DNA of 59,870 nucleotides from Candidatus Kaelpia aquatica (GCA_030765335.1 JAVCCU010000019.1:1-59870), one strand, 5' to 3'; positions 1 through 59,870 are shown, counted from the first letter of the stretch. Notes: generated by a model from the sequence alone, not told the origin. A program made the numbers and translations.

Positions 1-806
1 TCTACAATGACGCCTACAGAGGCAACGTCTCCTATCTTGCCGAGTGCATCTAACATCGCTACCTTTGTATCGTTGTTAGACTCTTCAACAAGAGCCTGCT
101 CTAACTCTACGCGGCCTAGGCCCAGATAACCTAATCCTACTGCAGCTGCACATCGTAAAGGCCAGTCTTTCTCTTGAAGCATCTGCTTAAATAATGGTGA
201 TGAGGATTCGTCCCCAAGTAAACCTAATGCTCCCGATAAAGCAGCCGCCATATCTTGAGGTACATCACTTCTATTGAAACATTTTTCTAAATGTTCATGC
301 AAAAGAGATGCCGCAGCTTCATCGCCCAATACTCCTAAGGTTCTAACACAAGCTATCTGTAACTCTTCATCGTCTGTCTCTGTAAACAATCTGACTAAAT
401 CAGAACCCGCTTCTTTATGTTTTATAACACCTAAGAATTTAATAAATGATTTTTTATCATAATTATTATTGCTTAATCTCAAAGTCTCTAAAACAGTAGC
501 CCCGTATACGCTGAGATCTACAGAGGAGTCACGTTGAGCATGGTATAATAAGCCGGTAAGAGCCTCTTCTTTTGATTCTTCACCTTGAGGATTAACAAAT
601 TCTGCTGCAATCTCATCTACGCTAACTTCATACCACCAGGGTGGAGCATCATATTCAACACCATTAATAACCATAGCAGCAATAGAATATCCTGCTACAA
701 ACCATAATAATAAATAACCATACGCTTCTACTTCCCTTGTTGGGTATATCCCAGAAGATGAGATCAGAAATACAACTGCTAAAAAAATACATATCAATCT
801 CTTCAT
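1..806 (-). CDS. Exported HEAT-repeat protein (3' end outside window)
   Basis: Minus-strand frame open from an ATG at 806 to the left edge, so the C-terminus is missing (268 codons visible). The N-terminus is a signal peptide (MKRLICIFLAVVFLISSSG) followed by a short hydrophobic stretch. From about residue 95 there are repeated helical units with the pattern of HEAT/PBS-lyase repeats (AVRTLGVLGDE-like, AAALSGALGLLGDE, AAAVGLGYLGLG, AMLDALGKIGD), which build an alpha-solenoid for protein contacts. A strong GGAGGT lies 6 bases before the ATG and a near-consensus promoter lies at 865-892. The partner is unknown; location should be periplasm or cell surface. Confidence 0.85.
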   Translation of the reverse strand, partial: MKRLICIFLAVVFLISSSGIYPTREVEAYGYLLLWFVAGYSIAAMVINGVEYDAPPWWYEVSVDEIAAEFVNPQGEESKEEALTGLLYHAQRDSSVDLSVYGATVLETLRLSNNNYDKKSFIKFLGVIKHKEAGSDLVRLFTETDDEELQIACVRTLGVLGDEAAASLLHEHLEKCFNRSDVPQDMAAALSGALGLLGDESSSPLFKQMLQEKDWPLRCAAAVGLGYLGLGRVELEQALVEESNNDTKVAMLDALGKIGDVASVGVIV

Positions 807-864
807 TGTTCTACCTCCTGTATGCTTTTATTAACATTGCCAAACCCGTAAATTTCATACAACA

Positions 865-892
865 TTTATACCATATAAATCCAACTTGTCAA
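865..892 (-). promoter_or_regulatory. Sigma-70-type promoter of the HEAT-repeat gene
   Basis: On the minus strand TTGACA (892-887) is followed after 16 bases by TATAAA (870-865). The -35 is a perfect consensus. The expected transcript has a leader of about 50 bases ending in GGAGGT before the ATG at 806. Confidence 0.65.
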
Positions 893-939
893 ATTACTTT
901 TAAATGTTTTTATTTTGCTTGTTACAACTAAAACTCTTA

Positions 940-1004
940 GTGTCCAAAAAGTGTCCAGAATAGGTGGCAATACATGGTAATAGACGATAATAGGTGGTAA
1001 TACA
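940..1004. repeat. Short direct repeats next to tRNA fragment
   Basis: GTGTCCA occurs at 940-946 and 951-957. AATAGGTGG(C/T)AATACA occurs at 959-974 and 989-1004 with 15 of 16 bases identical and a third, weaker relative between them. Such clustered direct repeats are typical of recombinase arm sites or of short satellite-like tracts; which applies here cannot be decided from sequence alone. Confidence 0.5.
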
Positions 1005-1083
1005 GGTAAGTCGCTAACTGGTTTATTTTAAAGGGAATAAATACAATACCTTGATTTTGTTGAAGTTACAGAAAACACCTGAA

Positions 1084-1126
1084 TCTCATTGCGAACGAGA
1101 TGCTCTCCCAACTGAGCTACACCCCC
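1084..1126 (-). pseudogene. Truncated tRNA-Ala (anticodon CGC), 5' part only
   Basis: Reading minus strand from 1126: acceptor 5' strand GGGGGTG, TA, D-stem GCTC, loop AGTTGGGA, GAGC, then an anticodon arm TCTCG-TTCGCAA-TGAGA with anticodon CGC (one G-T pair). This is an excellent match to the first 43 bases of bacterial tRNA-Ala. After it no variable loop/T-arm (no GGTTCGA) and no pairing acceptor CACCCCC are found down to the HEAT gene. The gene is therefore a fragment, not a functional tRNA. Confidence 0.75.
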
Positions 1127-1228
1127 TGTATATCAACTAAGCCGTTGAATTTATAACACTACCAAAGCCAATCAAACTTATCAATGCTAAAATCTAAGAC
1201 AAATAAATCGGAAAATAACAGTACATTA

Positions 1229-1969
1229 TTATTTCTCTAAAGCCGCCCTTACAGTCCCCACAACAGGGATATTGATGTTGAACTGAGCCAAGAGCGGGAC
1301 TTTCTTTTTATCACCGGAGAACCAGATCCAGGCCTCTCCTCTTGCCTTCTCTTGTCCACTCGATGCTTTAATATTGACTAAAACAACATCTGGAGTACCA
1401 TGCCCGCGTAGCTCGAGAAGCCCCTTCTTCACAACTTCAATATCTATCTGCCATATTTTTGCTCTTTGAATCGCTTTAAAGCTATGGAGGCCTTTATCAA
1501 AATCAGAGGTTCTAAATTTATAGAAGCAGCTGAAAAAATCATAATAGTCAGGCTCTAGATCTATCTCTTTCTTAGAATCATCAAGGAGAGAGTGGTATAT
1601 TAACTTATTATTCTTATAATCAAATATTGTCTCTGATTCAGAACGATACCCGCCCTCTCTTCTTTTGACTATATAGGCCAAAGGTTTTAAGCTCTTGCTA
1701 TCGATATAAGAATGGAACTCATCTTTAACTTTAAATATAAAGTTTAAAACCTTATGCGTCCGCATTGTTATAACTATATGATAGCATTCAACTCCATTGT
1801 ATTCTTCTAACCCTAGATTCTTAAATTCAGCCTCGGCAACAATCAATCCAAGCCAGCGAATCTTATAGAGATGCTCCTCATGAGCAAAATCGGCCACTTC
1901 ACTTCTTGGTATAACAATATCTTTTTCTTGCCACTCTCTGCTGTAGATAGCAGGTGACTGCATAGCCAT
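1229..1969 (-). CDS. DUF3108 domain protein, probable lipoprotein
   Basis: The 246 residues from the ATG at 1969 match the DUF3108 fold (YKIRWLGLIVAEAEF start, beta-rich, FKVKDEFHSYID, Y/F-rich core, ending QFNINIPVVGTVRAALEK), a predicted periplasmic beta-sandwich of unknown role often beside cell-envelope genes. The reading frame is open for 19 more codons upstream and encodes a signal sequence (KRLLLILILIVNISCARR) with a lipobox-like Cys, but that extension would have to start at an ATA codon at 2026-2024, correctly spaced after GAGG and overlapping the stop of the upstream glycosyltransferase. I give the first standard start here; the ATA start is discussed in the findings. Operon member downstream of the double heptosyltransferase. 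Confidence 0.8.
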   Translation of the reverse strand: MAMQSPAIYSREWQEKDIVIPRSEVADFAHEEHLYKIRWLGLIVAEAEFKNLGLEEYNGVECYHIVITMRTHKVLNFIFKVKDEFHSYIDSKSLKPLAYIVKRREGGYRSESETIFDYKNNKLIYHSLLDDSKKEIDLEPDYYDFFSCFYKFRTSDFDKGLHSFKAIQRAKIWQIDIEVVKKGLLELRGHGTPDVVLVNIKASSGQEKARGEAWIWFSGDKKKVPLLAQFNINIPVVGTVRAALEK

Positions 1970-2022
1970 TCTTCTGGCACAAGAGATATTTACAATTAAG
2001 ATGAGGATTAACAGTAACCTCT

Positions 2023-3990
2023 TTATATCTGGACCTCACTTATCATCTTTACAAACTGACCATAGACTCTATCGACTGCAATATTCTTAAGACAGATAAA
2101 ACCTTTTTTGCAGTTATGAGCAAGGCATTCCTTACATCCTGAATCTTCATATATTACTTTAGCATGCTCTCCCAAAGGACCCCAGCGCTTATACGATAGC
2201 CCGGCTTGATTTCTTCCAAATATCACAATCAGAGGCTTGTCTAGGCTATCGGCTATATGCATAGGACCTGAATCATTGGATATCATAAGAGAAGCCCTTG
2301 ATATTAAAGCCACCGATCTCTCTAAAGTAATGTTGTAATAAAGATAGGGACTAATCTCTGGATGCTGATTCAATCTATCTCTTAGTTCTTCATCGTCAGG
2401 ACCTAATATAAATATAACCTCTAAGTTGTTTTTGAGCTTTATTCTTTTTGAAAGTTCTATGAAATTTTCTAAATCCCAAAGTTTTGATTTACAAGATGCC
2501 CCGGGGTGGATAACAGCAAAGCGGGTTATATTTTTACTTTGAAGCTCTCTATCTACCCACTCTAAAGCACCTCTATCTGGAACTATAAACTGATTTAAAG
2601 ATATCTTATCAATACCTATTTTTCTAAGAAGATCGAAATTATATTCTGCTTCTGACTTCTCACCTTCCTGCTTCTTATGTTCAACCCTCATATTATTAAG
2701 TAAGCCCAGCTTAGAATCATAGCCCACTCTTTTTGGAATACTCCCGAGAAAAGAGAGCAAATGATTTCTATTTGTAGGATGGAGATGTACAGATAGATCA
2801 AACTTCCTCTCTCTGATCTCTCTAAGCAATCTTAAAAACCCTAAGATACCTTTATGATTTTTATCTTTATCTAAACCAATTACTTCATCGATATAAGGAT
2901 TGTCTTTTAAAAGCGCTACCGTCTTAGAGTTAGAGAGAAAACAGATGTATGCATTGGGAAATTTATTTCGTACCGCCTCAATGGCCGGAGTAGTAAGCAG
3001 TAAGTCTCCCATCCTATCTGTACGACTAAGAAGAATCCTGTTATATTCATTGCTCCCATCCCTTTTCTTACCATCCAGTATCTTCTCGATAATATTTAAA
3101 ACATAGTACGGTTTAATAGACTCCAGGCATCTCTTGTCGGAAAAGATGCATTGAGCCTTCTCACAAGGCGAACAAGAATAGCTTCTCTTAATAAGAGCTG
3201 AATTATCTGCTAATGGCCCATATTTAACCGCAGGTGTAGGGCCAAATATTGCAACCGTAGGTCTATTTGAGCTTGAAGACAGATGTAGAGATGCGCTGTC
3301 ATTTGTTATAACTATCTCTGCCCCTGCTATTAAACAGGCTAACTGGGGTATAGTAGTCTTAGCTCCAAGGTTCTTAACCCTGCCATCTAGGACCAACTCT
3401 TCTAAGACACTCTTCTCCTGGTCGTTGCCTGTTAAGACAATGTCTAAATCGGGATATTTCATCAGGAGAAGTGCTATTAAAGCCTTGTAATGCTTTAGAG
3501 GCCAAGACTTGGTAAAACTCTTTGCAGTAGCAGAGATCACTAGATACTTATTGAGCCCAAATGAATCTATATGCTCTCTCTCTTTATCGCTCCATAAAAC
3601 TTTAGGCTTAAAGATACCGAGCTCTTCTTTGCTGAAAAGCTCTCTTAAAGCCATGTTATGCTTAAGATATGCATGAGCCTTGACTTTCTTGCTCTTTAAA
3701 GAGTGAAACGATATTAAAAAAGATGCGAAGATATTCTTTAAATCTACAACTAAATCATAATTCTGTTTTCTCAAACTTATAAAAAATCTAAACTTATCTA
3801 AGAAAGAGAGGCTCTTCTTGTATAGGTGAATCCGGTTGACTCTATCATCACAAGAGAATACGCCCTGAGCTCTCTCATCAACCACGATATCTAAAACAAG
3901 GTTAGGAAATTTGGCTTTTAAAGCTTCTAACACTCCTGTTGTTAAGACAGCATCGCCTATATTGCTTAAGGTTATAATAAGTATCTTCAC
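2023..3990 (-). CDS. Tandem GT9 (heptosyltransferase-like) fusion protein
   Basis: The 655-residue protein contains two complete GT9 domains, about twice the usual length of 330-360. Domain 1 (about 1-305) opens with MKILIITLSNIGDAVLTTGV and has ITNDSASLHL near 228-237; domain 2 (about 315-655) opens with ILLSRTDRMGDLLLTTPAIE and has ISNDSGPMHI near its end. GxGD-type N-termini and NDS..H motifs are the donor-binding hallmarks of ADP-heptose:LPS heptosyltransferases. Each half ends in a Cys cluster (CSPCEKAQC; CKECLAHNC), common in this family. GTG start at 3990. It probably adds two successive sugars of an LPS core or other envelope glycan at the cytoplasmic face. Confidence 0.88.
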   Translation of the reverse strand: MKILIITLSNIGDAVLTTGVLEALKAKFPNLVLDIVVDERAQGVFSCDDRVNRIHLYKKSLSFLDKFRFFISLRKQNYDLVVDLKNIFASFLISFHSLKSKKVKAHAYLKHNMALRELFSKEELGIFKPKVLWSDKEREHIDSFGLNKYLVISATAKSFTKSWPLKHYKALIALLLMKYPDLDIVLTGNDQEKSVLEELVLDGRVKNLGAKTTIPQLACLIAGAEIVITNDSASLHLSSSSNRPTVAIFGPTPAVKYGPLADNSALIKRSYSCSPCEKAQCIFSDKRCLESIKPYYVLNIIEKILDGKKRDGSNEYNRILLSRTDRMGDLLLTTPAIEAVRNKFPNAYICFLSNSKTVALLKDNPYIDEVIGLDKDKNHKGILGFLRLLREIRERKFDLSVHLHPTNRNHLLSFLGSIPKRVGYDSKLGLLNNMRVEHKKQEGEKSEAEYNFDLLRKIGIDKISLNQFIVPDRGALEWVDRELQSKNITRFAVIHPGASCKSKLWDLENFIELSKRIKLKNNLEVIFILGPDDEELRDRLNQHPEISPYLYYNITLERSVALISRASLMISNDSGPMHIADSLDKPLIVIFGRNQAGLSYKRWGPLGEHAKVIYEDSGCKECLAHNCKKGFICLKNIAVDRVYGQFVKMISEVQI

Positions 3991-4018
3991 ATTAAAAATT
4001 AAAAACTAAATAATGAAT

Positions 4019-4810
4019 CTATTTTTTAATATTTGGAGAACCCTTAAATCTAGCAAATACCATAAACCCTGTATGGCCTACCATTCTATGTTGAGGTCTA
4101 ACGCTATAGCCCTTTATCTGCCAAGGCCTAAGCAGCACCTCAACTATCTCTATATCTAGAAACGATTCAGTTGCTTCTAGTTCTTTAACAAACCTCTCGG
4201 CTTGAATAATGGTCGGTATGTAGGAAGAGAAACTCCCTCCTCTTCGTAAAGATTTAACCGCCTCAGGTATAACCTCCCAGGGTTGAGAGAAGTCCAGCAC
4301 TATAGCATCCAGATTATCCTCGTCTATCACATTAGAAATATCCTGCTGTTTTAAGGTTACATTGCTGGGGAATTTATTATAAAACTTCTCTAAATTTTTC
4401 CGTGCAACATCCTGCAATTCAGAACGGTTGTCATATGAGTATATATGCCCTTTTTTACCCACATAACGACTCAACGCTAAGAGTAATGCCCCAGAGCCTG
4501 TCCCTGCTTCAACAATCCTGTCTCCAGGCTTTATATCCGCTAAAAAGAGTATAATCCCTATATCTTTAGGGTGTATTATGGCTGTCTTTCTGCCCATCTT
4601 GTGTATAAAATCATTTAAGGTAGGATAGAATACGGAGACCTCTCTATTTGTAGATGTTAAAAATACCTCCCCCTCTTCCTTCCCAATCATATCCTTGTGA
4701 TGGACTATTCCTACATGAGATTGAAACCTTCCTTTAGAATCTAATTTTTGAAGATAGGTTTTGTTTTTATCATCCCTTACTATGACAAGTTCATTTTTCT
4801 TGAAACTCAT
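4019..4810 (-). CDS. trmI: tRNA (adenine-58-N1)-methyltransferase TrmI
   Basis: The 263 residues show the TrmI/GCD14 architecture: small N-terminal beta domain, then a Rossmann methyltransferase with FYPTLNDFIHKMGRKTAIIHPKD, SAM motif VEAGTGSGALLLAL and the DAIVLDFSQPWEV motif. The enzyme makes m1A58 in the T-loop of tRNA. It overlaps the upstream ttuA-like gene by 20 bases, so both are co-translated. In Thermus thermophilus m1A58 stimulates thiolation of the neighbouring T54 by TtuA, so the pairing makes functional sense. Confidence 0.92.
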   Translation of the reverse strand: MSFKKNELVIVRDDKNKTYLQKLDSKGRFQSHVGIVHHKDMIGKEEGEVFLTSTNREVSVFYPTLNDFIHKMGRKTAIIHPKDIGIILFLADIKPGDRIVEAGTGSGALLLALSRYVGKKGHIYSYDNRSELQDVARKNLEKFYNKFPSNVTLKQQDISNVIDEDNLDAIVLDFSQPWEVIPEAVKSLRRGGSFSSYIPTIIQAERFVKELEATESFLDIEIVEVLLRPWQIKGYSVRPQHRMVGHTGFMVFARFKGSPNIKK

Positions 4811-5702
4811 ATCTAGCTTTCTCCTTTTCTATTAATTTACAATATGAACAGACCTCTTGAGTTGTCAACATACCGCACCTAGAGCATTCATTTAGACAGA
4901 GCCCCTCATCTCTCTCAAATATATCTTTCTTTTTATCCAAAAACTGAAATAGAAAACTACTCTTTGTACCTGGAGAATGTTCTTCTATCAAATCAAGAGC
5001 CTCTTTATATACGTCCTGAGTATTGCCTTTTTTAAACGGACAGCTATCACTAAGGTAATCTATGCCTTCTAGGTCAGCATAGGTCTTTATCTCATATTCA
5101 CTCATTTTATATAGCGGCTTTACTCGGCTGATAAGCTTAGAACCTACTGCATCAAGCCTGGGATACTGCCTCCTAATATAGCCTAGCTGCCAACGTAATA
5201 TATTACCAAGCAGGGTTGCACTCTCATCGTCTAAATTATGCCCTGTAGCTATGACTGAAAAACCGTTCTCATAAGCATATCTATTCAGCCAGTATCTTTT
5301 AATCATCCCGCATACTGAACAGAATCTCTTCTTTTTCAACATCGTTCTTATGTCAAACCCTGTTAACTCTTCAATCTTTAGTACCTTAAACTTAAGCCCT
5401 CTCTCTTTTGCAAAGTTAGAAATCTTATTCTTACTGGCACTGGAGAAACCCTCTATGCCTAGGTCTAAAAAAATACCCTCGCTCTTATAGGCCAGCTTAT
5501 TAATAAGATGCCAGCAAAGTAGTGAATCTTTACCGCCTGAAACAGCAACAAGGACAGGCTCCTGCCTACTAAACATCTCCATATCTGCTACCGCCCGCCT
5601 AAATTGTCTATCCAGAAAAACCCTAAAATCCTCTTCACAAAGTTTTAAATTATGACTCTTTAATTTAAGCGAAGCTTCATTACCGCAAATTTTACAATTC
5701 AT
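4791..5702 (-). CDS. ttuA: TtuA-type tRNA 2-thiolation enzyme
   Basis: The 303-residue protein has the TtcA/TtuA layout: N-terminal zinc knuckle (C3, C6, C22), PP-loop ATPase motif SGGKDS at 55-60, GHNLDDE at 154-160, candidate Fe-S ligands C128, C131 (CSVCGMIKR) and C221 (SDSCPFKK), and a C-terminal zinc ribbon (CSRCGML...CSYC). The three-Cys arrangement matches TtuA, which makes 2-thio(ribothymi)dine at position 54 using a ubiquitin-like sulfur carrier (TtuB), rather than TtcA. No TtuB gene is visible in the window. Sits between the AAA ATPase gene (4-base gap) and trmI (20-base overlap). Confidence 0.82.
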   Translation of the reverse strand: MNCKICGNEASLKLKSHNLKLCEEDFRVFLDRQFRRAVADMEMFSRQEPVLVAVSGGKDSLLCWHLINKLAYKSEGIFLDLGIEGFSSASKNKISNFAKERGLKFKVLKIEELTGFDIRTMLKKKRFCSVCGMIKRYWLNRYAYENGFSVIATGHNLDDESATLLGNILRWQLGYIRRQYPRLDAVGSKLISRVKPLYKMSEYEIKTYADLEGIDYLSDSCPFKKGNTQDVYKEALDLIEEHSPGTKSSFLFQFLDKKKDIFERDEGLCLNECSRCGMLTTQEVCSYCKLIEKEKARYEFQEK

Positions 5703-5706
5703 ATTT

Positions 5707-6810
5707 TTATCTAAATCTTAAAATATATTCTGCAAACATCCTATCTAAGATTCTATATTTTTTATCATCCCGCCGCAAAATAAGGTTCTTATCGACCAAT
5801 CTATAGACGAAATTTTTAATATTAGAGACAGGGTAGTTTTTTATCTTCTCTTCAAAAATGATTATATCTTTTAGTTGAGTGAGACTAAGGTAGTCTCCCT
5901 TCTCTGCAAATATATGAAGTAATTCTTTCTCTCTCTCGCTGGCTTTATCATAGAGTGAAGAAAAATATTCAATACCAAGATCCTTTAATGTGTTGAGCAG
6001 TGAAACCTCCCAGCACTCTTTACTTACAACCCCTTTTATCTGATTATCATAAAGATGGTTTGCCAAGAGCTGCAGCTCATAAGGATGGCCTTCGGAGTAA
6101 TCCCAACAATTATCCATAATACTGCTTTCAAAGATAACCCCTGTACCATTAAGAGTGTTCTTCACTGTAGCCATCAGGCTATCTTTTGGGAGTTTATCCA
6201 ATATCTGTTTCTTTCTAAAAAATCTGCCTATAGGATCATATCTTTTTAAAAAATCCGTCCAGCCCGAGGGGGTTGAGGCAAGCACAAAAAGAATATTGGT
6301 CTCTTTTATCAAATCTTCATTTGAGAGAGCAATCCTTAGGAGATCTAAGACCTTAGGCATCTCAGATATATTCTGAATATCATCGACCAAAACCACCAAC
6401 ATCTGAGAGTTTGAACCTTTAAATATACTCTTTAACGCTTCAACAAGTGAGATGGCTGCATTCTTTGATCTATTTTGAAAAGAAGAGAGGTCTATATCTA
6501 GGCCGAGGCCGAAAGTTATCTCCTCGACAATTGACGACAGGACATCCCTGTAAGAATCTCTAGGACCGCTCTTGGCTAAAGAGGTATATGCTGCCTTACA
6601 AGATTCATTCTGAGAGATTTTCTTGTAATATTTAAGAAGAGATGTCTTACCCCTTCCCCATTCTCCTAAAAGCAGTAGATGGAAATACTCTCTCTCTTTT
6701 CTTTTCTGCAAGAGGCTGGAGAAATCTTTAACCAGCTGCTCTCTCCCGCCTAAAATCCTTGGCTCAAGACCTGATTGCGGAGTAAAAGGATTGGTCAATA
6801 TTTCAGCCAT
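5707..6810 (-). CDS. AAA/STAND-type ATPase with winged-helix C-terminus
   Basis: A 367-residue ATPase: NPFTPQSGLEPRILGGREQL entry motif, Walker A GEWGRGKTS at 49-57, Walker B LVVLVDDIQ near 138-146, sensor-like LFVLASTPSGW, and a C-terminal part (about 280-367) that looks like a winged helix (EREKELLHIFAEKGDYLSL...NLILRRDDKKYRI). This resembles the AAA_16 / Orc1-Cdc6-like group, but the partner and biological role are unknown. The ATG at 6810 lacks a Shine-Dalgarno sequence and lies exactly 6 bases after a -10 hexamer (see 6817-6845), so it is probably the first gene of a leaderless transcript that continues into ttuA and trmI. Confidence 0.8.
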   Translation of the reverse strand: MAEILTNPFTPQSGLEPRILGGREQLVKDFSSLLQKRKEREYFHLLLLGEWGRGKTSLLKYYKKISQNESCKAAYTSLAKSGPRDSYRDVLSSIVEEITFGLGLDIDLSSFQNRSKNAAISLVEALKSIFKGSNSQMLVVLVDDIQNISEMPKVLDLLRIALSNEDLIKETNILFVLASTPSGWTDFLKRYDPIGRFFRKKQILDKLPKDSLMATVKNTLNGTGVIFESSIMDNCWDYSEGHPYELQLLANHLYDNQIKGVVSKECWEVSLLNTLKDLGIEYFSSLYDKASEREKELLHIFAEKGDYLSLTQLKDIIIFEEKIKNYPVSNIKNFVYRLVDKNLILRRDDKKYRILDRMFAEYILRFR

Positions 6811-6816
6811 AAAGGG

Positions 6817-6845
6817 ATTTTATATCTTTTGGGTTGCAGAATCAA
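6817..6845 (-). promoter_or_regulatory. Probable leaderless promoter of the AAA ATPase gene
   Basis: On the minus strand TTGATT (6845-6840), 17 bases, TAAAAT (6822-6817), then CCCTTT and the ATG at 6810. Transcription would begin at or within a base of the A of ATG. The promoter starts 2 bases before the -35 after the TAG stop of the GT39 gene. The identical hexamers and spacer recur at 9317-9345. Confidence 0.55.
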
Positions 6846-6846
6846 A

Positions 6847-8331
6847 CTATTTTTGTAACTTTTGTACCTTAATCAAATAATATTTATCTGTCTCAGATAT
6901 TATATCAAGAGCAGGCAGCCTCTCCTTCAAAAAAGAGAGCTCCTCCTTAGGGATTATGATATCGCTGCCTTTAAAATTTTCTATTTCTTTTATCTCCTTT
7001 ACTTGAGATTTAGAATAAAAGAGAATGCTGGGCTTAAAGAACTTCCAAGTGTAGATAACCTCGACATCTAAGTCTCTGCCTTTAAAGAGATTCTCGGTCG
7101 AGCGGTAATTGGAGAATGCATCTCCGTAAGCTATCAAAAGATAGAAGTATATCAAGGTAGGCGCTAGAGAAAGATATGGAAACTGGGTTTTGAGCTTTCT
7201 CCTATGCAATATCAACAGAGGAAGAGCTATGAGAAATATTATCAAAGCTATGTTTTTAAAAGGTATATCTAACCCAACATCTATGAAATCTGAGACTATA
7301 AATCTAAGAGCAAAGCTGACAGCCGCTAGCATAAAAAAGAAGAACAATCCAACTCTTGTCCTCTTCTCCCAAGCTCTCTCTACGCTATTACTAAGCACTA
7401 CGGCTAATGGCGGAAAGATAGATAGAATATAGGTTGGAAGCTTACTCTTGCAGAGGCTAAAAAATATAACTGCTGTAAAAATATAGCTTATTAAAAACCT
7501 ATTCAACTTAATTGTTAAATCAGACTTTCTTAAACCAAATAAGAATAGTATCCAAGGTAGAGACCCTATAAATATTAAAGGAATATAATAATAAAAAGGC
7601 TCTCTATGTACAAAACCTCCTTGAAATCTTCCCAGAGTCTCTTGTCTTATGAGCTCTAAAAACTCAACTTGGCCTATTTTTAAAAAAAGAATCAAATACC
7701 AAAACCCGCCTATTAAAAACATGAGCATAATACCCCAAGGATTTAAAAATCTCCTTAAATAATGTGAATCTTTTTCGATAATAGAGAAGATCGAGACAGA
7801 TAAAAATATTAAGATCACCCCTACAGGTCCTTTGGTAGCCAAAGACAGACCAGCAAAAATAAAAGATAGCAGTATAAACTTCTTGTTGCTCAAGCTGCGC
7901 CAAAAAGCAAAGATAGAAAAAACAATAAAAGCCGTGAAAAGCATGTCTGTTATAGCAATGCGCGAACTTATTAAGAAAGCAGGAAAGCTAAGTAAGATTA
8001 AGGTTGGAATAAAAGAATTTTTATTTTTCTCTCTTTTTATAAAAAAATACAATCCTAAAATCAAAGCCAATCCAGATAGCGCCGATGGAAAACGAGCTGC
8101 AAACTCATTGACACCGAATATCTTATAAGATGCCACAATAGTCCAATAGAAAAGAATCGGCTTGTTAACCCGCGGAGCTGAGTTAAGAAGAGGGATAAGG
8201 TATTGATTCGAAGCCATCATCTCTCGGGCAGACTCTGCATAACGACCCTCATCGGGGTCTATCAAAGAGAGGTGGCCCAATAAAAAAAAGAGAATAAATG
8301 CAGAGATTAAAACAAGGCCTATTGTTTTCAC
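6847..8331 (-). CDS. GT39/GT83 (ArnT-like) membrane glycosyltransferase
   Basis: A 494-residue polytopic protein with about 11 membrane helices and a C-terminal periplasmic domain of about 120 residues. The first external loop has the catalytic acidic signature IDPDEGRYAESA followed by RVNKPILFYW, typical of ArnT/PMT-family enzymes that move a sugar from undecaprenyl phosphate to lipid A or to a protein. GTG start at 8331, abutting the stop of the LAB_N gene. With the GT2 and LAB_N genes upstream it forms a lipid-linked sugar synthesis and transfer cassette; the acceptor cannot be told from sequence. Confidence 0.85.
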   Translation of the reverse strand: MKTIGLVLISAFILFFLLGHLSLIDPDEGRYAESAREMMASNQYLIPLLNSAPRVNKPILFYWTIVASYKIFGVNEFAARFPSALSGLALILGLYFFIKREKNKNSFIPTLILLSFPAFLISSRIAITDMLFTAFIVFSIFAFWRSLSNKKFILLSFIFAGLSLATKGPVGVILIFLSVSIFSIIEKDSHYLRRFLNPWGIMLMFLIGGFWYLILFLKIGQVEFLELIRQETLGRFQGGFVHREPFYYYIPLIFIGSLPWILFLFGLRKSDLTIKLNRFLISYIFTAVIFFSLCKSKLPTYILSIFPPLAVVLSNSVERAWEKRTRVGLFFFFMLAAVSFALRFIVSDFIDVGLDIPFKNIALIIFLIALPLLILHRRKLKTQFPYLSLAPTLIYFYLLIAYGDAFSNYRSTENLFKGRDLDVEVIYTWKFFKPSILFYSKSQVKEIKEIENFKGSDIIIPKEELSFLKERLPALDIISETDKYYLIKVQKLQK

Positions 8332-8598
8332 TTAATCAACTTGATGTTTCTTATGTATTAAATAAAGATTACGCGAGTATATAATCACGCCTACTGACTG
8401 CCCTAACATAAAAACAGGATCTTTGCGAAATATAGAATAACTTAAAAGCAATACGCCTCCTGCTATGCTAAAATACCAAAACGATACTGGGACTATACTC
8501 TTCTTCCTCTTCTCAGACGCAAGCCATTGAATTAAAAAACGCATAGAGAACATTATCTGCCCCAAAAAACCCACTAGAAGCCAGAGATTTGTATTCAT
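8332..8598 (-). CDS. LAB_N (lipid-A-disaccharide synthase N-terminal) membrane protein
   Basis: A stand-alone 88-residue protein matching the LAB_N domain: MNTNLWLLVGFLGQIMFSMRFLIQW, ASEKRKKSIVPVSFWYFSI, then two more helices and YLIHKKHQ. It has three predicted membrane segments. Such proteins accompany GT2/GT39 pairs that modify lipid A or other envelope glycans, probably handling the lipid-linked intermediate. Its ATG overlaps the GT2 stop by 4 bases (ATGA) and it carries GGAGGAG as ribosome site. Confidence 0.88.
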   Translation of the reverse strand: MNTNLWLLVGFLGQIMFSMRFLIQWLASEKRKKSIVPVSFWYFSIAGGVLLLSYSIFRKDPVFMLGQSVGVIIYSRNLYLIHKKHQVD

Positions 8599-9305
8599 AA
8601 CTCCTCCTTAATATGAGGTTTAATATAATTTTTTTTCATCCAGAGAACAATAAATGTATCTACTAAAGATTTAAGCATCCTGTTTTTTATCCCATATTTA
8701 CTCTTACCGAATTTTCTCTTTCTATGATTGACCTCAACCTCTATAACAGATGCTCCATGGAGTTTAAGCAGGGAGGGGAGGAATCTGTGAAAACCGCGAA
8801 ACATCTCTATCTTAGCCAAAACATCCCTTCTATATACTTTAAGCATGCAGCCTGTATCTTTAATATCATCTTTTATAATTTTGTTTCTTATGCTATTTGC
8901 TATCTTTGACGCAAACTTCTTTTTAAAAGAGTCCGCTCTATTTTTTCTCCACCCTGAAACAACATCATAACCTTTTTCAAGATAAGGAAGCAGTTTTAGA
9001 ATTTCAGTAGGATCATTCTGCAAATCTGAATCCATAGTTACTACAATATCACCACTGGCCCTGTCAAAACCGACCTTTAAAGCGCTGGATTGCCCATAGT
9101 TCTTTTCAAAAGACAGAACCTCAACAGTCTGGTCTTCTCTTTTTATACTTTTGATAATATCCAAGCTATTATCAGTAGAACCATCATCTATAAAGATAAT
9201 CTCAGACTCAATGGCAGCAGAGTTGATGAGGCCTTTAAGCTCTTCATAGAGAATCGGGATGTTCTCTTCTTCATTATATACCGGGATTACAAATGAAATC
9301 TTCAT
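8595..9305 (-). CDS. GT2 polyprenyl-phosphate sugar synthase-like (DPM1/ArnC type)
   Basis: 236 residues with the GT-A fold of family 2: ISFVIPVYNEEENI at the N-terminus, FIDDGSTDNS, and the donor-metal motif TMDSDLQNDP; DTGCMLKVYRRD is typical of DPM1/ArnC. There is no C-terminal membrane domain, as in soluble dolichol-phosphate-mannose synthases. It should transfer a sugar from a nucleotide donor to undecaprenyl phosphate for the GT39 enzyme two genes downstream. It has no Shine-Dalgarno sequence and a promoter ending 11 bases before the ATG. Confidence 0.88.
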   Translation of the reverse strand: MKISFVIPVYNEEENIPILYEELKGLINSAAIESEIIFIDDGSTDNSLDIIKSIKREDQTVEVLSFEKNYGQSSALKVGFDRASGDIVVTMDSDLQNDPTEILKLLPYLEKGYDVVSGWRKNRADSFKKKFASKIANSIRNKIIKDDIKDTGCMLKVYRRDVLAKIEMFRGFHRFLPSLLKLHGASVIEVEVNHRKRKFGKSKYGIKNRMLKSLVDTFIVLWMKKNYIKPHIKEEL

Positions 9306-9316
9306 AAGGTTATTGG

Positions 9317-9345
9317 ATTTTAGTGTTTAACCATAATAAAATCAA
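9317..9345 (-). promoter_or_regulatory. Probable promoter of the GT2-LAB_N-GT39 cassette
   Basis: Minus strand TTGATT (9345-9340), 17 bases, TAAAAT (9322-9317), then 11 bases to the ATG at 9305. Same hexamers and spacer as at 6817-6845. Leader would be only about 4-5 bases, with no ribosome-binding site. Confidence 0.45.
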
Positions 9346-9356
9346 GTCTAAATAGA

Positions 9357-9689
9357 CTATTCCGATATTTCACTTTCAATGCTTATCTCAACCGGATCTC
9401 CAGGAGCTCCAGTAATTATAGCCGTATAACTGCCGTTAAGTCCCGCTATATCCACACTTTCATTTAATCCTGCAGTTCTATAGCTCCAGTCATCGTAGAG
9501 CTTCTGCTTTGCCCTCTCAACTCCCATATCATTGACACACATAGTCTGAACCATACGGTAGAACCCTTTCGCTATCTCTGTTCTATTGGCAAAAACAGAG
9601 GCAAGCATCATTCCAAAAATAGAGAATAACATCATTAGAAATATTACCAAAAGAAGAGCCAGTCCATCTTTTTTAATTAAATTATTCAT
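9357..9689 (-). CDS. GspK/PilX-like minor pseudopilin (short)
   Basis: 110 residues with a type IV prepilin-like N-terminus KKDG/LALLLVIFLMMLFSIFGMML. As in GspK there is no Glu at position +5 and the region after the helix has the N/R..E pattern (ANRTEIAKGFYRM, VNDMGVERAKQKL). It is far shorter than typical GspK (about 300), so the globular domain is reduced. It overlaps the preceding GspJ-like gene by ATGA and completes an H-I-J-K order; role would be the tip of a T2SS pseudopilus or minor pilus complex. Confidence 0.7.
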   Translation of the reverse strand: MNNLIKKDGLALLLVIFLMMLFSIFGMMLASVFANRTEIAKGFYRMVQTMCVNDMGVERAKQKLYDDWSYRTAGLNESVDIAGLNGSYTAIITGAPGDPVEISIESEISE

Positions 9690-10216
9690 CTAGATAAAAA
9701 GTTTCTCGGAAAGACATAAGAGTTAAAAGCACTGCTCTGATCACCTTTATAAGCATTAAATCTTAAGTATAAATACCAGATATCTTCAATCTGTGCAGCA
9801 GATAGAATTCCAGCAACAGGAATAATCTCGGCATTGCTCTGGTTGTAATACTTTACCTGGAAACTACTAACATTCTTAATTAGGGGCTGAGAGTTTTTAT
9901 AGATAATATTACTGTTATATACATAAGCAATGCTCTCTGAATCAATATTTGTAAAGGTTACAGCATCATCTGAAGCAAAGCTTATAGTAGGATCGGATGA
10001 TGAGTCTACGCCTATCTCTTTTAAATCCCGACTCATAAAATCAAGCGCTAACTTAGAGTCCTGCTCTAATGCATATCTCTGAGTTAAAAATTTCCAAGAA
10101 TCAACCACTCTAAGCACATAGAGCGAAACACCGTAAGAGAAGATTCCCATAAGAACGATGACCATTATTACCTCTATTAATGTAAACGACTTTTTATTTC
10201 GTATTATGCCCCGCAT
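9686..10216 (-). CDS. GspJ-like minor pseudopilin
   Basis: About 176 residues. Prepilin signal RNKKS/FTLIEVIMVIVLMG has the +5 Glu but a Ser where prepilin peptidase usually needs Gly at -1. After the helix come an extended region and beta strands (LALDFMSRDLKEIG, IAYVYNSNIIYKNSQPLIKNVSSFQVKYYN), matching GspJ/PilW-type proteins. I prefer the ATG at 10216 because GGAG lies 6 bases before it; an ATG at 10228 is in frame. Third in the H-I-J-K set. Confidence 0.78.
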   Translation of the reverse strand: MRGIIRNKKSFTLIEVIMVIVLMGIFSYGVSLYVLRVVDSWKFLTQRYALEQDSKLALDFMSRDLKEIGVDSSSDPTISFASDDAVTFTNIDSESIAYVYNSNIIYKNSQPLIKNVSSFQVKYYNQSNAEIIPVAGILSAAQIEDIWYLYLRFNAYKGDQSSAFNSYVFPRNFLSR

Positions 10217-10679
10217 AGCTAACTCCATTAGATACAGTTATAGTGTCAAATTGAACATGGTTGGCTAATATATCTATTCTCTTATAATCTGTTACAGCTA
10301 TAGCTATACTATCCCAATCGGCTGAAGAATCAGGATTATTTACATAATAGACAGAAACAGTAACGGTAATATTAGGATAATCTGAATCTACGAAAGAGTA
10401 GCCGTTAAAATCATCAACATCGTCATAGTCAGTCAATGTAGTCTCACCGCTATCTGGTCCTAGATCAGCAGGATCTGTAAAAGGAGAGGAGCCCTCTTCG
10501 TCAAAAGACCTGCTTAAGACTAACTCCATATAAGATGCAGCCATACTGGAGGCACGGTTAATATAAATACCTGTATCAGTATCGCGAGAGACAGTAGCAA
10601 ATAAATTCATCAACGGAATAGTTATTAAGACAAATACTACTATTGAAATTATTATCTCTATAAGAGTTAAGCCTTTCAT
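10194..10679 (-). CDS. GspI/PilV-like minor pseudopilin
   Basis: About 161 residues starting MKG/LTLIEIIISIVVFVLI, a very short prepilin leader with Gly -1 and Glu +5. The rest is Ser/Asp-rich with a predicted beta domain (NITVTVSVYYVNNPDS, KRIDILANHVQF). The ATG at 10679 is chosen since GGAGGT precedes it and it overlaps the upstream stop as ATGA; a GTG at 10694 would spoil the short leader. Second of four pseudopilin genes. Confidence 0.78.
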   Translation of the reverse strand: MKGLTLIEIIISIVVFVLITIPLMNLFATVSRDTDTGIYINRASSMAASYMELVLSRSFDEEGSSPFTDPADLGPDSGETTLTDYDDVDDFNGYSFVDSDYPNITVTVSVYYVNNPDSSADWDSIAIAVTDYKRIDILANHVQFDTITVSNGVSYAGHNTK

Positions 10680-11173
10680 TGGACCTCCACCCACCCTGTT
10701 ACAGGATATACTGTGATCGTCTTAGACCTACCCCTATAATTTAAAACTATCGTACTTACTGCCGATAAATCATTGCCGGATGAATCTAAGGGCTCACCTA
10801 AAGATGAGAACCTTAGCTCGTTTGAAGAATCTATATTTACTGAGCTTATGCTGACACCTTTATACTCTTCTGTTGTATCTAAATCCAAGCTCATACCTGC
10901 CCGGCTATAAGGGTCTATAGCTAAAGTACCTGTATCAACCTCATAGACTTGATAATAATTGGCTGAAACATTAAATTCAACCCCATAGCGCCTATGTTCT
11001 GCTATAGAGAGATATTGGGTGTATCTTATGTCAGAACTTATCTTTTGGGCACAGGAATATATTCTAGCATCCAAATAAGAATCAATATTAGGCACAGATA
11101 TCAGCACTACAAAACCTAAAATTGAGATAAGCATTATAAGCTCAATTAAAGTAAAGCCCTTATTCCTTCGCAT
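10676..11173 (-). CDS. GspH-like minor pseudopilin
   Basis: 165 residues with leader MRRNKG/FTLIELIMLISILGFVVLISVP (Gly -1, Glu +5), followed by the GspH/FimT pattern (AQKISSDIRYTQYLSIAEHRRYGVEF) and C-terminal strands. This is the first gene of the pseudopilin set. No Shine-Dalgarno sequence is present, and a -10 hexamer ends 6 bases before the ATG, so the set probably starts as a leaderless mRNA. Confidence 0.82.
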   Translation of the reverse strand: MRRNKGFTLIELIMLISILGFVVLISVPNIDSYLDARIYSCAQKISSDIRYTQYLSIAEHRRYGVEFNVSANYYQVYEVDTGTLAIDPYSRAGMSLDLDTTEEYKGVSISSVNIDSSNELRFSSLGEPLDSSGNDLSAVSTIVLNYRGRSKTITVYPVTGWVEVQ

Positions 11174-11179
11174 ATAAAA

Positions 11180-11208
11180 ATATTAGTTAACCTAGTTGTT
11201 TTTTACAA
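11180..11208 (-). promoter_or_regulatory. Probable leaderless promoter of the pseudopilin genes
   Basis: Minus strand TTGTAA (11208-11203), 17 bases, TAATAT (11185-11180), TTTTAT, then ATG at 11173. The predicted start of transcription coincides with the start codon. Confidence 0.5.
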
Positions 11209-11230
11209 GTTTTATATTAAATAGCTCTAC

Positions 11231-12364
11231 TCAAATATAGTCTAGAGAACAGCATCTTTTACATATAGGCAGCAAATTATTGTTTAATATATCTTTACGC
11301 AAATTCTGCATGATTTTGCTATCCCAAAGCTCAAGCAGGCTATCTTTAGTTATATTGCCAATCTTTTTGTATATAAAAGGGCATATTAGTACGTCTCCAT
11401 TCTCTATAACGGTCAAGGAATGTAGATGCTTACAGATCAAATTTTTCTCTTCCCGTGCTTGACCCTGAAAGAATTCAAGCGGGTCTTTTGCTGTAATCCT
11501 TGGATATATAGCTGTAAATACAGTGCCTCTTCTCCTTAAACTTATTATCTGATGTATAGCCGCGGTACTTTTTTGTAAATATGCTTTTTTATCACTAAGC
11601 TCCTTTTGCTGTATAAAAAAACTGTCATTCTGATTAAAATTCAAAATATCAGATGCTTCTTTAATATCACCCTCTGAATAAAACATTTCAGGCATAAATG
11701 TAAGTCTATCGACTTTCAATTTAGAAGCCAAATCCACAAGATAACCGATGGAATCAACATTCTCAGGGATAATAACAGCATAGAGCCCAACTATAAACGG
11801 AGCATCGCATAGCCACTCTAATGCTCTATAAGCTCTCTGAAAAGAATCTCCTGATTTTCTTAAATTATTATGGCGCTCCCTATCAGCATCTATTGAGACT
11901 GCTATGCTCTCTATATATTTATAAGTTTTCAGCTTCTCTACCTTCTCTTGATCTAAAAGATAGCCGTTGGTACCCAGTTTAACTTTTATCTCTCGAGCCT
12001 CTATGAGATCTAGTATCTCAAATATATCCTCTCTGATAAATATCTCACCCCCTACCATCTCTATTAAGTCTAGGCCCCAATCTTTTATGTGATTTAAAAA
12101 CTTTTCTATCTCTTTTATCCCCAGCTCGCTAAAATTTAAACCCCTTCTCCTAGATTGATGACAGAAATCACAGCTAAGATTGCAGCGCATTGTCGGTTCA
12201 AACCAGACTGACCTAGGTTTATCTATATATCCGCTGCTCTTGATTTCTTTCCACGAGGATTTATTGTTCCCACTCCAATAAAGATCGAGAATAACATCTG
12301 TTAAACCCCATCTTATAAATTGCTTTAGGAGCCTGCTGCGTAAGATCTTGAGCTTTAAATTCAT
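11231..12364 (-). CDS. Radical SAM protein with SPASM-like C-terminus
   Basis: 377 residues. The AdoMet-cluster motif is CNLSCDFC inside SVWFEPTMRCNLSCDFCHQS; the TIM-barrel core continues with DLIEMVGGEIFIREDI and KLGTNGYLL. Near the C-terminus further cysteines (CKHLHSL, DVLICPF, PICKRCCSLDY) suggest an auxiliary Fe-S cluster of SPASM type. Substrate unknown; its place among glycosyltransferases suggests modification of a sugar or a surface polymer. Gap of 4 bases to the upstream GT9-like gene. Confidence 0.82.
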   Translation of the reverse strand: MNLKLKILRSRLLKQFIRWGLTDVILDLYWSGNNKSSWKEIKSSGYIDKPRSVWFEPTMRCNLSCDFCHQSRRRGLNFSELGIKEIEKFLNHIKDWGLDLIEMVGGEIFIREDIFEILDLIEAREIKVKLGTNGYLLDQEKVEKLKTYKYIESIAVSIDADRERHNNLRKSGDSFQRAYRALEWLCDAPFIVGLYAVIIPENVDSIGYLVDLASKLKVDRLTFMPEMFYSEGDIKEASDILNFNQNDSFFIQQKELSDKKAYLQKSTAAIHQIISLRRRGTVFTAIYPRITAKDPLEFFQGQAREEKNLICKHLHSLTVIENGDVLICPFIYKKIGNITKDSLLELWDSKIMQNLRKDILNNNLLPICKRCCSLDYI

Positions 12365-12368
12365 AACT

Positions 12369-13184
12369 TTATTTAAACTCTCTGAATTTATAAAAGAAGA
12401 AAGAGTTTAAAGAATCAGATAGATTACCGTAGACAATCTTATTTATATTAATATTATTGGGCTTTAAGGTCTGAAAAAAATTCTTTACTTTAAAAGAGAC
12501 AAAGAGCAAATCAATATCCTTCCCCATAGCAGCTGAGGAATGCATATAGGCAGAGTCTATAACTACATTGATTTTACTTAATTTTTGAACTGCAAAGTTT
12601 AAATTAATATTGTCTCTTAGGATAGGTATGAAAAGTTGTTCCTCTTCTAATCCCGCTATCTTTTTAAATTTTAAAGGTAATACTGATTTAAATCCAGGCC
12701 CAGAATAGCTGTGAAAGAAACATGCCTCTAGACCAGCGTTATTCTTTGCCCAATCTATATCTCTCTTCTCTAGATATACCCTGCCGTATACTCCATCATC
12801 AAAGGTAATATTAATATCGAAACATTTACCTAGGCCCCTATTAACTTGCAGCCTTCTATCGCTATTCTTATTGAATTTAAGATAGTGAGCATCTATATCA
12901 GAAGTTCTTAGGTCTTCCACCGCCCTATCTATTCTTTTAAAGCTTTTAATGACCTGAGTTCTATCCCATATCGGGGGGCATCCAAAGAAAACCCTCTCCT
13001 TATAAGGAAAGTTATTAAAGAATCCGCAGTTATAGATCTTGTCTCTGACCACCAGTCCGAAGCCAGGATCTCTACCCATGATATATTCTATGCTCGGCAT
13101 TGATAATATCAAATCGCCTAAACCGTGAGGATGCAAGTAGATCCTCTTTAGATTTTTATTTTGAGCAAAATTTATCTTTTTCAT
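12369..13184 (-). CDS. GT9-related (heptosyltransferase-like) protein, divergent
   Basis: 271 residues, shorter than normal GT9 (about 340). It keeps the start RIYLHPHGLGDLILSMPSIEYI (GxGD-type) and near the C-terminus VVIDSAYMHSSAA, which matches the NDSG..H donor motif in altered form; the middle is shortened and poorly alike. Probably a divergent glycosyltransferase for an envelope glycan; activity is uncertain. Sits between a methyltransferase and a radical SAM gene with gaps of 7 and 4 bases. Confidence 0.65.
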   Translation of the reverse strand: MKKINFAQNKNLKRIYLHPHGLGDLILSMPSIEYIMGRDPGFGLVVRDKIYNCGFFNNFPYKERVFFGCPPIWDRTQVIKSFKRIDRAVEDLRTSDIDAHYLKFNKNSDRRLQVNRGLGKCFDINITFDDGVYGRVYLEKRDIDWAKNNAGLEACFFHSYSGPGFKSVLPLKFKKIAGLEEEQLFIPILRDNINLNFAVQKLSKINVVIDSAYMHSSAAMGKDIDLLFVSFKVKNFFQTLKPNNININKIVYGNLSDSLNSFFFYKFREFK

Positions 13185-13191
13185 GGTAAGA

Positions 13192-13830
13192 CTATTTTTT
13201 ACCTATCCAGTATAGAGCACGCGATATAGCCAGATTAGAAAAATTTTTGTTTAAGATCGAAAAAAGGCCATAGAGTAAAGGGCCTCTTCTTGCAATATTC
13301 ATACCCGGCAGCACACCCTTAAATATTTGCTCCGTAAAATAGCGCTTCATAACCCTTCTTAATTCTAACCAGTTCATTTCCGACAAATGGGTAGGCTCTG
13401 GGCTGTCTAAGCCTATGTTGCAAATTAATCTATATATACACCTATTGGGAGATGAGATTATAATCACACCTCCATCAATGAGCAGCTCCTTTATCTTCCT
13501 GATATATCTATCTAGCTCACTAAGAGGCAAGTGCTCTATAACCTCAAACATTGTAATTACATCAAACTGCCCTATGTTCTGAGGCAGATTTTCTAGATCC
13601 GTATTTATTAACTCTACCCTGCTGTCCACTCTAAATAACTTCCCTGCAGAAGCAATCTTCGCTGAATCTGGCTCCAGCGCTATAGCCTCTTTGAATCTAG
13701 AATCTTCCAATATGAAAGCAAGCTTAGAACCGTCTCCAGTTCCAATATCCAAAACTCGCCCCTTGATATAACTCTTTATCACAGCTGCCAAATCCAAACT
13801 GATTTTATAATTACATTCTTTCTTTATCAC
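13192..13830 (-). CDS. Class I SAM-dependent methyltransferase
   Basis: 212 residues with SAM motif I VLDIGTGDGSKLAFIL, acidic motif AIALEPDSAKI and the FDVITMFEVIEHLP motif of Methyltransf_11/23 proteins, then GGVIIISSPNR. GTG start at 13830, one base before the stop of the GT9 gene. In this glycan locus it may methylate a sugar or lipid intermediate; the substrate cannot be read from sequence. Confidence 0.82.
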   Translation of the reverse strand: MIKKECNYKISLDLAAVIKSYIKGRVLDIGTGDGSKLAFILEDSRFKEAIALEPDSAKIASAGKLFRVDSRVELINTDLENLPQNIGQFDVITMFEVIEHLPLSELDRYIRKIKELLIDGGVIIISSPNRCIYRLICNIGLDSPEPTHLSEMNWLELRRVMKRYFTEQIFKGVLPGMNIARRGPLLYGLFSILNKNFSNLAISRALYWIGKK

Positions 13831-13831
13831 T

Positions 13832-14899
13832 CTATATTAACCCCTCGGCTCTTAACTTATTATAAACGTCATCAACGCTGATGCTCTTTAAGCAGTCCAA
13901 CCCTCTAAGGCATTCTATGCTACTCCTGCTTGAGTAGAAGGGGTACTTTAAGCAAGGGGCACAATCAATCTTACTTATTATATAAGAGCTCTTCTTACCA
14001 CGCGGAGCTGTTCTCATATGATTACTCGGACCAAATATACCTAGAGTCGGAACTGATAGAGTAGAGCTTAAATGCATGAGCCCGGTATCATTAGATATAA
14101 ATAGTTCACAATGTTTTATAAAGAGAGCCGCTAGATATAGTGGCTGATTATCAATAATAAAGACTCTGGTCTTATCTCCTATACTATCTGCTAACCTACT
14201 TTTAAGAGAGCTCTCTTCGTCCCCCCCAAAGATTAAAATAGATGCATCTTTATCTTTAATTAATCTTTGAGAGAGTTCTGCAAATCTTTCTAGAGGCCAT
14301 CTCTTTTTATGGCCCTGCCAATCTTTATTCCAAAAACCTCCCCCGCCAGGATGAATACCCACTAAAAATCTATTCTTTAAATTTTTATTCTCTAAGTACC
14401 GGTCTATAACATCAGGATTATCACCACTAAGCTTAAGATCTAAATCATAGTTAATATTTCCACGCTTACTATTTAAAGCTCCTAAAAGGTTTAAATTTTG
14501 CTCTAAATCATGGATGGCTGAATTCACTTCTACTCTATTATTGATTAAAAAATCAAATTTCAAAAAACCAAACTTAAATACATGCGAAACTCTATTTTCT
14601 GCTGCAATTAAAAAAGTAAGTATGTTAAAGCCTGCTCTATTTGAAGGAAAAACAGTAAAAGCATAATCGAACTTCTGCTTGCGCAGTTTCAACAGCAAGG
14701 CTATATTGGCCAATATTCTTTTTGTAAAAACATAATAGCCGTCTATTAATTCTGCATCTTGCAGCATCTTTCCAAGATCTGCATTTAATAAAACTAACCT
14801 TATCTCTGTATTAATGGTAGATCGAAGGTTTTTTAAGAAAGGTATTGCTAGTATGGTATTACCTATACCGGAAAGAGATATAGCAATGGTATTCTTCAT
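13832..14899 (-). CDS. GT9 heptosyltransferase-like glycosyltransferase
   Basis: 355 residues of normal GT9 length: AISLSGIGNTILAIPFL start, VGIHPGGGGFWNKDWQ in the linker to the second Rossmann fold, and FISNDTGLMHLSSTLSVPT donor-binding motif, followed by a Cys cluster (CAPCLKYPF, CLRGLDC). It should add heptose or a related sugar to LPS core or another lipid-linked glycan. No Shine-Dalgarno sequence; a weak promoter-like pair places the ATG 6 bases after a -10 (14906-14934). Confidence 0.88.
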   Translation of the reverse strand: MKNTIAISLSGIGNTILAIPFLKNLRSTINTEIRLVLLNADLGKMLQDAELIDGYYVFTKRILANIALLLKLRKQKFDYAFTVFPSNRAGFNILTFLIAAENRVSHVFKFGFLKFDFLINNRVEVNSAIHDLEQNLNLLGALNSKRGNINYDLDLKLSGDNPDVIDRYLENKNLKNRFLVGIHPGGGGFWNKDWQGHKKRWPLERFAELSQRLIKDKDASILIFGGDEESSLKSRLADSIGDKTRVFIIDNQPLYLAALFIKHCELFISNDTGLMHLSSTLSVPTLGIFGPSNHMRTAPRGKKSSYIISKIDCAPCLKYPFYSSRSSIECLRGLDCLKSISVDDVYNKLRAEGLI

Positions 14900-14905
14900 A
14901 TTAAA

Positions 14906-14934
14906 ATTCTGTACTTTTAAATAAAATTTATGAA
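14906..14934 (-). promoter_or_regulatory. Possible leaderless promoter of the GT9 gene
   Basis: Minus strand TTCATA (14934-14929), 17 bases, CAGAAT (14911-14906), 6 bases, ATG at 14899. Each hexamer matches consensus at 4 of 6 positions; support comes mainly from the geometry shared with 6817-6845, 11180-11208 and 49522-49550. Confidence 0.3.
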
Positions 14935-14957
14935 CCTAAAATACTCTTTTTTCAAAA

Positions 14958-16376
14958 TTATAGCAAGGCTGACTTAAAATCCAAATAACTATAAAGATCT
15001 ACATCTTTAAATGACGTTATATGCTCACTATTATTTAAAAAACTAGGCAAATTATGCTTATCCAATAAAGAACTTAAATCCTGATCTTTTTTTAAAACTA
15101 CAAAAACTCTCTCTGTTGTTTTTAAATCTGCTCCCAGATAAGCCCAAGAGACATTATGACGGTGAAAATAATAGGCAAGGATAAAATCTGCAGGCATAAA
15201 ACATACCACATTATCACCTTCTTTAAGTTGCTCTTTTAAAAATAGAACCGCATCTTCTGCCCCATTTAAAGCCCCTGTCTCTTCACTCTTAATAACAGCA
15301 CCTTCATTAATAACCGCCAGAGAGAGAGATAGAGCAGCCAATACAATCAGGGCTCTAAACAATATTTTTTTAAAATCACATTTAAAAATATAGACTAAAG
15401 CGGAAGAGATAATTCCAAAATATAGTGGAATTAGAAACAGAAAGACCCTCTGAGGAGGAAACCTTCTGTTCAAAAGCAATATACTTATTATAGCTAAAAC
15501 AGCAGGGGTTATAATAGAGATATATTTTTTTCTTAACTCTCCTGACCCTGCAATTGCCATAAATAATACTAGGGCCAACGCCAGCCTGCTCCAGCCTGGA
15601 AAATCCCTCATCCAGCTCAACCAAAGACTAGATAGATATTTAGGCAGCTCTTCTATGAAGTCAAAAGAGCATCCGGGTATAACAAATCTATTGGCAAAAA
15701 TAGAGGCCAATCCAGATTTTAGAATAATCGGAAGATATAGTCCAAAACTTAATAACAACACTGCTGTCATTGAGATAATTAACATTTTAATTTTATTTTT
15801 TTTGAATTTATCTTGAATAACTCTAGTTAAAAACAAAAATAATCCTACTGCAATAGGATAAATCATAACTGGAATAGTATAGAGACCCAAGACTGAAGAG
15901 AGTATAAAATATAGCCAGCCATTTTTCTCTGCTTTAAATATAAGCTCTATAGAATAGAAAAAAATAACAGCCAATAACAGATAGAGGGTATAGCCTCTGG
16001 CGTTGGTAGAATACTCTATAAGAAGAGATGAGATTGCAAGAAATGCGGCAGAGATTAAACCAGACTCTTTATTGAATAGAGATGATATCAAGCAATAGCT
16101 CGCAGGAATTAATAGCAGGCCAAAGAGAAGGGAAGGCATGCGCATAACCCATTCAGAGTCTCCTAATAGAACATATAGAGGATGAGCAAAGAGATTATAG
16201 AGAAGATGGTTATTGGGCGCAATATAATGCGACAGAGAAAACGATAGCGGCTGAGAGAAAAAGAATAAAAATCCAAATGCTTCATCATAACGCATGGGCT
16301 GGAAGACGTAGTAGAGCCTCAATCCAAGAGCTATTAATATGAGAACAGCCAGATACCACTTCTCTCTTTTATCCAT
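14958..16376 (-). CDS. GT39-like membrane glycosyltransferase
   Basis: 472 residues with about 11 membrane helices. The first external loop has QPMRYDEAFGFLFF (catalytic-type Asp-Glu), then HYIAPNNHLLYNLFAHP, as in PMT/GT39 relatives that use polyprenyl-phosphate sugars. The C-terminal 110 residues are soluble and should face the periplasm. Start overlaps the stop of the next upstream transferase by 1 base. Donor and acceptor unknown. Confidence 0.75.
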   Translation of the reverse strand: MDKREKWYLAVLILIALGLRLYYVFQPMRYDEAFGFLFFFSQPLSFSLSHYIAPNNHLLYNLFAHPLYVLLGDSEWVMRMPSLLFGLLLIPASYCLISSLFNKESGLISAAFLAISSLLIEYSTNARGYTLYLLLAVIFFYSIELIFKAEKNGWLYFILSSVLGLYTIPVMIYPIAVGLFLFLTRVIQDKFKKNKIKMLIISMTAVLLLSFGLYLPIILKSGLASIFANRFVIPGCSFDFIEELPKYLSSLWLSWMRDFPGWSRLALALVLFMAIAGSGELRKKYISIITPAVLAIISILLLNRRFPPQRVFLFLIPLYFGIISSALVYIFKCDFKKILFRALIVLAALSLSLAVINEGAVIKSEETGALNGAEDAVLFLKEQLKEGDNVVCFMPADFILAYYFHRHNVSWAYLGADLKTTERVFVVLKKDQDLSSLLDKHNLPSFLNNSEHITSFKDVDLYSYLDFKSALL

Positions 16377-17875
16377 TAGTGCAGCACCTCAAAAACTCCG
16401 GATTCACCTTCTGTATAAATAAGATTTAATTTATCTTTAAACCGATATAGAAACGGCCCTAAATACATACGAGTCTGTGCTGAGAAATTATCTACTACTA
16501 TGTAGCCTATCTCTTCTTCTACAACCCTATCCCAGATATCATTGGGATCTTTACTGTAAGGGAATATTAACGATTTATGCTCTGTAAGTAAAAAACTTAC
16601 GGTCGGCTTACGCGATAATATTATTTTATCGTCTACGATATTATCATTAATCCAACCATGAAGAGATATAAACTCCTCTTCTGCTTTCGATATTTTAGTT
16701 AGATCTGGAATTATAAAAAAATTGCCAATTATATTTATCAATAAAACCACAGCCAATATAGAGTAGGTGTGTTTGATTTTAATAAAAATCAAAGCTCTAA
16801 TTATACCTTTTATAAAATAGTAATAAAGAAAAGGAATGATCGGCATAAGAAACCTATGCGTCTCTCTATAAGGCCAAACAATTAAGATACTCATATAGAT
16901 AATAAAGTAATAATTAAATACGGGTCTTTCTCTATCTTTAAAACTTAAATACAATCCAAATAGAACAAATAATGTTATAGGCAGTAATATAAACTTCAAA
17001 ATAGAGTAATTCATTAAACCCATGAGAGGGATAATAACAACTGCTATATCTCGACGATATATGTTAACTCCTTCTATGATTCTTAAAATCAATGTACCCG
17101 GATCTGTAAATATGCTGCCCAAGAAAGGCCTGTAGGGGTCTATTAGCCAAAACTGTCCTGCAATATAGCTCCTGTTGATATCCAAACTCCAGGGGATAAA
17201 TCTCCAGATAAGAAAAAATATAGAAAATAAAACCGAAAGACTTAACGCTGCCCTATAATCACGTTTTATCTTAATAAAAAATAGAATAACAGCTAAAAAA
17301 AGGCTAATACCTATATAGCGTGTAAAATAGCTGAGAATAATTAAAATAAAAGATAGTATCAAAACGCTATATCTCTTTTTATCGTAAGAGTTAAAGTACT
17401 TCAAAATTAATAAAAAACTTAAAAGAGATAAAAAAAGATACAATGCTTCAGTCAATATATGTTTGGTTATATAAACAAAGAAGAACAGATTCGAAGCCGT
17501 TAAAAGAGTAACCCACAACGAGCTTCTCCTATCTAAATAATTCCTCATTAGACAATAGATTAAAATAAGACTGACATACCCTAGAGCTGCAATAAAAATG
17601 TATATAGCCTGATAGTTAAGACCAAAGATAGCTATAATAAAAGAGAGCAAGGTCGAGAAAACCGGCGGATAGTGATCAAAGAACGGCTCACCAGGCAGAT
17701 TTAAAGCACAATGCCCATAACCACTTGAAATACTTTTGGCAAGTATAAGATACTGGGCGCTATCTCCTCCTAATTCTAAGAATTCAGAGCTGATATTACT
17801 TAATGCAAAACACCAGAAAAAAGCACTGAGTAAAACTATTGCGTAGTAAGATTTTATTTTTTTAGATTTAAGCAT
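16376..17875 (-). CDS. GT39-like membrane glycosyltransferase
   Basis: 499 residues, about 12 membrane helices. The first loop has ELGGDSAQYLILAKSI and DHYPPVFSTLL, resembling the PMT_2 arrangement with an Asp in place of the Asp-Glu pair; the soluble C-terminal end (about 400-499) contains a Rossmann-like WINDNIVDDKIILSRKP stretch common in these proteins. Overlaps the GT4 gene by 8 bases and the next GT39 by 1, so translation is coupled. Confidence 0.72.
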   Translation of the reverse strand: MLKSKKIKSYYAIVLLSAFFWCFALSNISSEFLELGGDSAQYLILAKSISSGYGHCALNLPGEPFFDHYPPVFSTLLSFIIAIFGLNYQAIYIFIAALGYVSLILIYCLMRNYLDRRSSLWVTLLTASNLFFFVYITKHILTEALYLFLSLLSFLLILKYFNSYDKKRYSVLILSFILIILSYFTRYIGISLFLAVILFFIKIKRDYRAALSLSVLFSIFFLIWRFIPWSLDINRSYIAGQFWLIDPYRPFLGSIFTDPGTLILRIIEGVNIYRRDIAVVIIPLMGLMNYSILKFILLPITLFVLFGLYLSFKDRERPVFNYYFIIYMSILIVWPYRETHRFLMPIIPFLYYYFIKGIIRALIFIKIKHTYSILAVVLLINIIGNFFIIPDLTKISKAEEEFISLHGWINDNIVDDKIILSRKPTVSFLLTEHKSLIFPYSKDPNDIWDRVVEEEIGYIVVDNFSAQTRMYLGPFLYRFKDKLNLIYTEGESGVFEVLH

Positions 17876-19010
17876 TAGAACTATTTAATGATAAATCTAC
17901 TATGGCAGATGCGATATCCTGCCAGCTGAAATTTTTGACCTTGCTTAACCCATTCTTAATTACTTTTTCCCGAAGGGCACTGTCATTTAAAACAAGCGTG
18001 ATCTTATTTGCCAGGTCATCTGAGTCTCCGGGTTGAAAAAAAATTACTTCCCTATGGTCTTCTGCAATCTCTCTTAATCCTTTTAAAGAAGAGGCTATAA
18101 CTGCAGTTGCTGAGGCCCAGTATTCATAAATCTTAAGAGTAGTAACTATCCTATTGGGCAGATAATCCTTTCTGGGAATAATTCCTATGCTGGCCTTTTT
18201 AAGGTATTGAATAACTTCAGAATGTTCTAAGATCCCGCTAAAAAAACAGTATTTTTTTAGCCCTAGCTCTTTAGCCAATCCTTTAATATATTTAAACTCA
18301 CGCCCTCCGCCTATAAATAAAAATCTTACATCATTATCCTCCTGTATCACTTTAGCAGCTGCCTTCACTATTAAATCCACTCCATGTTGACGATCTATCG
18401 CTCCTAAATGGATAATATTCTTATTGGCCCCTATATCCTTCTCTTTATTAAAATCAGCAGCATCGACACCATCATAGATAACTTTTATTCTTTCTTGCGC
18501 TATGCTTCTTTTGATCAAAAGATCTTTCATTGCATGCGTTGCAACGATTATAGCCTCAGCATAAGAGATAATCCAATATTCATATCTAATTAGATAAGGA
18601 CTTATAATACGTTCTAAGATATTCCTGCTTCCTATGGGCAGATACTCTGCATGTATATCGGTTATATCTAAGACAAACTTAAATGAAAAAAACATCTTTA
18701 AAAAAGGAATGGTCACTGCAGATATTGTATTGTGTATAAAAAATATATCTGCATCTTCTACGAGCCAGAGGAACTTTCTCATTAATCTTATATTGAATTT
18801 AATACTGCTTAAGATTTGAGAGCGCTGCTTTCTAGGCGGATGCAGCCATTCAACGCTCATATCTTCAATCTTAGATACAGCATCTGTCGGAGCAACTATA
18901 ACCACATCGTGACCTCTCCTCTTAAACTCCCGAGCAACTCTCAGCGTTCTTATAGCACCTCCCCCTTTTAAGGGAGCTAAAGAGTCATGTGTTGAAACAA
19001 TAATTTTCAT
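17868..19010 (-). CDS. GT4 family glycosyltransferase
   Basis: 380 residues with the GT-B fold of family 4: N-terminal LKGGGAIRTLRVAREFKRRGHDVVIVAP, central NIIHLGAIDRQHGVDLIVKAA, and C-terminal EYWASATAVIASSLKGLREIAED with the E-x7-E donor motif and GDSDDLANKI. It uses a nucleotide sugar in the cytoplasm to extend a lipid-linked glycan. Lies between a B12-type radical SAM gene and a GT39-like gene within one operon. Confidence 0.88.
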   Translation of the reverse strand: MKIIVSTHDSLAPLKGGGAIRTLRVAREFKRRGHDVVIVAPTDAVSKIEDMSVEWLHPPRKQRSQILSSIKFNIRLMRKFLWLVEDADIFFIHNTISAVTIPFLKMFFSFKFVLDITDIHAEYLPIGSRNILERIISPYLIRYEYWIISYAEAIIVATHAMKDLLIKRSIAQERIKVIYDGVDAADFNKEKDIGANKNIIHLGAIDRQHGVDLIVKAAAKVIQEDNDVRFLFIGGGREFKYIKGLAKELGLKKYCFFSGILEHSEVIQYLKKASIGIIPRKDYLPNRIVTTLKIYEYWASATAVIASSLKGLREIAEDHREVIFFQPGDSDDLANKITLVLNDSALREKVIKNGLSKVKNFSWQDIASAIVDLSLNSSNA

Positions 19011-19016
19011 AGAAAT

Positions 19017-20501
19017 TCAATTATTTTTTAATTCATCAATTAAAACTACGTATAATTTTATTATAAACATTTTAATTCCCATACCTCGTAAAGTTCTAAA
19101 AAAGATATTCATATTCCTTAAAACTAAAAATGGAGAGAGCCATTTTTTAAGAAACCAGATTAGTATGGTCTTGCTTCTAAGCTTACTTAAATTAATGCCC
19201 TCTCTATAGACAGCCCCCTTGCCGTCATAGCTATTGAACTTTAAAGATTTATCCTCTTGAGCCATCACGTAAAACCTTGTCCCAGGATAAGGAACAGCTA
19301 TGCTTATCTGTATAGAGTCTGCTTTAAGATTATGGATATAGGCTGCCGATACTCTTAAATCTTCTCTGCCTTCATTCAATAGCCCAAAAATGAAAGTGGC
19401 ATGCGTCTTAATACCATATTTAGCACAGATATTTATCACTTTAATGACCCTCTTTAAATCTATAGGCTTCCCAATCTCCTTAACGATTTTTTCGCTGCCG
19501 CTCTCTACGCCAAATTTAATGCCTATACAACCGCCATCAGCCATAGTTTTAATCAATTCTTCATCAATATTTATAGCATCAGCCATGCAGCTCCATTTCA
19601 ACTCTAATTTTCTGTTTTTAATCTCAGAGCATAAATCTAGAACAAACCTTCTGTCTATTGTAAAATCATCATCATCAAAATATATCTCTTTAGCCTTATA
19701 TCTCCTCTTAATCATCTCCATCTCCTCTACTACTATCTGAGGAGAGAAAGTCCTATATTTGCCGCTATTGTACATGACCTGATTAAAGAGACAAAAATAA
19801 CACCTATAAGGACAGCCCCTAGATGCCTGGAGCTGATAAGCAGGGTAATTTTGACAAAAACCATCCCAATAGATACCGGGATTTGGTTTCTCATTTAAAG
19901 GAAAGAGATCGCGCTCTGGATAAGGTAATCTATCTAAATCATCAATCAATATTGACTCTCCTGAATCAATAATCTCCCCTTCTTTGCTATAAATTATTCC
20001 ACTTTTTATCTCTACATTATCCCTTAAATGTCTAGCTACATTTAAAAGAGAGAACTCATATTCACCTTTTAAGATAAAATCCACAGCCTGGTTATCCTCT
20101 ATGATCCCCTTAGCAAAAACAGTAGCATAAGAGCCTCCTAAAGCTATACACATATCTCCATAGACACTCTTTATCTTATATGCAAAACGAATATCGTATT
20201 GTGAGGTAAGAATAGTAGGTTCATAGAAGACTAGATCTGGTTTTACTTTTTTTATGATATCAAGCAGATCTTCTTCGCCTATATCCGCGGCTACAGCATC
20301 AACTATATGGACTTTGAAACCATCTCTATTGAGCAAGGCAGCAGAATAACCCAGAAAAAAAGGAAATGGCAGATAGTGAGCAAGGGTGTTCTTCTTTTTA
20401 ACTCCTGAATGGGGCCAGCGAGAACCAGATCTTATATAATACTTTTCATATTTAGAATCTATATCATATTTAACCAATGGATTTAAAAGTAATACTTTCA
20501 T
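19017..20501 (-). CDS. B12-binding-domain radical SAM protein
   Basis: 494 residues. The N-terminal part (about 1-160) matches the B12-binding-like domain (MKVLLLNPLV, GYSAALLNRDGFKVHIVDA, ALGGSYATVFA), followed by a radical SAM core with QASRGCPYRCYFCLFN (CxxxCxxC), IYFDDDDFTID and GIKFGVESGSEKI. This is the architecture of BchE/HpnJ-type enzymes that perform methylations, cyclisations or C-C bond chemistry on lipids or sugars. Substrate unknown; placed in the glycan operon. Confidence 0.85.
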   Translation of the reverse strand: MKVLLLNPLVKYDIDSKYEKYYIRSGSRWPHSGVKKKNTLAHYLPFPFFLGYSAALLNRDGFKVHIVDAVAADIGEEDLLDIIKKVKPDLVFYEPTILTSQYDIRFAYKIKSVYGDMCIALGGSYATVFAKGIIEDNQAVDFILKGEYEFSLLNVARHLRDNVEIKSGIIYSKEGEIIDSGESILIDDLDRLPYPERDLFPLNEKPNPGIYWDGFCQNYPAYQLQASRGCPYRCYFCLFNQVMYNSGKYRTFSPQIVVEEMEMIKRRYKAKEIYFDDDDFTIDRRFVLDLCSEIKNRKLELKWSCMADAINIDEELIKTMADGGCIGIKFGVESGSEKIVKEIGKPIDLKRVIKVINICAKYGIKTHATFIFGLLNEGREDLRVSAAYIHNLKADSIQISIAVPYPGTRFYVMAQEDKSLKFNSYDGKGAVYREGINLSKLRSKTILIWFLKKWLSPFLVLRNMNIFFRTLRGMGIKMFIIKLYVVLIDELKNN

Positions 20502-20514
20502 AGCATATCTTTTA

Positions 20515-22437
20515 TTAAAAAACTTCTATTCCTTTGGGAATATCATAACCTAAATCTCTGGCTTTATTTATAAAAACAGCTGCCTTCATCCTATCACCGC
20601 AACCTAAATAATATAATCCCAAATTGTAATAAGACGCAGCAAATTCCGGGTCTATCTTTGACGCTCTTCTTAGATAAAATACAGCCTCTTTTAAGCCTCT
20701 CTGGGCTAAAATAGTCCCTAAATAAAAGCACCCCTCTTTATGAAAAGGGTAGACCAAGAGGAGTTTCTTATAATAATCTATAGCCTCATCGCTCTCACCT
20801 GTAAGCTCGCTTATTCTGCCAAGAAGAAAATAATACCCCGGGTAATCTAAGCCTAAACTATGAGATCTGTTTAAATAATCACGGGCTCTGCTTAGCTCTC
20901 CTTTCCTAAACAGATAATCTCCTCCATAAAATAAAAGTTTTGCATTATCTGGATATTCTTTTATCAGCTCTTCAAATCCAAAATCACCTGTTTTTAGATA
21001 TATAATTTCAAGCAAACTGTAGACATCATTGGCGTAAGGAAACTCTTTTAAGGCTTTTACGGCAATCTCCTCTGCTTCTTCATATCGAGCTTCGTCAATT
21101 CTTATCTGAACTAAATTAAGAAGAGCTTTTACTTTAAGCTGAGGGTTTCTAGCATTTAATATTAATCGATCAAACCGCTCTTCTGCAGCAGAATATCTTT
21201 TTTCTGCTTTAAAATATGTTCCGATTTGAAAATCAGCAATCTCAGAATCCGGATAACGCTCCATAATATCGCAAGATGCAATAAGTTCATTTTTATAAAG
21301 CGGATTTCTTAAATATGTAACCAAGCCAAGCCCGATTAAAAATATAAGTAGAAGTGGGTTGAAAATATGTTTTCTGATCTTCACTCTACTTAGGAGTACA
21401 TAGAGAACAAATATAATGCCTATCTGCGTTAAATAAAAATGGCGCTCTCTAGCTATTGATTCTAGTTGAATATAAAATCTCCAAAAATAAAAAGATACTC
21501 CCCATAGAATCCCAAACTTTATCCTGTTATTGGCTCTTACAAAGAGTATTAAAAAAATGACAAGTACAAAGGCCATAATCCAGCCTGCCGGATCAAAGTA
21601 CGATAGAGCCTCTATGCTCTGGTGGTCAAAAGAAAATCCTGCCGGTACAAAGAAGAGTTTTATAAAGAGCAGCAGGGCTTTAAGTTGGGTTAAAATGTTT
21701 AACCCCCAGGTTCTAAACTGAATATCTACTACAGCTTCTGCAAAAACAGCCAGTTTCATTATTTTCCAATAGATAAAGATAGAGATTGAGATCAAAAGGT
21801 AAGGAGCCAAGCAAATAAACTTTTTTAATCCCCTTTTACCGAACAATAGAATATATGAGAATAGAATTGGAAGATACAAAACAAAATGCTCTTTGGTTAA
21901 AGCAGCAGCCAAATAAAATACAACGGAAAGATATAGTAGGTGTTTAGCTTTGGATAAACTGTACTTTAGAAAAAAATGAAAAGAAAGAAGTATAAAAAAG
22001 CTGAAAAGTAAAGTAGACCTTGCCATAATATGTACCACCGCATCAAGATTTATAGGATGGACCAAAAAAAAGATAGATAACAAGAGCGCTATTTTAGAAT
22101 CAGGCTCTTTGAAGAAAAGACATAATATCCTGTACAGAAAAAACGCAGAGAGAGCATGAAGTAGAATATTAAAAATTCTATATCCTAAAGTATTATAATT
22201 CGAAAAGCTATAACTTAAATTATAACTAAGCATAAATAAAGGCCTGAATGCTCCTTTAACATCCTGAGATATATGGCCCAAAAAGTAGTAGGGAGTAAAA
22301 GAGGAGCTCCTTATTAGACAATTCTCTGCTATTAAATAATGATCGCTAAATATAAACCCATTATTCAGCGAGGTCGAATAAATACCAAGCCCTAAAATCA
22401 AAAAAAGCAAAAGAATGCACCATTTACTCTTCAACAT
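20515..22437 (-). CDS. TMTC-like GT-C membrane protein with TPR domain (copy 1)
   Basis: 640 residues: about 10-11 membrane helices up to residue 370, then TPR repeats to the end (AEERFDRLILNARN, EEAEEIAVKALKEFP, SRARDYLNRSHSLG, EAIDYYKKLLLVYP, LRRASKIDPEFAASYYNLG). The first loop has NNGFIFSDHYLIAENCLI and the second HPINLDAVVHIMARSTLL with ALTKEHF after it, the signature of TMTC (GT105) proteins, which O-mannosylate secreted or membrane proteins in animals. Overlaps the next paralogue by 14 bases. Substrate here unknown. Confidence 0.8.
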   Translation of the reverse strand: MLKSKWCILLLFLILGLGIYSTSLNNGFIFSDHYLIAENCLIRSSSFTPYYFLGHISQDVKGAFRPLFMLSYNLSYSFSNYNTLGYRIFNILLHALSAFFLYRILCLFFKEPDSKIALLLSIFFLVHPINLDAVVHIMARSTLLFSFFILLSFHFFLKYSLSKAKHLLYLSVVFYLAAALTKEHFVLYLPILFSYILLFGKRGLKKFICLAPYLLISISIFIYWKIMKLAVFAEAVVDIQFRTWGLNILTQLKALLLFIKLFFVPAGFSFDHQSIEALSYFDPAGWIMAFVLVIFLILFVRANNRIKFGILWGVSFYFWRFYIQLESIARERHFYLTQIGIIFVLYVLLSRVKIRKHIFNPLLLIFLIGLGLVTYLRNPLYKNELIASCDIMERYPDSEIADFQIGTYFKAEKRYSAAEERFDRLILNARNPQLKVKALLNLVQIRIDEARYEEAEEIAVKALKEFPYANDVYSLLEIIYLKTGDFGFEELIKEYPDNAKLLFYGGDYLFRKGELSRARDYLNRSHSLGLDYPGYYFLLGRISELTGESDEAIDYYKKLLLVYPFHKEGCFYLGTILAQRGLKEAVFYLRRASKIDPEFAASYYNLGLYYLGCGDRMKAAVFINKARDLGYDIPKGIEVF

Positions 22438-23881
22438 CTCTAGAATAACTCTCCTCTAAAACTTTGAGTCTCTCTTTTGCTAAATCAAACCCCGGAACTA
22501 TGTCCAAACTTTTATTATAATATCTGATGGCCTGATCCCTACCCCCTCTTTCTTCAGCAATCAAAGCAAGTCCATAGTAGGCTAAGTGAAGCTCAGGAAA
22601 TACAGCAATAGATCTTTTGAACTTTTCTTCAGCATCTGGATATCTTCCTTCATTAAAATATATCATGCCTAAATTATAATGAGCCTTATAGTTGAATGGG
22701 GTATGCTCAATCTCATTCTTATAAAAATCCTCAGGAACAAGCCACTCTTTATTACGCTCTAGGGTTGAAAAGCTATAAAATATAAGCATGCCTGCTATAA
22801 GAATATAGCTAGCGTACCTATATACTGCTTTCCTATAAAAGAGATTATATATCAATGCTGCCATTAAAGTAAAGATCGCAGGCAGCCCTAGATAGAGCCA
22901 ATGCTCAGCACAAGGAGCATTCAATGCAACTATCACTCCGGATATAAGTAAAAAATTCAAAAGATACCATATAGAGAAAAATACCATTCTCTTGCTCTTT
23001 CTAATTAAATAAAGTCCAAGACAAGAGATTAAAGAAAATAAAATTAAATATAGAATGAATGCAAAATCTTTAGGTGAATCTATATAATTAATGGCATAGG
23101 AGAGCCTGAGATTATGAGGAAAAAATATCATTTTTAGATATCTAAAAAACAGAGATGGTGCAGTTAAGAGTCTCTCACTTAGTGCAGGCTTAATGAAAGT
23201 AGCGGCTAAAGAGCCTGGCAGCCTCAGTAATAGATAAATAATAGCTGCAGCTAGATGGTAAATGAGATACCGCAAATAAGAGCGGTAAAAGATGACTACA
23301 TAGATTGAGAGCAATAAGGGCACTATCAAAGCTATCTCTTTGGATAAGATTGCAGCTATAAAAGATAACAGGCTTAAAATAAGAACACTATTTTTATGAT
23401 TATCTAAAAACTTGAAAAATAAGATTAGTGATATAAAAGAAAAAGCTCCCGCCAATAAATCAGCCCTGCCGGATATATAACTTACCGCATTAGTATTGAT
23501 AGGATGAATTACAAACAGGAGCGCTGTTAAAAAAGCTTCTTTTCTTACTTTCACAAAAAATAAGCTTAATATATAAATCAGCAGAGAGTTTACTATATGT
23601 ATTATGATATTTGTAAAATGATACCCCCAGGGATTAAAACCCCAGATTTTATAATCTAACATATAGGATATAATCTGCAGCGGCCTAGCTGGTAATCCCG
23701 TTGAGCCAAAATCAAAAACATCCTTAAAGACTTTTGGTATATATTGAAAAGAAGTTATGAGATAATTATTAACTACAAGATGGAAATCATCGTAGATAAA
23801 CGGGGCATCTAAAACACTTAGATAAAGAACCAGGCCTAAAGCTATAATTATCGAGCTAGGAAATATATTAATTATCTTCAC
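22424..23881 (-). CDS. TMTC-like GT-C membrane protein with TPR repeats (copy 2)
   Basis: 485 residues, about 10 membrane helices followed by two to three TPR units (HYNLGMIYFNEGRYPDAEEKF, AYYGLALIAEERGGRDQAIRYY). First loop DAPFIYDDFHLVVNNYLI has the YDD/FDD acidic motif; next HPINTNAVSYISGRADLL and AAILSKEIALIVPLLL match the TMTC family closely. Second member of a tandem triplet; overlaps both neighbours by 14 bases, so the three are co-translated. Confidence 0.82.
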   Translation of the reverse strand: MKIINIFPSSIIIALGLVLYLSVLDAPFIYDDFHLVVNNYLITSFQYIPKVFKDVFDFGSTGLPARPLQIISYMLDYKIWGFNPWGYHFTNIIIHIVNSLLIYILSLFFVKVRKEAFLTALLFVIHPINTNAVSYISGRADLLAGAFSFISLILFFKFLDNHKNSVLILSLLSFIAAILSKEIALIVPLLLSIYVVIFYRSYLRYLIYHLAAAIIYLLLRLPGSLAATFIKPALSERLLTAPSLFFRYLKMIFFPHNLRLSYAINYIDSPKDFAFILYLILFSLISCLGLYLIRKSKRMVFFSIWYLLNFLLISGVIVALNAPCAEHWLYLGLPAIFTLMAALIYNLFYRKAVYRYASYILIAGMLIFYSFSTLERNKEWLVPEDFYKNEIEHTPFNYKAHYNLGMIYFNEGRYPDAEEKFKRSIAVFPELHLAYYGLALIAEERGGRDQAIRYYNKSLDIVPGFDLAKERLKVLEESYSRDVEE

Positions 23882-25361
23882 TATTAAGAGCCTCTAGAGA
23901 ATCTAGGGTTTTTAAATTCAATAAAGCTAGTCTGCTATCATCATCTATAGCAATTAATAGCTTAAACCACTTTCTAGCTTCTGAATACTGCCCTAATCGC
24001 ATAAATATAACACCTAGATTATTGTAGGTTTCGTCTAAAGAAGAATAGGTATAATAACCGCTAAAATCCTGCGCTGCCAAATGATAATAATAGATAGCTT
24101 GACCATAATCATTATTTATGAGATAGCTATAGCCAAGCATATTGTATGCTTCCTCACTTTTTAACGAAACGCTTAGAGCTCTCCTAAACAATATTTGATC
24201 ATTTTTAAAATAGCTCTGATATTTAAAACCAACTATGGCGTAAAACAATACAGCTGCTACTAACAGACGTTTAAACTTTTTCAAAGCACCAAGATGCCCT
24301 AAGATAAATATTAATCCTACTCCTGGAAGGTAGAAAAATCTTTCCGCCCAAAAATGTAATCCAGGAAGAATATTGGATATAGGAGCATAAAAACATAGCA
24401 GCCAACCTAAGGAAAACATATACCGTTGATCTCTTTTTATTATAGATCTAAAAAAATAGAAAACCAAAATGGAGAGTATCAAAATACCCGAGAATACCTC
24501 TAAATTGAAGATAGAATCATATTTTGGAAAAGCATCGCTTAAAGAAAGATTGAGAGGTACAAAAAATTTAAAAATATACCTAAATAATCCTGCAAAAGAA
24601 GAGAGTAGAGCAACGGCTGGCTGAGACCGCATTAAAGGAACAGAGCTACCTATATAGCCTAATATTATTGATCTCCAAAATATATATCCAAAAGCAATTA
24701 ATGTATAATAGGCAGAATAAAACCTTAATCGGGGTTTTACAATAGAGTAGATTACTACTAACAGAAAAAATGGCCATGCAATCTCTTTGCTTAGCAGGGC
24801 TAAAATATAGGCTATAATGGATAGTACTATAAATCCCTTGAACCTTTTTTCTAAAAATAAAAGCAAACTCAAAAGAGATGCCAAAATAAAAAATGTGACT
24901 AAAAGATCTGCCCTGGCGCTTATCAGCACAACAGCAGATAGATTGATGGGGAGAAGGCCCCAAAGAAGAGTCAACATTAGAGACAAGCCTTGAGATACCT
25001 TTAATCTTAACAAAATGAAATATAAAAAAACCAGATTAAAAATATGTATCCAAATCGACACTAAACGAAACCCGGACGGACTCTCTTTGAATAGAGAATA
25101 GTTAAAACTATGTACTATCTTAAAAATAGGCCGATAGTAGTTTCTTCTACCGCCATCTTTTAAGGTAGAGCTGAAGAATGCGTCTTTAAAATCTTCTTTA
25201 TCTTCTAATATAGACTCTTTGGATTTAATTTGAAAATGATCTAGCCATAGAAAATCGTAACTTAAGGATTTAAAGAAGAATGCCGATGCTATAAAAATTA
25301 GCAATAGAACAGAGAGCGCCTTACTCTGTCTTTTAAATTTTGAAGATAACAATCTTAGCAC
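23868..25361 (-). CDS. TMTC-like GT-C membrane protein with TPR repeats (copy 3)
   Basis: 497 residues with about 10 membrane helices and two C-terminal TPRs (NMLGYSYLINNDYGQAIYYYH, NNLGVIFMRLGQYSEARKWF). First loop YDFLWLDHFQIKSKESIL has an Asp in the position of the family DD motif; LPINLSAVVLISARADLL and ALLSKEIAWPFF follow. GTG start at 25361, with no ribosome site and a -10-like TAGAAT 6 bases upstream. First transcribed of the triplet. Confidence 0.8.
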   Translation of the reverse strand: MLRLLSSKFKRQSKALSVLLLIFIASAFFFKSLSYDFLWLDHFQIKSKESILEDKEDFKDAFFSSTLKDGGRRNYYRPIFKIVHSFNYSLFKESPSGFRLVSIWIHIFNLVFLYFILLRLKVSQGLSLMLTLLWGLLPINLSAVVLISARADLLVTFFILASLLSLLLFLEKRFKGFIVLSIIAYILALLSKEIAWPFFLLVVIYSIVKPRLRFYSAYYTLIAFGYIFWRSIILGYIGSSVPLMRSQPAVALLSSFAGLFRYIFKFFVPLNLSLSDAFPKYDSIFNLEVFSGILILSILVFYFFRSIIKRDQRYMFSLGWLLCFYAPISNILPGLHFWAERFFYLPGVGLIFILGHLGALKKFKRLLVAAVLFYAIVGFKYQSYFKNDQILFRRALSVSLKSEEAYNMLGYSYLINNDYGQAIYYYHLAAQDFSGYYTYSSLDETYNNLGVIFMRLGQYSEARKWFKLLIAIDDDSRLALLNLKTLDSLEALNSEDN

Positions 25362-25367
25362 GCTAAT

Positions 25368-25395
25368 ATTCTACCTAAGATCTTTTGAATATAAA
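25368..25395 (-). promoter_or_regulatory. Possible leaderless promoter of the TMTC-like triplet
   Basis: Minus strand TTTATA (25395-25390), 16 bases, TAGAAT (25373-25368), ATTAGC, then GTG at 25361. It would drive the triplet and perhaps the glycan genes below it. Confidence 0.35.
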
Positions 25396-25401
25396 AGAAT
25401 A

Positions 25402-26262
25402 CTATTCTCTATCTTTGACAAAAAGCTGGGCTATCTGCTCAGCTATAAGTGAGAGCAGAAATATGATAACCGAGGTAGAGAAAAGCAGCAGGCTCATATT
25501 GGTAAAACTATGCCAATTAATATAGGTGTAGATATAATATATCAATCCTGTAATAAAAAATATAAATGAGATCGGCAAGAACACCTTAAATGGAGAGTAT
25601 ATAGTAGCTATCTTTACAATGATAAGTATAAATTTAATTCCATCTTTTAAAATATTTATCTTGCTCGACCCTTGCTCTCTTTCTAACATCTCAACCTTTT
25701 GAAATTTTATACTCCTGCCTGTTTTAAGCAAAGCCAGAGTTAAAGTGGTTGGGTAAGAGAATCCGTTGGGTAGAAGATATAGAAACCGCTTACATAGATC
25801 CGCCCTGATAAGCCTAAAGCCTGAGGTTAAATCGACTATCTTTGTAGCTGTAACATAGCTTGCTAAGCTATTGAATATACGATTGGCAATATTTCTATGC
25901 CAAGAACCTCTATGTCCGACCCTTGAGCCAACAACCATATCATAGGAACCTAACCCTTTAAGCAGTTTAGTAATCTCTTTGGGAGGGTGCTGTGAGTCTG
26001 CATCCATCAATAATATCCAGTCCCCGCTTGAGGCTCTAATGCCACTCTTTACCGCAGCACCATTGCCTATATTATAAGGATGCCGAATCAATTTAATATA
26101 ATCTAAGCCGTGCTCTAGCCAGTCTGATATCTTCTCTCTAGACCCATCATCAACTACTATAATCTCTTTCTCATAATCCAGCAATTCTTTATCAATATCT
26201 TTTAAAAGGCCAAGAAGGCCCTCTGATTCATTATAGGCTGGTATTACTACGGAGAGCTTCAT
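25402..26262 (-). CDS. GT2 glycosyltransferase with C-terminal membrane segments (GtrB/DPM1 type)
   Basis: 286 residues: GT-A domain LSVVIPAYNESEGL, IVVDDGSRE, LLMDADSQHPPKEI, DLTSGFRLIRADLCKRF, then two membrane helices (about 215-275) as in GtrB and polyisoprenyl-phosphate hexose synthases. It should load undecaprenyl phosphate with a sugar for the neighbouring GT-C enzymes. It lies just below the strong terminator of the pilin gene with no clear promoter of its own, so its expression may depend on readthrough. Confidence 0.86.
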   Translation of the reverse strand: MKLSVVIPAYNESEGLLGLLKDIDKELLDYEKEIIVVDDGSREKISDWLEHGLDYIKLIRHPYNIGNGAAVKSGIRASSGDWILLMDADSQHPPKEITKLLKGLGSYDMVVGSRVGHRGSWHRNIANRIFNSLASYVTATKIVDLTSGFRLIRADLCKRFLYLLPNGFSYPTTLTLALLKTGRSIKFQKVEMLEREQGSSKINILKDGIKFILIIVKIATIYSPFKVFLPISFIFFITGLIYYIYTYINWHSFTNMSLLLFSTSVIIFLLSLIAEQIAQLFVKDRE

Positions 26263-26267
26263 TTAAT

Positions 26268-26310
26268 AAAAAACGGCCTTAGGGAGACCAAGGTCTCCCT
26301 AAAAGCCGTA
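26268..26310 (-). terminator. Strong intrinsic terminator after the pilin gene
   Basis: Minus strand: a long hairpin with TAGGGAGACC / GGTCTCCCTA around a TT loop, extended by ACGGCTT / AGGCCGT with one bulge, followed by six T residues. It ends 18 bases after the pilin stop and separates this short, probably abundant mRNA from the GT2 gene. Confidence 0.92.
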
Positions 26311-26327
26311 ATAAATTTACATATTAA

Positions 26328-26660
26328 TCAAGGAGTGTGGTCATGTTCTGTTACAACACCTGTAGCTGCAACATAAGTATAAGCATCCCCATTCGGACAT
26401 AATGCTGTATCTCCAGAAGCAAAATAGTTATGCGCAAACGTAGATAAAGCTAAGGTTGTAGGAAATACCGCACTGCCAGCAATTGCTGTCTGTGCATAAT
26501 AAGCAGCAAGTGCAGATCTTATGGTAGCAACAGTTCCATCACAAGCAGCCTCTCTTGCATTTGCCTGTAAATCGATGAACTTAGGAACCGCTATAGCTGC
26601 CAAAATAGATATAACAACTATTACCATTACCAATTCAATCAGTGTAAAACCACGTTTCAT
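26328..26660 (-). CDS. Type IV pilin / major pseudopilin (GspG or PilA type)
   Basis: 110 residues: leader MKRG/FTLIELVMVIVVISILAAIAVPKF with Gly -1 and Glu +5, followed by the helix and an Ala/Thr-rich globular part with two cysteines (AACDGTV, ALCPNGD) that could form a disulfide. Short length fits a GspG-like main pseudopilin or a small pilin. Perfect AAAGGAGGTG 7 bases before the ATG, own terminator downstream and 177-base divergent region upstream: an independent, likely highly expressed unit. Confidence 0.88.
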   Translation of the reverse strand: MKRGFTLIELVMVIVVISILAAIAVPKFIDLQANAREAACDGTVATIRSALAAYYAQTAIAGSAVFPTTLALSTFAHNYFASGDTALCPNGDAYTYVAATGVVTEHDHTP

Positions 26661-26723
26661 GCTAACACCTCCTTTAACTGACTTTCTATATTAAAACAAA
26701 ATCTATTTTTCATGCTGAATTAT

Positions 26724-26753
26724 TATATAATGTAATATTAACCATGTCTACAA
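26724..26753 (-). promoter_or_regulatory. Possible promoter of the pilin gene
   Basis: Minus strand TTGTAG (26753-26748), 18 bases, TATATA (26729-26724), inside an overlapping TATAAT with longer spacer (26727-26722). The AT-rich divergent region makes the exact hexamers uncertain. Confidence 0.35.
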
Positions 26754-26802
26754 TAAATTTAACTAAATTTAGCTAAATAAATAATACAAATCTGCTAATA
26801 TA

Positions 26803-26831
26803 TTAACATAATATAAACAACTTTAGACATT
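26803..26831 (+). promoter_or_regulatory. Possible promoter of the plus-strand glycosyltransferase
   Basis: TTAACA (26803-26808), 17 bases, GACATT (26826-26831), 6 bases, ATG at 26838. The -35 matches 5 of 6 positions, the -10 only 3; the start codon has no Shine-Dalgarno sequence. Geometry as in the other candidate leaderless starts. Confidence 0.25.
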
Positions 26832-26837
26832 AAAAAG

Positions 26838-28670
26838 ATGGGTATACTCCAAATATTACTGACCTATATTTACCTGCTCTTCCTTTTAAACAATTTGGGC
26901 AGATATATCATTACTGCTGATATATCTAACAAATTATACTGCAAGATACCATTTGCTATCATACTTATAACTCTTATAACCACTCTGCTGGGATTTACAG
27001 GTCTGCTAAAAGCACAGTATATCTTGACCTCAATAATTATACTATCACTATTACTGCTTAGACCTATGATTAAAGACTGTAAGTCATGCTTATCAAAGCT
27101 CAACTATTTAAAAACTATTAGAGCTGAAATAATTCTACCTTTATTATTAATAGCATCTTATCTTTTCATAACACAGCTTAATGCCCTAACTCCTCCGGTC
27201 TCACGCGATGCATTAAACTATCACCTCTACTTACCAAAATTATACCTAGAAGATGGACAGATTATGACAATAGCAGAGAATATTTACAGCTACTTCCCTG
27301 CTTACTGGGGGCTATTCTATTCATTTTTGATATCTCTATCTAGCGATATCATGCCTAAATTAATGCACTCTCTGTTTCTTATAATGAGTATTTTTTTAAT
27401 CATGGACTTTGTTAAGATCTTAAATAGAGAGGCCAAACCCATACATGGCATGATTGCAGGAATAATATTTCTCTCGGCTCCTACAATAACAAAGAATGCC
27501 GCATGGGCTTACCTCGACATAAGCTTCTCCTTCTATCTTCTGCTTGGAATCTACATGATAATACAATCCCGGCAATCTAGAAACAGAGCCTACCTCTACC
27601 TTGCTGCAATCTCTATTGGTTTTGCAACAGGAATGAAGTATCTAGGTCTAATCTGGATTGCACTATCAGGACTGCTAATAATTGAGATAGATGGAAGTAT
27701 CTATAAGTCATTTAAATCCTGTCTCAGGTTTGCTCTAGTTGCCACTCTCATTGCTTCTCCTTTCTATATTAGAAACTATATTCAAACAGGCAACCCCTTC
27801 TTCCCGTTTTTATCAAACATATTTGGATATCAAAACATCGAGGCAGAAAAATTCGAATTAATTATGGCTTATTTTAAAAGCTACGGAGAAGGCATTTATT
27901 TTAAAGACTTTCTACTTCTACCCTATAGATTGCTATTTGAATCTGAATTTGGAATCCCAAGTAAATTTGATGGAAAAATAAGCTTGCTCTTCATAGCAAG
28001 TATCGCTGCAATTATTAAAATAAGAAAGACCATCCCATACAAAAGCCTGCTATACATGCCGCTAATATACTTACTGCTTTGGTTCTTACTCAGCCAGCAA
28101 ATAAGATTCTTAATACCGCTGCTTGCAATCCTATCCATTATAACCGGCTTCTATTTGAGTCTTCTAAAATTAAAATATTTAAACTATGTACTCATATTTG
28201 CAGGATTACTATATCTCTATTACCCCTTGAAAGACTGCTATAAAATTAAACCTTATAATTTTATTTTGGGCAGAGAATCAAAATCTGAATTTATGACGCA
28301 CCATATAAGGGCCTACCCTATAATAGAATATATAAATAATAGTCTCCCTCAAAAAGCCAAGATAATGCTCCTAGAGATGGGACCAATAGCCTATCTCCTA
28401 GAAAGAGAGCTTTATCAAGAGAGCATCTTTGAAGAATATTCCTTCAGAAAAAGGCTAAAAAGTTCAAGAACCAGTATAAACCTGTTTTTCAAAGAGAATA
28501 ATATTGACTTCATATTAATAGACGAACAATTTATGAAAACATATACAGCTCCTCTTATGGAAAAAAAAGAGTTATACACATTAGGGGAGGTCTACTTTAA
28601 AGATCTAGCTCTTCAATATCGCTGGAATAATTTCGCATTATATAAGATTAATATTGAAAACGGTACTTGA
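26838..28670 (+). CDS. GT-C (GT39-like) membrane glycosyltransferase
   Basis: 610 residues with about 12-13 membrane helices. After the fourth helix comes LTPPVSRDALNYHLYLPKLY, an acidic loop motif of GT-C enzymes, and later FYIRNYIQTGNPFFPFLSN, a signature of a PMT_2-like branch; the last 120 residues form a soluble domain. It is the only plus-strand gene between 1 and 39787 and its last 23 bases overlap the 3' end of the minus-strand GT2 gene. Probably moves a lipid-linked sugar to an envelope acceptor; details unknown. Confidence 0.8.
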   Translation: MGILQILLTYIYLLFLLNNLGRYIITADISNKLYCKIPFAIILITLITTLLGFTGLLKAQYILTSIIILSLLLLRPMIKDCKSCLSKLNYLKTIRAEIILPLLLIASYLFITQLNALTPPVSRDALNYHLYLPKLYLEDGQIMTIAENIYSYFPAYWGLFYSFLISLSSDIMPKLMHSLFLIMSIFLIMDFVKILNREAKPIHGMIAGIIFLSAPTITKNAAWAYLDISFSFYLLLGIYMIIQSRQSRNRAYLYLAAISIGFATGMKYLGLIWIALSGLLIIEIDGSIYKSFKSCLRFALVATLIASPFYIRNYIQTGNPFFPFLSNIFGYQNIEAEKFELIMAYFKSYGEGIYFKDFLLLPYRLLFESEFGIPSKFDGKISLLFIASIAAIIKIRKTIPYKSLLYMPLIYLLLWFLLSQQIRFLIPLLAILSIITGFYLSLLKLKYLNYVLIFAGLLYLYYPLKDCYKIKPYNFILGRESKSEFMTHHIRAYPIIEYINNSLPQKAKIMLLEMGPIAYLLERELYQESIFEEYSFRKRLKSSRTSINLFFKENNIDFILIDEQFMKTYTAPLMEKKELYTLGEVYFKDLALQYRWNNFALYKINIENGT

Positions 28671-29322
28671 AAAGAACAGAGATAGATCTTAGCCCGTCTT
28701 TATAGGATATCTTCTTACCCTCTCCATAACTTCTAAATCTATAACTTATAGGATGTTGGCAAAACTTAAACTTACTCCTTAAAACCTTAGCTGTAATCTC
28801 TGCTTCTACTTCAAACCTGTCTGATTTTAATTCTAAACTTAACCAGTTTTTGCGATACATTAACTTATAGCAAGTTTCCATATCTTTTACCCAGCTAAAA
28901 TAAAGCAGGCTGCTAAAGATACTTAAGCATCTATTCCCCATCCTATGCCAAATAGGAGTCTCATAATCAAAACAGAATCTATCCCCATAAATAACCTCTA
29001 CGTCTCTATCTTTTAAAATATTGAAAAGCGTGATCATATCATCTGGATTATATTCTAAATCTGCATCCTGAATAGCAACAATATCGCCAGAGGCGACTTT
29101 TAAACCTTCTCTTATAGCATTGCCTTTACCCTTATTTGTACTTAAAGAGATCTGTTTTATCTTTGAATTATTAGCCGTCTCATTTAATCTCTGCTTAGTA
29201 TTATCTGTTGAACCATCATTAACCACTATTATCTCTTTATCAACATTAAGGCTTAGGAGTTTGTTTAAAACATCTATTATTGTATTTTCCTCGTTATAGA
29301 CAGGAACAATTATTGATAACAT
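28648..29322 (-). CDS. GT2 glycosyltransferase (DPM1-like)
   Basis: 224 residues: LSIIVPVYNEENTIIDVL, IIVVNDGSTDNT, IQDADLEYNPDDM (metal site), MGNRCLSIFSSLLYF and DMETCYKLMYRKNW, all typical of the DPM1-like branch of family 2. No membrane tail. GGGGG precedes the ATG by 7 bases. Last gene of the T2SS transcript and convergent with the plus-strand GT-C gene, for which it may provide the polyprenyl-phosphate sugar. Confidence 0.87.
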   Translation of the reverse strand: MLSIIVPVYNEENTIIDVLNKLLSLNVDKEIIVVNDGSTDNTKQRLNETANNSKIKQISLSTNKGKGNAIREGLKVASGDIVAIQDADLEYNPDDMITLFNILKDRDVEVIYGDRFCFDYETPIWHRMGNRCLSIFSSLLYFSWVKDMETCYKLMYRKNWLSLELKSDRFEVEAEITAKVLRSKFKFCQHPISYRFRSYGEGKKISYKDGLRSISVLFKYRFQY

Positions 29323-29343
29323 TTTAAAACCCCCGGCATTGAC

Positions 29344-30006
29344 TTATTCCAACAGAGAGAACCCTTGTTTTAAAGCAAGCTTACCTCTATCTCTATCGCT
29401 TATACTTGTAAAGACCATACCATATTCATGGCCATCATCTACGCTCTTCGCCCATACAATTTTAGCTTCACCGGTCAAAGGCCAACTCTCCTGAGGCAGA
29501 TAAAGCCTGAAATAACACTCATCGCCTTTATCAAAAGAGTCTTGGGAGAAAACTTTCATACCTGTTGTGCTTAAATCTTTAGTTAATCCTTTAATGGTAA
29601 ACTCTTTGTCTGTCAATCTACGCATCTCAAGATCAAAACACATGCCAGTCCTTAAGGCCAGCCTATCACCTTCTATATTTTTTCCGACAGCAGTCTTACC
29701 TTTAGCTGCCTTAGAAATAAAATATAAATAAGGTATACACACTATGGTCGCCGGGTATATTAAAAAAATACTACTCTTCAATATTGAAAAAACTATGGAA
29801 TAAACAAAGAACGAGCCGACAATAACACTTAAAATATCAACCAGCTTAAAATTGACTAGTTCAGGTTTCTTGTAAAAAATAAGAGCTGTCAGCAAAAAAG
29901 TAGCCAATATCAAAGAGAGGCAGATATTCACTGCAGCTGAAAGTTTAAAAGCCAATATAAACAACAACACCGCCCCGGATAGAATACATATTTTTATCTC
30001 TTTCAT
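29344..30006 (-). CDS. Membrane-anchored PilZ (c-di-GMP-binding) protein
   Basis: 220 residues: four hydrophobic segments in the first 95 residues, then a PilZ domain with the two cyclic-di-GMP motifs RLALR (RxxxR) and DLSTTG (DxSxxG), followed by VIFRLYLPQESW-like strands and EYGMVFTSIS. Both ligand motifs are intact, so binding is likely. It overlaps the GspF gene by 1 base, which suggests c-di-GMP control of the secretion/pilus machine. Confidence 0.85.
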   Translation of the reverse strand: MKEIKICILSGAVLLFILAFKLSAAVNICLSLILATFLLTALIFYKKPELVNFKLVDILSVIVGSFFVYSIVFSILKSSIFLIYPATIVCIPYLYFISKAAKGKTAVGKNIEGDRLALRTGMCFDLEMRRLTDKEFTIKGLTKDLSTTGMKVFSQDSFDKGDECYFRLYLPQESWPLTGEAKIVWAKSVDDGHEYGMVFTSISDRDRGKLALKQGFSLLE

Positions 30007-31232
30007 TATGTTTTAAATAATTGGGTCATATTCCACATAGGCAAGAACACTCCCATAGCTAAGATTAACACACCGACAGCAAGAAAAGCAGTAAGTACTG
30101 GTTCTATTGTGACAGTTAGAGCATCTATCTTGCTTTTTAATTCCATATGATAATAAGAGCTCAAAGATTCTAACACTATATCCATAGCTCCTGTCTGCTC
30201 TCCTACTCCAATCATATTGCCGACCAATTTAGGAAAAGCTTTGCTCTCTTTCATCAAAACAGAGAGAGCCTGGCCTTCTGATACCCCCTTCCCAAAACCT
30301 TCAATCTGATTTTGCAAAAAATCATTACCTAAAGTCTTAGAAACAATTTCGAGGGCTTTTAAAATCGGTATGCCTACACTATTTAAGGCGTTAAAAATAA
30401 AGCAGAATCTAAGCAGGCTTACTTTAAGAAATATCTCCCCGAATATAGGAATTCTTAGTTTTATCTTACCCCAGAGAAAACTGCCGCGACTTGTCTTTCT
30501 CCAATAATTAAATCCTATAACACTTGCCAATGTAAACACTACTAAAAAGACAATATTATTTATCAAGAATCCGCTAGTTCCTAAAAGTATTCTCGTAGGT
30601 AAGGGCAGCTCCACATCAAACTGGCCATAAACTCTTGCAAATCTGGGTATTACAAATAAAGATATGCAGAATATAGCAGATATTATTCCCGTAAAAACAA
30701 GGACCGGATAACGCAAAGCATTCTTTACCTCTACAGATATATTGTAATCCCTCTCCATCGTCTTAGCAAGATTACTTAATATTTCATCCAGCGTACCTGC
30801 AACCTCGCCTGAGGCAATCATCTCGGTGTAAATCTTAGGAAAGACATCGGAGAAGCTTGCCATGGCTTTAGACAATGGTACTCCCTGTTCAACTTTAACA
30901 ATGACTTCAGAAAGAACCGCTTGAAAAAATTTATCTTGAGTCTCTTCAACTAAAAACCTTAACGCATTCACAATAGGAATCCCGGCTTTAATAGTAGTAG
31001 AAAACTGCAGAGTGAAGGCTATTAAGTCCCTCTTGTTTACACGGTTCTTAAAAATAGAGAACCTGTTATCTCTTTTAACCGAAGTAGTAGCAGCTTCGAC
31101 TTTATCAAAACTTATTGGAAGCAAGTCTCTCTCTTTAAAAAACTGCATCAATTCGCTCTCGCCTGTAACGGTTACTTTACCCTTAACCGCTTCTCCGTTC
31201 TTATTTCTTGCAAGATAATTATAAATAGCCAT
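30006..31232 (-). CDS. gspF: T2SS/T4P inner-membrane platform protein GspF/PilC
   Basis: 408 residues from the ATG at 31232: MAIYNYLARNKNGEAVKG start, two T2SSF domains (FTLQFSTTIKAGIPIVNALRFL; LLRFCFIFNALNSVGIPILKAL) and three membrane helices. The same frame extends to a TTG at 31274 but that part lies in the gspE gene and does not look like GspF. It is the membrane platform turned by GspE. Positioned after gspE as in most T2SS/T4P operons. Confidence 0.93.
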   Translation of the reverse strand: MAIYNYLARNKNGEAVKGKVTVTGESELMQFFKERDLLPISFDKVEAATTSVKRDNRFSIFKNRVNKRDLIAFTLQFSTTIKAGIPIVNALRFLVEETQDKFFQAVLSEVIVKVEQGVPLSKAMASFSDVFPKIYTEMIASGEVAGTLDEILSNLAKTMERDYNISVEVKNALRYPVLVFTGIISAIFCISLFVIPRFARVYGQFDVELPLPTRILLGTSGFLINNIVFLVVFTLASVIGFNYWRKTSRGSFLWGKIKLRIPIFGEIFLKVSLLRFCFIFNALNSVGIPILKALEIVSKTLGNDFLQNQIEGFGKGVSEGQALSVLMKESKAFPKLVGNMIGVGEQTGAMDIVLESLSSYYHMELKSKIDALTVTIEPVLTAFLAVGVLILAMGVFLPMWNMTQLFKT

Positions 31233-31239
31233 TTTAAAA

Positions 31240-33033
31240 TTATTCTCTTTTGGTCTTTTTTTCTTTTTTAGCAATCCACTCTTTCATATCTTTATTATAA
31301 TTCTCTACATCCTCGATTGCTATTTTGCTCTCTCTCTTAGCTCCTGCCTTTACTTTAACATCTTCGTCTAAATTGATATCCTTCTTAGGTTTAATTTCGA
31401 CCACCTCTTCGCATACTCTAGAGACTTCATCTAAAGTAATAGCGCCTCGCAATGCTTTTGTTATACCATCTTCAAACAATGATTTCATTCCTTTAGATTG
31501 GGCCTTGCTGCGTAACGCTACAACCGATGCGCCAGAAATGATCATCTCTTTTAATTCGTCATCTAAAAGCAAGACCTCAAAAAGACCGACTCTCCCTTGA
31601 TAGCCTGTGCCTTTACAGTAATCGCAGCCCTCTCCCTTATAGAGGGAGATCTTCTTGTTATAGCTGCGCAAATTAAAGCGCTCAATAATCGACTCAGAGG
31701 CTTTATAGCTAACCTTACATTGGGGGCAGATCTGTCTTGCTAATCTCTGAGCCATAACCGCAATAAGGCTAGCAGAGATAAGATAAGGCTCTACTCCCAT
31801 ATTTTGCAATCTTGTAACAGCAGAAGGAGCATCATTTGTATGCAGCGTAGAGAACACAAGATGTCCGGTTAAAGCTGCTTGTATAGCTATGGTTGCCGCA
31901 TCCATATCCCTAATCTCTCCAATCATTATAATATCAGGGTCATGCCGCAAAATAGAACGCAGACCGCTTGTAAAATTCAACCCTGCCCTAGAATTGACCT
32001 GCACCTGTCTTATTAGAGGAAGCCTATACTCTACAGGATCCTCAACTGTTACAATATGCTTATCTATAGTATTAAGCTCCATAAGGGCTGAATAGAGTGT
32101 TGTTGTTTTCCCACTTCCAGTGGGACCTGTAGTAAGAATCATGCCGTAAGGTTGTGCTATTGCCTTTCTAAACAGTCTCAGGGAATCACCGTCAAAGCCA
32201 AGCTTCTCCAGGCCTAAGAGTACATTGGCTGTATCGAGAATCCTCAAAACTACATTTTCTCCGTTGATCGTCGGCAAGGTTGAAACCCTGACGTCAATCT
32301 CCTTAGCATCTACATCGACTTTAAAGTGGCCGTCTTGAGGCAATCTAGACTCTGCTATGTCCATATTAGCCATGACTTTTATGCGAGATATCATAGCCAT
32401 CTCAAACGATTTGGGCGGAGATGGAACTTCTTGTAATACGCCATCAATCCTAAATCTTATTCTGAGCTTATCCGCCTCAGGTTCAATATGGATATCAGAA
32501 GTTCTGTCTCTAACAGCCTGAGCTATGACAAGATTGATGATCTGAATAACAGAATCTCCCATATCATCGCCTATCTCTCCAATCTTCTGAACTATCTTCT
32601 CTGCGCTAGATACTGATCTATAGACTTTATCAATACCGCTATTCATCTCAGACCCAGATAATAAAACAGGTCTTACATTGAATCCTGTAAAATTACGGAT
32701 TTCGGTCATAGCCGCTTGGGCTATAGGAAATAGTGTGCCTACAAAAAACCAATCGTTAATTTTAAATAGAGGTAATACATTGTTTTTACGGGCAAAATCC
32801 TCTGGCAGCATATATGTTGTATCTTTGCCAAAATCAATATAATCTAGCTCTAGATAGGGGATCTTATAAAAAAGAGATAGCTCTTTAAAGACTACCTTTT
32901 CGTTCTCCGAGTTCATCTCAATGAGAATTTCTAAGATATCTTTATTCTTTTGAACAGATAAAGATTTAGCCTTCTCTATCTGCCTTTGATCTATCAACCC
33001 CTTCTCAAGTAATATAGGAATAATCTCTTGCAT
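31240..33033 (-). CDS. gspE: T2SS/T4P assembly ATPase GspE/PilB
   Basis: 597 residues: N-terminal GspE domain (1-130), CTE/N2 region, Walker A GPTGSGKTT at 303-311, VTVEDPVEYRLP Asp box, IIMIGEIRD Walker B, TGHLVFSTLHTND His box, and a zinc tetracysteine (CPQC...CDYC). A charged Lys/Glu-rich tail of about 60 residues follows. It powers pseudopilus or pilus assembly at the inner membrane. Confidence 0.95.
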   Translation of the reverse strand: MQEIIPILLEKGLIDQRQIEKAKSLSVQKNKDILEILIEMNSENEKVVFKELSLFYKIPYLELDYIDFGKDTTYMLPEDFARKNNVLPLFKINDWFFVGTLFPIAQAAMTEIRNFTGFNVRPVLLSGSEMNSGIDKVYRSVSSAEKIVQKIGEIGDDMGDSVIQIINLVIAQAVRDRTSDIHIEPEADKLRIRFRIDGVLQEVPSPPKSFEMAMISRIKVMANMDIAESRLPQDGHFKVDVDAKEIDVRVSTLPTINGENVVLRILDTANVLLGLEKLGFDGDSLRLFRKAIAQPYGMILTTGPTGSGKTTTLYSALMELNTIDKHIVTVEDPVEYRLPLIRQVQVNSRAGLNFTSGLRSILRHDPDIIMIGEIRDMDAATIAIQAALTGHLVFSTLHTNDAPSAVTRLQNMGVEPYLISASLIAVMAQRLARQICPQCKVSYKASESIIERFNLRSYNKKISLYKGEGCDYCKGTGYQGRVGLFEVLLLDDELKEMIISGASVVALRSKAQSKGMKSLFEDGITKALRGAITLDEVSRVCEEVVEIKPKKDINLDEDVKVKAGAKRESKIAIEDVENYNKDMKEWIAKKEKKTKRE

Positions 33034-33036
33034 CTC

Positions 33037-33414
33037 TTAAATAAATTTTTTTATCTCTTCAAATATATAATCTATGTTGTATATTTTGAATAAGACTTTA
33101 TCAATATCTTCGTCTTTCGCAATCTCCTGAGCCTTATTATCCAAAGTATCTGTTATAAGTATTGCCTTCATATCTTTAAACCTTTTGTCTTTCTTAAGAA
33201 ACTTAAAAATCAGATGACCATCCCAGTCCCATTGAGGAAATATCATCTCCAATACCACAACCTTAGGCTGTCTTGACTGTATTTTACAAAATGCATCAAA
33301 AGCTTCATTCACAACAGAGACCTCCTTAGCCGTAGAGTCCTTCTGTATTTTATCTGAAAGAAGATTTAAAAATTGTAAATCTCCGCCACCGAGCAGGACA
33401 TATTCATCATTCAT
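33037..33414 (-). CDS. Degenerate response-regulator receiver (pseudo-receiver)
   Basis: 125 residues with the alternating beta-alpha pattern of a CheY-like domain: YVLLGGGDLQFLNLL, PKVVVLEMIFPQWDWDG, KAILITDT and VLFKIYN with Lys110. The phosphoryl-accepting Asp after strand 3 is replaced by Glu56 and the acidic pair after strand 1 is reduced to Asp12. Stand-alone, without output domain. It lies between gspE and the coiled-coil gene (gaps 3 and -4), so it is probably a structural or constitutively active partner in the secretion machine. Confidence 0.72.
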   Translation of the reverse strand: MNDEYVLLGGGDLQFLNLLSDKIQKDSTAKEVSVVNEAFDAFCKIQSRQPKVVVLEMIFPQWDWDGHLIFKFLKKDKRFKDMKAILITDTLDNKAQEIAKDEDIDKVLFKIYNIDYIFEEIKKFI

Positions 33415-34943
33415 CGCGATATCTCCTTAAGTATATTCTCTACATCCTTTCTATCTTTCGATTTAGGCTTAAGCTTTAAATATCGAGTAAAATAATACCT
33501 GGCTTTATCGTAATCATAGATATAATATCTATATATCAAACCGATATTATACACTGTATCAGCATCGTCTGAAATTATTCCATGGCTTTTCAAAAATTCA
33601 TCTAAAGCCTCTTTAAAGCGGTTGTTCTTTAAGTAGTAGACCCCTAGATTGTAATGGGCAGCAGCTTCTTTCTCAAGGTATAACTCTTGCTCCCCCCCAG
33701 ATGCATGCTCACGACTTTTTCTAAGCTGATATATCAAGCTGGTCAAAGCCACCTCTGGTTCTATCTTATCTATCTTCATACTACCTAAATCTACCACTGA
33801 TTTCTCGTTTTTAATATCGCCCCTATCGGATTTATCAAGAACATCGCCTAAGACGCTTATCTTATGCTGCAATTGAGTATTCACATCTGAAACATCTCCT
33901 AAGACTGCGCTGAGACTCTTGTAATTGGTTTTAAAATCTTTAAGCTCTATTTTAAGCTTCTCATTCTCGTTGTTTAGACTTAAAGCCTCCTCCCTCTGTC
34001 TCTGAAACTGATCTTGAATCTCTATTAACTTGTCTTCTAAATCCCGGATTGTATTAACCTTCTCTGCAATCCTGCTCTCTTTATCAATAAGTATTTTGAG
34101 GATCCCTTCTCTCTCTTTAGCTAAACTATCGACGCTGTCCCGTAATTCTAAAACCTCTTCTGCTCTCAATCCAGTCTTGACTTTAGCCTCCTCTAGAAGA
34201 GTCTTCGCAGCCCCTATATCCTTCTCTCTTTTATGTAGTATTTTTTTTAACTCAGAAATAGTAAGTCTTAGAATCTGAACCTCCCGGACCAAAACATCTT
34301 TATCTTCTTCAATATTGCTCAATCTATGTTTTAAACTTAAGTTTTCGGCATTTAATTTTTTTATTTTGTCTTCTATGCTTTTAAATTTCTTAACTTCCCG
34401 AGAAAGATCTTCTTTCTCAGCAGTTAGAATTTTATAATCTTTCTCTATGTTCTGTAGTTGAAGTTTAAAATTTTCATTCTCTTGCCCAAGAAAATCTAAA
34501 TCTTTTTCCTTTTTCAGCAGAAGATCAATCTCTTTATCAAACCTCTTTATCTTCAGTTGAAGCTCTTTCTTCTCCTTAGCTAGATTATCAACACTCTGAT
34601 CTAAAGAACTTATCTTCTTTCTAAGGCGAGGATACGCATTATCGAGTTCTAACTGCACATCTATAAGGCTTCTCTCTAAAGACTTACGCTCTACTTTTAG
34701 AGAGAGCACTTCCTCTCTAAGGGTTTTTATCTTAGTCGCCATGCTCTTTCTCTCTGAAATTTCTTCATTAATCTGTCCCATTTTAAGCAGCAGCCCTTCA
34801 TTGATACCTCTAACCTTTTTCTCTAAAAAAACAATCTGGACTCTCTGTTGAATAAAAATATAAACAAAAATCAAGAAGATAACAGATAGCATTACTGAGG
34901 CACTGCGGATAGATAGAACTTTTATATCTTTTTTTTCAACCAC
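33411..34943 (-). CDS. Membrane-anchored coiled-coil protein with TPR
   Basis: About 510 residues: one membrane helix near the N-terminus (ASVMLSVIFLIFVYIFIQQ), then some 350 residues of heptad-rich Lys/Glu/Leu coiled coil, a short linker, and C-terminal TPRs (AAAHYNLGVYYLKNNRFKEAL, VYNIGLIYRYYIYDYDKARYYF). I start at GTG 34943, four bases past the secretin stop; the same frame also has a TTG at 34991 inside the secretin gene. No standard T2SS family matches; a periplasmic spacer or scaffold between inner membrane and secretin is a reasonable guess. Confidence 0.75.
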   Translation of the reverse strand: MVEKKDIKVLSIRSASVMLSVIFLIFVYIFIQQRVQIVFLEKKVRGINEGLLLKMGQINEEISERKSMATKIKTLREEVLSLKVERKSLERSLIDVQLELDNAYPRLRKKISSLDQSVDNLAKEKKELQLKIKRFDKEIDLLLKKEKDLDFLGQENENFKLQLQNIEKDYKILTAEKEDLSREVKKFKSIEDKIKKLNAENLSLKHRLSNIEEDKDVLVREVQILRLTISELKKILHKREKDIGAAKTLLEEAKVKTGLRAEEVLELRDSVDSLAKEREGILKILIDKESRIAEKVNTIRDLEDKLIEIQDQFQRQREEALSLNNENEKLKIELKDFKTNYKSLSAVLGDVSDVNTQLQHKISVLGDVLDKSDRGDIKNEKSVVDLGSMKIDKIEPEVALTSLIYQLRKSREHASGGEQELYLEKEAAAHYNLGVYYLKNNRFKEALDEFLKSHGIISDDADTVYNIGLIYRYYIYDYDKARYYFTRYLKLKPKSKDRKDVENILKEISR

Positions 34944-34947
34944 AATA

Positions 34948-36357
34948 TTATTCCAGCTCTTTCTCTGGCTTGAAAAGTTTTTTGATTTCAACCAGTTGTT
35001 CTTGGCGTTCTATTTTGCTACGCACAATACTGGCTGTAACAAATATTAAAAGATCTGTTGTCTCTAACTCCTTACGTTTATGCCTAAAGATAAGGCCCAG
35101 GAGCGGTATATCTCCTAAAAACGGCACCTTATCCACCGTATCTACTTCTCTCTGTTTTATTAAACCTCCGATAACTACTGTCTCTCCATCTGCAAGCTGA
35201 ACCTGAGTAGTAGCTTCTCTCGTATCAATATAAGGGCGTTCATTATTCGGCCCCACATAGACCCCTGAGAAATCACTTACTATAGGATGGAGGGTCAGTT
35301 TTATCCTGTTATTTGGAGATATATGGGGGGTCACCACTAAAGATATCCCAACATCCTCTTCTTCATAACCAGAGATCTCATAGGTACCGGTCTCACTGTT
35401 AAAAGTATAGACAGGGATTGGAACCTTTGTTCCGACTAATATCTTTGCTTCTTCATTATTTAGCGTAACAATCCTAGGATGAGACAATATCTTGCTATCT
35501 ACATCCTGCTGTATAGCTTGAAATACTGCCTGGAACTCGCTAAAGTTCAAAGTCCCAAATGTAAAATCATCTGCCCCTGCATAAGGAAATCCGCTAGAAT
35601 TTGGAAAAGTACCCTCGTCCGCTATGCCAGCAGTTGTAGTTTCGCCGGTACTATTTTTAGGATAGAGCTTACCTCCATGATCATTGCTGAAGGGAAAAGT
35701 AGCAGGCCTGCTAGCTCCAGAAGCTGTAGCCTTCATATTCCACTTTATGCCCAACTGAGTATCGTCATCCACGCTGGTCTCAACAATCTTAGCCTCTATT
35801 AAAACCTGTGGAGTCTCTTTGTCTAACTCTTTTACCAGCTTTGCAACTGTTTCAATTATATTAGAAACATCGGTTACAATAAGCGCATTAGATCTTTTAT
35901 CAACTTCTATCGAACCTGCGGCTGTAAGAACTTTTGCAAGGCTAGCCTTCATATCTTCGGCAGTAGCATTATTCAAAACAAAGACCTTCGTAAAAGGTGC
36001 CTCTCTTTCAATTTCACTCATAGTGGTAACTTTTATAACTGAACCTTTCTTTGTGTAAGCATATCCGCTTGCTGTAACTATTGCATCTATTGCTTCTGGG
36101 ACAGTGATGTTGGAAAACTTAACGCTGATTCTACCTATAACTTTATCCGAAACAACTATATTAAGAGCAAACTGTTCTGCCAACATTCTAAGTATATCTC
36201 TTACCTCCGCATCTTTAATCTCTAGAGCCTGAATAACCCCTTCCGATGCTTTAAAATTTAGATCATCTGCAGGCGCTTTAAAGCCTGGATCCTCTGCAAA
36301 GGAAGAGAGATTTAACATAACTATTGTAAGCATTATTGCAATTATTATCCTTTTCAT
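34948..36357 (-). CDS. gspD: Secretin GspD/PilQ (short form)
   Basis: 469 residues: signal peptide MKRIIIAIMLTIVMLNLSSFA, one N0/STN-like domain (about 45-110), one N1-like KH domain (about 120-180), and the secretin domain with QVLIEAKIVET, KILSHPRIVTLNNEEAKI and the signature VPFLGDIPLLGLIF. It forms the outer-membrane channel. It has fewer N-domains than typical GspD (about 650) and no evident pilotin-binding tail. One base after the GspC/PilP-like gene. Confidence 0.93.
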   Translation of the reverse strand: MKRIIIAIMLTIVMLNLSSFAEDPGFKAPADDLNFKASEGVIQALEIKDAEVRDILRMLAEQFALNIVVSDKVIGRISVKFSNITVPEAIDAIVTASGYAYTKKGSVIKVTTMSEIEREAPFTKVFVLNNATAEDMKASLAKVLTAAGSIEVDKRSNALIVTDVSNIIETVAKLVKELDKETPQVLIEAKIVETSVDDDTQLGIKWNMKATASGASRPATFPFSNDHGGKLYPKNSTGETTTAGIADEGTFPNSSGFPYAGADDFTFGTLNFSEFQAVFQAIQQDVDSKILSHPRIVTLNNEEAKILVGTKVPIPVYTFNSETGTYEISGYEEEDVGISLVVTPHISPNNRIKLTLHPIVSDFSGVYVGPNNERPYIDTREATTQVQLADGETVVIGGLIKQREVDTVDKVPFLGDIPLLGLIFRHKRKELETTDLLIFVTASIVRSKIERQEQLVEIKKLFKPEKELE

Positions 36358-36358
36358 C

Positions 36359-36775
36359 TCAATCTCCTTTTTTCAGTTTAATAACTAAATCTTTTGCACC
36401 TTCAGTTATTATAATATATTCATCAAATATCTTTTTAATCCTGTAAGCTCCAACAACATCATTCTCGCGGTAAGTCTCACCTGCTATCATAACCCGGCTC
36501 TCACTCTGAGATATTAGTATTGCTTCAATCGCAATCTCCCCTGAAAAACCGGCCTCTCTAAGTAGGGTGAAGGGGTTTCTCAACCATTCTTTAGGCCTCT
36601 TATTGAAGCGCATCTCGTCTGCGCTGGGAAGAAGGATTACCTCTGCTTGATTATCAAGCCGTTCTTTAAGATCGCCGACATCTGGAACCACTAACACAGG
36701 GGTGCCTATAAAATATATACCTATAATAAACCCGCATGCAAGAAATATAGTTAAACTGATTAATTTTTTTCTCAT
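36359..36775 (-). CDS. GspC/PilP-like inner-membrane linker protein
   Basis: 138 residues: one N-terminal membrane helix (about 7-26), a linker with WLRNPFTLL, and a small beta domain (IAIEAILISQSESRVMIAGE, VVGAYRIKKIFDEYIIITEG, LVIKLKKG) matching the HR/PilP domain that contacts the secretin N0 domain. Its place between the PilO-like and secretin genes is that of pilP. Overlaps the PilO-like gene by 4 bases. Confidence 0.78.
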   Translation of the reverse strand: MRKKLISLTIFLACGFIIGIYFIGTPVLVVPDVGDLKERLDNQAEVILLPSADEMRFNKRPKEWLRNPFTLLREAGFSGEIAIEAILISQSESRVMIAGETYRENDVVGAYRIKKIFDEYIIITEGAKDLVIKLKKGD

Positions 36776-37380
36776 CTCTCTTGATTAAGTATAAAATCTA
36801 TTCTCATATCAATTCTTATGTTCCAATCATCTATTTTGGTTATGTCTAAATCGTAAATTCCAGATTTAAAACTTTTACGCTCTAAATTCTCAAGAAACAT
36901 CCCAAAATTCAAAAAGTCAGCTATACATTGTAATTGTAAACCATACCTTACTAAACCGTCCACAGGAGAAGCTGGAATGTCATATATGTATTTGAAATCC
37001 TCTATTCTGATTCCATACTCTTCCATCTCCATTATCACCTGATTTGCTAAAGTAAGAAATTCCCGCTCTTTCGAGAAACTAGCCTCAAGGATGCTCTTCC
37101 GCTTTCTTAGGAGCTCTATCTCCCGGTCTATATTAGGGTGCTTAGCGAGCAGAGCGTCAAAATCTTTTATTTCCCTGCTTATATGGTGTAATCTCTTTTG
37201 ATAACTCCTCGCTTCTGAAATTTCAGAAAAGATAAATATTCGTAACATTAAATAGCCTAAAATAGAAGCAAAGAGTATAACAAGAAAGGCAATCTTCCTC
37301 TCTTTTACAAAGCGAATTAAATACCTTAAATCCGCTAATTTAGTTTTTTCAAAAAAATATTTTTTTAATTTAAATAACAT
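36772..37380 (-). CDS. PilO/GspM-like inner-membrane protein
   Basis: 202 residues: a membrane helix at about 31-50, a coiled-coil segment (SYQKRLHHISREIKDFDALL to LEASFSKEREFLTLA), and a ferredoxin-like domain (IRIEDFKYIYDIPAS, YGLQLQCIADFLNFGMFLENLE, DIRIDMRIDF-like end). This is the PilO fold. It pairs with the PilN-like half of the preceding protein. Overlaps its upstream gene by 16 bases. Confidence 0.85.
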   Translation of the reverse strand: MLFKLKKYFFEKTKLADLRYLIRFVKERKIAFLVILFASILGYLMLRIFIFSEISEARSYQKRLHHISREIKDFDALLAKHPNIDREIELLRKRKSILEASFSKEREFLTLANQVIMEMEEYGIRIEDFKYIYDIPASPVDGLVRYGLQLQCIADFLNFGMFLENLERKSFKSGIYDLDITKIDDWNIRIDMRIDFILNQER

Positions 37381-39059
37381 TTCAACTCAAAATATAATTG
37401 ATTTCTATAACCTTTATGTATAGTATCCAATATCTTAGCTTCTTTAAAGTAGACAGTCTCTTCTAACTTTTTGACAAAACTATTTAATACCGTGTTCAAA
37501 GATCCCCATTCAGCACTGATATTACCTTTTAACAATACAATCCGTTCGCTACCTTCTGCCCCTCCTTGAATCTTCTCCAAGATAATCTGATCCGAAATTA
37601 CGCTACTTATCTGTTTTAAAATGCCTGCCCAATCAAAATAGTCTGTATACACTTGAGATATTTTTTCCTCTAAAGACTCGATATTATCATATAACTTATC
37701 AACCTCTTTTAACTTTTGAGAGAAAGGGCCTAGCTCTTTATATGCATTCTCAGCTCTAGTGGTTATTTTTTCTAAATAAAACATATTTAAGTTTAATCCT
37801 AGGTAAAAAAAGAGTAAAAAACCTGCTAACCCGGACAGATAGACATAGATTGTATTTTTGGCTTTATGTGTCTCTTTTATGATTCTATAGTAAGGCGAAG
37901 TAAGATTATACCGCTTGGAAGTCCTATTCAAAGCTGCAGGTATAAGACCCATCTCAGTTTTATAATTATCGGAAATATCCGCCCCTACTTCTATTTTATC
38001 GGTTACACTTAAAGGGTCCACGCAGACATAAGAGATAGCAAATCTGCTTTCTAAAAATTCCCCTAACCCCTTTACACTTGCTCCGCTACCTATGATACAG
38101 ACTCCGGCAATCTTCTCTTTTTCAGAGAAAAAGCCAAGATATTCAGATATAAAGACTCCCAATTCTTGAGAGAAAGAATCAAGGGCTGGAGCAAGCAGCA
38201 TTCTTAACTGTTGATAGGCAATGCTTAACGCTCCCTCATTTACTTCTGGATGGCCTGCTTTTTCTAAAATATTCAGTCTCCTATCACTTTTAACAACATA
38301 GTTACCTTCTTTTGGAGGATAACCAACGCTCTTTACTATTTCAGCCGCCTCTTCCACGCTTATCTCTATTGGTCCAGCATTGGTATAAACTGTCCGAATT
38401 AAAGATTTTTTTAAATCCTGGAGACCAAAACTTGAAACTTTATAGGAACTGATGACTCTATCCTTCATAAAAAAGAACTCGGTATAACTTTCTTCCAATC
38501 TCAATACCAAGATAGAACCCTCTCTTGGTATTAGCCCCAAGCCGCAAAAGATGTTTTCCAGCGATACAATAGAGGTCTCTACTCTCTCTACATCGATGCC
38601 TAGTTTGCTCAACATATCAACAACCCTATCTGAGATAGATCTCTTTACCCCGGTAATCATACCAACAACAACATTATCTTTCTCTAATTTAACAATATTA
38701 TGATCGAGATAGCAATCGCTAGGCGTAATATGCATATCGCGTGTAAGCACGTGCATACAGTGACTAATTACTTCAGCTTTTGGAATCACGGGCAACACTT
38801 TAGCGCAAGCCAGAAGATAGTTAGGTGAGAATATAAGATGGACACCTCTTGCCTCCGGGACAGAAAACGCCTCTAAGCGTTCCTTAAAGAGGACCCAGAA
38901 TAGATCATCCTCTTTAATGCCTTTGGTATAGAAAAAATCGAACTTCTTAACTTTAAGACTATCTTTGTTCTTTTCAAGAAGGGCTAGGCGGATATAGTTT
39001 GAACCTATTTCTATTAAATATTGCATCTCTACTTTAACTAAACTATTTAAAAAATTCAT
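37365..39059 (-). CDS. PilM-PilN fusion (GspL-like) assembly protein
   Basis: 564 residues. The first 370 or so form an actin-like PilM domain (YLIEIGSNYIRLALLEK, GLIPREGSILVLRLEESYTEFFFM, GVCIIGSGASVKGLGEFL). A membrane helix follows near 400-420 (YVYLSGLAGFLLFFYLGLNL), then a coiled coil and a ferredoxin-like PilN domain (ILKQISSVISDQIILEKI, VLLKGNISAEW). In most T4P systems these are two genes; the joined form equals the design of GspL. ATG at 39059 after AGGAAG; a second ATG lies 11 codons in. Confidence 0.85.
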   Translation of the reverse strand: MNFLNSLVKVEMQYLIEIGSNYIRLALLEKNKDSLKVKKFDFFYTKGIKEDDLFWVLFKERLEAFSVPEARGVHLIFSPNYLLACAKVLPVIPKAEVISHCMHVLTRDMHITPSDCYLDHNIVKLEKDNVVVGMITGVKRSISDRVVDMLSKLGIDVERVETSIVSLENIFCGLGLIPREGSILVLRLEESYTEFFFMKDRVISSYKVSSFGLQDLKKSLIRTVYTNAGPIEISVEEAAEIVKSVGYPPKEGNYVVKSDRRLNILEKAGHPEVNEGALSIAYQQLRMLLAPALDSFSQELGVFISEYLGFFSEKEKIAGVCIIGSGASVKGLGEFLESRFAISYVCVDPLSVTDKIEVGADISDNYKTEMGLIPAALNRTSKRYNLTSPYYRIIKETHKAKNTIYVYLSGLAGFLLFFYLGLNLNMFYLEKITTRAENAYKELGPFSQKLKEVDKLYDNIESLEEKISQVYTDYFDWAGILKQISSVISDQIILEKIQGGAEGSERIVLLKGNISAEWGSLNTVLNSFVKKLEETVYFKEAKILDTIHKGYRNQLYFELKCYLN

Positions 39060-39071
39060 CCGCTTCCTATC

Positions 39072-39671
39072 TTAACATAGATTCTTAAGTAATCTCAAAT
39101 AAATCAACTTCTGAGCTAATCTCTCTGCAGTCAAGGCATAGTTATAAGCAATCTCTAAATCTTCTGCTGCAGAGACAATACCATGTTTATTCAATATTAA
39201 AAAGTGGTATTTATCTATATTAGAAGCTACTATATTAGCCAACTCTTCTGAGCCTGGATTATAAAATGGAACTCTTTTGATTTTGCCTTTTAAAAGATAA
39301 TTGAACTCTAGATCATCCGAATCTAAATCAATATCTAAATCATCTAAAAGAGATATGTAGATAGGGTGTAAATGCAGTATCGCTCCTAGAGAAGGATTTT
39401 TAAGGTAACTTAAACAGTGCATCTTCCACTCACTACTTATAAGAGTATGCTCTTTAAGCTCGCCGATCGAATCTTCCAGCGAGATGACCGAAAAATCAGA
39501 CTCTAAGGCCACTTCTAAGTTGACCCCTCTATTTTTTATTATTATCTGACCATCTAATTTTAAACTGATATTTCCAAAAGAGGAATGGGTTAGCTGATTT
39601 CTAGAAATAAACTTTGAAAACAGCAATAATCTCTCTTTTGCTTTGACTACTTGAATATTGTTAGGCACCAT
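39072..39671 (-). CDS. Class II aldolase/adducin-family protein (FucA/AraD-like)
   Basis: About 199 residues with the class II aldolase fold: SRNQLTHSSFGNISLKL entry motif, zinc ligands in LHLHP (HxH) and LNKHG, and Tyr/Ala-rich AYNYALTAERLAQKL end. Such enzymes cleave or epimerise sugar phosphates. The second ATG (39671) is chosen because GGAGAG sits 8 bases before it, rather than that at 39686. It is the first gene of the T2SS core operon, 12 bases before the GspL-like gene, an unexpected metabolic neighbour. Confidence 0.85.
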   Translation of the reverse strand: MVPNNIQVVKAKERLLLFSKFISRNQLTHSSFGNISLKLDGQIIIKNRGVNLEVALESDFSVISLEDSIGELKEHTLISSEWKMHCLSYLKNPSLGAILHLHPIYISLLDDLDIDLDSDDLEFNYLLKGKIKRVPFYNPGSEELANIVASNIDKYHFLILNKHGIVSAAEDLEIAYNYALTAERLAQKLIYLRLLKNLC

Positions 39672-39787
39672 ATCTTTTCTCTCCATTTTATATCTCTTTG
39701 ATATGATATTTTAACTTAAATCTAGCTAAAAAACATTAAAAACCAGCCTTAAAAATAGGTTGAACTCGTACTAAACAGTTTTAATTA

Positions 39788-39816
39788 TTGCACAGAGATA
39801 CTCTTTCCCATATAAT
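39788..39816 (+). promoter_or_regulatory. Sigma-70-type promoter of the prolyl isomerase gene
   Basis: TTGCAC (39788-39793), 17 bases, TATAAT (39811-39816), with AAAAAGGAG and the ATG at 39840. Leader of about 17 bases. The best canonical promoter with leader in the window. Confidence 0.8.
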
Positions 39817-39839
39817 CATAGGGAAAAAAGGAGTTAGCT

Positions 39840-41441
39840 ATGCTGGATAAATTTAGAAAGAAAAAGAATATTAAGATCATCATGTTTTTTATTGCTATAA
39901 TCATCGTCCCTGCATTTATGCTCTGGGGCGTGGGTAGCGTACTAAAATCTAAAGGTAAAGACTCTCTTGCAGGATTGGTATTTTCAAAAAAGATACCTAA
40001 AGATGATTTTGTCAAACAATACCATGCGGTCTACAACCAAGCCCAAATGCTCTATGGAGAGAACCTAAATAAAGTAAAAGATCTTTTGAATCTAGAGGGG
40101 CAGACCTGGCAGAGGATAATATTGCTAGAAGAAGCAAGGCGAAGAAAGATAAAGATATCCGATGCAGAGGTAATAGCAGCCATTCAAAGCTCCCCTATTT
40201 TTCAGAAGAATAACGCTTTTTCAAAAGATAGCTATGAAACAACGCTCAAATACTATCTAGGACTTAGGCCTCAACAGTATGAAGCACAGACACGAGATAA
40301 CCTTAAAATAAAAACATTAATAGAGCAGGTAACCGAAGGAGTCGAAGCCACAGAGATAGAAGCCTGGGAAAAATTTAAGTCAGAAAAAAGTTCATTTAAA
40401 TTAAGCTACATTCTTATAAAACCTACAGAGTTCTTAGCAGATATAACCCATACGGAAGAGGAGCTCGGTGCTTTTTACGGCGAAAACAGGGAGCGGTTTA
40501 AAAAAGAGGAGCAAGTAAACCTGGAATGTCTGGGCATATTATTCAAAGACCTCGCAACTGAAGCAACAGTTCTAGAGGAAGAGATAGACAACTATTTCAA
40601 AGAGCATGAAGCAGAATTAGAAGAGATGCAAAGTAAAGAAGAGTCCCGTCTAAGCGATGAAGATTTAAGAGCAAAGATATCCGATTACCTTATTCAAATA
40701 AATGCTCGTGATAAAGCTCAAGAATTAATCTGGCAAATAGAGAATGATATCGCATCTGAAACAAGTCTCTCTCAAATTGCAGAGAAATCCAACCTCTCTT
40801 TTAATGAAACCGGGTTCTTCTCTCCTTGGGACCCTATCCCCGAAATCGGCTGGGCCTACAAGATTACAGAGCAGGCATTCTCCTTAAATCCGGGTGAAAT
40901 CAGCAGTGCTATGGAGACAAAAAACGGTTTCTATATCATAAAATTAATAGAGAAAAGAGCGTCTTATATTCCTGAATTTGACGAAGCCAAAGAGAGCGTA
41001 TTAAAAGAGTATATAGCCTCTAAATCTAACGAGTTGGCAAAAAAAGAGGCTGAAGAATTATTGTCCTCAATAATTCTAGCCTTGGATAACGAAGAAGATA
41101 TTCAAACAATATTAGCTGCTAATGCCTTAGAATTCATCGAAACAGATTTTATAACCTCAGCCAGTTATATAAAAGGCATAGGCAATGCTTCCGATATTTT
41201 GACTGCTCTTGATAATAGCCAAAACAAGGGCTTTAATCCAAAAGTTATAACTTCTCAGGCAGGATATATTGTTCTTAGAATCGATGATATTAAAGAAGTG
41301 GTTGAGGAAGAATTCAAAGAGCAGAAAGATAAATTACAAGAAGAGCTGTTAACAGAGAAGAAAAATGCAGCGCTAAACGATTGGTTTAATCAAATTAGAG
41401 AAGATGCTAATCTTGAAGTATACTTTACTTTACCTAAATAA
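39840..41441 (+). CDS. SurA/PpiD-like periplasmic peptidyl-prolyl isomerase
   Basis: 533 residues: a short cytoplasmic start, one membrane anchor (KIIMFFIAIIIVPAFMLWGVG), a SurA_N-like helical chaperone region (about 30-200) and a parvulin domain (about 300-375; NETGFFSPWDPIPEIGWAYKI, AFSLNPGEISSAMETKNGFYIIKLIEKR). It resembles PpiD: a membrane-anchored folding helper for proteins leaving the Sec translocon. Convergent with nrdR, 3 bases between the stops. Independent promoter and ribosome site. Confidence 0.87.
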   Translation: MLDKFRKKKNIKIIMFFIAIIIVPAFMLWGVGSVLKSKGKDSLAGLVFSKKIPKDDFVKQYHAVYNQAQMLYGENLNKVKDLLNLEGQTWQRIILLEEARRRKIKISDAEVIAAIQSSPIFQKNNAFSKDSYETTLKYYLGLRPQQYEAQTRDNLKIKTLIEQVTEGVEATEIEAWEKFKSEKSSFKLSYILIKPTEFLADITHTEEELGAFYGENRERFKKEEQVNLECLGILFKDLATEATVLEEEIDNYFKEHEAELEEMQSKEESRLSDEDLRAKISDYLIQINARDKAQELIWQIENDIASETSLSQIAEKSNLSFNETGFFSPWDPIPEIGWAYKITEQAFSLNPGEISSAMETKNGFYIIKLIEKRASYIPEFDEAKESVLKEYIASKSNELAKKEAEELLSSIILALDNEEDIQTILAANALEFIETDFITSASYIKGIGNASDILTALDNSQNKGFNPKVITSQAGYIVLRIDDIKEVVEEEFKEQKDKLQEELLTEKKNAALNDWFNQIREDANLEVYFTLPK

Positions 41442-41444
41442 AGC

Positions 41445-41909
41445 TTAGCTGGCACTGTTTTTCTTCAAGAGCTTATCTAGTGCTATTTTAAACTCTTCTA
41501 TATCTTTAAACTCTCTATAGACAGAAGCAAATCTCACATAGGCAACCTGATCCAGCCTATGTAAATATTTCATGATTAATTCACCTATAATTTTAGAAGG
41601 TATCTCTTTCTGATTTTTCTTTTCTAAGTCTTTTTCAATCTTATCCGCTATATTGTCTAACTCTTCAATGCTGATAGACCTTTTATCACAGGCTTTGCGC
41701 AAACCATTAAGAACCTTGTCGCGATAGAACTCTTCTCTTCTGCCATCTTTTTTAATTATAATAAGAGGGATACTCTCTATTTTCTCATATGTTGTAAAGC
41801 GCCTTAAACATTTTAAGCACTCTCTCCGTCTTCTTATGACAATCTCTTCTGAAGAGCTGCGCGAATCGAGGACTCTATCTTCTATATTGCCGCAGTAAGG
41901 ACACTTCAT
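41445..41909 (-). CDS. nrdR: Transcriptional repressor NrdR
   Basis: 154 residues: zinc ribbon (CPYC at 3-6, CLKC), RRRRECLKCLRRFTTYEKIE, then the ATP-cone domain (IIKKDGRREEFYRDKVLNGLRKAC). NrdR senses (d)ATP and represses ribonucleotide reductase genes. None of its usual targets are in the window, but the adjacent dCMP deaminase is also part of dNTP metabolism. Last gene of the glyA-type operon. Confidence 0.96.
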   Translation of the reverse strand: MKCPYCGNIEDRVLDSRSSSEEIVIRRRRECLKCLRRFTTYEKIESIPLIIIKKDGRREEFYRDKVLNGLRKACDKRSISIEELDNIADKIEKDLEKKNQKEIPSKIIGELIMKYLHRLDQVAYVRFASVYREFKDIEEFKIALDKLLKKNSAS

Positions 41910-41947
41910 AATAAAACTATTGATCTCCTCTGCTCATGCTGTGTTAT

Positions 41948-42430
41948 CTAAGGCTTGCCTATAGTGCTCTCTAAATTATCTTCAAGCACAGCAATCCTAA
42001 TATTAATTCCAGCTTCTTTGAACATATCTTCCGCCAGCTTATCCGGATAACCATTATCTATAACAACTTCCTTTATTCCTGCATTTATAAGCATCTTGGC
42101 ACATATAATGCAAGGCTGGTTTGTACAATAAAGAATCGAGCCTTTCAAGCTGATGCCATGAAGCGCAGCTTGAAGAAGCGCATTCTGTTCTGCATGCAGC
42201 CCACGGCAAAGCTCATGCCTCTGACCTGAAGGAACGTTCAGCTTCTCTCTTAAGCACCCTGCTTCCTCACAGTGCGTGACACCTGAGGGAGTACCATTGT
42301 AGCCTGTGGCAAGTATTCTTCTCTCTTTTACTATAAGAGCCCCTACTTTACGCCGCAAACAGGTTGCACGGCTAGCCACAATGGTTGCTATATTCATAAA
42401 GTACTTATCCCAGCAAGGTCTACTATTCAT
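41948..42430 (-). CDS. dCMP deaminase (ComEB-like)
   Basis: 160 residues from the ATG at 42430 (GGAG 7 bases before it; the frame extends to a TTG at 42463 without homology). Start [21 protein letters not shown], zinc/catalytic motif LHAEQNALL and [11 protein letters not shown] (PCxxC) are those of deoxycytidylate deaminase, which makes dUMP for thymidylate synthesis. Overlaps glyA by 8 bases. Confidence 0.93.
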
Positions 42431-43727
42431 CTTTAATCTCCGGATAGAGAGGAAAATCCTCAAGCAGCTCTAGGACTTTGAGCCTGACTCTTTTTGCAGC
42501 ATCAACACTACCTTTACTTTCTAACACTTGATCTATGAAGTTGACTATCTCCACCATCTCCTTCTCTTCCATACCTCTTGTAGTCACAGCCGGAGAACCA
42601 ATTCTTAGCCCGCTTGTTAAAAATGGAGACTGCTTATCATAAGGAATAAGGTTCTTGTTAACCGTAATATTAGCCTCTTCAAGCCAGCGAGATGCATCTT
42701 TACCTGTAATACCGTACTTAGCATGAACGTCCAGAAGAATAAGGTGATTGTCTGTTCCTCCAGTCATAACATTATACCCTTTGCTCAAAAAACAACTAGC
42801 CAAGGTTTTAGCATTGGCCAGGACATGCTTCTGGTATTCTTTAAACTCCGGCTTAGCGGCCTCTTTAAAAGCTATCGCCTTAGCTGCAATAATATGCGGT
42901 AACGGTCCGCCCTGAGAACCTGGAAAAAGACTAGAGTCTATAGATTTTGCAAACTCTTTATTCGTTAATATCATCCCGCCCCTTGCACCTCGCAAAGTCT
43001 TATGGGTCGTTGTGGTCGTAAATTCAATTCCAGCATCAATCGGATTGGGGTGTAAATCTGTTATAACAAGTCCTGCAACATGAGCAATGTCAGCAAGAAT
43101 ATAAGCTCCGACTTCATCGGCTATCTCCCTAAACTTCATAAAGTCCAATTGTCTTGGATAAGCACTGTGGCCAACAACTATGATCTTTGGCTTATGCTTC
43201 TTGGCTAGGTCTCTAACCTGATTATAATCTATAAGATAACTCTTGGAGTCTACTCCATATTTTACAACGTTGTAAATTTGACCAGAAAAGTTTTTAGGAT
43301 GACCGTGGGAGAGATGTCCGCCGGATGCAATATCTAAAGCAAGAAGAGTATCTCCTGCCTTTATAGCAGCTGCATAGACCGCCATATTAGCCTGAGTTCC
43401 AGAGTGCGGCTGTACATTGGCATGTTCAGCCCGAAACAATTTTTTGCCTCGCTCTATTGCAATGCTTTCAATTTCATCGATATATTTGCAGCCACCGTAC
43501 CAGCGAGCATTAGGATAACCCTCTGCATATTTATTTGTTAATATGCTCCCGGCCGCCTCTAAGACAGCGGACGAAACAACATTCTCACTAGCAATAAGCT
43601 CTAGATTGTCCCGCAGCCTGTTAAGTTCTTTGATCAAACAAGAGTAGATATCTGGATCGACCCTCTTAATATCCTGATAAAAATACCGTTTATTCAAACT
43701 CGCTAATCTTGCGGACTCTCCGCTCAT
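42423..43727 (-). CDS. glyA: Serine hydroxymethyltransferase
   Basis: About 434 residues: [56 protein letters not shown] and the PLP-lysine motif [14 protein letters not shown]. It interconverts serine and glycine and charges tetrahydrofolate with C1 units, feeding purE-D-M synthesis and the MetF-like enzyme. ATG at 43727 preceded by GGGGGT is preferred over the ATG at 43748. Confidence 0.97.
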
Positions 43728-44124
43728 GTCTACCCCCTTCAAAATCATTACCTAACCAGGCATTTAATATATTTTTAATCTCTCCTAGCTCTATAAAACT
43801 TGCTGAAAGCACCAAAACATTAGCATCATTATGTTGCCGTGCCATCTGAGCCATATCAGCGCTCAAGCAGAGCGCAGCTCTAATACCTTTAAATTTATTT
43901 GCTGCTATAGACATCCCAAGACCGCTGCCGCATATTAGAATTGCAAAATCGACCTCTTCTCTCAGCACTCTCTCGACAGCTAACTTAGCAAAATCAGGAT
44001 AGTCGCAAGACTCCTCGCCTAAAGTCCCTTCATCACTATATGCGATATCAAGATCTTTAAGAATTTTCTTAAGATATTCTTTGCTTTTATAACCTCTATG
44101 GTCACTACCCAGAGATATTTTCAT
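43690..44124 (-). CDS. rpiB: Ribose-5-phosphate isomerase B
   Basis: 144 residues with [46 protein letters not shown] and [14 protein letters not shown], the complete RpiB/LacAB signature. Makes ribose 5-phosphate available for nucleotide synthesis. The ATG at 44124 follows AAAGGA; the frame's TTG at 44130 is less likely. Gene overlaps both neighbours. Confidence 0.96.
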
Positions 44125-44566
44125 TCTCAATCCTTTCTATCACTTTAATTAAATAGAACTTCAAATCAATCGACAACCCTTCATAAACTTCAAGTGGCTT
44201 AGCAATAGGATCAATTATATCCTGTTTTCCTGATCCTGCAAACTCTGTTAATAGGAAAACTTTTTCATTGGCTTGGGGTTGATACTGTAATAAGCTTCTT
44301 CTGTGCCTCTCCTCCATCACAAGAATAAGATCAGCCCAATCGATAAGCTCTTCTGTTAAGGGCTTAGATCGATGATCAAATATCCTTATATCCTCTCTCT
44401 TTAAAACCTCAATAGCCTCTTTAGTAGCCTCCATACCCAAGAGAGCGGCAGTTCCACAGCTTTTAGTCTCAATATCTAAACCCTGTTCCTGAGCCATTTT
44501 TTTCAAAAGCGCAGCAGCTATAGGGCTGCGGCAGCTGTTGCCTGTACAGACAAAAAGTACTTTCAT
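44105..44566 (-). CDS. Low-molecular-weight protein-tyrosine-phosphatase family protein
   Basis: 153 residues: P-loop VCTGNSCRSPIAAALL (C-x5-R-S) at the N-terminus and the general-acid loop IIDPIAKPLEVY with Asp. This is the Wzb/YwlE type. It may dephosphorylate tyrosine or arginine residues; in glycan-producing bacteria it often controls polysaccharide export, but here it lies in the Sua5-rpiB-glyA operon seen in several phyla. Confidence 0.92.
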   Translation of the reverse strand: MKVLFVCTGNSCRSPIAAALLKKMAQEQGLDIETKSCGTAALLGMEATKEAIEVLKREDIRIFDHRSKPLTEELIDWADLILVMEERHRRSLLQYQPQANEKVFLLTEFAGSGKQDIIDPIAKPLEVYEGLSIDLKFYLIKVIERIENENISG

Positions 44567-44568
44567 AA

Positions 44569-45189
44569 TTATTTAATATTAAACCTCTTCTTTACCTCTG
44601 CTGTAAAGAAAGGGGGTCCTTCTCTTAAAATCTTCACAGGATTTTGAGTTAAATCAAGCACTAAAGATGCTACGCATAAAGTAGAGCAGCCGCCATCTAT
44701 TATCAAGTCGACTCTACCCCAAAGATAGTCAATAGCCTCCTGGGCATTTTTGGCAGGAACACCATCTGAGATATTAGCACTGGCTAAATAGATAGGTTTT
44801 TTAAAAAGAGTTATTGCATCCTGAGTAATCTTATTCATAGGAACTCTAAACCCTAACTTACCCCTATCTTCTGTCTCTACTACAAATGTAATCGGACCGG
44901 GCAATAGATCCTCAATAAGATTGGCCTTGTTGAGAGAATCTTTACTGAGCCTATAATTTTTAAGCCAACTAAAATCGGGAATGGATATGCTGTAAGGTTT
45001 ATCTTGGCGTTCTTTTTTTATAACCTCTATTCTATCCATTGCTGCTTTAGACTCGGTATCAAAACCTATCCCATAGACTGTCTCTGTAGGCAAAACAACC
45101 AGACCACCCCTAGAAAGAACTCTTACTACCTTCTCTAGTTTCTCCTCTTCAGGGTCAAGTACGCTAAGTTTTAGATATTCGGTGTTCAT
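44569..45189 (-). CDS. tsaC: Threonylcarbamoyl-AMP synthase (Sua5/YwlC/TsaC)
   Basis: 206 residues with GGLVVLPTETVYGIGFD, IKKERQDKPYSISI, LLPGPITFVV, GFRVPMN and SANISDGVPA. This is the YrdC domain without the C-terminal Sua5 extension. It forms the threonylcarbamoyl adenylate needed for t6A37 in tRNA. Overlaps purE by 4 bases. Confidence 0.95.
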   Translation of the reverse strand: MNTEYLKLSVLDPEEEKLEKVVRVLSRGGLVVLPTETVYGIGFDTESKAAMDRIEVIKKERQDKPYSISIPDFSWLKNYRLSKDSLNKANLIEDLLPGPITFVVETEDRGKLGFRVPMNKITQDAITLFKKPIYLASANISDGVPAKNAQEAIDYLWGRVDLIIDGGCSTLCVASLVLDLTQNPVKILREGPPFFTAEVKKRFNIK

Positions 45190-45689
45190 TTAAACATGGC
45201 GGATATTTTTTCATCTTTAGCTAAAACCTGTTTTCTTAGATTCTCTTTATATTTTAACAGCTTCTTTCTTAAACTCTCACTATTTAACGCTATTACTTGG
45301 AGAGCAAATATAACTCCATTCTTAACTCCTGTCTCACCTATACTCATAGTTCCAACCGGTATACCCGAAGGCATCTGCAATATCGAAGCCAGAGAATCAA
45401 CACCTTTTAAAGCCTTAGAAGGAATAGGAACTCCTACTACCGGAAGAGTTGTAAAAGACGCAATTACTCCAGGTAGATGTGCCGCCATACCAGCACAGGC
45501 TATTATGACTTTTATACCCCGCTTGGAAGCACCACGGGCAAACTTCCTTACATCATCGGGACAGCGATGGGCTGATAATATTCTGACTTCATGATCAACC
45601 TTAAAACTCTTTAAAGCCTCTAAGCCGCCTTTGATCATAGGCAGATCTGAATCACTTCCCAAAACTATACTTATCAAAGCTTTTCCCAT
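45186..45689 (-). CDS. purE: N5-carboxyaminoimidazole ribonucleotide mutase
   Basis: 167 residues: VLGSDSDLPMIKGG, VRILSAHRCPDDV, IACAGMAAHLPGVIA, PVVGVPIPSKAL. Class I PurE, which normally works with PurK; purK is not in the window. Purine biosynthesis step 6. GGAGG ribosome site, one base after purD. Confidence 0.96.
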   Translation of the reverse strand: MGKALISIVLGSDSDLPMIKGGLEALKSFKVDHEVRILSAHRCPDDVRKFARGASKRGIKVIIACAGMAAHLPGVIASFTTLPVVGVPIPSKALKGVDSLASILQMPSGIPVGTMSIGETGVKNGVIFALQVIALNSESLRKKLLKYKENLRKQVLAKDEKISAMFK

Positions 45690-45690
45690 T

Positions 45691-46980
45691 TTAAACCTCC
45701 TCTTTTAAAGCTTTATCTGAAATATCTCCTCTGTAATAGATATTTTCAAAGCTTATTAGCTCCGCTGCTCTATAGGCTCTCTCTTTTGCTTCTCTAATAT
45801 TATCACCTAAAGCAGTAACATTTAAAACTCGGCCTCCAGCTGTAAAATATTTTATTCCTCCAAAATCCTCTTTTTTAACTGTGCCGGCATGAAATACGAA
45901 AACATCATTTATGGCAGCCGCATCTTCTAACCCTGATATCTCTTTATTTTTTTCATAACTGCTTGGATAACCACTTGATGCAAGAACAACACTGACAGAC
46001 GACTTACCTTTCCATTTCATATTGAACCCGCTAAGCCTACCATCTATAGATGCCTCTAATAGATCGACTATATCAACATCCATTCTAGGTAATATAGCCT
46101 GCGTCTCAGGATCGCCAAACCTAACATTAAATTCTAAAACATAGGGCTTACCATCCACTATCATAATCCCGGCATACAAGACCCCTTTAAAAGGAGTGCC
46201 TCTTCTTTTCATTCCAAGAATAGTCGGCCTTAAAACATCGCTTATAATCTTATCGAAAATCTCACCTTCTGCAATAGGCGCAGGCGAATATGCTCCCATG
46301 CCGCCTGTATTAGGACCTCTATCTCCCTCATAAACCTGCTTATGATCCTGAGATGATGCAAGAGGAACAATATTATCTCCATCCGATATTGCAATAATAG
46401 AAGCCTCTTCTCCGAAAAGACATTCTTCAATTATAATAGTATCGCCTGCGGTATCAAAAATCTTCTGATCCATTATTTTAGCTAACGCATCCTCTGCCTC
46501 AGCCAAGCTTTCAACCACAAAGACACCTTTACCTCCGCAGAGACCATCCGCTTTAATGACCTTTGGAAATTGCTGTTCTTTTAAATATTCTCTGGCTTGA
46601 TTATAATCATTGAAAACTTTAAAATCTGCTGTTGGTATTTTCTCTTCTTGCATAAACTCTTTTGCGAAGACCTTACTGCCTTCAAGCCTGGAAGCATCCT
46701 TAGATGGGCCAAAGACCCTTAAGCCGTTCTCGCGAAAAAGATCGACAATACCTGCGGTAAGCGGATCTTCGGGCCCGACAATAGTTAAATCTATGCTCTC
46801 TCTCTTTACAAATTCGACAATACCATGTAAATCTTTGTTATCAATATCTACAATCTGAGCTAAATCCGAAATACCGCCATTGCCTGGAGAGGCATATATA
46901 TCTTTGACTCGCTTTGACTGACTTAATTTCCAGACTAAAGCATGCTCACGGCCGCCGGAGCCTATAACTAAAACTCTCAT
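45691..46980 (-). CDS. purD: Phosphoribosylamine-glycine ligase
   Basis: 429 residues of normal length: MRVLVIGSGGREHALVWKL, ASPGNGGI, VGPEDPLTAGIVD, ATP-grasp core (PKVIKADGLCGGKGVFV, GVLYAGIMI, EFNVRFGDPETQ). Adds glycine to phosphoribosylamine. Start overlaps purM stop by 4 bases. Confidence 0.97.
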   Translation of the reverse strand: MRVLVIGSGGREHALVWKLSQSKRVKDIYASPGNGGISDLAQIVDIDNKDLHGIVEFVKRESIDLTIVGPEDPLTAGIVDLFRENGLRVFGPSKDASRLEGSKVFAKEFMQEEKIPTADFKVFNDYNQAREYLKEQQFPKVIKADGLCGGKGVFVVESLAEAEDALAKIMDQKIFDTAGDTIIIEECLFGEEASIIAISDGDNIVPLASSQDHKQVYEGDRGPNTGGMGAYSPAPIAEGEIFDKIISDVLRPTILGMKRRGTPFKGVLYAGIMIVDGKPYVLEFNVRFGDPETQAILPRMDVDIVDLLEASIDGRLSGFNMKWKGKSSVSVVLASSGYPSSYEKNKEISGLEDAAAINDVFVFHAGTVKKEDFGGIKYFTAGGRVLNVTALGDNIREAKERAYRAAELISFENIYYRGDISDKALKEEV

Positions 46981-47978
46981 ATGATCTTTACTTCTCCGTT
47001 ACCTCTCTCTACTCTTCCAATAAGATAACACTTTTTGCCTAAACTTTTAAAGATATTGCTCATGCTCTTATACTCTTTTTCAGATAGAACAAGTACAAAT
47101 CCTATGCCCATATTAAAAGTCCTGTACATCTTCTTGTCTTCAATCTTCGCTCGTCTCTGTATCTCTTTAAATACCTTGCTTATTTTCCAGCTGCCTTTAT
47201 CTATAACGGCATCTACATTTTTAGGCAAGATCCTTTCAATATTGTCATAGAATCCACCCCCCGTTATATGCGACATACCTTTAATATCTAAACCCTTGTC
47301 AAAAAGAGTCAAAATATCTTTAACGTAAATGCGGGTTGGCTTTAAAACATAACTATGCCAGTATTCTTTAACCTCTCTTATACTAAAAAGCTTTCTGATT
47401 AAAGAGTAGCCGTTACTATGAGGTCCTGAGGAAGGAAGCCCTATTAAAAGATCTCCGCTCTTAATCTTGTCTCCTTTGATAACTCTATCCTTATCGATAA
47501 TTCCTACCGAAAAACCAGCCAGATCAAACTCATCCTTTTTGTAAAATCCAGGCAGCTCTGCAGTCTCACCGCCAACAAGGCTCATATTAGAATCTTTACA
47601 ACCTTTTGCTATCCCTTTAATTAATTTTTTACCAACCTCAACATCGAGCTTTGAAGTTGCAAAATAATCCAAAAAGAACAGAGGTATCGCCCCGGTTGTT
47701 ATAATATCATTGACGTTCATAGCAACAAGGTCATATCCTGCAACCTCTAATCTCCCGGTTGCGATACAGAGTTTTATCTTCGTGCCCACTCCATCTGTTG
47801 AAGAGACCAAGACAGGATGTTTATATTTTTTAAACTCTTTAATACTGTAAAGCGCTGCAAAAGGACCAATGTCATCTAAGACACGCTTAGATTTTGTAGA
47901 GTTAACAATTGGTTTTATTTTTTTTACAAAAAGATTTGCCTTGTCAATATCGACACCGGATTTCTTATAATCCATCAT
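46977..47978 (-). CDS. purM: Phosphoribosylformylglycinamidine cyclo-ligase
   Basis: 333 residues: YKKSGVDIDKANLFVKKI, VLVSSTDGVGTKIKL, MNVNDIITTGAIPLFFLDYF, GGETAELPGFY, SHITGGGFYDNIERILP. AIR synthetase of purine synthesis. First gene of the operon purM-purD-purE-tsaC-PTP-rpiB-glyA-dCMP deaminase-nrdR; AGGAG before the ATG. A TAATAT sits about 28 bases upstream but no clear -35 was seen. Confidence 0.97.
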   Translation of the reverse strand: MMDYKKSGVDIDKANLFVKKIKPIVNSTKSKRVLDDIGPFAALYSIKEFKKYKHPVLVSSTDGVGTKIKLCIATGRLEVAGYDLVAMNVNDIITTGAIPLFFLDYFATSKLDVEVGKKLIKGIAKGCKDSNMSLVGGETAELPGFYKKDEFDLAGFSVGIIDKDRVIKGDKIKSGDLLIGLPSSGPHSNGYSLIRKLFSIREVKEYWHSYVLKPTRIYVKDILTLFDKGLDIKGMSHITGGGFYDNIERILPKNVDAVIDKGSWKISKVFKEIQRRAKIEDKKMYRTFNMGIGFVLVLSEKEYKSMSNIFKSLGKKCYLIGRVERGNGEVKII

Positions 47979-48142
47979 ATTAGACTCCTCTGTTTAAAAA
48001 TATTATCCCTTAAAAACAATGCTCTATTCTGATAAACCTTTTAAAATCAAGAGATGGGCTCTTCTTAATCGCAAAGCTTTAGAAGAATTTTATAACAGAA
48101 TATCATCCCCTCTTCAAGAGTAAAAACTATATATTAAACAAT

Positions 48143-48181
48143 AAAAAAACAGCCTATATGCTAGATCGATTCTATGACTGT
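48143..48181 (-). terminator. Intrinsic terminator after purB
   Basis: Minus strand ACAGTC...GGCTGT outer stem with an inner TAGA/TCTA stem, followed by seven T residues. It lies 36 bases after the purB stop and separates purB from the purM operon. Confidence 0.55.
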
Positions 48182-48216
48182 TAAAATACATTTTCTAAAG
48201 CCCCGGCTTTCTATTG

Positions 48217-49515
48217 CTAGATCCCAAAACGCTTAAAAACATTATCTGTATAACTAAGGTAGGAACTGAGATCAAAAGTTTTTTCAATCTCTTTTTCATT
48301 GAGAAACTTCTTAATCTTTAAATCTTTAACGACCAGATCTTTAAAATCAATCTTCTCTCGATATGATTTTAAAGCCGGCTCCTGTATCAAATCATAAGCC
48401 TCTGAACGCGACAACCCTTTATCTATAAGCATAACCATCAATCTGCCAGATGCAAAGAGTCCTTTCTTCAGCCAAATGTTTTCTTTGATTGCTTCTTTAT
48501 TAACATCTAAACCTTTAACAATTTTAATCATAATATGGAACATATAATCCAAAAGGATAAAGGCATCTGGCAACATAACACGCTCAACTGATGAATGAGA
48601 TATATCCCGCTCATGCCAGAGAGTTATATTCTCCATGACTGGAGCAAGGTAGCCTCTAAAGATTCTGGCCAAACCAGATACCCTTTCACAGAGAATAGGG
48701 TTTCTCTTATGAGGCATGGCAGAAGATCCTTTCTGTTTCTTACCAAACGGCTCTAAGACCTCGTTCACCTCTGTTCTCTGTAAATGTCTTATCTCTGTTG
48801 TAAATCTCTCAAGCGATGCGGCTATTAAAGCAAATACTGCAAAGAGGCTGGCAAGTCTATCCCTAGGTATCACTTGAGTAGAGATAGGCTCTTCTTTCAT
48901 CTTAAGCTTCTTTGCAACTGCTTTTTCAACATCGGGAGGCATGCTGACATAAGTACCTACTGCACCAGATATTGCAATGAATGCCAAATCCTCTTTGGCT
49001 TTCTTAAGGCGCTCTTGGTTCCTTAAGCCTTCTGAATAAAAGTTTAAAAACTTCAGACCCAATGTAGTCGGCTCTGCATGTATACCATGGCTCCTGCCTA
49101 TTGCAGGCAGATTCTTGTATTTCTTAACCAGAGATTTTAATGCTTTTAAATACTCGGCTAAATCTTTTTCTAGAATCTTGATCCCATCTCTAAGCTGAAG
49201 TGATAGAGCTGTATCTAGAACATCTGATGAAGTAAGTCCTTTATGAATATACTGAGCATCTTTGCCGATGTTCTCTTCTAAATTTTTAAGAAATGCAATT
49301 AGATCATGGTTTGTAGCTCTCTCTATTTCTTCTATTCTCTTAACGTCAAAAGAGGCTCTCTTTTTAACTGCCAGCAATCTCTTTTTGCTTAAAGGAATTC
49401 TCTTCTTCTCTTGAAGGACTTCAAGAACCGCAAGCTCAACATCAAGCATATATTGAAACCTGGACTCCAGTAACCAAATCTTCTTCATCGCAGGTAAGCT
49501 ATATCTATCTATCAT
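48217..49515 (-). CDS. purB: Adenylosuccinate lyase
   Basis: 432 residues: MIDRYSLPAMKKIW start, HKGLTSSDVLDTAL, GRSHGIHAEPTTLG, and the fumarase-superfamily signature GSSAMPHKRNPI. Catalyses two beta-eliminations in purine synthesis. It lacks a Shine-Dalgarno sequence and its ATG lies 6 bases after a -10 hexamer, so it is probably a single-gene leaderless transcript bounded by the terminators at 49587 (upstream gene) and 48143. Confidence 0.97.
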   Translation of the reverse strand: MIDRYSLPAMKKIWLLESRFQYMLDVELAVLEVLQEKKRIPLSKKRLLAVKKRASFDVKRIEEIERATNHDLIAFLKNLEENIGKDAQYIHKGLTSSDVLDTALSLQLRDGIKILEKDLAEYLKALKSLVKKYKNLPAIGRSHGIHAEPTTLGLKFLNFYSEGLRNQERLKKAKEDLAFIAISGAVGTYVSMPPDVEKAVAKKLKMKEEPISTQVIPRDRLASLFAVFALIAASLERFTTEIRHLQRTEVNEVLEPFGKKQKGSSAMPHKRNPILCERVSGLARIFRGYLAPVMENITLWHERDISHSSVERVMLPDAFILLDYMFHIMIKIVKGLDVNKEAIKENIWLKKGLFASGRLMVMLIDKGLSRSEAYDLIQEPALKSYREKIDFKDLVVKDLKIKKFLNEKEIEKTFDLSSYLSYTDNVFKRFGI

Positions 49516-49521
49516 GAGAAA

Positions 49522-49550
49522 ATTCTTACATAATAAGAATAATTTGTCAA
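49522..49550 (-). promoter_or_regulatory. Probable leaderless promoter of purB
   Basis: Minus strand TTGACA (49550-49545, perfect -35), 17 bases, AAGAAT (49527-49522), TTTCTC, ATG at 49515. No purine-rich ribosome site before the ATG. Confidence 0.6.
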
Positions 49551-49586
49551 CGCTGGAAAGGTCAATAGAGGCTGATTTAGGTGGAC

Positions 49587-49623
49587 AAAAAAAAGACCCC
49601 CTCTATCAAATGATAAAGGGGGT
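49587..49623 (-). terminator. Strong intrinsic terminator after the ferredoxin gene
   Basis: Minus strand ACCCCCTTTATCA / TGATAGAGGGGGT around a TT loop, then C and eight T residues, 15 bases after the ferredoxin stop. Confidence 0.92.
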
Positions 49624-49637
49624 TTGATTACTATATC

Positions 49638-49823
49638 TTATTCCACGCTTATTGAATCGACCGGACAGTCTTCTACCATCTTCTTGGCGCTATCTTCCTG
49701 CCCCTCAACAACTACCTCAGCTACAGGTACAGCCTTATCATCATCCATCTGGAATACTTCTGGAGCCATGTTCACACAGAGACCACAGCCTATACAGGTA
49801 TCAGCATCAACTTTTACTATCAT
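49638..49823 (-). CDS. Ferredoxin with one [4Fe-4S] cluster
   Basis: 61 residues: MIVKVDADTCIGCGLCVNMAPEVF and CPVDSISVE, giving the C-x2-C-x2-C...CP ligand set of the Thermotoga/Desulfovibrio-type monocluster ferredoxins. Likely electron acceptor of the pyruvate:ferredoxin oxidoreductase encoded upstream. GGAGGTAGGAG before the ATG and a strong terminator after the stop suggest high expression. Confidence 0.94.
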   Translation of the reverse strand: MIVKVDADTCIGCGLCVNMAPEVFQMDDDKAVPVAEVVVEGQEDSAKKMVEDCPVDSISVE

Positions 49824-49857
49824 CTCCTACCTCCTTTAACAAATTTCCTAATTTTCA

Positions 49858-50124
49858 TTAATCCCATTTTATACCATTCTTCTTAAAAAATGCAATATCC
49901 TCTCTAGTGATTTTAGATTTACCTCTTCTTTTTGGCCTGTTTTTTTTAAAAGAACCGGGATCGTCTTTATCAACAATATGCATCTGAAGTGAAATATCGC
50001 TATCTAAGTTCCACTCTTTTAATTTCTTCCTAAAACCTTGAAACTCTTTAGACCTGACCAGCATTTTACTTAATGCCTCTTTAAGCTTCTTTACCTCTAC
50101 ATCAAAATCTTCTTCCCAAACCAC
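49858..50124 (-). CDS. Hypothetical small basic protein
   Basis: 88 residues from a GTG at 50124, chosen because GGAGGTG lies 6 bases upstream (an ATG at 50151 is in frame but precedes that ribosome site). Charged, helical (WEEDFDVEVKKLKEALSKML), with a basic middle (KKNRPKRRGKSKITRED). I do not recognise the family. Between the POR operon and ferredoxin, so possibly co-transcribed with the latter. Confidence 0.6.
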   Translation of the reverse strand: MVWEEDFDVEVKKLKEALSKMLVRSKEFQGFRKKLKEWNLDSDISLQMHIVDKDDPGSFKKNRPKRRGKSKITREDIAFFKKNGIKWD

Positions 50125-50188
50125 AGAACACCTCCATGTATTTCGACCCACTAAATAGTTTTTACCAAATCAAGTTTAGGCAGTTGTC

Positions 50189-50224
50189 TTTAGATAGATC
50201 TATTTGTCTCTGTTTCTATCTAAA
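50189..50224. repeat. Inverted repeat between porB and the small hypothetical gene
   Basis: TTTAGATAG (50189-50197) pairs with CTATCTAAA (50216-50224) across an 18-base loop. No T-run follows on either strand, so it does not look like an intrinsic terminator; an RNA hairpin or operator is possible. Confidence 0.35.
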
Positions 50225-50304
50225 AACAGTTTTCCAATTAAAGCAGTGATAGATATGTAATCTTTTTTCACCTGAAATTAAGGTAAAATCCTCTATCATC
50301 CTTA

Positions 50305-51189
50305 TTACTTAATCAAGCTATATCTCTCTATATTCTCCTGAACAATCTTATTAAGAAATTCTACAGCCTCTTTAATCTCAGGACTATCTTTCATAAGGTG
50401 CTTAAACCTGCCTTGAACCTTTAGAAACTCGCTTATAGGTTTTAACTCCTTAAACTGCATCACTTTTGAGATCTTAATGCCCTCATACTCTACAACTGGA
50501 AATAGTCCTGTCTCAACAGCTAGCTTTGCTATTTTTATTGTAGCTGAAGGATCGTGCTTCCAGCCTAAAGGACAAGGAACAAAAATATGAAGAAATTTAG
50601 GTCCTTTTATAGATATAGCTTTTTTAACCTTTCTTTCAATATCTTTAGGATATCCAACAGAGGCAGTGGCCGAATAAGGAATATCATGAGCAGCACAGAT
50701 TGCAGCCATATTCTTCTTGGGCTTAGAGTTACCTAAGGATAGCTTGCCCACGGGAGAAGTTGTCGTGCTGGCATATGTAGGCGTCATTCCGCTTCTCTGA
50801 ATACCTGTATTCATATAGGCTTCATTGTCATACATAACATATAGAATATCATGACCTCTCTCAAGCATTCCAGAAAGAGACTGTAGGCCTATATCCGCTG
50901 TACCGCCATCACCGCCCTGAGATACAACATTTACTCCATCTTTTATGCCTAAAGCCTTTAAGCCAATCTCAACTCCTGATGCAACTGCAGAAGCATTTTC
51001 AAAAAGAGAGTGTATAAAAGGAACTTTCCACGCTGTCTGAGGAAAACCGGTCGAAAAAACTTCAAGACATCCGGTTGCATTAGTAATGATTGTATCTCTT
51101 CCAGCCGTATTAAGCACTATTCTGGCTGCTAATGACTGGCCGCAACCAGCACAAGCAGTATGTCCAGCAACAAATAGATCTTCCTGCAT
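50305..51189 (-). CDS. porB: Pyruvate:ferredoxin oxidoreductase beta subunit
   Basis: 294 residues: HTACAGCGQSLAARI and NATGCLEV (Fe-S cysteines), TPP-binding SQGGDGGTADIGLQ...DNEAYMNTGIQRS, and a later Cys in FVPCPLGWKHDP. With the alpha, delta and gamma subunits it oxidises pyruvate and CoA to acetyl-CoA and CO2, reducing ferredoxin (or the reverse). Last gene of the por set. Confidence 0.94.
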   Translation of the reverse strand: MQEDLFVAGHTACAGCGQSLAARIVLNTAGRDTIITNATGCLEVFSTGFPQTAWKVPFIHSLFENASAVASGVEIGLKALGIKDGVNVVSQGGDGGTADIGLQSLSGMLERGHDILYVMYDNEAYMNTGIQRSGMTPTYASTTTSPVGKLSLGNSKPKKNMAAICAAHDIPYSATASVGYPKDIERKVKKAISIKGPKFLHIFVPCPLGWKHDPSATIKIAKLAVETGLFPVVEYEGIKISKVMQFKELKPISEFLKVQGRFKHLMKDSPEIKEAVEFLNKIVQENIERYSLIK

Positions 51190-51199
51190 CGGTACCTCC

Positions 51200-52387
51200 T
51201 TAACTAACCATTATAGCTGATTCTTCTTTATACCATTTATTTAAGTCGATAAAGTTAACGCCTTGAGGATCTTTATCCATTAGATTAAATATTTCAACTA
51301 TTGTCTTAGGTTTTATATCGCGCCCGCCCAATCCTGCAATAAAACCACTGATAGGCTGAGTCTGCTTCTTTGACTGCATTAAAGCAGCGATCTCTAAATG
51401 AAGCGGGCCAGCCGACCCTAAAGATATAGCCTTATCTATAACTCCTATCTTCTTAATACCTTTAAGAGCCTCATAAATCTTACTAGCAGGAAAAGGCCTG
51501 TAGGATACGATTTTGAGCAAACCGACTTTCTCGCCTTTCTCCCGCAATCCATCTACCACATCTTTGATAGTCCCGCATATAGAACCCATTGCCACTACGA
51601 CTTTGTCTGCATCTTCCAATTTATACTCTTCTGTTAAAAAGGATGACTTTCTGCCAAATATTTTCTCAAACTCTATCTCTTCTTTCTCAATAATCGGCAA
51701 GGATTCATCCATAGTCTTCTGTATAGCATAGCGAGTCTCCATATATACATCTGGAGCACCCAAGAGACCCATAGTAAGAGGCTCTTTGGTATCTAACTTA
51801 TATGCAGGATTATAAGGAGGCAGATATGCATCAACCTGATCCTGGTCGGCTAAATCCAAAACCTCATAACCATGGGAGAGTATAAAACCATCCATGCAAA
51901 CCATTACGGGAAGCATAATATCTTTGTTTTCTGCTATTTTATAAGCCAGGAAATGTAAATCCTGTACCTCTTGATTGTTCTCTGCATAGAACTGCATCCA
52001 GCCTGCATCTCTAATTGCCATAGAATCTTGGTGGTCATTCCAAATATTAATAGGAGCAGACAGCGCTCTATTCACACAAGTCAAAACAACCGGCAACCTC
52101 ATCCCAGCAATATTAAACAATACCTCGCTCATAAGTATCAAGCCTTGAGAGCTTGTTGCTGTATACGACCTAGCACCGGTAGCTGTAGAGCCCAGAACGA
52201 CAGAAGCAGCAGAGTGCTCTGATTCAACATTTACATATTCTGACCCTAATGCACCGTCAGCAACCATCTCAGAAAGCCTCTCTACAATATGCGTCTGCGG
52301 TGTTATCGGATATGCACAGACAACCTTTGGCTTTATCATTTTTATAGCTTCGGCTACAGCATGGGAGCCTTCCATGAATACTTTCAT
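51200..52387 (-). CDS. porA: Pyruvate:ferredoxin oxidoreductase alpha subunit
   Basis: 395 residues: MEGSHAVAEAIKMIKPKVV, AYPITPQTHIVERLSEM, ESEHSAASVVLGSTATGARS, TATSSQGLILMSE (pyrimidine-binding region), and VVAMGSICGTIKDVVDGLREKG in domain II. Contains the pyruvate-contacting core of POR. Overlaps porD by 4 bases. Confidence 0.94.
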   Translation of the reverse strand: MKVFMEGSHAVAEAIKMIKPKVVCAYPITPQTHIVERLSEMVADGALGSEYVNVESEHSAASVVLGSTATGARSYTATSSQGLILMSEVLFNIAGMRLPVVLTCVNRALSAPINIWNDHQDSMAIRDAGWMQFYAENNQEVQDLHFLAYKIAENKDIMLPVMVCMDGFILSHGYEVLDLADQDQVDAYLPPYNPAYKLDTKEPLTMGLLGAPDVYMETRYAIQKTMDESLPIIEKEEIEFEKIFGRKSSFLTEEYKLEDADKVVVAMGSICGTIKDVVDGLREKGEKVGLLKIVSYRPFPASKIYEALKGIKKIGVIDKAISLGSAGPLHLEIAALMQSKKQTQPISGFIAGLGGRDIKPKTIVEIFNLMDKDPQGVNFIDLNKWYKEESAIMVS

Positions 52388-52644
52388 CGTTCATCCTCCT
52401 CAACCATCTCTATATCCTTTTTGGGACAGATAACTGCACAGAGTCCGCAACCTTTACAGTAATCAAGGTCTGATTCAAATTTATTTTTATCTACACCTTT
52501 AATGCAGCCTTCTGGACAGATATCAATACACATGCTACACCCTATGCAATCCTTTTGCAGAAACTTTGGCTTCTTCTTCATCCGCCAAGAACCAGTTTTG
52601 TTTGCCAAACTTGTAGCCGGCTTCGATATAATAGGAACAAACAT
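52384..52644 (-). CDS. porD: Pyruvate:ferredoxin oxidoreductase delta (2x[4Fe-4S]) subunit
   Basis: 86 residues: N-terminal tail with SKPATSLANKTGSWRMKKP-like sequence typical of PorD, then two clusters CIGCSMCIDICPEGC and CKGCGLCAVICPKKD. Carries electrons from the TPP/Fe-S core to external ferredoxin. GGAGG ribosome site, 10 bases after porG. Confidence 0.94.
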   Translation of the reverse strand: MFVPIISKPATSLANKTGSWRMKKKPKFLQKDCIGCSMCIDICPEGCIKGVDKNKFESDLDYCKGCGLCAVICPKKDIEMVEEDER

Positions 52645-52654
52645 TTAATCCTCC

Positions 52655-53194
52655 TTATGTTTTTAATGCTAAAGCAAAATCATAGCCTCTCTGAGCAGCC
52701 TCTGCATTTTTCTGGCCAACCTCACCTTTAAAGCGCTCAGATACGGCATTCTTTATATTCTCTATATTTAATTCTCCGCTTAATGCCGCATAGGCTCCCA
52801 AAATCGCAGTATTACCAAGGGGCTTACCTGTTGCCTCTAAAGCAATGTCATTAGCTGGGATTGAAAATATTTTAAGGTTTCTATCTGAGCTGTACTCTTT
52901 TTCTGAATTGATTATTACAAGCCCTAGCTCTTTTACGCTGGCAAAAACATCCTGACTGCTTATAAGTGTAGCATCTATAACAAGCGCAAAGTCAGGCTCA
53001 TAGACTCTAGAGCGTACCCTTATAGGCTTCTCATCTACTCGTATAAAAGCATTCATAGGTGCACCCATTCTAGCCGCACCAAAATGAGGAAAAGCATAAG
53101 CAAACTTCTGTTGTTTAAAATAGGCACTGCCCAGAATAACCACTGTTGTGATAGCACCCTGGCCTGCTCTGGCATATACCGTCACTTCTTTCAT
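52655..53194 (-). CDS. porG: Pyruvate:ferredoxin oxidoreductase gamma subunit
   Basis: 179 residues: VYARAGQGAITTVVILGSAYF, AFPHFGAARMGAPMNAFIRV, RVYEPDFALVIDATLI and NTAILGAYAALSGEL. This CoA-contacting subunit opens the por set in the order G-D-A-B, as in four-subunit archaeal/thermophile enzymes. AAGGAGG before the ATG. Confidence 0.94.
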   Translation of the reverse strand: MKEVTVYARAGQGAITTVVILGSAYFKQQKFAYAFPHFGAARMGAPMNAFIRVDEKPIRVRSRVYEPDFALVIDATLISSQDVFASVKELGLVIINSEKEYSSDRNLKIFSIPANDIALEATGKPLGNTAILGAYAALSGELNIENIKNAVSERFKGEVGQKNAEAAQRGYDFALALKT

Positions 53195-53237
53195 CTTTCC
53201 TCCTTATATGAATTATATGGTGCTCTGAGCGCTTCTA

Positions 53238-54632
53238 TTAATCAGCCCCATCAAAATTGGCGTCGACAAACTCCTGAGGCAATAAGTCTTTGGCCTGCTT
53301 CTTAATAGCCGCCGGCTTAATGAACTTACCTACTGCCTCTTTTGTACCTTTGATATTGAGCTGTTTAAAAAGAAAATCAAACTCTTCTTCAAGTTTTGAT
53401 GCAATATCATTTTTTATATTTTTATCAACACAATGTATCTTCTGTTTAAAATTACCCAGAGCCTGCTTTCTAACTTTGTACAAGAACTGCTCTTCTGTCT
53501 GGCCTTCCTTCCAATCAGACTTGAAATTCTCTTTCAACCAATCATAGATCTCGGTCTTTAAATCAGAAGGCATATTGTCATAGATAATATTCTGAAACTG
53601 TGTAGCTAAATGTATCTCTGCGGCAGCTGTCTCGGGGAATTTATTGAAAGCCTCTTTAGGTAAGGTGGATGCGCCATGTTGAACAGCACCTGCCATCTCA
53701 TAACTCTTCTTTGAAATTTCAGATAACTCTTTAAGGGTGTCAAAGTCTACTTTGACTTCAGCAACGCTACCGTCAGGAAGAACAACACCGCCATGCGTAG
53801 TTCCAGTCTGAATACTAATCTTGCTTATCCCCTCACAGCTTCCTTCTAAAAGCTCTAAGTATCCCTTCATAAATGCATTTAAATCTTCAGAAGTTGAGTT
53901 CTTGCTTCCAACCTCACCTATCTCCCCGCCTATAGAGACCGTTACACCCTCTATCTCCTGAGATCTGATATATTTAGTTAGTTCAGATGTAACCCAGCAA
54001 TTATGTTCCTGCTGCTCATCGAGCACCTCTTTGGAGAGATCTACAAGCGTCGATGCGTCTATATCTATATTGTAAAAACCTCCCTGTATTGATTCACTTA
54101 TAAACTTCTTTATCTCAGACAAAGCTTTCTCTTTGTTTGTCTGAAAATCGCTCAGCTTAACTTGGAAATGGTCCCCTTGTACAAAAACGCAACCTTTATA
54201 ACCTTCTTTAATAGCTGCGGCAAGACAGACTGCGGTATACTCCAGCGGACGCTGCCCTGTATAGCCCATCTCAGATCTTGCAATTTCAAATATAAAAGCA
54301 GCTGCGTCTATCTTTCCAGCTGCGCGAAATACCGCTCTGGCAGTATCATATGTTAATGTGCGCAGATTCATAGCCGGAACTGTAAATCCTGAAGCTTCAC
54401 CTCTACCTATAGCCTTGTAGAGATCATGTATAGAAGCAGGGTAGATACCGCTCTGTCCTGCTAATTCCCAGATTACAGCAGCATACCCTGCCTTCTTTTT
54501 AATATCATCTTCAAATATAATGCTCTCCAGCAACTTATCAATGCCTTCTGCCATAAGAACTCCTTCATCTTCAATAACTAGACTCCCGCCTTCAAACCTA
54601 ACTCCAGCAATACTCATTTTAAGCTCGCTCAT
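53238..54632 (-). CDS. Class II aldolase (FbaA-like) with long C-terminal extension
   Basis: 464 residues, well above the 285-360 usual for class II fructose-bisphosphate aldolases. Core motifs: FTVPAMNLRTLTYDTARAVF, VQGDHFQVK (metal His), IDIDASTLVDL, VSIGGEIGEVG, ISIQTGTTHGG and VQHGASTLPKEAF. The last 110 residues are an extra helical region (WLKENFKSDWKEGQTEEQF...). Probably a sugar-phosphate aldolase of the central or glycan metabolism; exact substrate is uncertain. GGAGG ribosome site. Confidence 0.78.
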   Translation of the reverse strand: MSELKMSIAGVRFEGGSLVIEDEGVLMAEGIDKLLESIIFEDDIKKKAGYAAVIWELAGQSGIYPASIHDLYKAIGRGEASGFTVPAMNLRTLTYDTARAVFRAAGKIDAAAFIFEIARSEMGYTGQRPLEYTAVCLAAAIKEGYKGCVFVQGDHFQVKLSDFQTNKEKALSEIKKFISESIQGGFYNIDIDASTLVDLSKEVLDEQQEHNCWVTSELTKYIRSQEIEGVTVSIGGEIGEVGSKNSTSEDLNAFMKGYLELLEGSCEGISKISIQTGTTHGGVVLPDGSVAEVKVDFDTLKELSEISKKSYEMAGAVQHGASTLPKEAFNKFPETAAAEIHLATQFQNIIYDNMPSDLKTEIYDWLKENFKSDWKEGQTEEQFLYKVRKQALGNFKQKIHCVDKNIKNDIASKLEEEFDFLFKQLNIKGTKEAVGKFIKPAAIKKQAKDLLPQEFVDANFDGAD

Positions 54633-54653
54633 TATTCTACCTCCAAAACTCTG

Positions 54654-55526
54654 TTATATTAAATTAGCTCGTTCCAATATTTTTGGAACTGATTCTGCTT
54701 TACCTAATGTCATAATATGAACACCGTGGGAAAATTGCTTTAATTCTACGATTAATCTAGCTGCTATTTCGATACCTTTTTCAGCCTCATCCTTAGCATC
54801 CTTAAGTTCAGCTATTATCTCCTTGGGAACATTGACTCCGCTTACATGCTTGTTCATATACTTTGCCATCTTAACTGACTTAAGGACTATAATTCCTGCC
54901 AAAATATAGACATCAAGACCCTTTGTCTCTTCATAAAAACTCTTAAACTTATCAACGCTATAGACAGCTTGAGACTGCAAGAATCTAGCACCCGCTTTGA
55001 TCTTCTTCTTTGTCTTAACAAATTCAAGTTCAAAAGGATCAGCCTCCGGAAAAGAGGCTGCTCCTACAAAGAAATCTGTAGGCTTATTAAGTTTATTACC
55101 TGAAGAATCGACTCCCTTGTTCAATCCGGATATTATATCTAGGAGCTGAACAGAATCAATATCAAAGACAGCTTTAGCCTGAGGATGATCCCCATTTTCA
55201 ATTGCATCTCCTGTAAGAGCAAGCACATTCTTAATACCTAAAATAGAAGCTCCAAGCAATTCAGATTGTATTGCAACTCTATTTCTATCTCTTGTTGTTA
55301 TCTGATATATCGGCTCAACTCCGCTCTCCATGAGAACCTTCGCTATTGCAAGCGGCGAAGCCTTCATAACAGAGCTCTGGTTATCGGTAATATTTACCGC
55401 ATCAACGGAATCTCTATAAATATCTGCCTCTCTCCTTATCTCAGTGATATCGGTCCCCTTAGGCGGAGCTACCTCAGCAGTAATAACATACTTACCATTT
55501 TTTAAAGATTCTCTTAATTCACTCAT
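54654..55526 (-). CDS. metF: Methylenetetrahydrofolate reductase (MetF family)
   Basis: About 290 residues: KYVITAEVAPPKGTD, VDAVNITDNQSSVMKASPLA, EPIYQITTRDRNRVAIQSEL, NVLALTGDAI, FFVGAASFPEADP, FLQSQAVYSVDKF, GVHIMTLGKAE. FAD-binding TIM-barrel that reduces methylene-THF. ATG at 55526 follows GGAG; the TTG at 55538 is less likely. Short MetF forms beside POR are common in anaerobes with a Wood-Ljungdahl pathway, but no further pathway genes are in the window. Confidence 0.9.
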   Translation of the reverse strand: MSELRESLKNGKYVITAEVAPPKGTDITEIRREADIYRDSVDAVNITDNQSSVMKASPLAIAKVLMESGVEPIYQITTRDRNRVAIQSELLGASILGIKNVLALTGDAIENGDHPQAKAVFDIDSVQLLDIISGLNKGVDSSGNKLNKPTDFFVGAASFPEADPFELEFVKTKKKIKAGARFLQSQAVYSVDKFKSFYEETKGLDVYILAGIIVLKSVKMAKYMNKHVSGVNVPKEIIAELKDAKDEAEKGIEIAARLIVELKQFSHGVHIMTLGKAESVPKILERANLI

Positions 55527-55561
55527 TATTTTCTCCAAGACAAAAACCTGGATTTGAAAAA

Positions 55562-57961
55562 TTAATCCTTATCCAACCTCTCCCAATTAATATCATAAAC
55601 ACTGGCCAACTCTTTAAGTTCGGGAGTCAGTTCGAAGTTGCTTCTAATAATAGTCGCTATATTATTTTGTACAATGTATCTGTAATAGTCAATCTTTAAG
55701 TTAAGCATCTCTTGATGAAATCTCCTTAATATGGTCACATTCCCTGAGAGAGGGTCTACTAAAATCTCTTCCGATATCTCAGAAGCTATCTCTGCAACCA
55801 TTATGCTAACTGCATCCATGTCCATCTCAAGACGCATCTTATCTATCTTTAAAAATAACCTCTTAAGGTCTTCTATGGCTTTAAAATCACGACTGCTTTT
55901 AAAGAGAAGTAGGCTCTCCTTAATCTGATTATGAACAATGCTGGCCCCTAAAAGATGCATCTCATAGGGCAACAATAAGCCTATATCTCTATACTCTTCC
56001 ATCAGCTCTACATTATTATCCCAAATATCTCCCAATACATTAAATATACTGTCTTTTTTGGCTCTAAAAATGTGCTCTAATATTCTCTCCTGCTCTCCTG
56101 GATAGATATCTTTGACCTTATAACAGCCATCGGGAAAGAAACGGCTGAACATCTCTTTCAACCTCTTCTTATCTGATATCCAGACCCCATCTTGAAATCT
56201 CTCTTCTATCTCTTTATATACCCCTTCTTCAAAATCTCTTAAAAAACATTCTCTCTCCCCGCCTCTAGTCTTAAGCAATATATATATCTTCTCAGACTCA
56301 CCCAGAGAGATTCTATCTTTTATAGCAATGCGTCCAAACTCCAACTCATCATCCCCTTGGGTAATCTTCTGCTCATTACGCTTCTCTATCTTAAACTTAT
56401 AAAAGCCGCCTTCATCGTTAAAAAAAGAGCTCTTTATAAGATAGCTGGATAGATAATTATCCCAACCCTGAATTTGGGGCTTCACAAACCTCTCATAGAC
56501 AACCCTGCCATTACCGAGCTCCTCTAAGTTGCTCTTGGCTAACTGCAGCTTCTCTAAAAAGCCTTGCTCCAAATCAACACCTGAGGCCTCTTTGGCTAAC
56601 TGCATCGCTCTAGCTGCATATCGTAAGTTCTGCACAGGCTCAATACCGGATATCTCATCAAAAAACCAGCCACAGCTTGTATAGTAAAGCATCCTCATAT
56701 GTTCCATCTCAAGCAGCCTGAAGGCCTGAGGTGATCTCTTTCTATCTTTACAATGTTTATCTATGAACTCAGATACAACCTTATCAGAAGGCTCTATAAT
56801 TACTTGAATAAAATCATTTCTAGCTTCCCAAGGATCATTTAAAACCTCTTTGCCTTGATCGATGAATATCTTATCTATCTCGCCTCTAAGCCAATCTAAG
56901 GCGTCTCTTAGAGGTTTTCTCCAGCTCTGATTCCACCCAGGCCTATCAACTGTTCTGCATCCACAATCATCATGCCAGCGTCCAACGCCATGAGAACAAC
57001 TCCAGGAAGTGCCCAGCCCATCTTCCCCTTCTTTTATTAAAGCTTCATATTCCGGAGGGTTTTTCTCTAAAAAACTTCCGTAATTAAGAGTCTCAATCCC
57101 TTCTGAAGGTAATTCATATTTCATAAGATAAGCAAGACACATCTCGCTAAAAGGATGGTGATGCCCAAAAGTCTCTCCATCTGTTGCAATAGAGACCAGA
57201 TTGCCTGTGCCATAAGAAGATGAGATCCTCTTAGCACAAGATTGAGCGCTATGCATTATATGCTGAAAAGATATTGCATGAGAGATATCACCTTGATAGA
57301 AGAAACAATCTATAAATTCGGTCTTATCCTGTCCTAAAAATATCCTATAAGGCACCCCTATATTGACAGAGCCATCTGAAACATCCTGCCACTGCTTCTG
57401 ATTTAACTTTCTGATTTTACTCACTTGATTAGGAGCTAAGATTACATATTTAATATTATATTTTTTAAGATATTTAAGCGTATCATAGTTGCAAGCTGTC
57501 TCCGGCAGCCAAATTCCCTCGCTTGCACGGCCAAAGATATGCTCAAAAAATTTCAGCCCCCAACAAAGCTGAGTATCCTTGTCTTTATCATCAGCCAAAG
57601 GCATAATCATATGATTGTAAGGCTGAGCTATGGCATTGCCATGGCCGTTGTTCATCTCTCTGCTCTCTAGGTCAGCCGTTTTAATAAAATCTATAAATCG
57701 AGGATGCTTATCTCTTAACCAAAGAAGTAAAGTAGGTCCAAAATCAAAATTTATGTAGGAATAATTATTTTTTATCTGGATTACCTTGCCATCTCTATCA
57801 AAAATCCTAGCGGTTGCATTGGGGAGATAGCACTCCCAGTAGATCCTCTCATTCCAATCATGGCTGGGATAAGCAGAGTCCTGGCGGGATAGATTCATCC
57901 ACCAAGGATCTTCTCTAGGAGGCTGATAAAAATGTCCGTGAAGGACAAAAAATTTACTCAT
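55562..57961 (-). CDS. GH57 glycoside hydrolase with DUF3536
   Basis: 799 residues. The N-terminal GH57 barrel begins FVLHGHFYQPPREDPW; the nucleophile lies in GIWLPETACNY and the acid/base region in SIATDGETFGHHHPF; WSCSHGVGRWHDDCGC follows. The C-terminal half (about 380-799) is DUF3536, usual partner of this GH57 branch. The family comprises amylases, branching enzymes and related alpha-glucan enzymes, suggesting storage-glucan turnover. Cytoplasmic, no signal peptide. Confidence 0.9.
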   Translation of the reverse strand: MSKFFVLHGHFYQPPREDPWWMNLSRQDSAYPSHDWNERIYWECYLPNATARIFDRDGKVIQIKNNYSYINFDFGPTLLLWLRDKHPRFIDFIKTADLESREMNNGHGNAIAQPYNHMIMPLADDKDKDTQLCWGLKFFEHIFGRASEGIWLPETACNYDTLKYLKKYNIKYVILAPNQVSKIRKLNQKQWQDVSDGSVNIGVPYRIFLGQDKTEFIDCFFYQGDISHAISFQHIMHSAQSCAKRISSSYGTGNLVSIATDGETFGHHHPFSEMCLAYLMKYELPSEGIETLNYGSFLEKNPPEYEALIKEGEDGLGTSWSCSHGVGRWHDDCGCRTVDRPGWNQSWRKPLRDALDWLRGEIDKIFIDQGKEVLNDPWEARNDFIQVIIEPSDKVVSEFIDKHCKDRKRSPQAFRLLEMEHMRMLYYTSCGWFFDEISGIEPVQNLRYAARAMQLAKEASGVDLEQGFLEKLQLAKSNLEELGNGRVVYERFVKPQIQGWDNYLSSYLIKSSFFNDEGGFYKFKIEKRNEQKITQGDDELEFGRIAIKDRISLGESEKIYILLKTRGGERECFLRDFEEGVYKEIEERFQDGVWISDKKRLKEMFSRFFPDGCYKVKDIYPGEQERILEHIFRAKKDSIFNVLGDIWDNNVELMEEYRDIGLLLPYEMHLLGASIVHNQIKESLLLFKSSRDFKAIEDLKRLFLKIDKMRLEMDMDAVSIMVAEIASEISEEILVDPLSGNVTILRRFHQEMLNLKIDYYRYIVQNNIATIIRSNFELTPELKELASVYDINWERLDKD

Positions 57962-57971
57962 TTAAATAGGC

Positions 57972-58427
57972 CTATTCTTCAGTTTCTTTAAATATACTTA
58001 ATACTTCTTCTTTAGATTCAGCCAAAAGAAGCTTTTTCCTAAAGTATTCCTTTTTAAGCAGCCTGCTCAACTGAGCAAGAGTTTTAAGATAATTACCTAC
58101 ATCATCAAAGGGGGTGCCGATCAAAAAGATAAGATGGGCAGGATTGGCATCTAAAGCATCAAAATCGACCCCGGAGAGCGACCTTCCAAAAGATATAGTA
58201 AGACGTTTAACACCTTTACTTCTAGCGTGAGGCAGCGCAATGCCTTCACCTATCCCAGTCGAACCTAGTTTTTCCCGGGCATATATATCGCCCAAAAATG
58301 AATCTAAGTCCTCAATCTGACTACAGCCTTGCATCAGATCTACTATCTCTTTAATAGCTTCTCTTTTATCTTTAGACTCTACATCCAGCTTTATAAAATT
58401 TGAATCTAAGAGTTCGCTTATTTTCAT
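57972..58427 (-). CDS. PTS EIIA type-2 (fructose/nitrogen) domain protein
   Basis: 151 residues: ISELLDSNFIKLDVESKDKREAI, STGIGEGIALPHARSKGV with the phosphorylated His, and LIFLIGTPFDD. A lone EIIA with no EIIB/EIIC, HPr or EI nearby, so it may be a regulatory (PtsN-like) sensor of phosphorylation state rather than part of a sugar importer. First gene of a possible operon with GH57, metF, the aldolase and por genes. Confidence 0.9.
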   Translation of the reverse strand: MKISELLDSNFIKLDVESKDKREAIKEIVDLMQGCSQIEDLDSFLGDIYAREKLGSTGIGEGIALPHARSKGVKRLTISFGRSLSGVDFDALDANPAHLIFLIGTPFDDVGNYLKTLAQLSRLLKKEYFRKKLLLAESKEEVLSIFKETEE

Positions 58428-58760
58428 CTCTTACTGCTTCCCTCCTCCCATAATTACAATCTGCACATTAACACAATATGTTAGTCCATATTAAATTCCT
58501 GTCAAGATTAAAAACAGTAAATTTAGACATTAAAATATTGAGGTGCATAATATACGCCTATGAAATTTGAAAAATTACTATATTTTATCACTTTGATTAA
58601 AACCAAGAGATAAATTGATTTTATTCAAAGATCTCATAAATTTAAACAGCTGAGGCGCTGCCTTTACTTTATGCTTTCCTATTTTAGAAATATCAAAATC
58701 TAAGCGAAAACTCTAAACTAAGGGCAAAATTTTCTTATAAAAAATAACTTGGCATTACTT
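58428..58760. other. Gene-free 333-base stretch
   Basis: Contains the promoter for the PTS EIIA gene (58478-58505). The rest is AT-rich; only a weak AAAGTAA/TTATTTT hairpin follows the stop of the cysteine-rich gene near 58741-58760. No tRNA, repeat or small ORF with ribosome site was seen. Confidence 0.5.
58478..58505 (-). promoter_or_regulatory. Probable promoter of the PTS EIIA-GH57-metF-por operon
   Basis: Minus strand TTGACA (58505-58500), 16 bases, TAACAT (58483-58478). Leader of about 45 bases to the ATG at 58427 with GGAGGAGGG in it. Confidence 0.5.
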
Positions 58761-59870
58761 TTAATCTTCACACTCTCTATGCTCACAACATCTTTCAGTT
58801 TCATCGCAATCAGATGGAAGACATTGTCTTCTTTGCAGCATCAGATTTTCAGGGCAATCACCCCCACTACATCTTATATCTTCCCAAGAGGTACATTCAC
58901 ACCCGCAACTGACATCTTGCACTGACCGTCTTTCTCTGTCACACCCTTCAGGAAAACATTCTCTAACCTGATAACGAATACCAACCTGCCAACTACAATC
59001 ACCAGGTTCCCATTCAGTACAATAGTCACAAGTTTGGCACTCATCAGGGACAAATGAACGACTCTCTTCTGAACACCATGGCTTATCATCCAGGCAATTC
59101 CGCGTTAAAGGTTTCCACAGAGGTCCTAAATCACCTGCTCCACATTCACCCCATTCCCAATCACTGCATTCCTGACAACCCGCACATTCTTCTGTTCCAG
59201 ATACACATCTTTCTTCTCTATCGCATTGCTCTTCTTCTAGAGAATTGCAGATCCTTGTATCATATCGCTCTATAGGACTACAATCTCCAAGGTTACATCC
59301 TTGTTGCTCCCAAGGAGTACAATTACATCCGTCACAAAGATCTCCCTCACATTCACCCCACTCAACTGTTACTTCCTCACAGCTAGTAGAACAATATGTG
59401 CATTCTCCTTCATCTGGAGGAGTACACTCATTGCCATTGGCATTACCATCATCACAATCTTCACCTGGATCTCGTACTCCATTTCCGCAAAGATTCGGAT
59501 CGGGGCCAGAGCAATCGCTATTTTCTGTACAAGGAATTCCACCTCCGCCCGGAACACAAAGCCCATCTACAGTACAGGATTTAGGGCCAGCTGTTGTTCC
59601 GGAACAATCCTCATTACAGTATCCCAGCTCTCCATTGAACTCACCGTCGTCACACTCTTCCCCTGTATCTTGAGTCCCATCTCCGCAAATCCCCGACGAC
59701 AAACAATCCCAATCTATTACCTCCTCAACTGCATCACACTTTTCACCATCACCATTTATTGAGCAGACTCCACTACCGTCTGTCATACAACGTTTTACCG
59801 ATCCTAAACAATCCCAATCTATTACCTCCTCAACTACATCACACTTTTCACCATCACCATTTATTGAGCA
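58761..59870 (-). CDS. Cysteine-rich DUF4215 / thrombospondin-like surface protein (5' end outside window)
   Basis: The frame is open from the right edge to the TAA at 58761: about 369 residues of a larger protein. From the N-terminal side: two 35-residue repeats (CSINGDGEKCDxVEEVIDWD), then two DUF4215-type cysteine repeats (CGDGTQDTGEECDDG, CGNGVRDPGEDCDDGN), then about 4 thrombospondin-1-like units (CTPWEQQGCN, CSDWEWGECG, CTEWEPGDCS, CTSWEDIRCS, each with later R..R.C). It ends CCEHRECED. Very high Cys content implies an oxidising, secreted location with many disulfides; adhesion or surface binding is the usual role. An in-frame ATG at 59786 is internal to the repeat, not the start. Confidence 0.88.
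   Translation of the reverse strand, partial: CSINGDGEKCDVVEEVIDWDCLGSVKRCMTDGSGVCSINGDGEKCDAVEEVIDWDCLSSGICGDGTQDTGEECDDGEFNGELGYCNEDCSGTTAGPKSCTVDGLCVPGGGGIPCTENSDCSGPDPNLCGNGVRDPGEDCDDGNANGNECTPPDEGECTYCSTSCEEVTVEWGECEGDLCDGCNCTPWEQQGCNLGDCSPIERYDTRICNSLEEEQCDREERCVSGTEECAGCQECSDWEWGECGAGDLGPLWKPLTRNCLDDKPWCSEESRSFVPDECQTCDYCTEWEPGDCSWQVGIRYQVRECFPEGCDRERRSVQDVSCGCECTSWEDIRCSGGDCPENLMLQRRQCLPSDCDETERCCEHRECED
59701..59870 (-). repeat. Tandem coding repeat, 105-base period
   Basis: 59701-59765 and 59806-59870 are identical at 64 of 65 bases; the period of 105 bases equals 35 codons. The array continues beyond the right edge, so copy number is unknown. The near identity indicates recent duplication or gene conversion. 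Confidence 0.9.

Follow-up and report, generated by a model that had tools for sequence, protein, structure and literature searches.

The locus examined here raises the question of what three adjacent genes, each combining a GT-C-like membrane domain with TPRs, might do in a bacterium. The genes lie within a 59,870-nucleotide stretch of Candidatus Kaelpia aquatica (phylum Omnitrophota; GCA_030765335.1 JAVCCU010000019.1:1-59870), which as a whole we refer to as the window, and we call them A, B and C in order of transcription. Eukaryotic TMTC1-4 (CAZy family GT105) are O-mannosyltransferases for cadherins. The human proteins have 11 membrane regions, with motifs M1 to M7 located in loops (PMC7801869). 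Our preferred answer, to which we assign a probability of roughly 0.55, is that the three genes encode active GT-C glycosyltransferases that have diverged from one another within a bacterial TMTC-like family, and that would use a lipid-linked sugar donor and act on exported proteins.

Arrangement of the three genes

A first-pass annotation of the window had described three minus-strand genes in tandem, encoding GT-C-like proteins with TPRs and overlapping their neighbors by 14 bases. This description is accurate, and the overlap is exact at both junctions (Table 1). The motifs quoted there, i.e., HPIN/LPIN, R(A/S)(D/T)LL and (S/T)KE, are also present. Because the start codons of B and C lie inside the last codons of the preceding gene, with 14-nucleotide overlaps, translational coupling is likely, and the proposed co-translation of A, B and C is probable. 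The proteins are only 26-29% identical in pairwise comparisons (BLASTP E-values 1e-19 to 4e-28), and are therefore old, true paralogues rather than recent duplicates. Pfam TPR families score above their cut-offs in all three. The number of repeats is about 2-3 in A and B and about 7 in C, as counted from Pfam matches and, for B and C, predicted helices.

Table 1. Features of the window, with coordinates counted from its first nucleotide
Feature	Coordinates	Strand	Remarks
Gene A	23868-25361	(-)	497 aa, GTG start; first of triplet in transcription order; motifs: EL1 WLDH (Asp41), RAD, SKE, AERFFYLP
Gene A, GT-C-like membrane domain	24177-25334	(-)	followed by C-terminal TPRs
Gene B	22424-23881	(-)	485 aa, GTG start; second in transcription order; motifs: EL1 YDD (invariant Asp32), RAD, SKE, AEHWLYLG
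Gene B, GT-C-like domain	22712-23881	(-)	passes Pfam PMT_2; 2-3 TPRs
Gene C	20515-22437	(-)	640 aa, ATG start; last in transcription order; motifs: EL1 SDH (Asp32), RST instead of RxD, TKE, RERHFYL
Gene C, GT-C-like domain	21265-22437	(-)	plus about 7 TPRs
A/B overlap	23868-23881	(-)	14 nt, GTGAAGATAATTAA
B/C overlap	22424-22437	(-)	14 nt, ATGTTGAAGAGTAA; same length in same-genus genome
GT2 with C-terminal hydrophobic stretches	25402-26262	(-)	resembles ArnC, PgfS and AglJ polyprenyl-phosphate-sugar synthases; 40 nt upstream of A
GspG/PilA-like pilin	26328-26660	(-)	N_methyl above cut-off; upstream of GT2; candidate acceptor
HpnJ-like B12/radical SAM protein	19017-20501	(-)	directly downstream of C
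GT4 glycosyltransferase	17868-19010	(-)
Two more GT-C proteins (PMT_2)	14958-17875	(-)	without TPRs
Pilus/type II secretion core	29344-36357	(-)	PilZ, T2SSF, T2SSE/MshE-type ATPase, TPR protein, secretin
Pilin-like cluster	9357-11173	(-)	four small ORFs, two above N_methyl cut-off

Relationship to GT-C and TMTC proteins

We collected about 40 near-full-length membrane domains from relatives. The family profile, with 32 members, has 11 hydrophobic segments, while scans of the single sequences give 11 hydrophobic stretches for A, 10 for B and 12 for C. Lys and Arg are more frequent in loops 2-3, 4-5, 6-7, 8-9 and 10-11 than in the short loops 3-4, 5-6 and 9-10. By the positive-inside rule, this bias predicts that the N-terminus is inside and the TPRs, which at least 30 of the 32 sampled members carry, are outside. 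The conserved residues of the profile lie in, or at the edge of, the predicted outer loops EL1 to EL5: D32 and R66-P67 in EL1, R139 and D141 in EL2, K181-E182 in EL3, P255 in EL4, and E326 and Y330 in EL5. The invariant residues among these (D32, R66, P67, R139 and P255) are kept in A, B and C.

Protein B passes the cut-off of Pfam PMT_2 (PF13231) with 32.3 bits against 26.1. Neither A nor C matches PMT_2 directly; both are homologous to B, at the E-values given above. We therefore assign the three proteins to the predicted PMT_2/GT-C group, B by profile and A and C by their homology to B. A comparison of the family profile with the local PMT_2 proteins gave a probability of 94.6%.

The first-pass annotation had also called the proteins TMTC-like. 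The architecture bears this out, with an 11-segment GT-C membrane domain followed by TPRs that have the same predicted sidedness as in TMTC1-4. Strict TMTC/GT105 membership is a part of the claim that we do not make, since the proteins do not reach the DUF1736 (PF08409) cut-off. Up to an E-value of 0.1, none of the three proteins matched DUF1736, and none of 20 relatives scored above the cut-off (best E-value 2.2e-4). Weak, sub-threshold matches occur in 4 of 32 family members, and that in the same-genus orthologue of B (5.9e-4) falls in the expected loop, TM7-TM8.

A similar picture emerges from the TMTC motifs, whose positions in the bacterial family correspond to an Asp and RP in EL1, RxD in EL2, KE in EL3 and E(R/H)xxY in EL5. 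For M1 (DD in EL1), only B has the strict DD, with LD in A and SD in C. M2 (SHKSYRP, EL1) is not kept beyond R66-P67, which mostly appear as YRP. M3 (RxD, EL2) is RAD in A and B, and RST in C. M4 (KE, EL3) is KE in all three proteins; across the family, the Glu is found in 31 of 32 members and Lys or Arg in 32 of 32. The stretch of EL4 matching M5 (DW) contains no DW in A, B or C. M7 (ERxxY, EL5) appears as ERFFY in A, ERHFY in C and EHWLY in B, EH being the commonest form in the bacterial family. A further difference from TMTC1-4 is that polyprenol, rather than dolichol, is the expected lipid. Judging by these alignments, the triplet is most like TMTC in architecture and motif layout.

Genomic neighborhood and candidate acceptors

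ArnC-ArnT and PgfS-PgfM1 both follow the usual scheme of a GT2 working with a GT-C enzyme. The GT2 gene adjacent to A, to judge by the synthases that it resembles, probably supplies the donor. A GT2 also lies beside a family member in three other genomes, at L052 and L058 (with overlaps of 17-19 nucleotides) and at L050. Pilin and pilus genes flank the triplet both in the window and in a genome of the same genus (G001), so that the pilus neighborhood noted in the first-pass annotation is syntenic. Also downstream of the triplet are genes for a GT9, a methyltransferase, a SPASM protein, a GT2 and another PMT protein. On the opposite strand, between the pilin and pilus machinery genes, positions 26838-28670 encode a GT-C-like protein of the Leptospira LIC_10190/LA_3751 type (sub-cut-off NCBIfam match).

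In other genomes, a C-like gene adjoins the orthologous pilin cluster (G002, L053), and a member comes after T2SS/pilin-like genes (G018, L061). However, most family members that we examined are away from recognized pilus genes, and pilin is therefore not the general acceptor.

Three characterized systems offer partial parallels. The PgfS-PgfM1-PgfM2 system of Streptococcus mutans modifies surface adhesins (PMC5856776). As in the window, a GT2 (PgfS) is encoded with PMT_2-type membrane proteins; however, this system is Gram-positive, has no described TPRs and includes two membrane proteins, versus the three TMTC-like proteins here. TfpW of Pseudomonas aeruginosa group IV is a GT-C pilin arabinosyltransferase that accompanies a pilin gene (PMC11841053). 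Because it glycosylates its pilin, it is a precedent for a GT-C enzyme encoded alongside its acceptor, although it is a single enzyme, and we compared it by description only. We know of no TPRs in TfpW. The ArnT and ArnC pair likewise joins a GT-C transferase to a GT2 polyprenyl-phosphate-sugar synthase, and ArnT has an acidic EL1 motif (PMC7801869). However, its acceptor is lipid A, and it is without TPRs.

The example of ArnT, a GT-C enzyme that acts on a lipid, is also relevant to another explanation, namely that A, B and C add sugars to a lipid or glycan (LPS core, O-antigen or another surface polysaccharide), while the TPRs merely hold the enzymes together or to the export machinery. The locus is indeed full of sugar enzymes (GT9, GT4, several GT2, further PMT_2 proteins and a methyltransferase), and members elsewhere are frequently without a nearby pilin. 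We nevertheless regard this explanation as doubtful, given that TPRs are usually protein-binding modules, that TMTC proteins, the nearest characterized relatives of the same architecture, act on proteins, and that the pilus genes are directly adjacent as well as syntenic.

Conserved residues and possible inactivity

The first-pass annotation treated YDD, SDH and LDH in the first loop as letter-for-letter equivalents, and suggested that their differences might reflect differing specificities or an inactive copy. However, the motifs do not align in this way. In our alignment the invariant EL1 residue is the last Asp of YDD but the middle residue of LDH and SDH. Of the 40 aligned sequences, 39 have Asp at this position and one has Glu. 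The residue before it varies (Asp in 33, Leu in 4, of A type, and Ser in 2, of C type; non-Asp in 7 of 40 overall), while the residue after it is frequently His, Glu or Asn. Thus SDH and LDH lose only the variable preceding residue, and we dropped the inactive-copy reading after this realignment. Conservation also speaks against it. In the comparison with G001, B has an omega of 0.15 and C one of 0.16, values like those of neighboring enzymes, so both are under strong purifying selection, and the membrane domain of C is the best conserved of the three between the congeners (85% identity, versus 76% for B and 50% for A). The earlier view of three diverged, separately conserved putative transferases is upheld.

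The register of the first loop calls for some caution. In a profile alignment with low local confidence, D32 aligns with the Asp of PDE in a PMT protein of the window (6847-8331, PDEGRYAE), while in eukaryotic proteins it is the first Asp of DD that has been aligned with the known catalytic Asp (PMC7801869). Conservation in the bacterial family favors the second Asp as the probable key EL1 residue. Because the loop is longer by one residue in A-type proteins, their register may be shifted by one position. Whichever register applies, A, B and C each retain one Asp at the EL1 site, and inactivity is not implied.

The first EL1 Asp is absent from both A and C, and C is the most altered copy, with Ser in place of this Asp and with the EL2 Asp lost as well. 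Its same-genus orthologue shares both changes, while two among its nearest sister proteins retain FDD and RSD. One could thus propose that C, and perhaps A, is catalytically dead and serves as a scaffold or regulatory partner of B in a hetero-oligomer, which would also suit three overlapping genes. We consider this unlikely: the sole invariant EL1 Asp, R66/P67, R139, KE and ExxxY are kept by all three proteins, the first Asp is variable elsewhere too, and a dead partner is hard to square with the conservation of C's membrane domain noted above.

Structural searches had little bearing on the membrane domain. AlphaFold models had mean pLDDT values of 53.7 and 62.7, which were low over much of the membrane part, and this poor modeling can be attributed to alignments of only four rows. 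Foldseek matches of these low-confidence models were TPR and other helical-repeat proteins, and we left them out as evidence on the GT-C half. A profile search of the PDB with the membrane domain matched no solved GT-C, and a search for further family sequences in viral contigs found none. While the absence of a GT-C structural match by Foldseek and the pilus neighborhood might suggest that the three proteins help to assemble pili as TPR-bearing membrane proteins and are not glycosyltransferases, this is very improbable in view of B's score above the PMT_2 cut-off, the profile match to PMT_2 proteins, the sub-threshold DUF1736 matches and the conservation of catalytic motifs across relatives.

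Proposed mechanism

Under our preferred explanation of three active TMTC-like transferases, the N-terminal domain would cross the membrane about 11 times from an inside N-terminus, placing the conserved loops and the TPRs in the periplasm. The GT2 would load a sugar onto polyprenyl phosphate in the cytoplasm, and the polyprenyl-linked sugar would be flipped and then transferred by each GT-C protein. The invariant Asp of the first periplasmic loop may be the residue that activates the acceptor, with the K/R-E, RP and E(R/H)xxY positions surrounding the donor phosphate, and the TPRs may recruit or orient the exported protein acceptor. The most plausible acceptors are envelope proteins encoded at this locus, pilins among them. 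Three diverged enzymes would fit three acceptors, or three successive steps, and might equally work together as a hetero-oligomer.

Apparent exchange and a deletion relative to a related genome

The whole neighborhood occurs in the same order in G001, including the tandem arrangement. However, A is exceptional: it is only 53-55% identical between the two genomes, with pS of 0.76 versus 0.34-0.58 in 13 other genes. Exactly where A begins, nucleotide identity drops from about 0.81 to 0.52, and it stays low until about 0.5 kb inside B. When window positions 22424-25361 are compared with L046:14589-17517, a block of about 2 kb that covers A and the beginning of B is synonymously saturated, while its surroundings are 80-88% identical. 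Rapid protein evolution alone was rejected as an explanation for how far A has diverged, since the saturation extends to synonymous sites. Most simply, one lineage would have acquired a diverged allele in place of the A slot and the first part of B.

In the tree, the window's A groups with that of G002, not that of G001 (support 100/98); the pilins of G000 are nearer to G001 (81-87% versus 64-71%). The affinity of A to G002 is strongest in the N-terminal third. When all of A is compared, identity is 55% with G001 and 48% with G002, a pattern that points to a mosaic gene. The A-type subfamily is confined to this family of genomes among those sampled.

A second difference lies after C, where the radical SAM and GT4 genes are missing in G001. 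A short N-terminal remnant of the radical SAM gene is left (L046:19380-19560), which indicates that the pair was deleted there.

Distribution in Omnitrophota

The first-pass annotation had presented a bacterial TMTC-like triplet as a rarity. This was overstated, since the family's membrane domain was found in 54 of 78 sampled Omnitrophota genomes and in 44 of 62 genera (E <= 1e-30), and prokaryotic homologues have been reported (PMC7801869). Same-strand arrays of 2-4 members account for 23 of the 150 members listed, versus 0.8 expected at random, and arrays of four and five members occur at L048 and L049. Given a widespread family and recurrent arrays, the triplet is typical of a phylum-wide habit. 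In the tree, the members of the L048 array arose by local expansion, whereas A, B and C of the window each fall in a distinct and older subfamily.

Several further observations were made in these genomes. The sample maximum is fifteen members, in one genome of 3.5 Mb (G037). An HpnJ-like B12/radical SAM gene adjoins a tandem array in three genomes of different families (L048:5348-6796, L049:87-1586 and the window, Table 1). However, the link did not recur in the 78-genome sample, and we treat a general association of such genes with tandem arrays as a lead only. On another contig of the window's own genome (C8, L054), two SPASM-like radical SAM genes lie between two very diverged members (7903-9492 and 11531-12937). 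The second member has an HpnJ-like radical SAM gene next to it, and the first has Glu for the invariant EL1 Asp. Finally, a giant open frame of 24,191 codons in G003 (L071) includes a stretch of TPRs (C12:47509-48000) that matches those of C at 48% identity. Pili, giant ORFs and traits that suggest host dependence are reported to abound in Omnitrophota (PMC10066038).

Implications

To our knowledge, TMTC enzymes have been studied almost only in animals. A 2021 source mentions full-length prokaryotic homologues that are uncharacterized, among them AMJ42_05695 of a deltaproteobacterium (PMC7801869). They have the same full-length GT-C and TPR architecture, and neither tandem arrays nor pilus linkage is described for them in the part of the source that we used.

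A broader hypothesis, which we advance tentatively, is that Omnitrophota possess a phylum-wide, repeatedly tandem-duplicated set of TMTC-like GT-C/TPR proteins, in which each copy would serve its own acceptor or step, and slots would be exchanged between lineages, resulting in varied glycosylation of the pilus or surface. Such a set would include bacterial protein O-glycosyltransferases of the TMTC type. A small set of genes that follow one another, for a predicted donor synthase, three putative transferases and candidate pilins as acceptors, would constitute a simple bacterial system, and the triplet could show the role of the TPR half and which loop residues set the choice of donor and acceptor. 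For the organisms themselves, surface glycosylation is suggested to be a large and changing investment in the small genomes of Omnitrophota.
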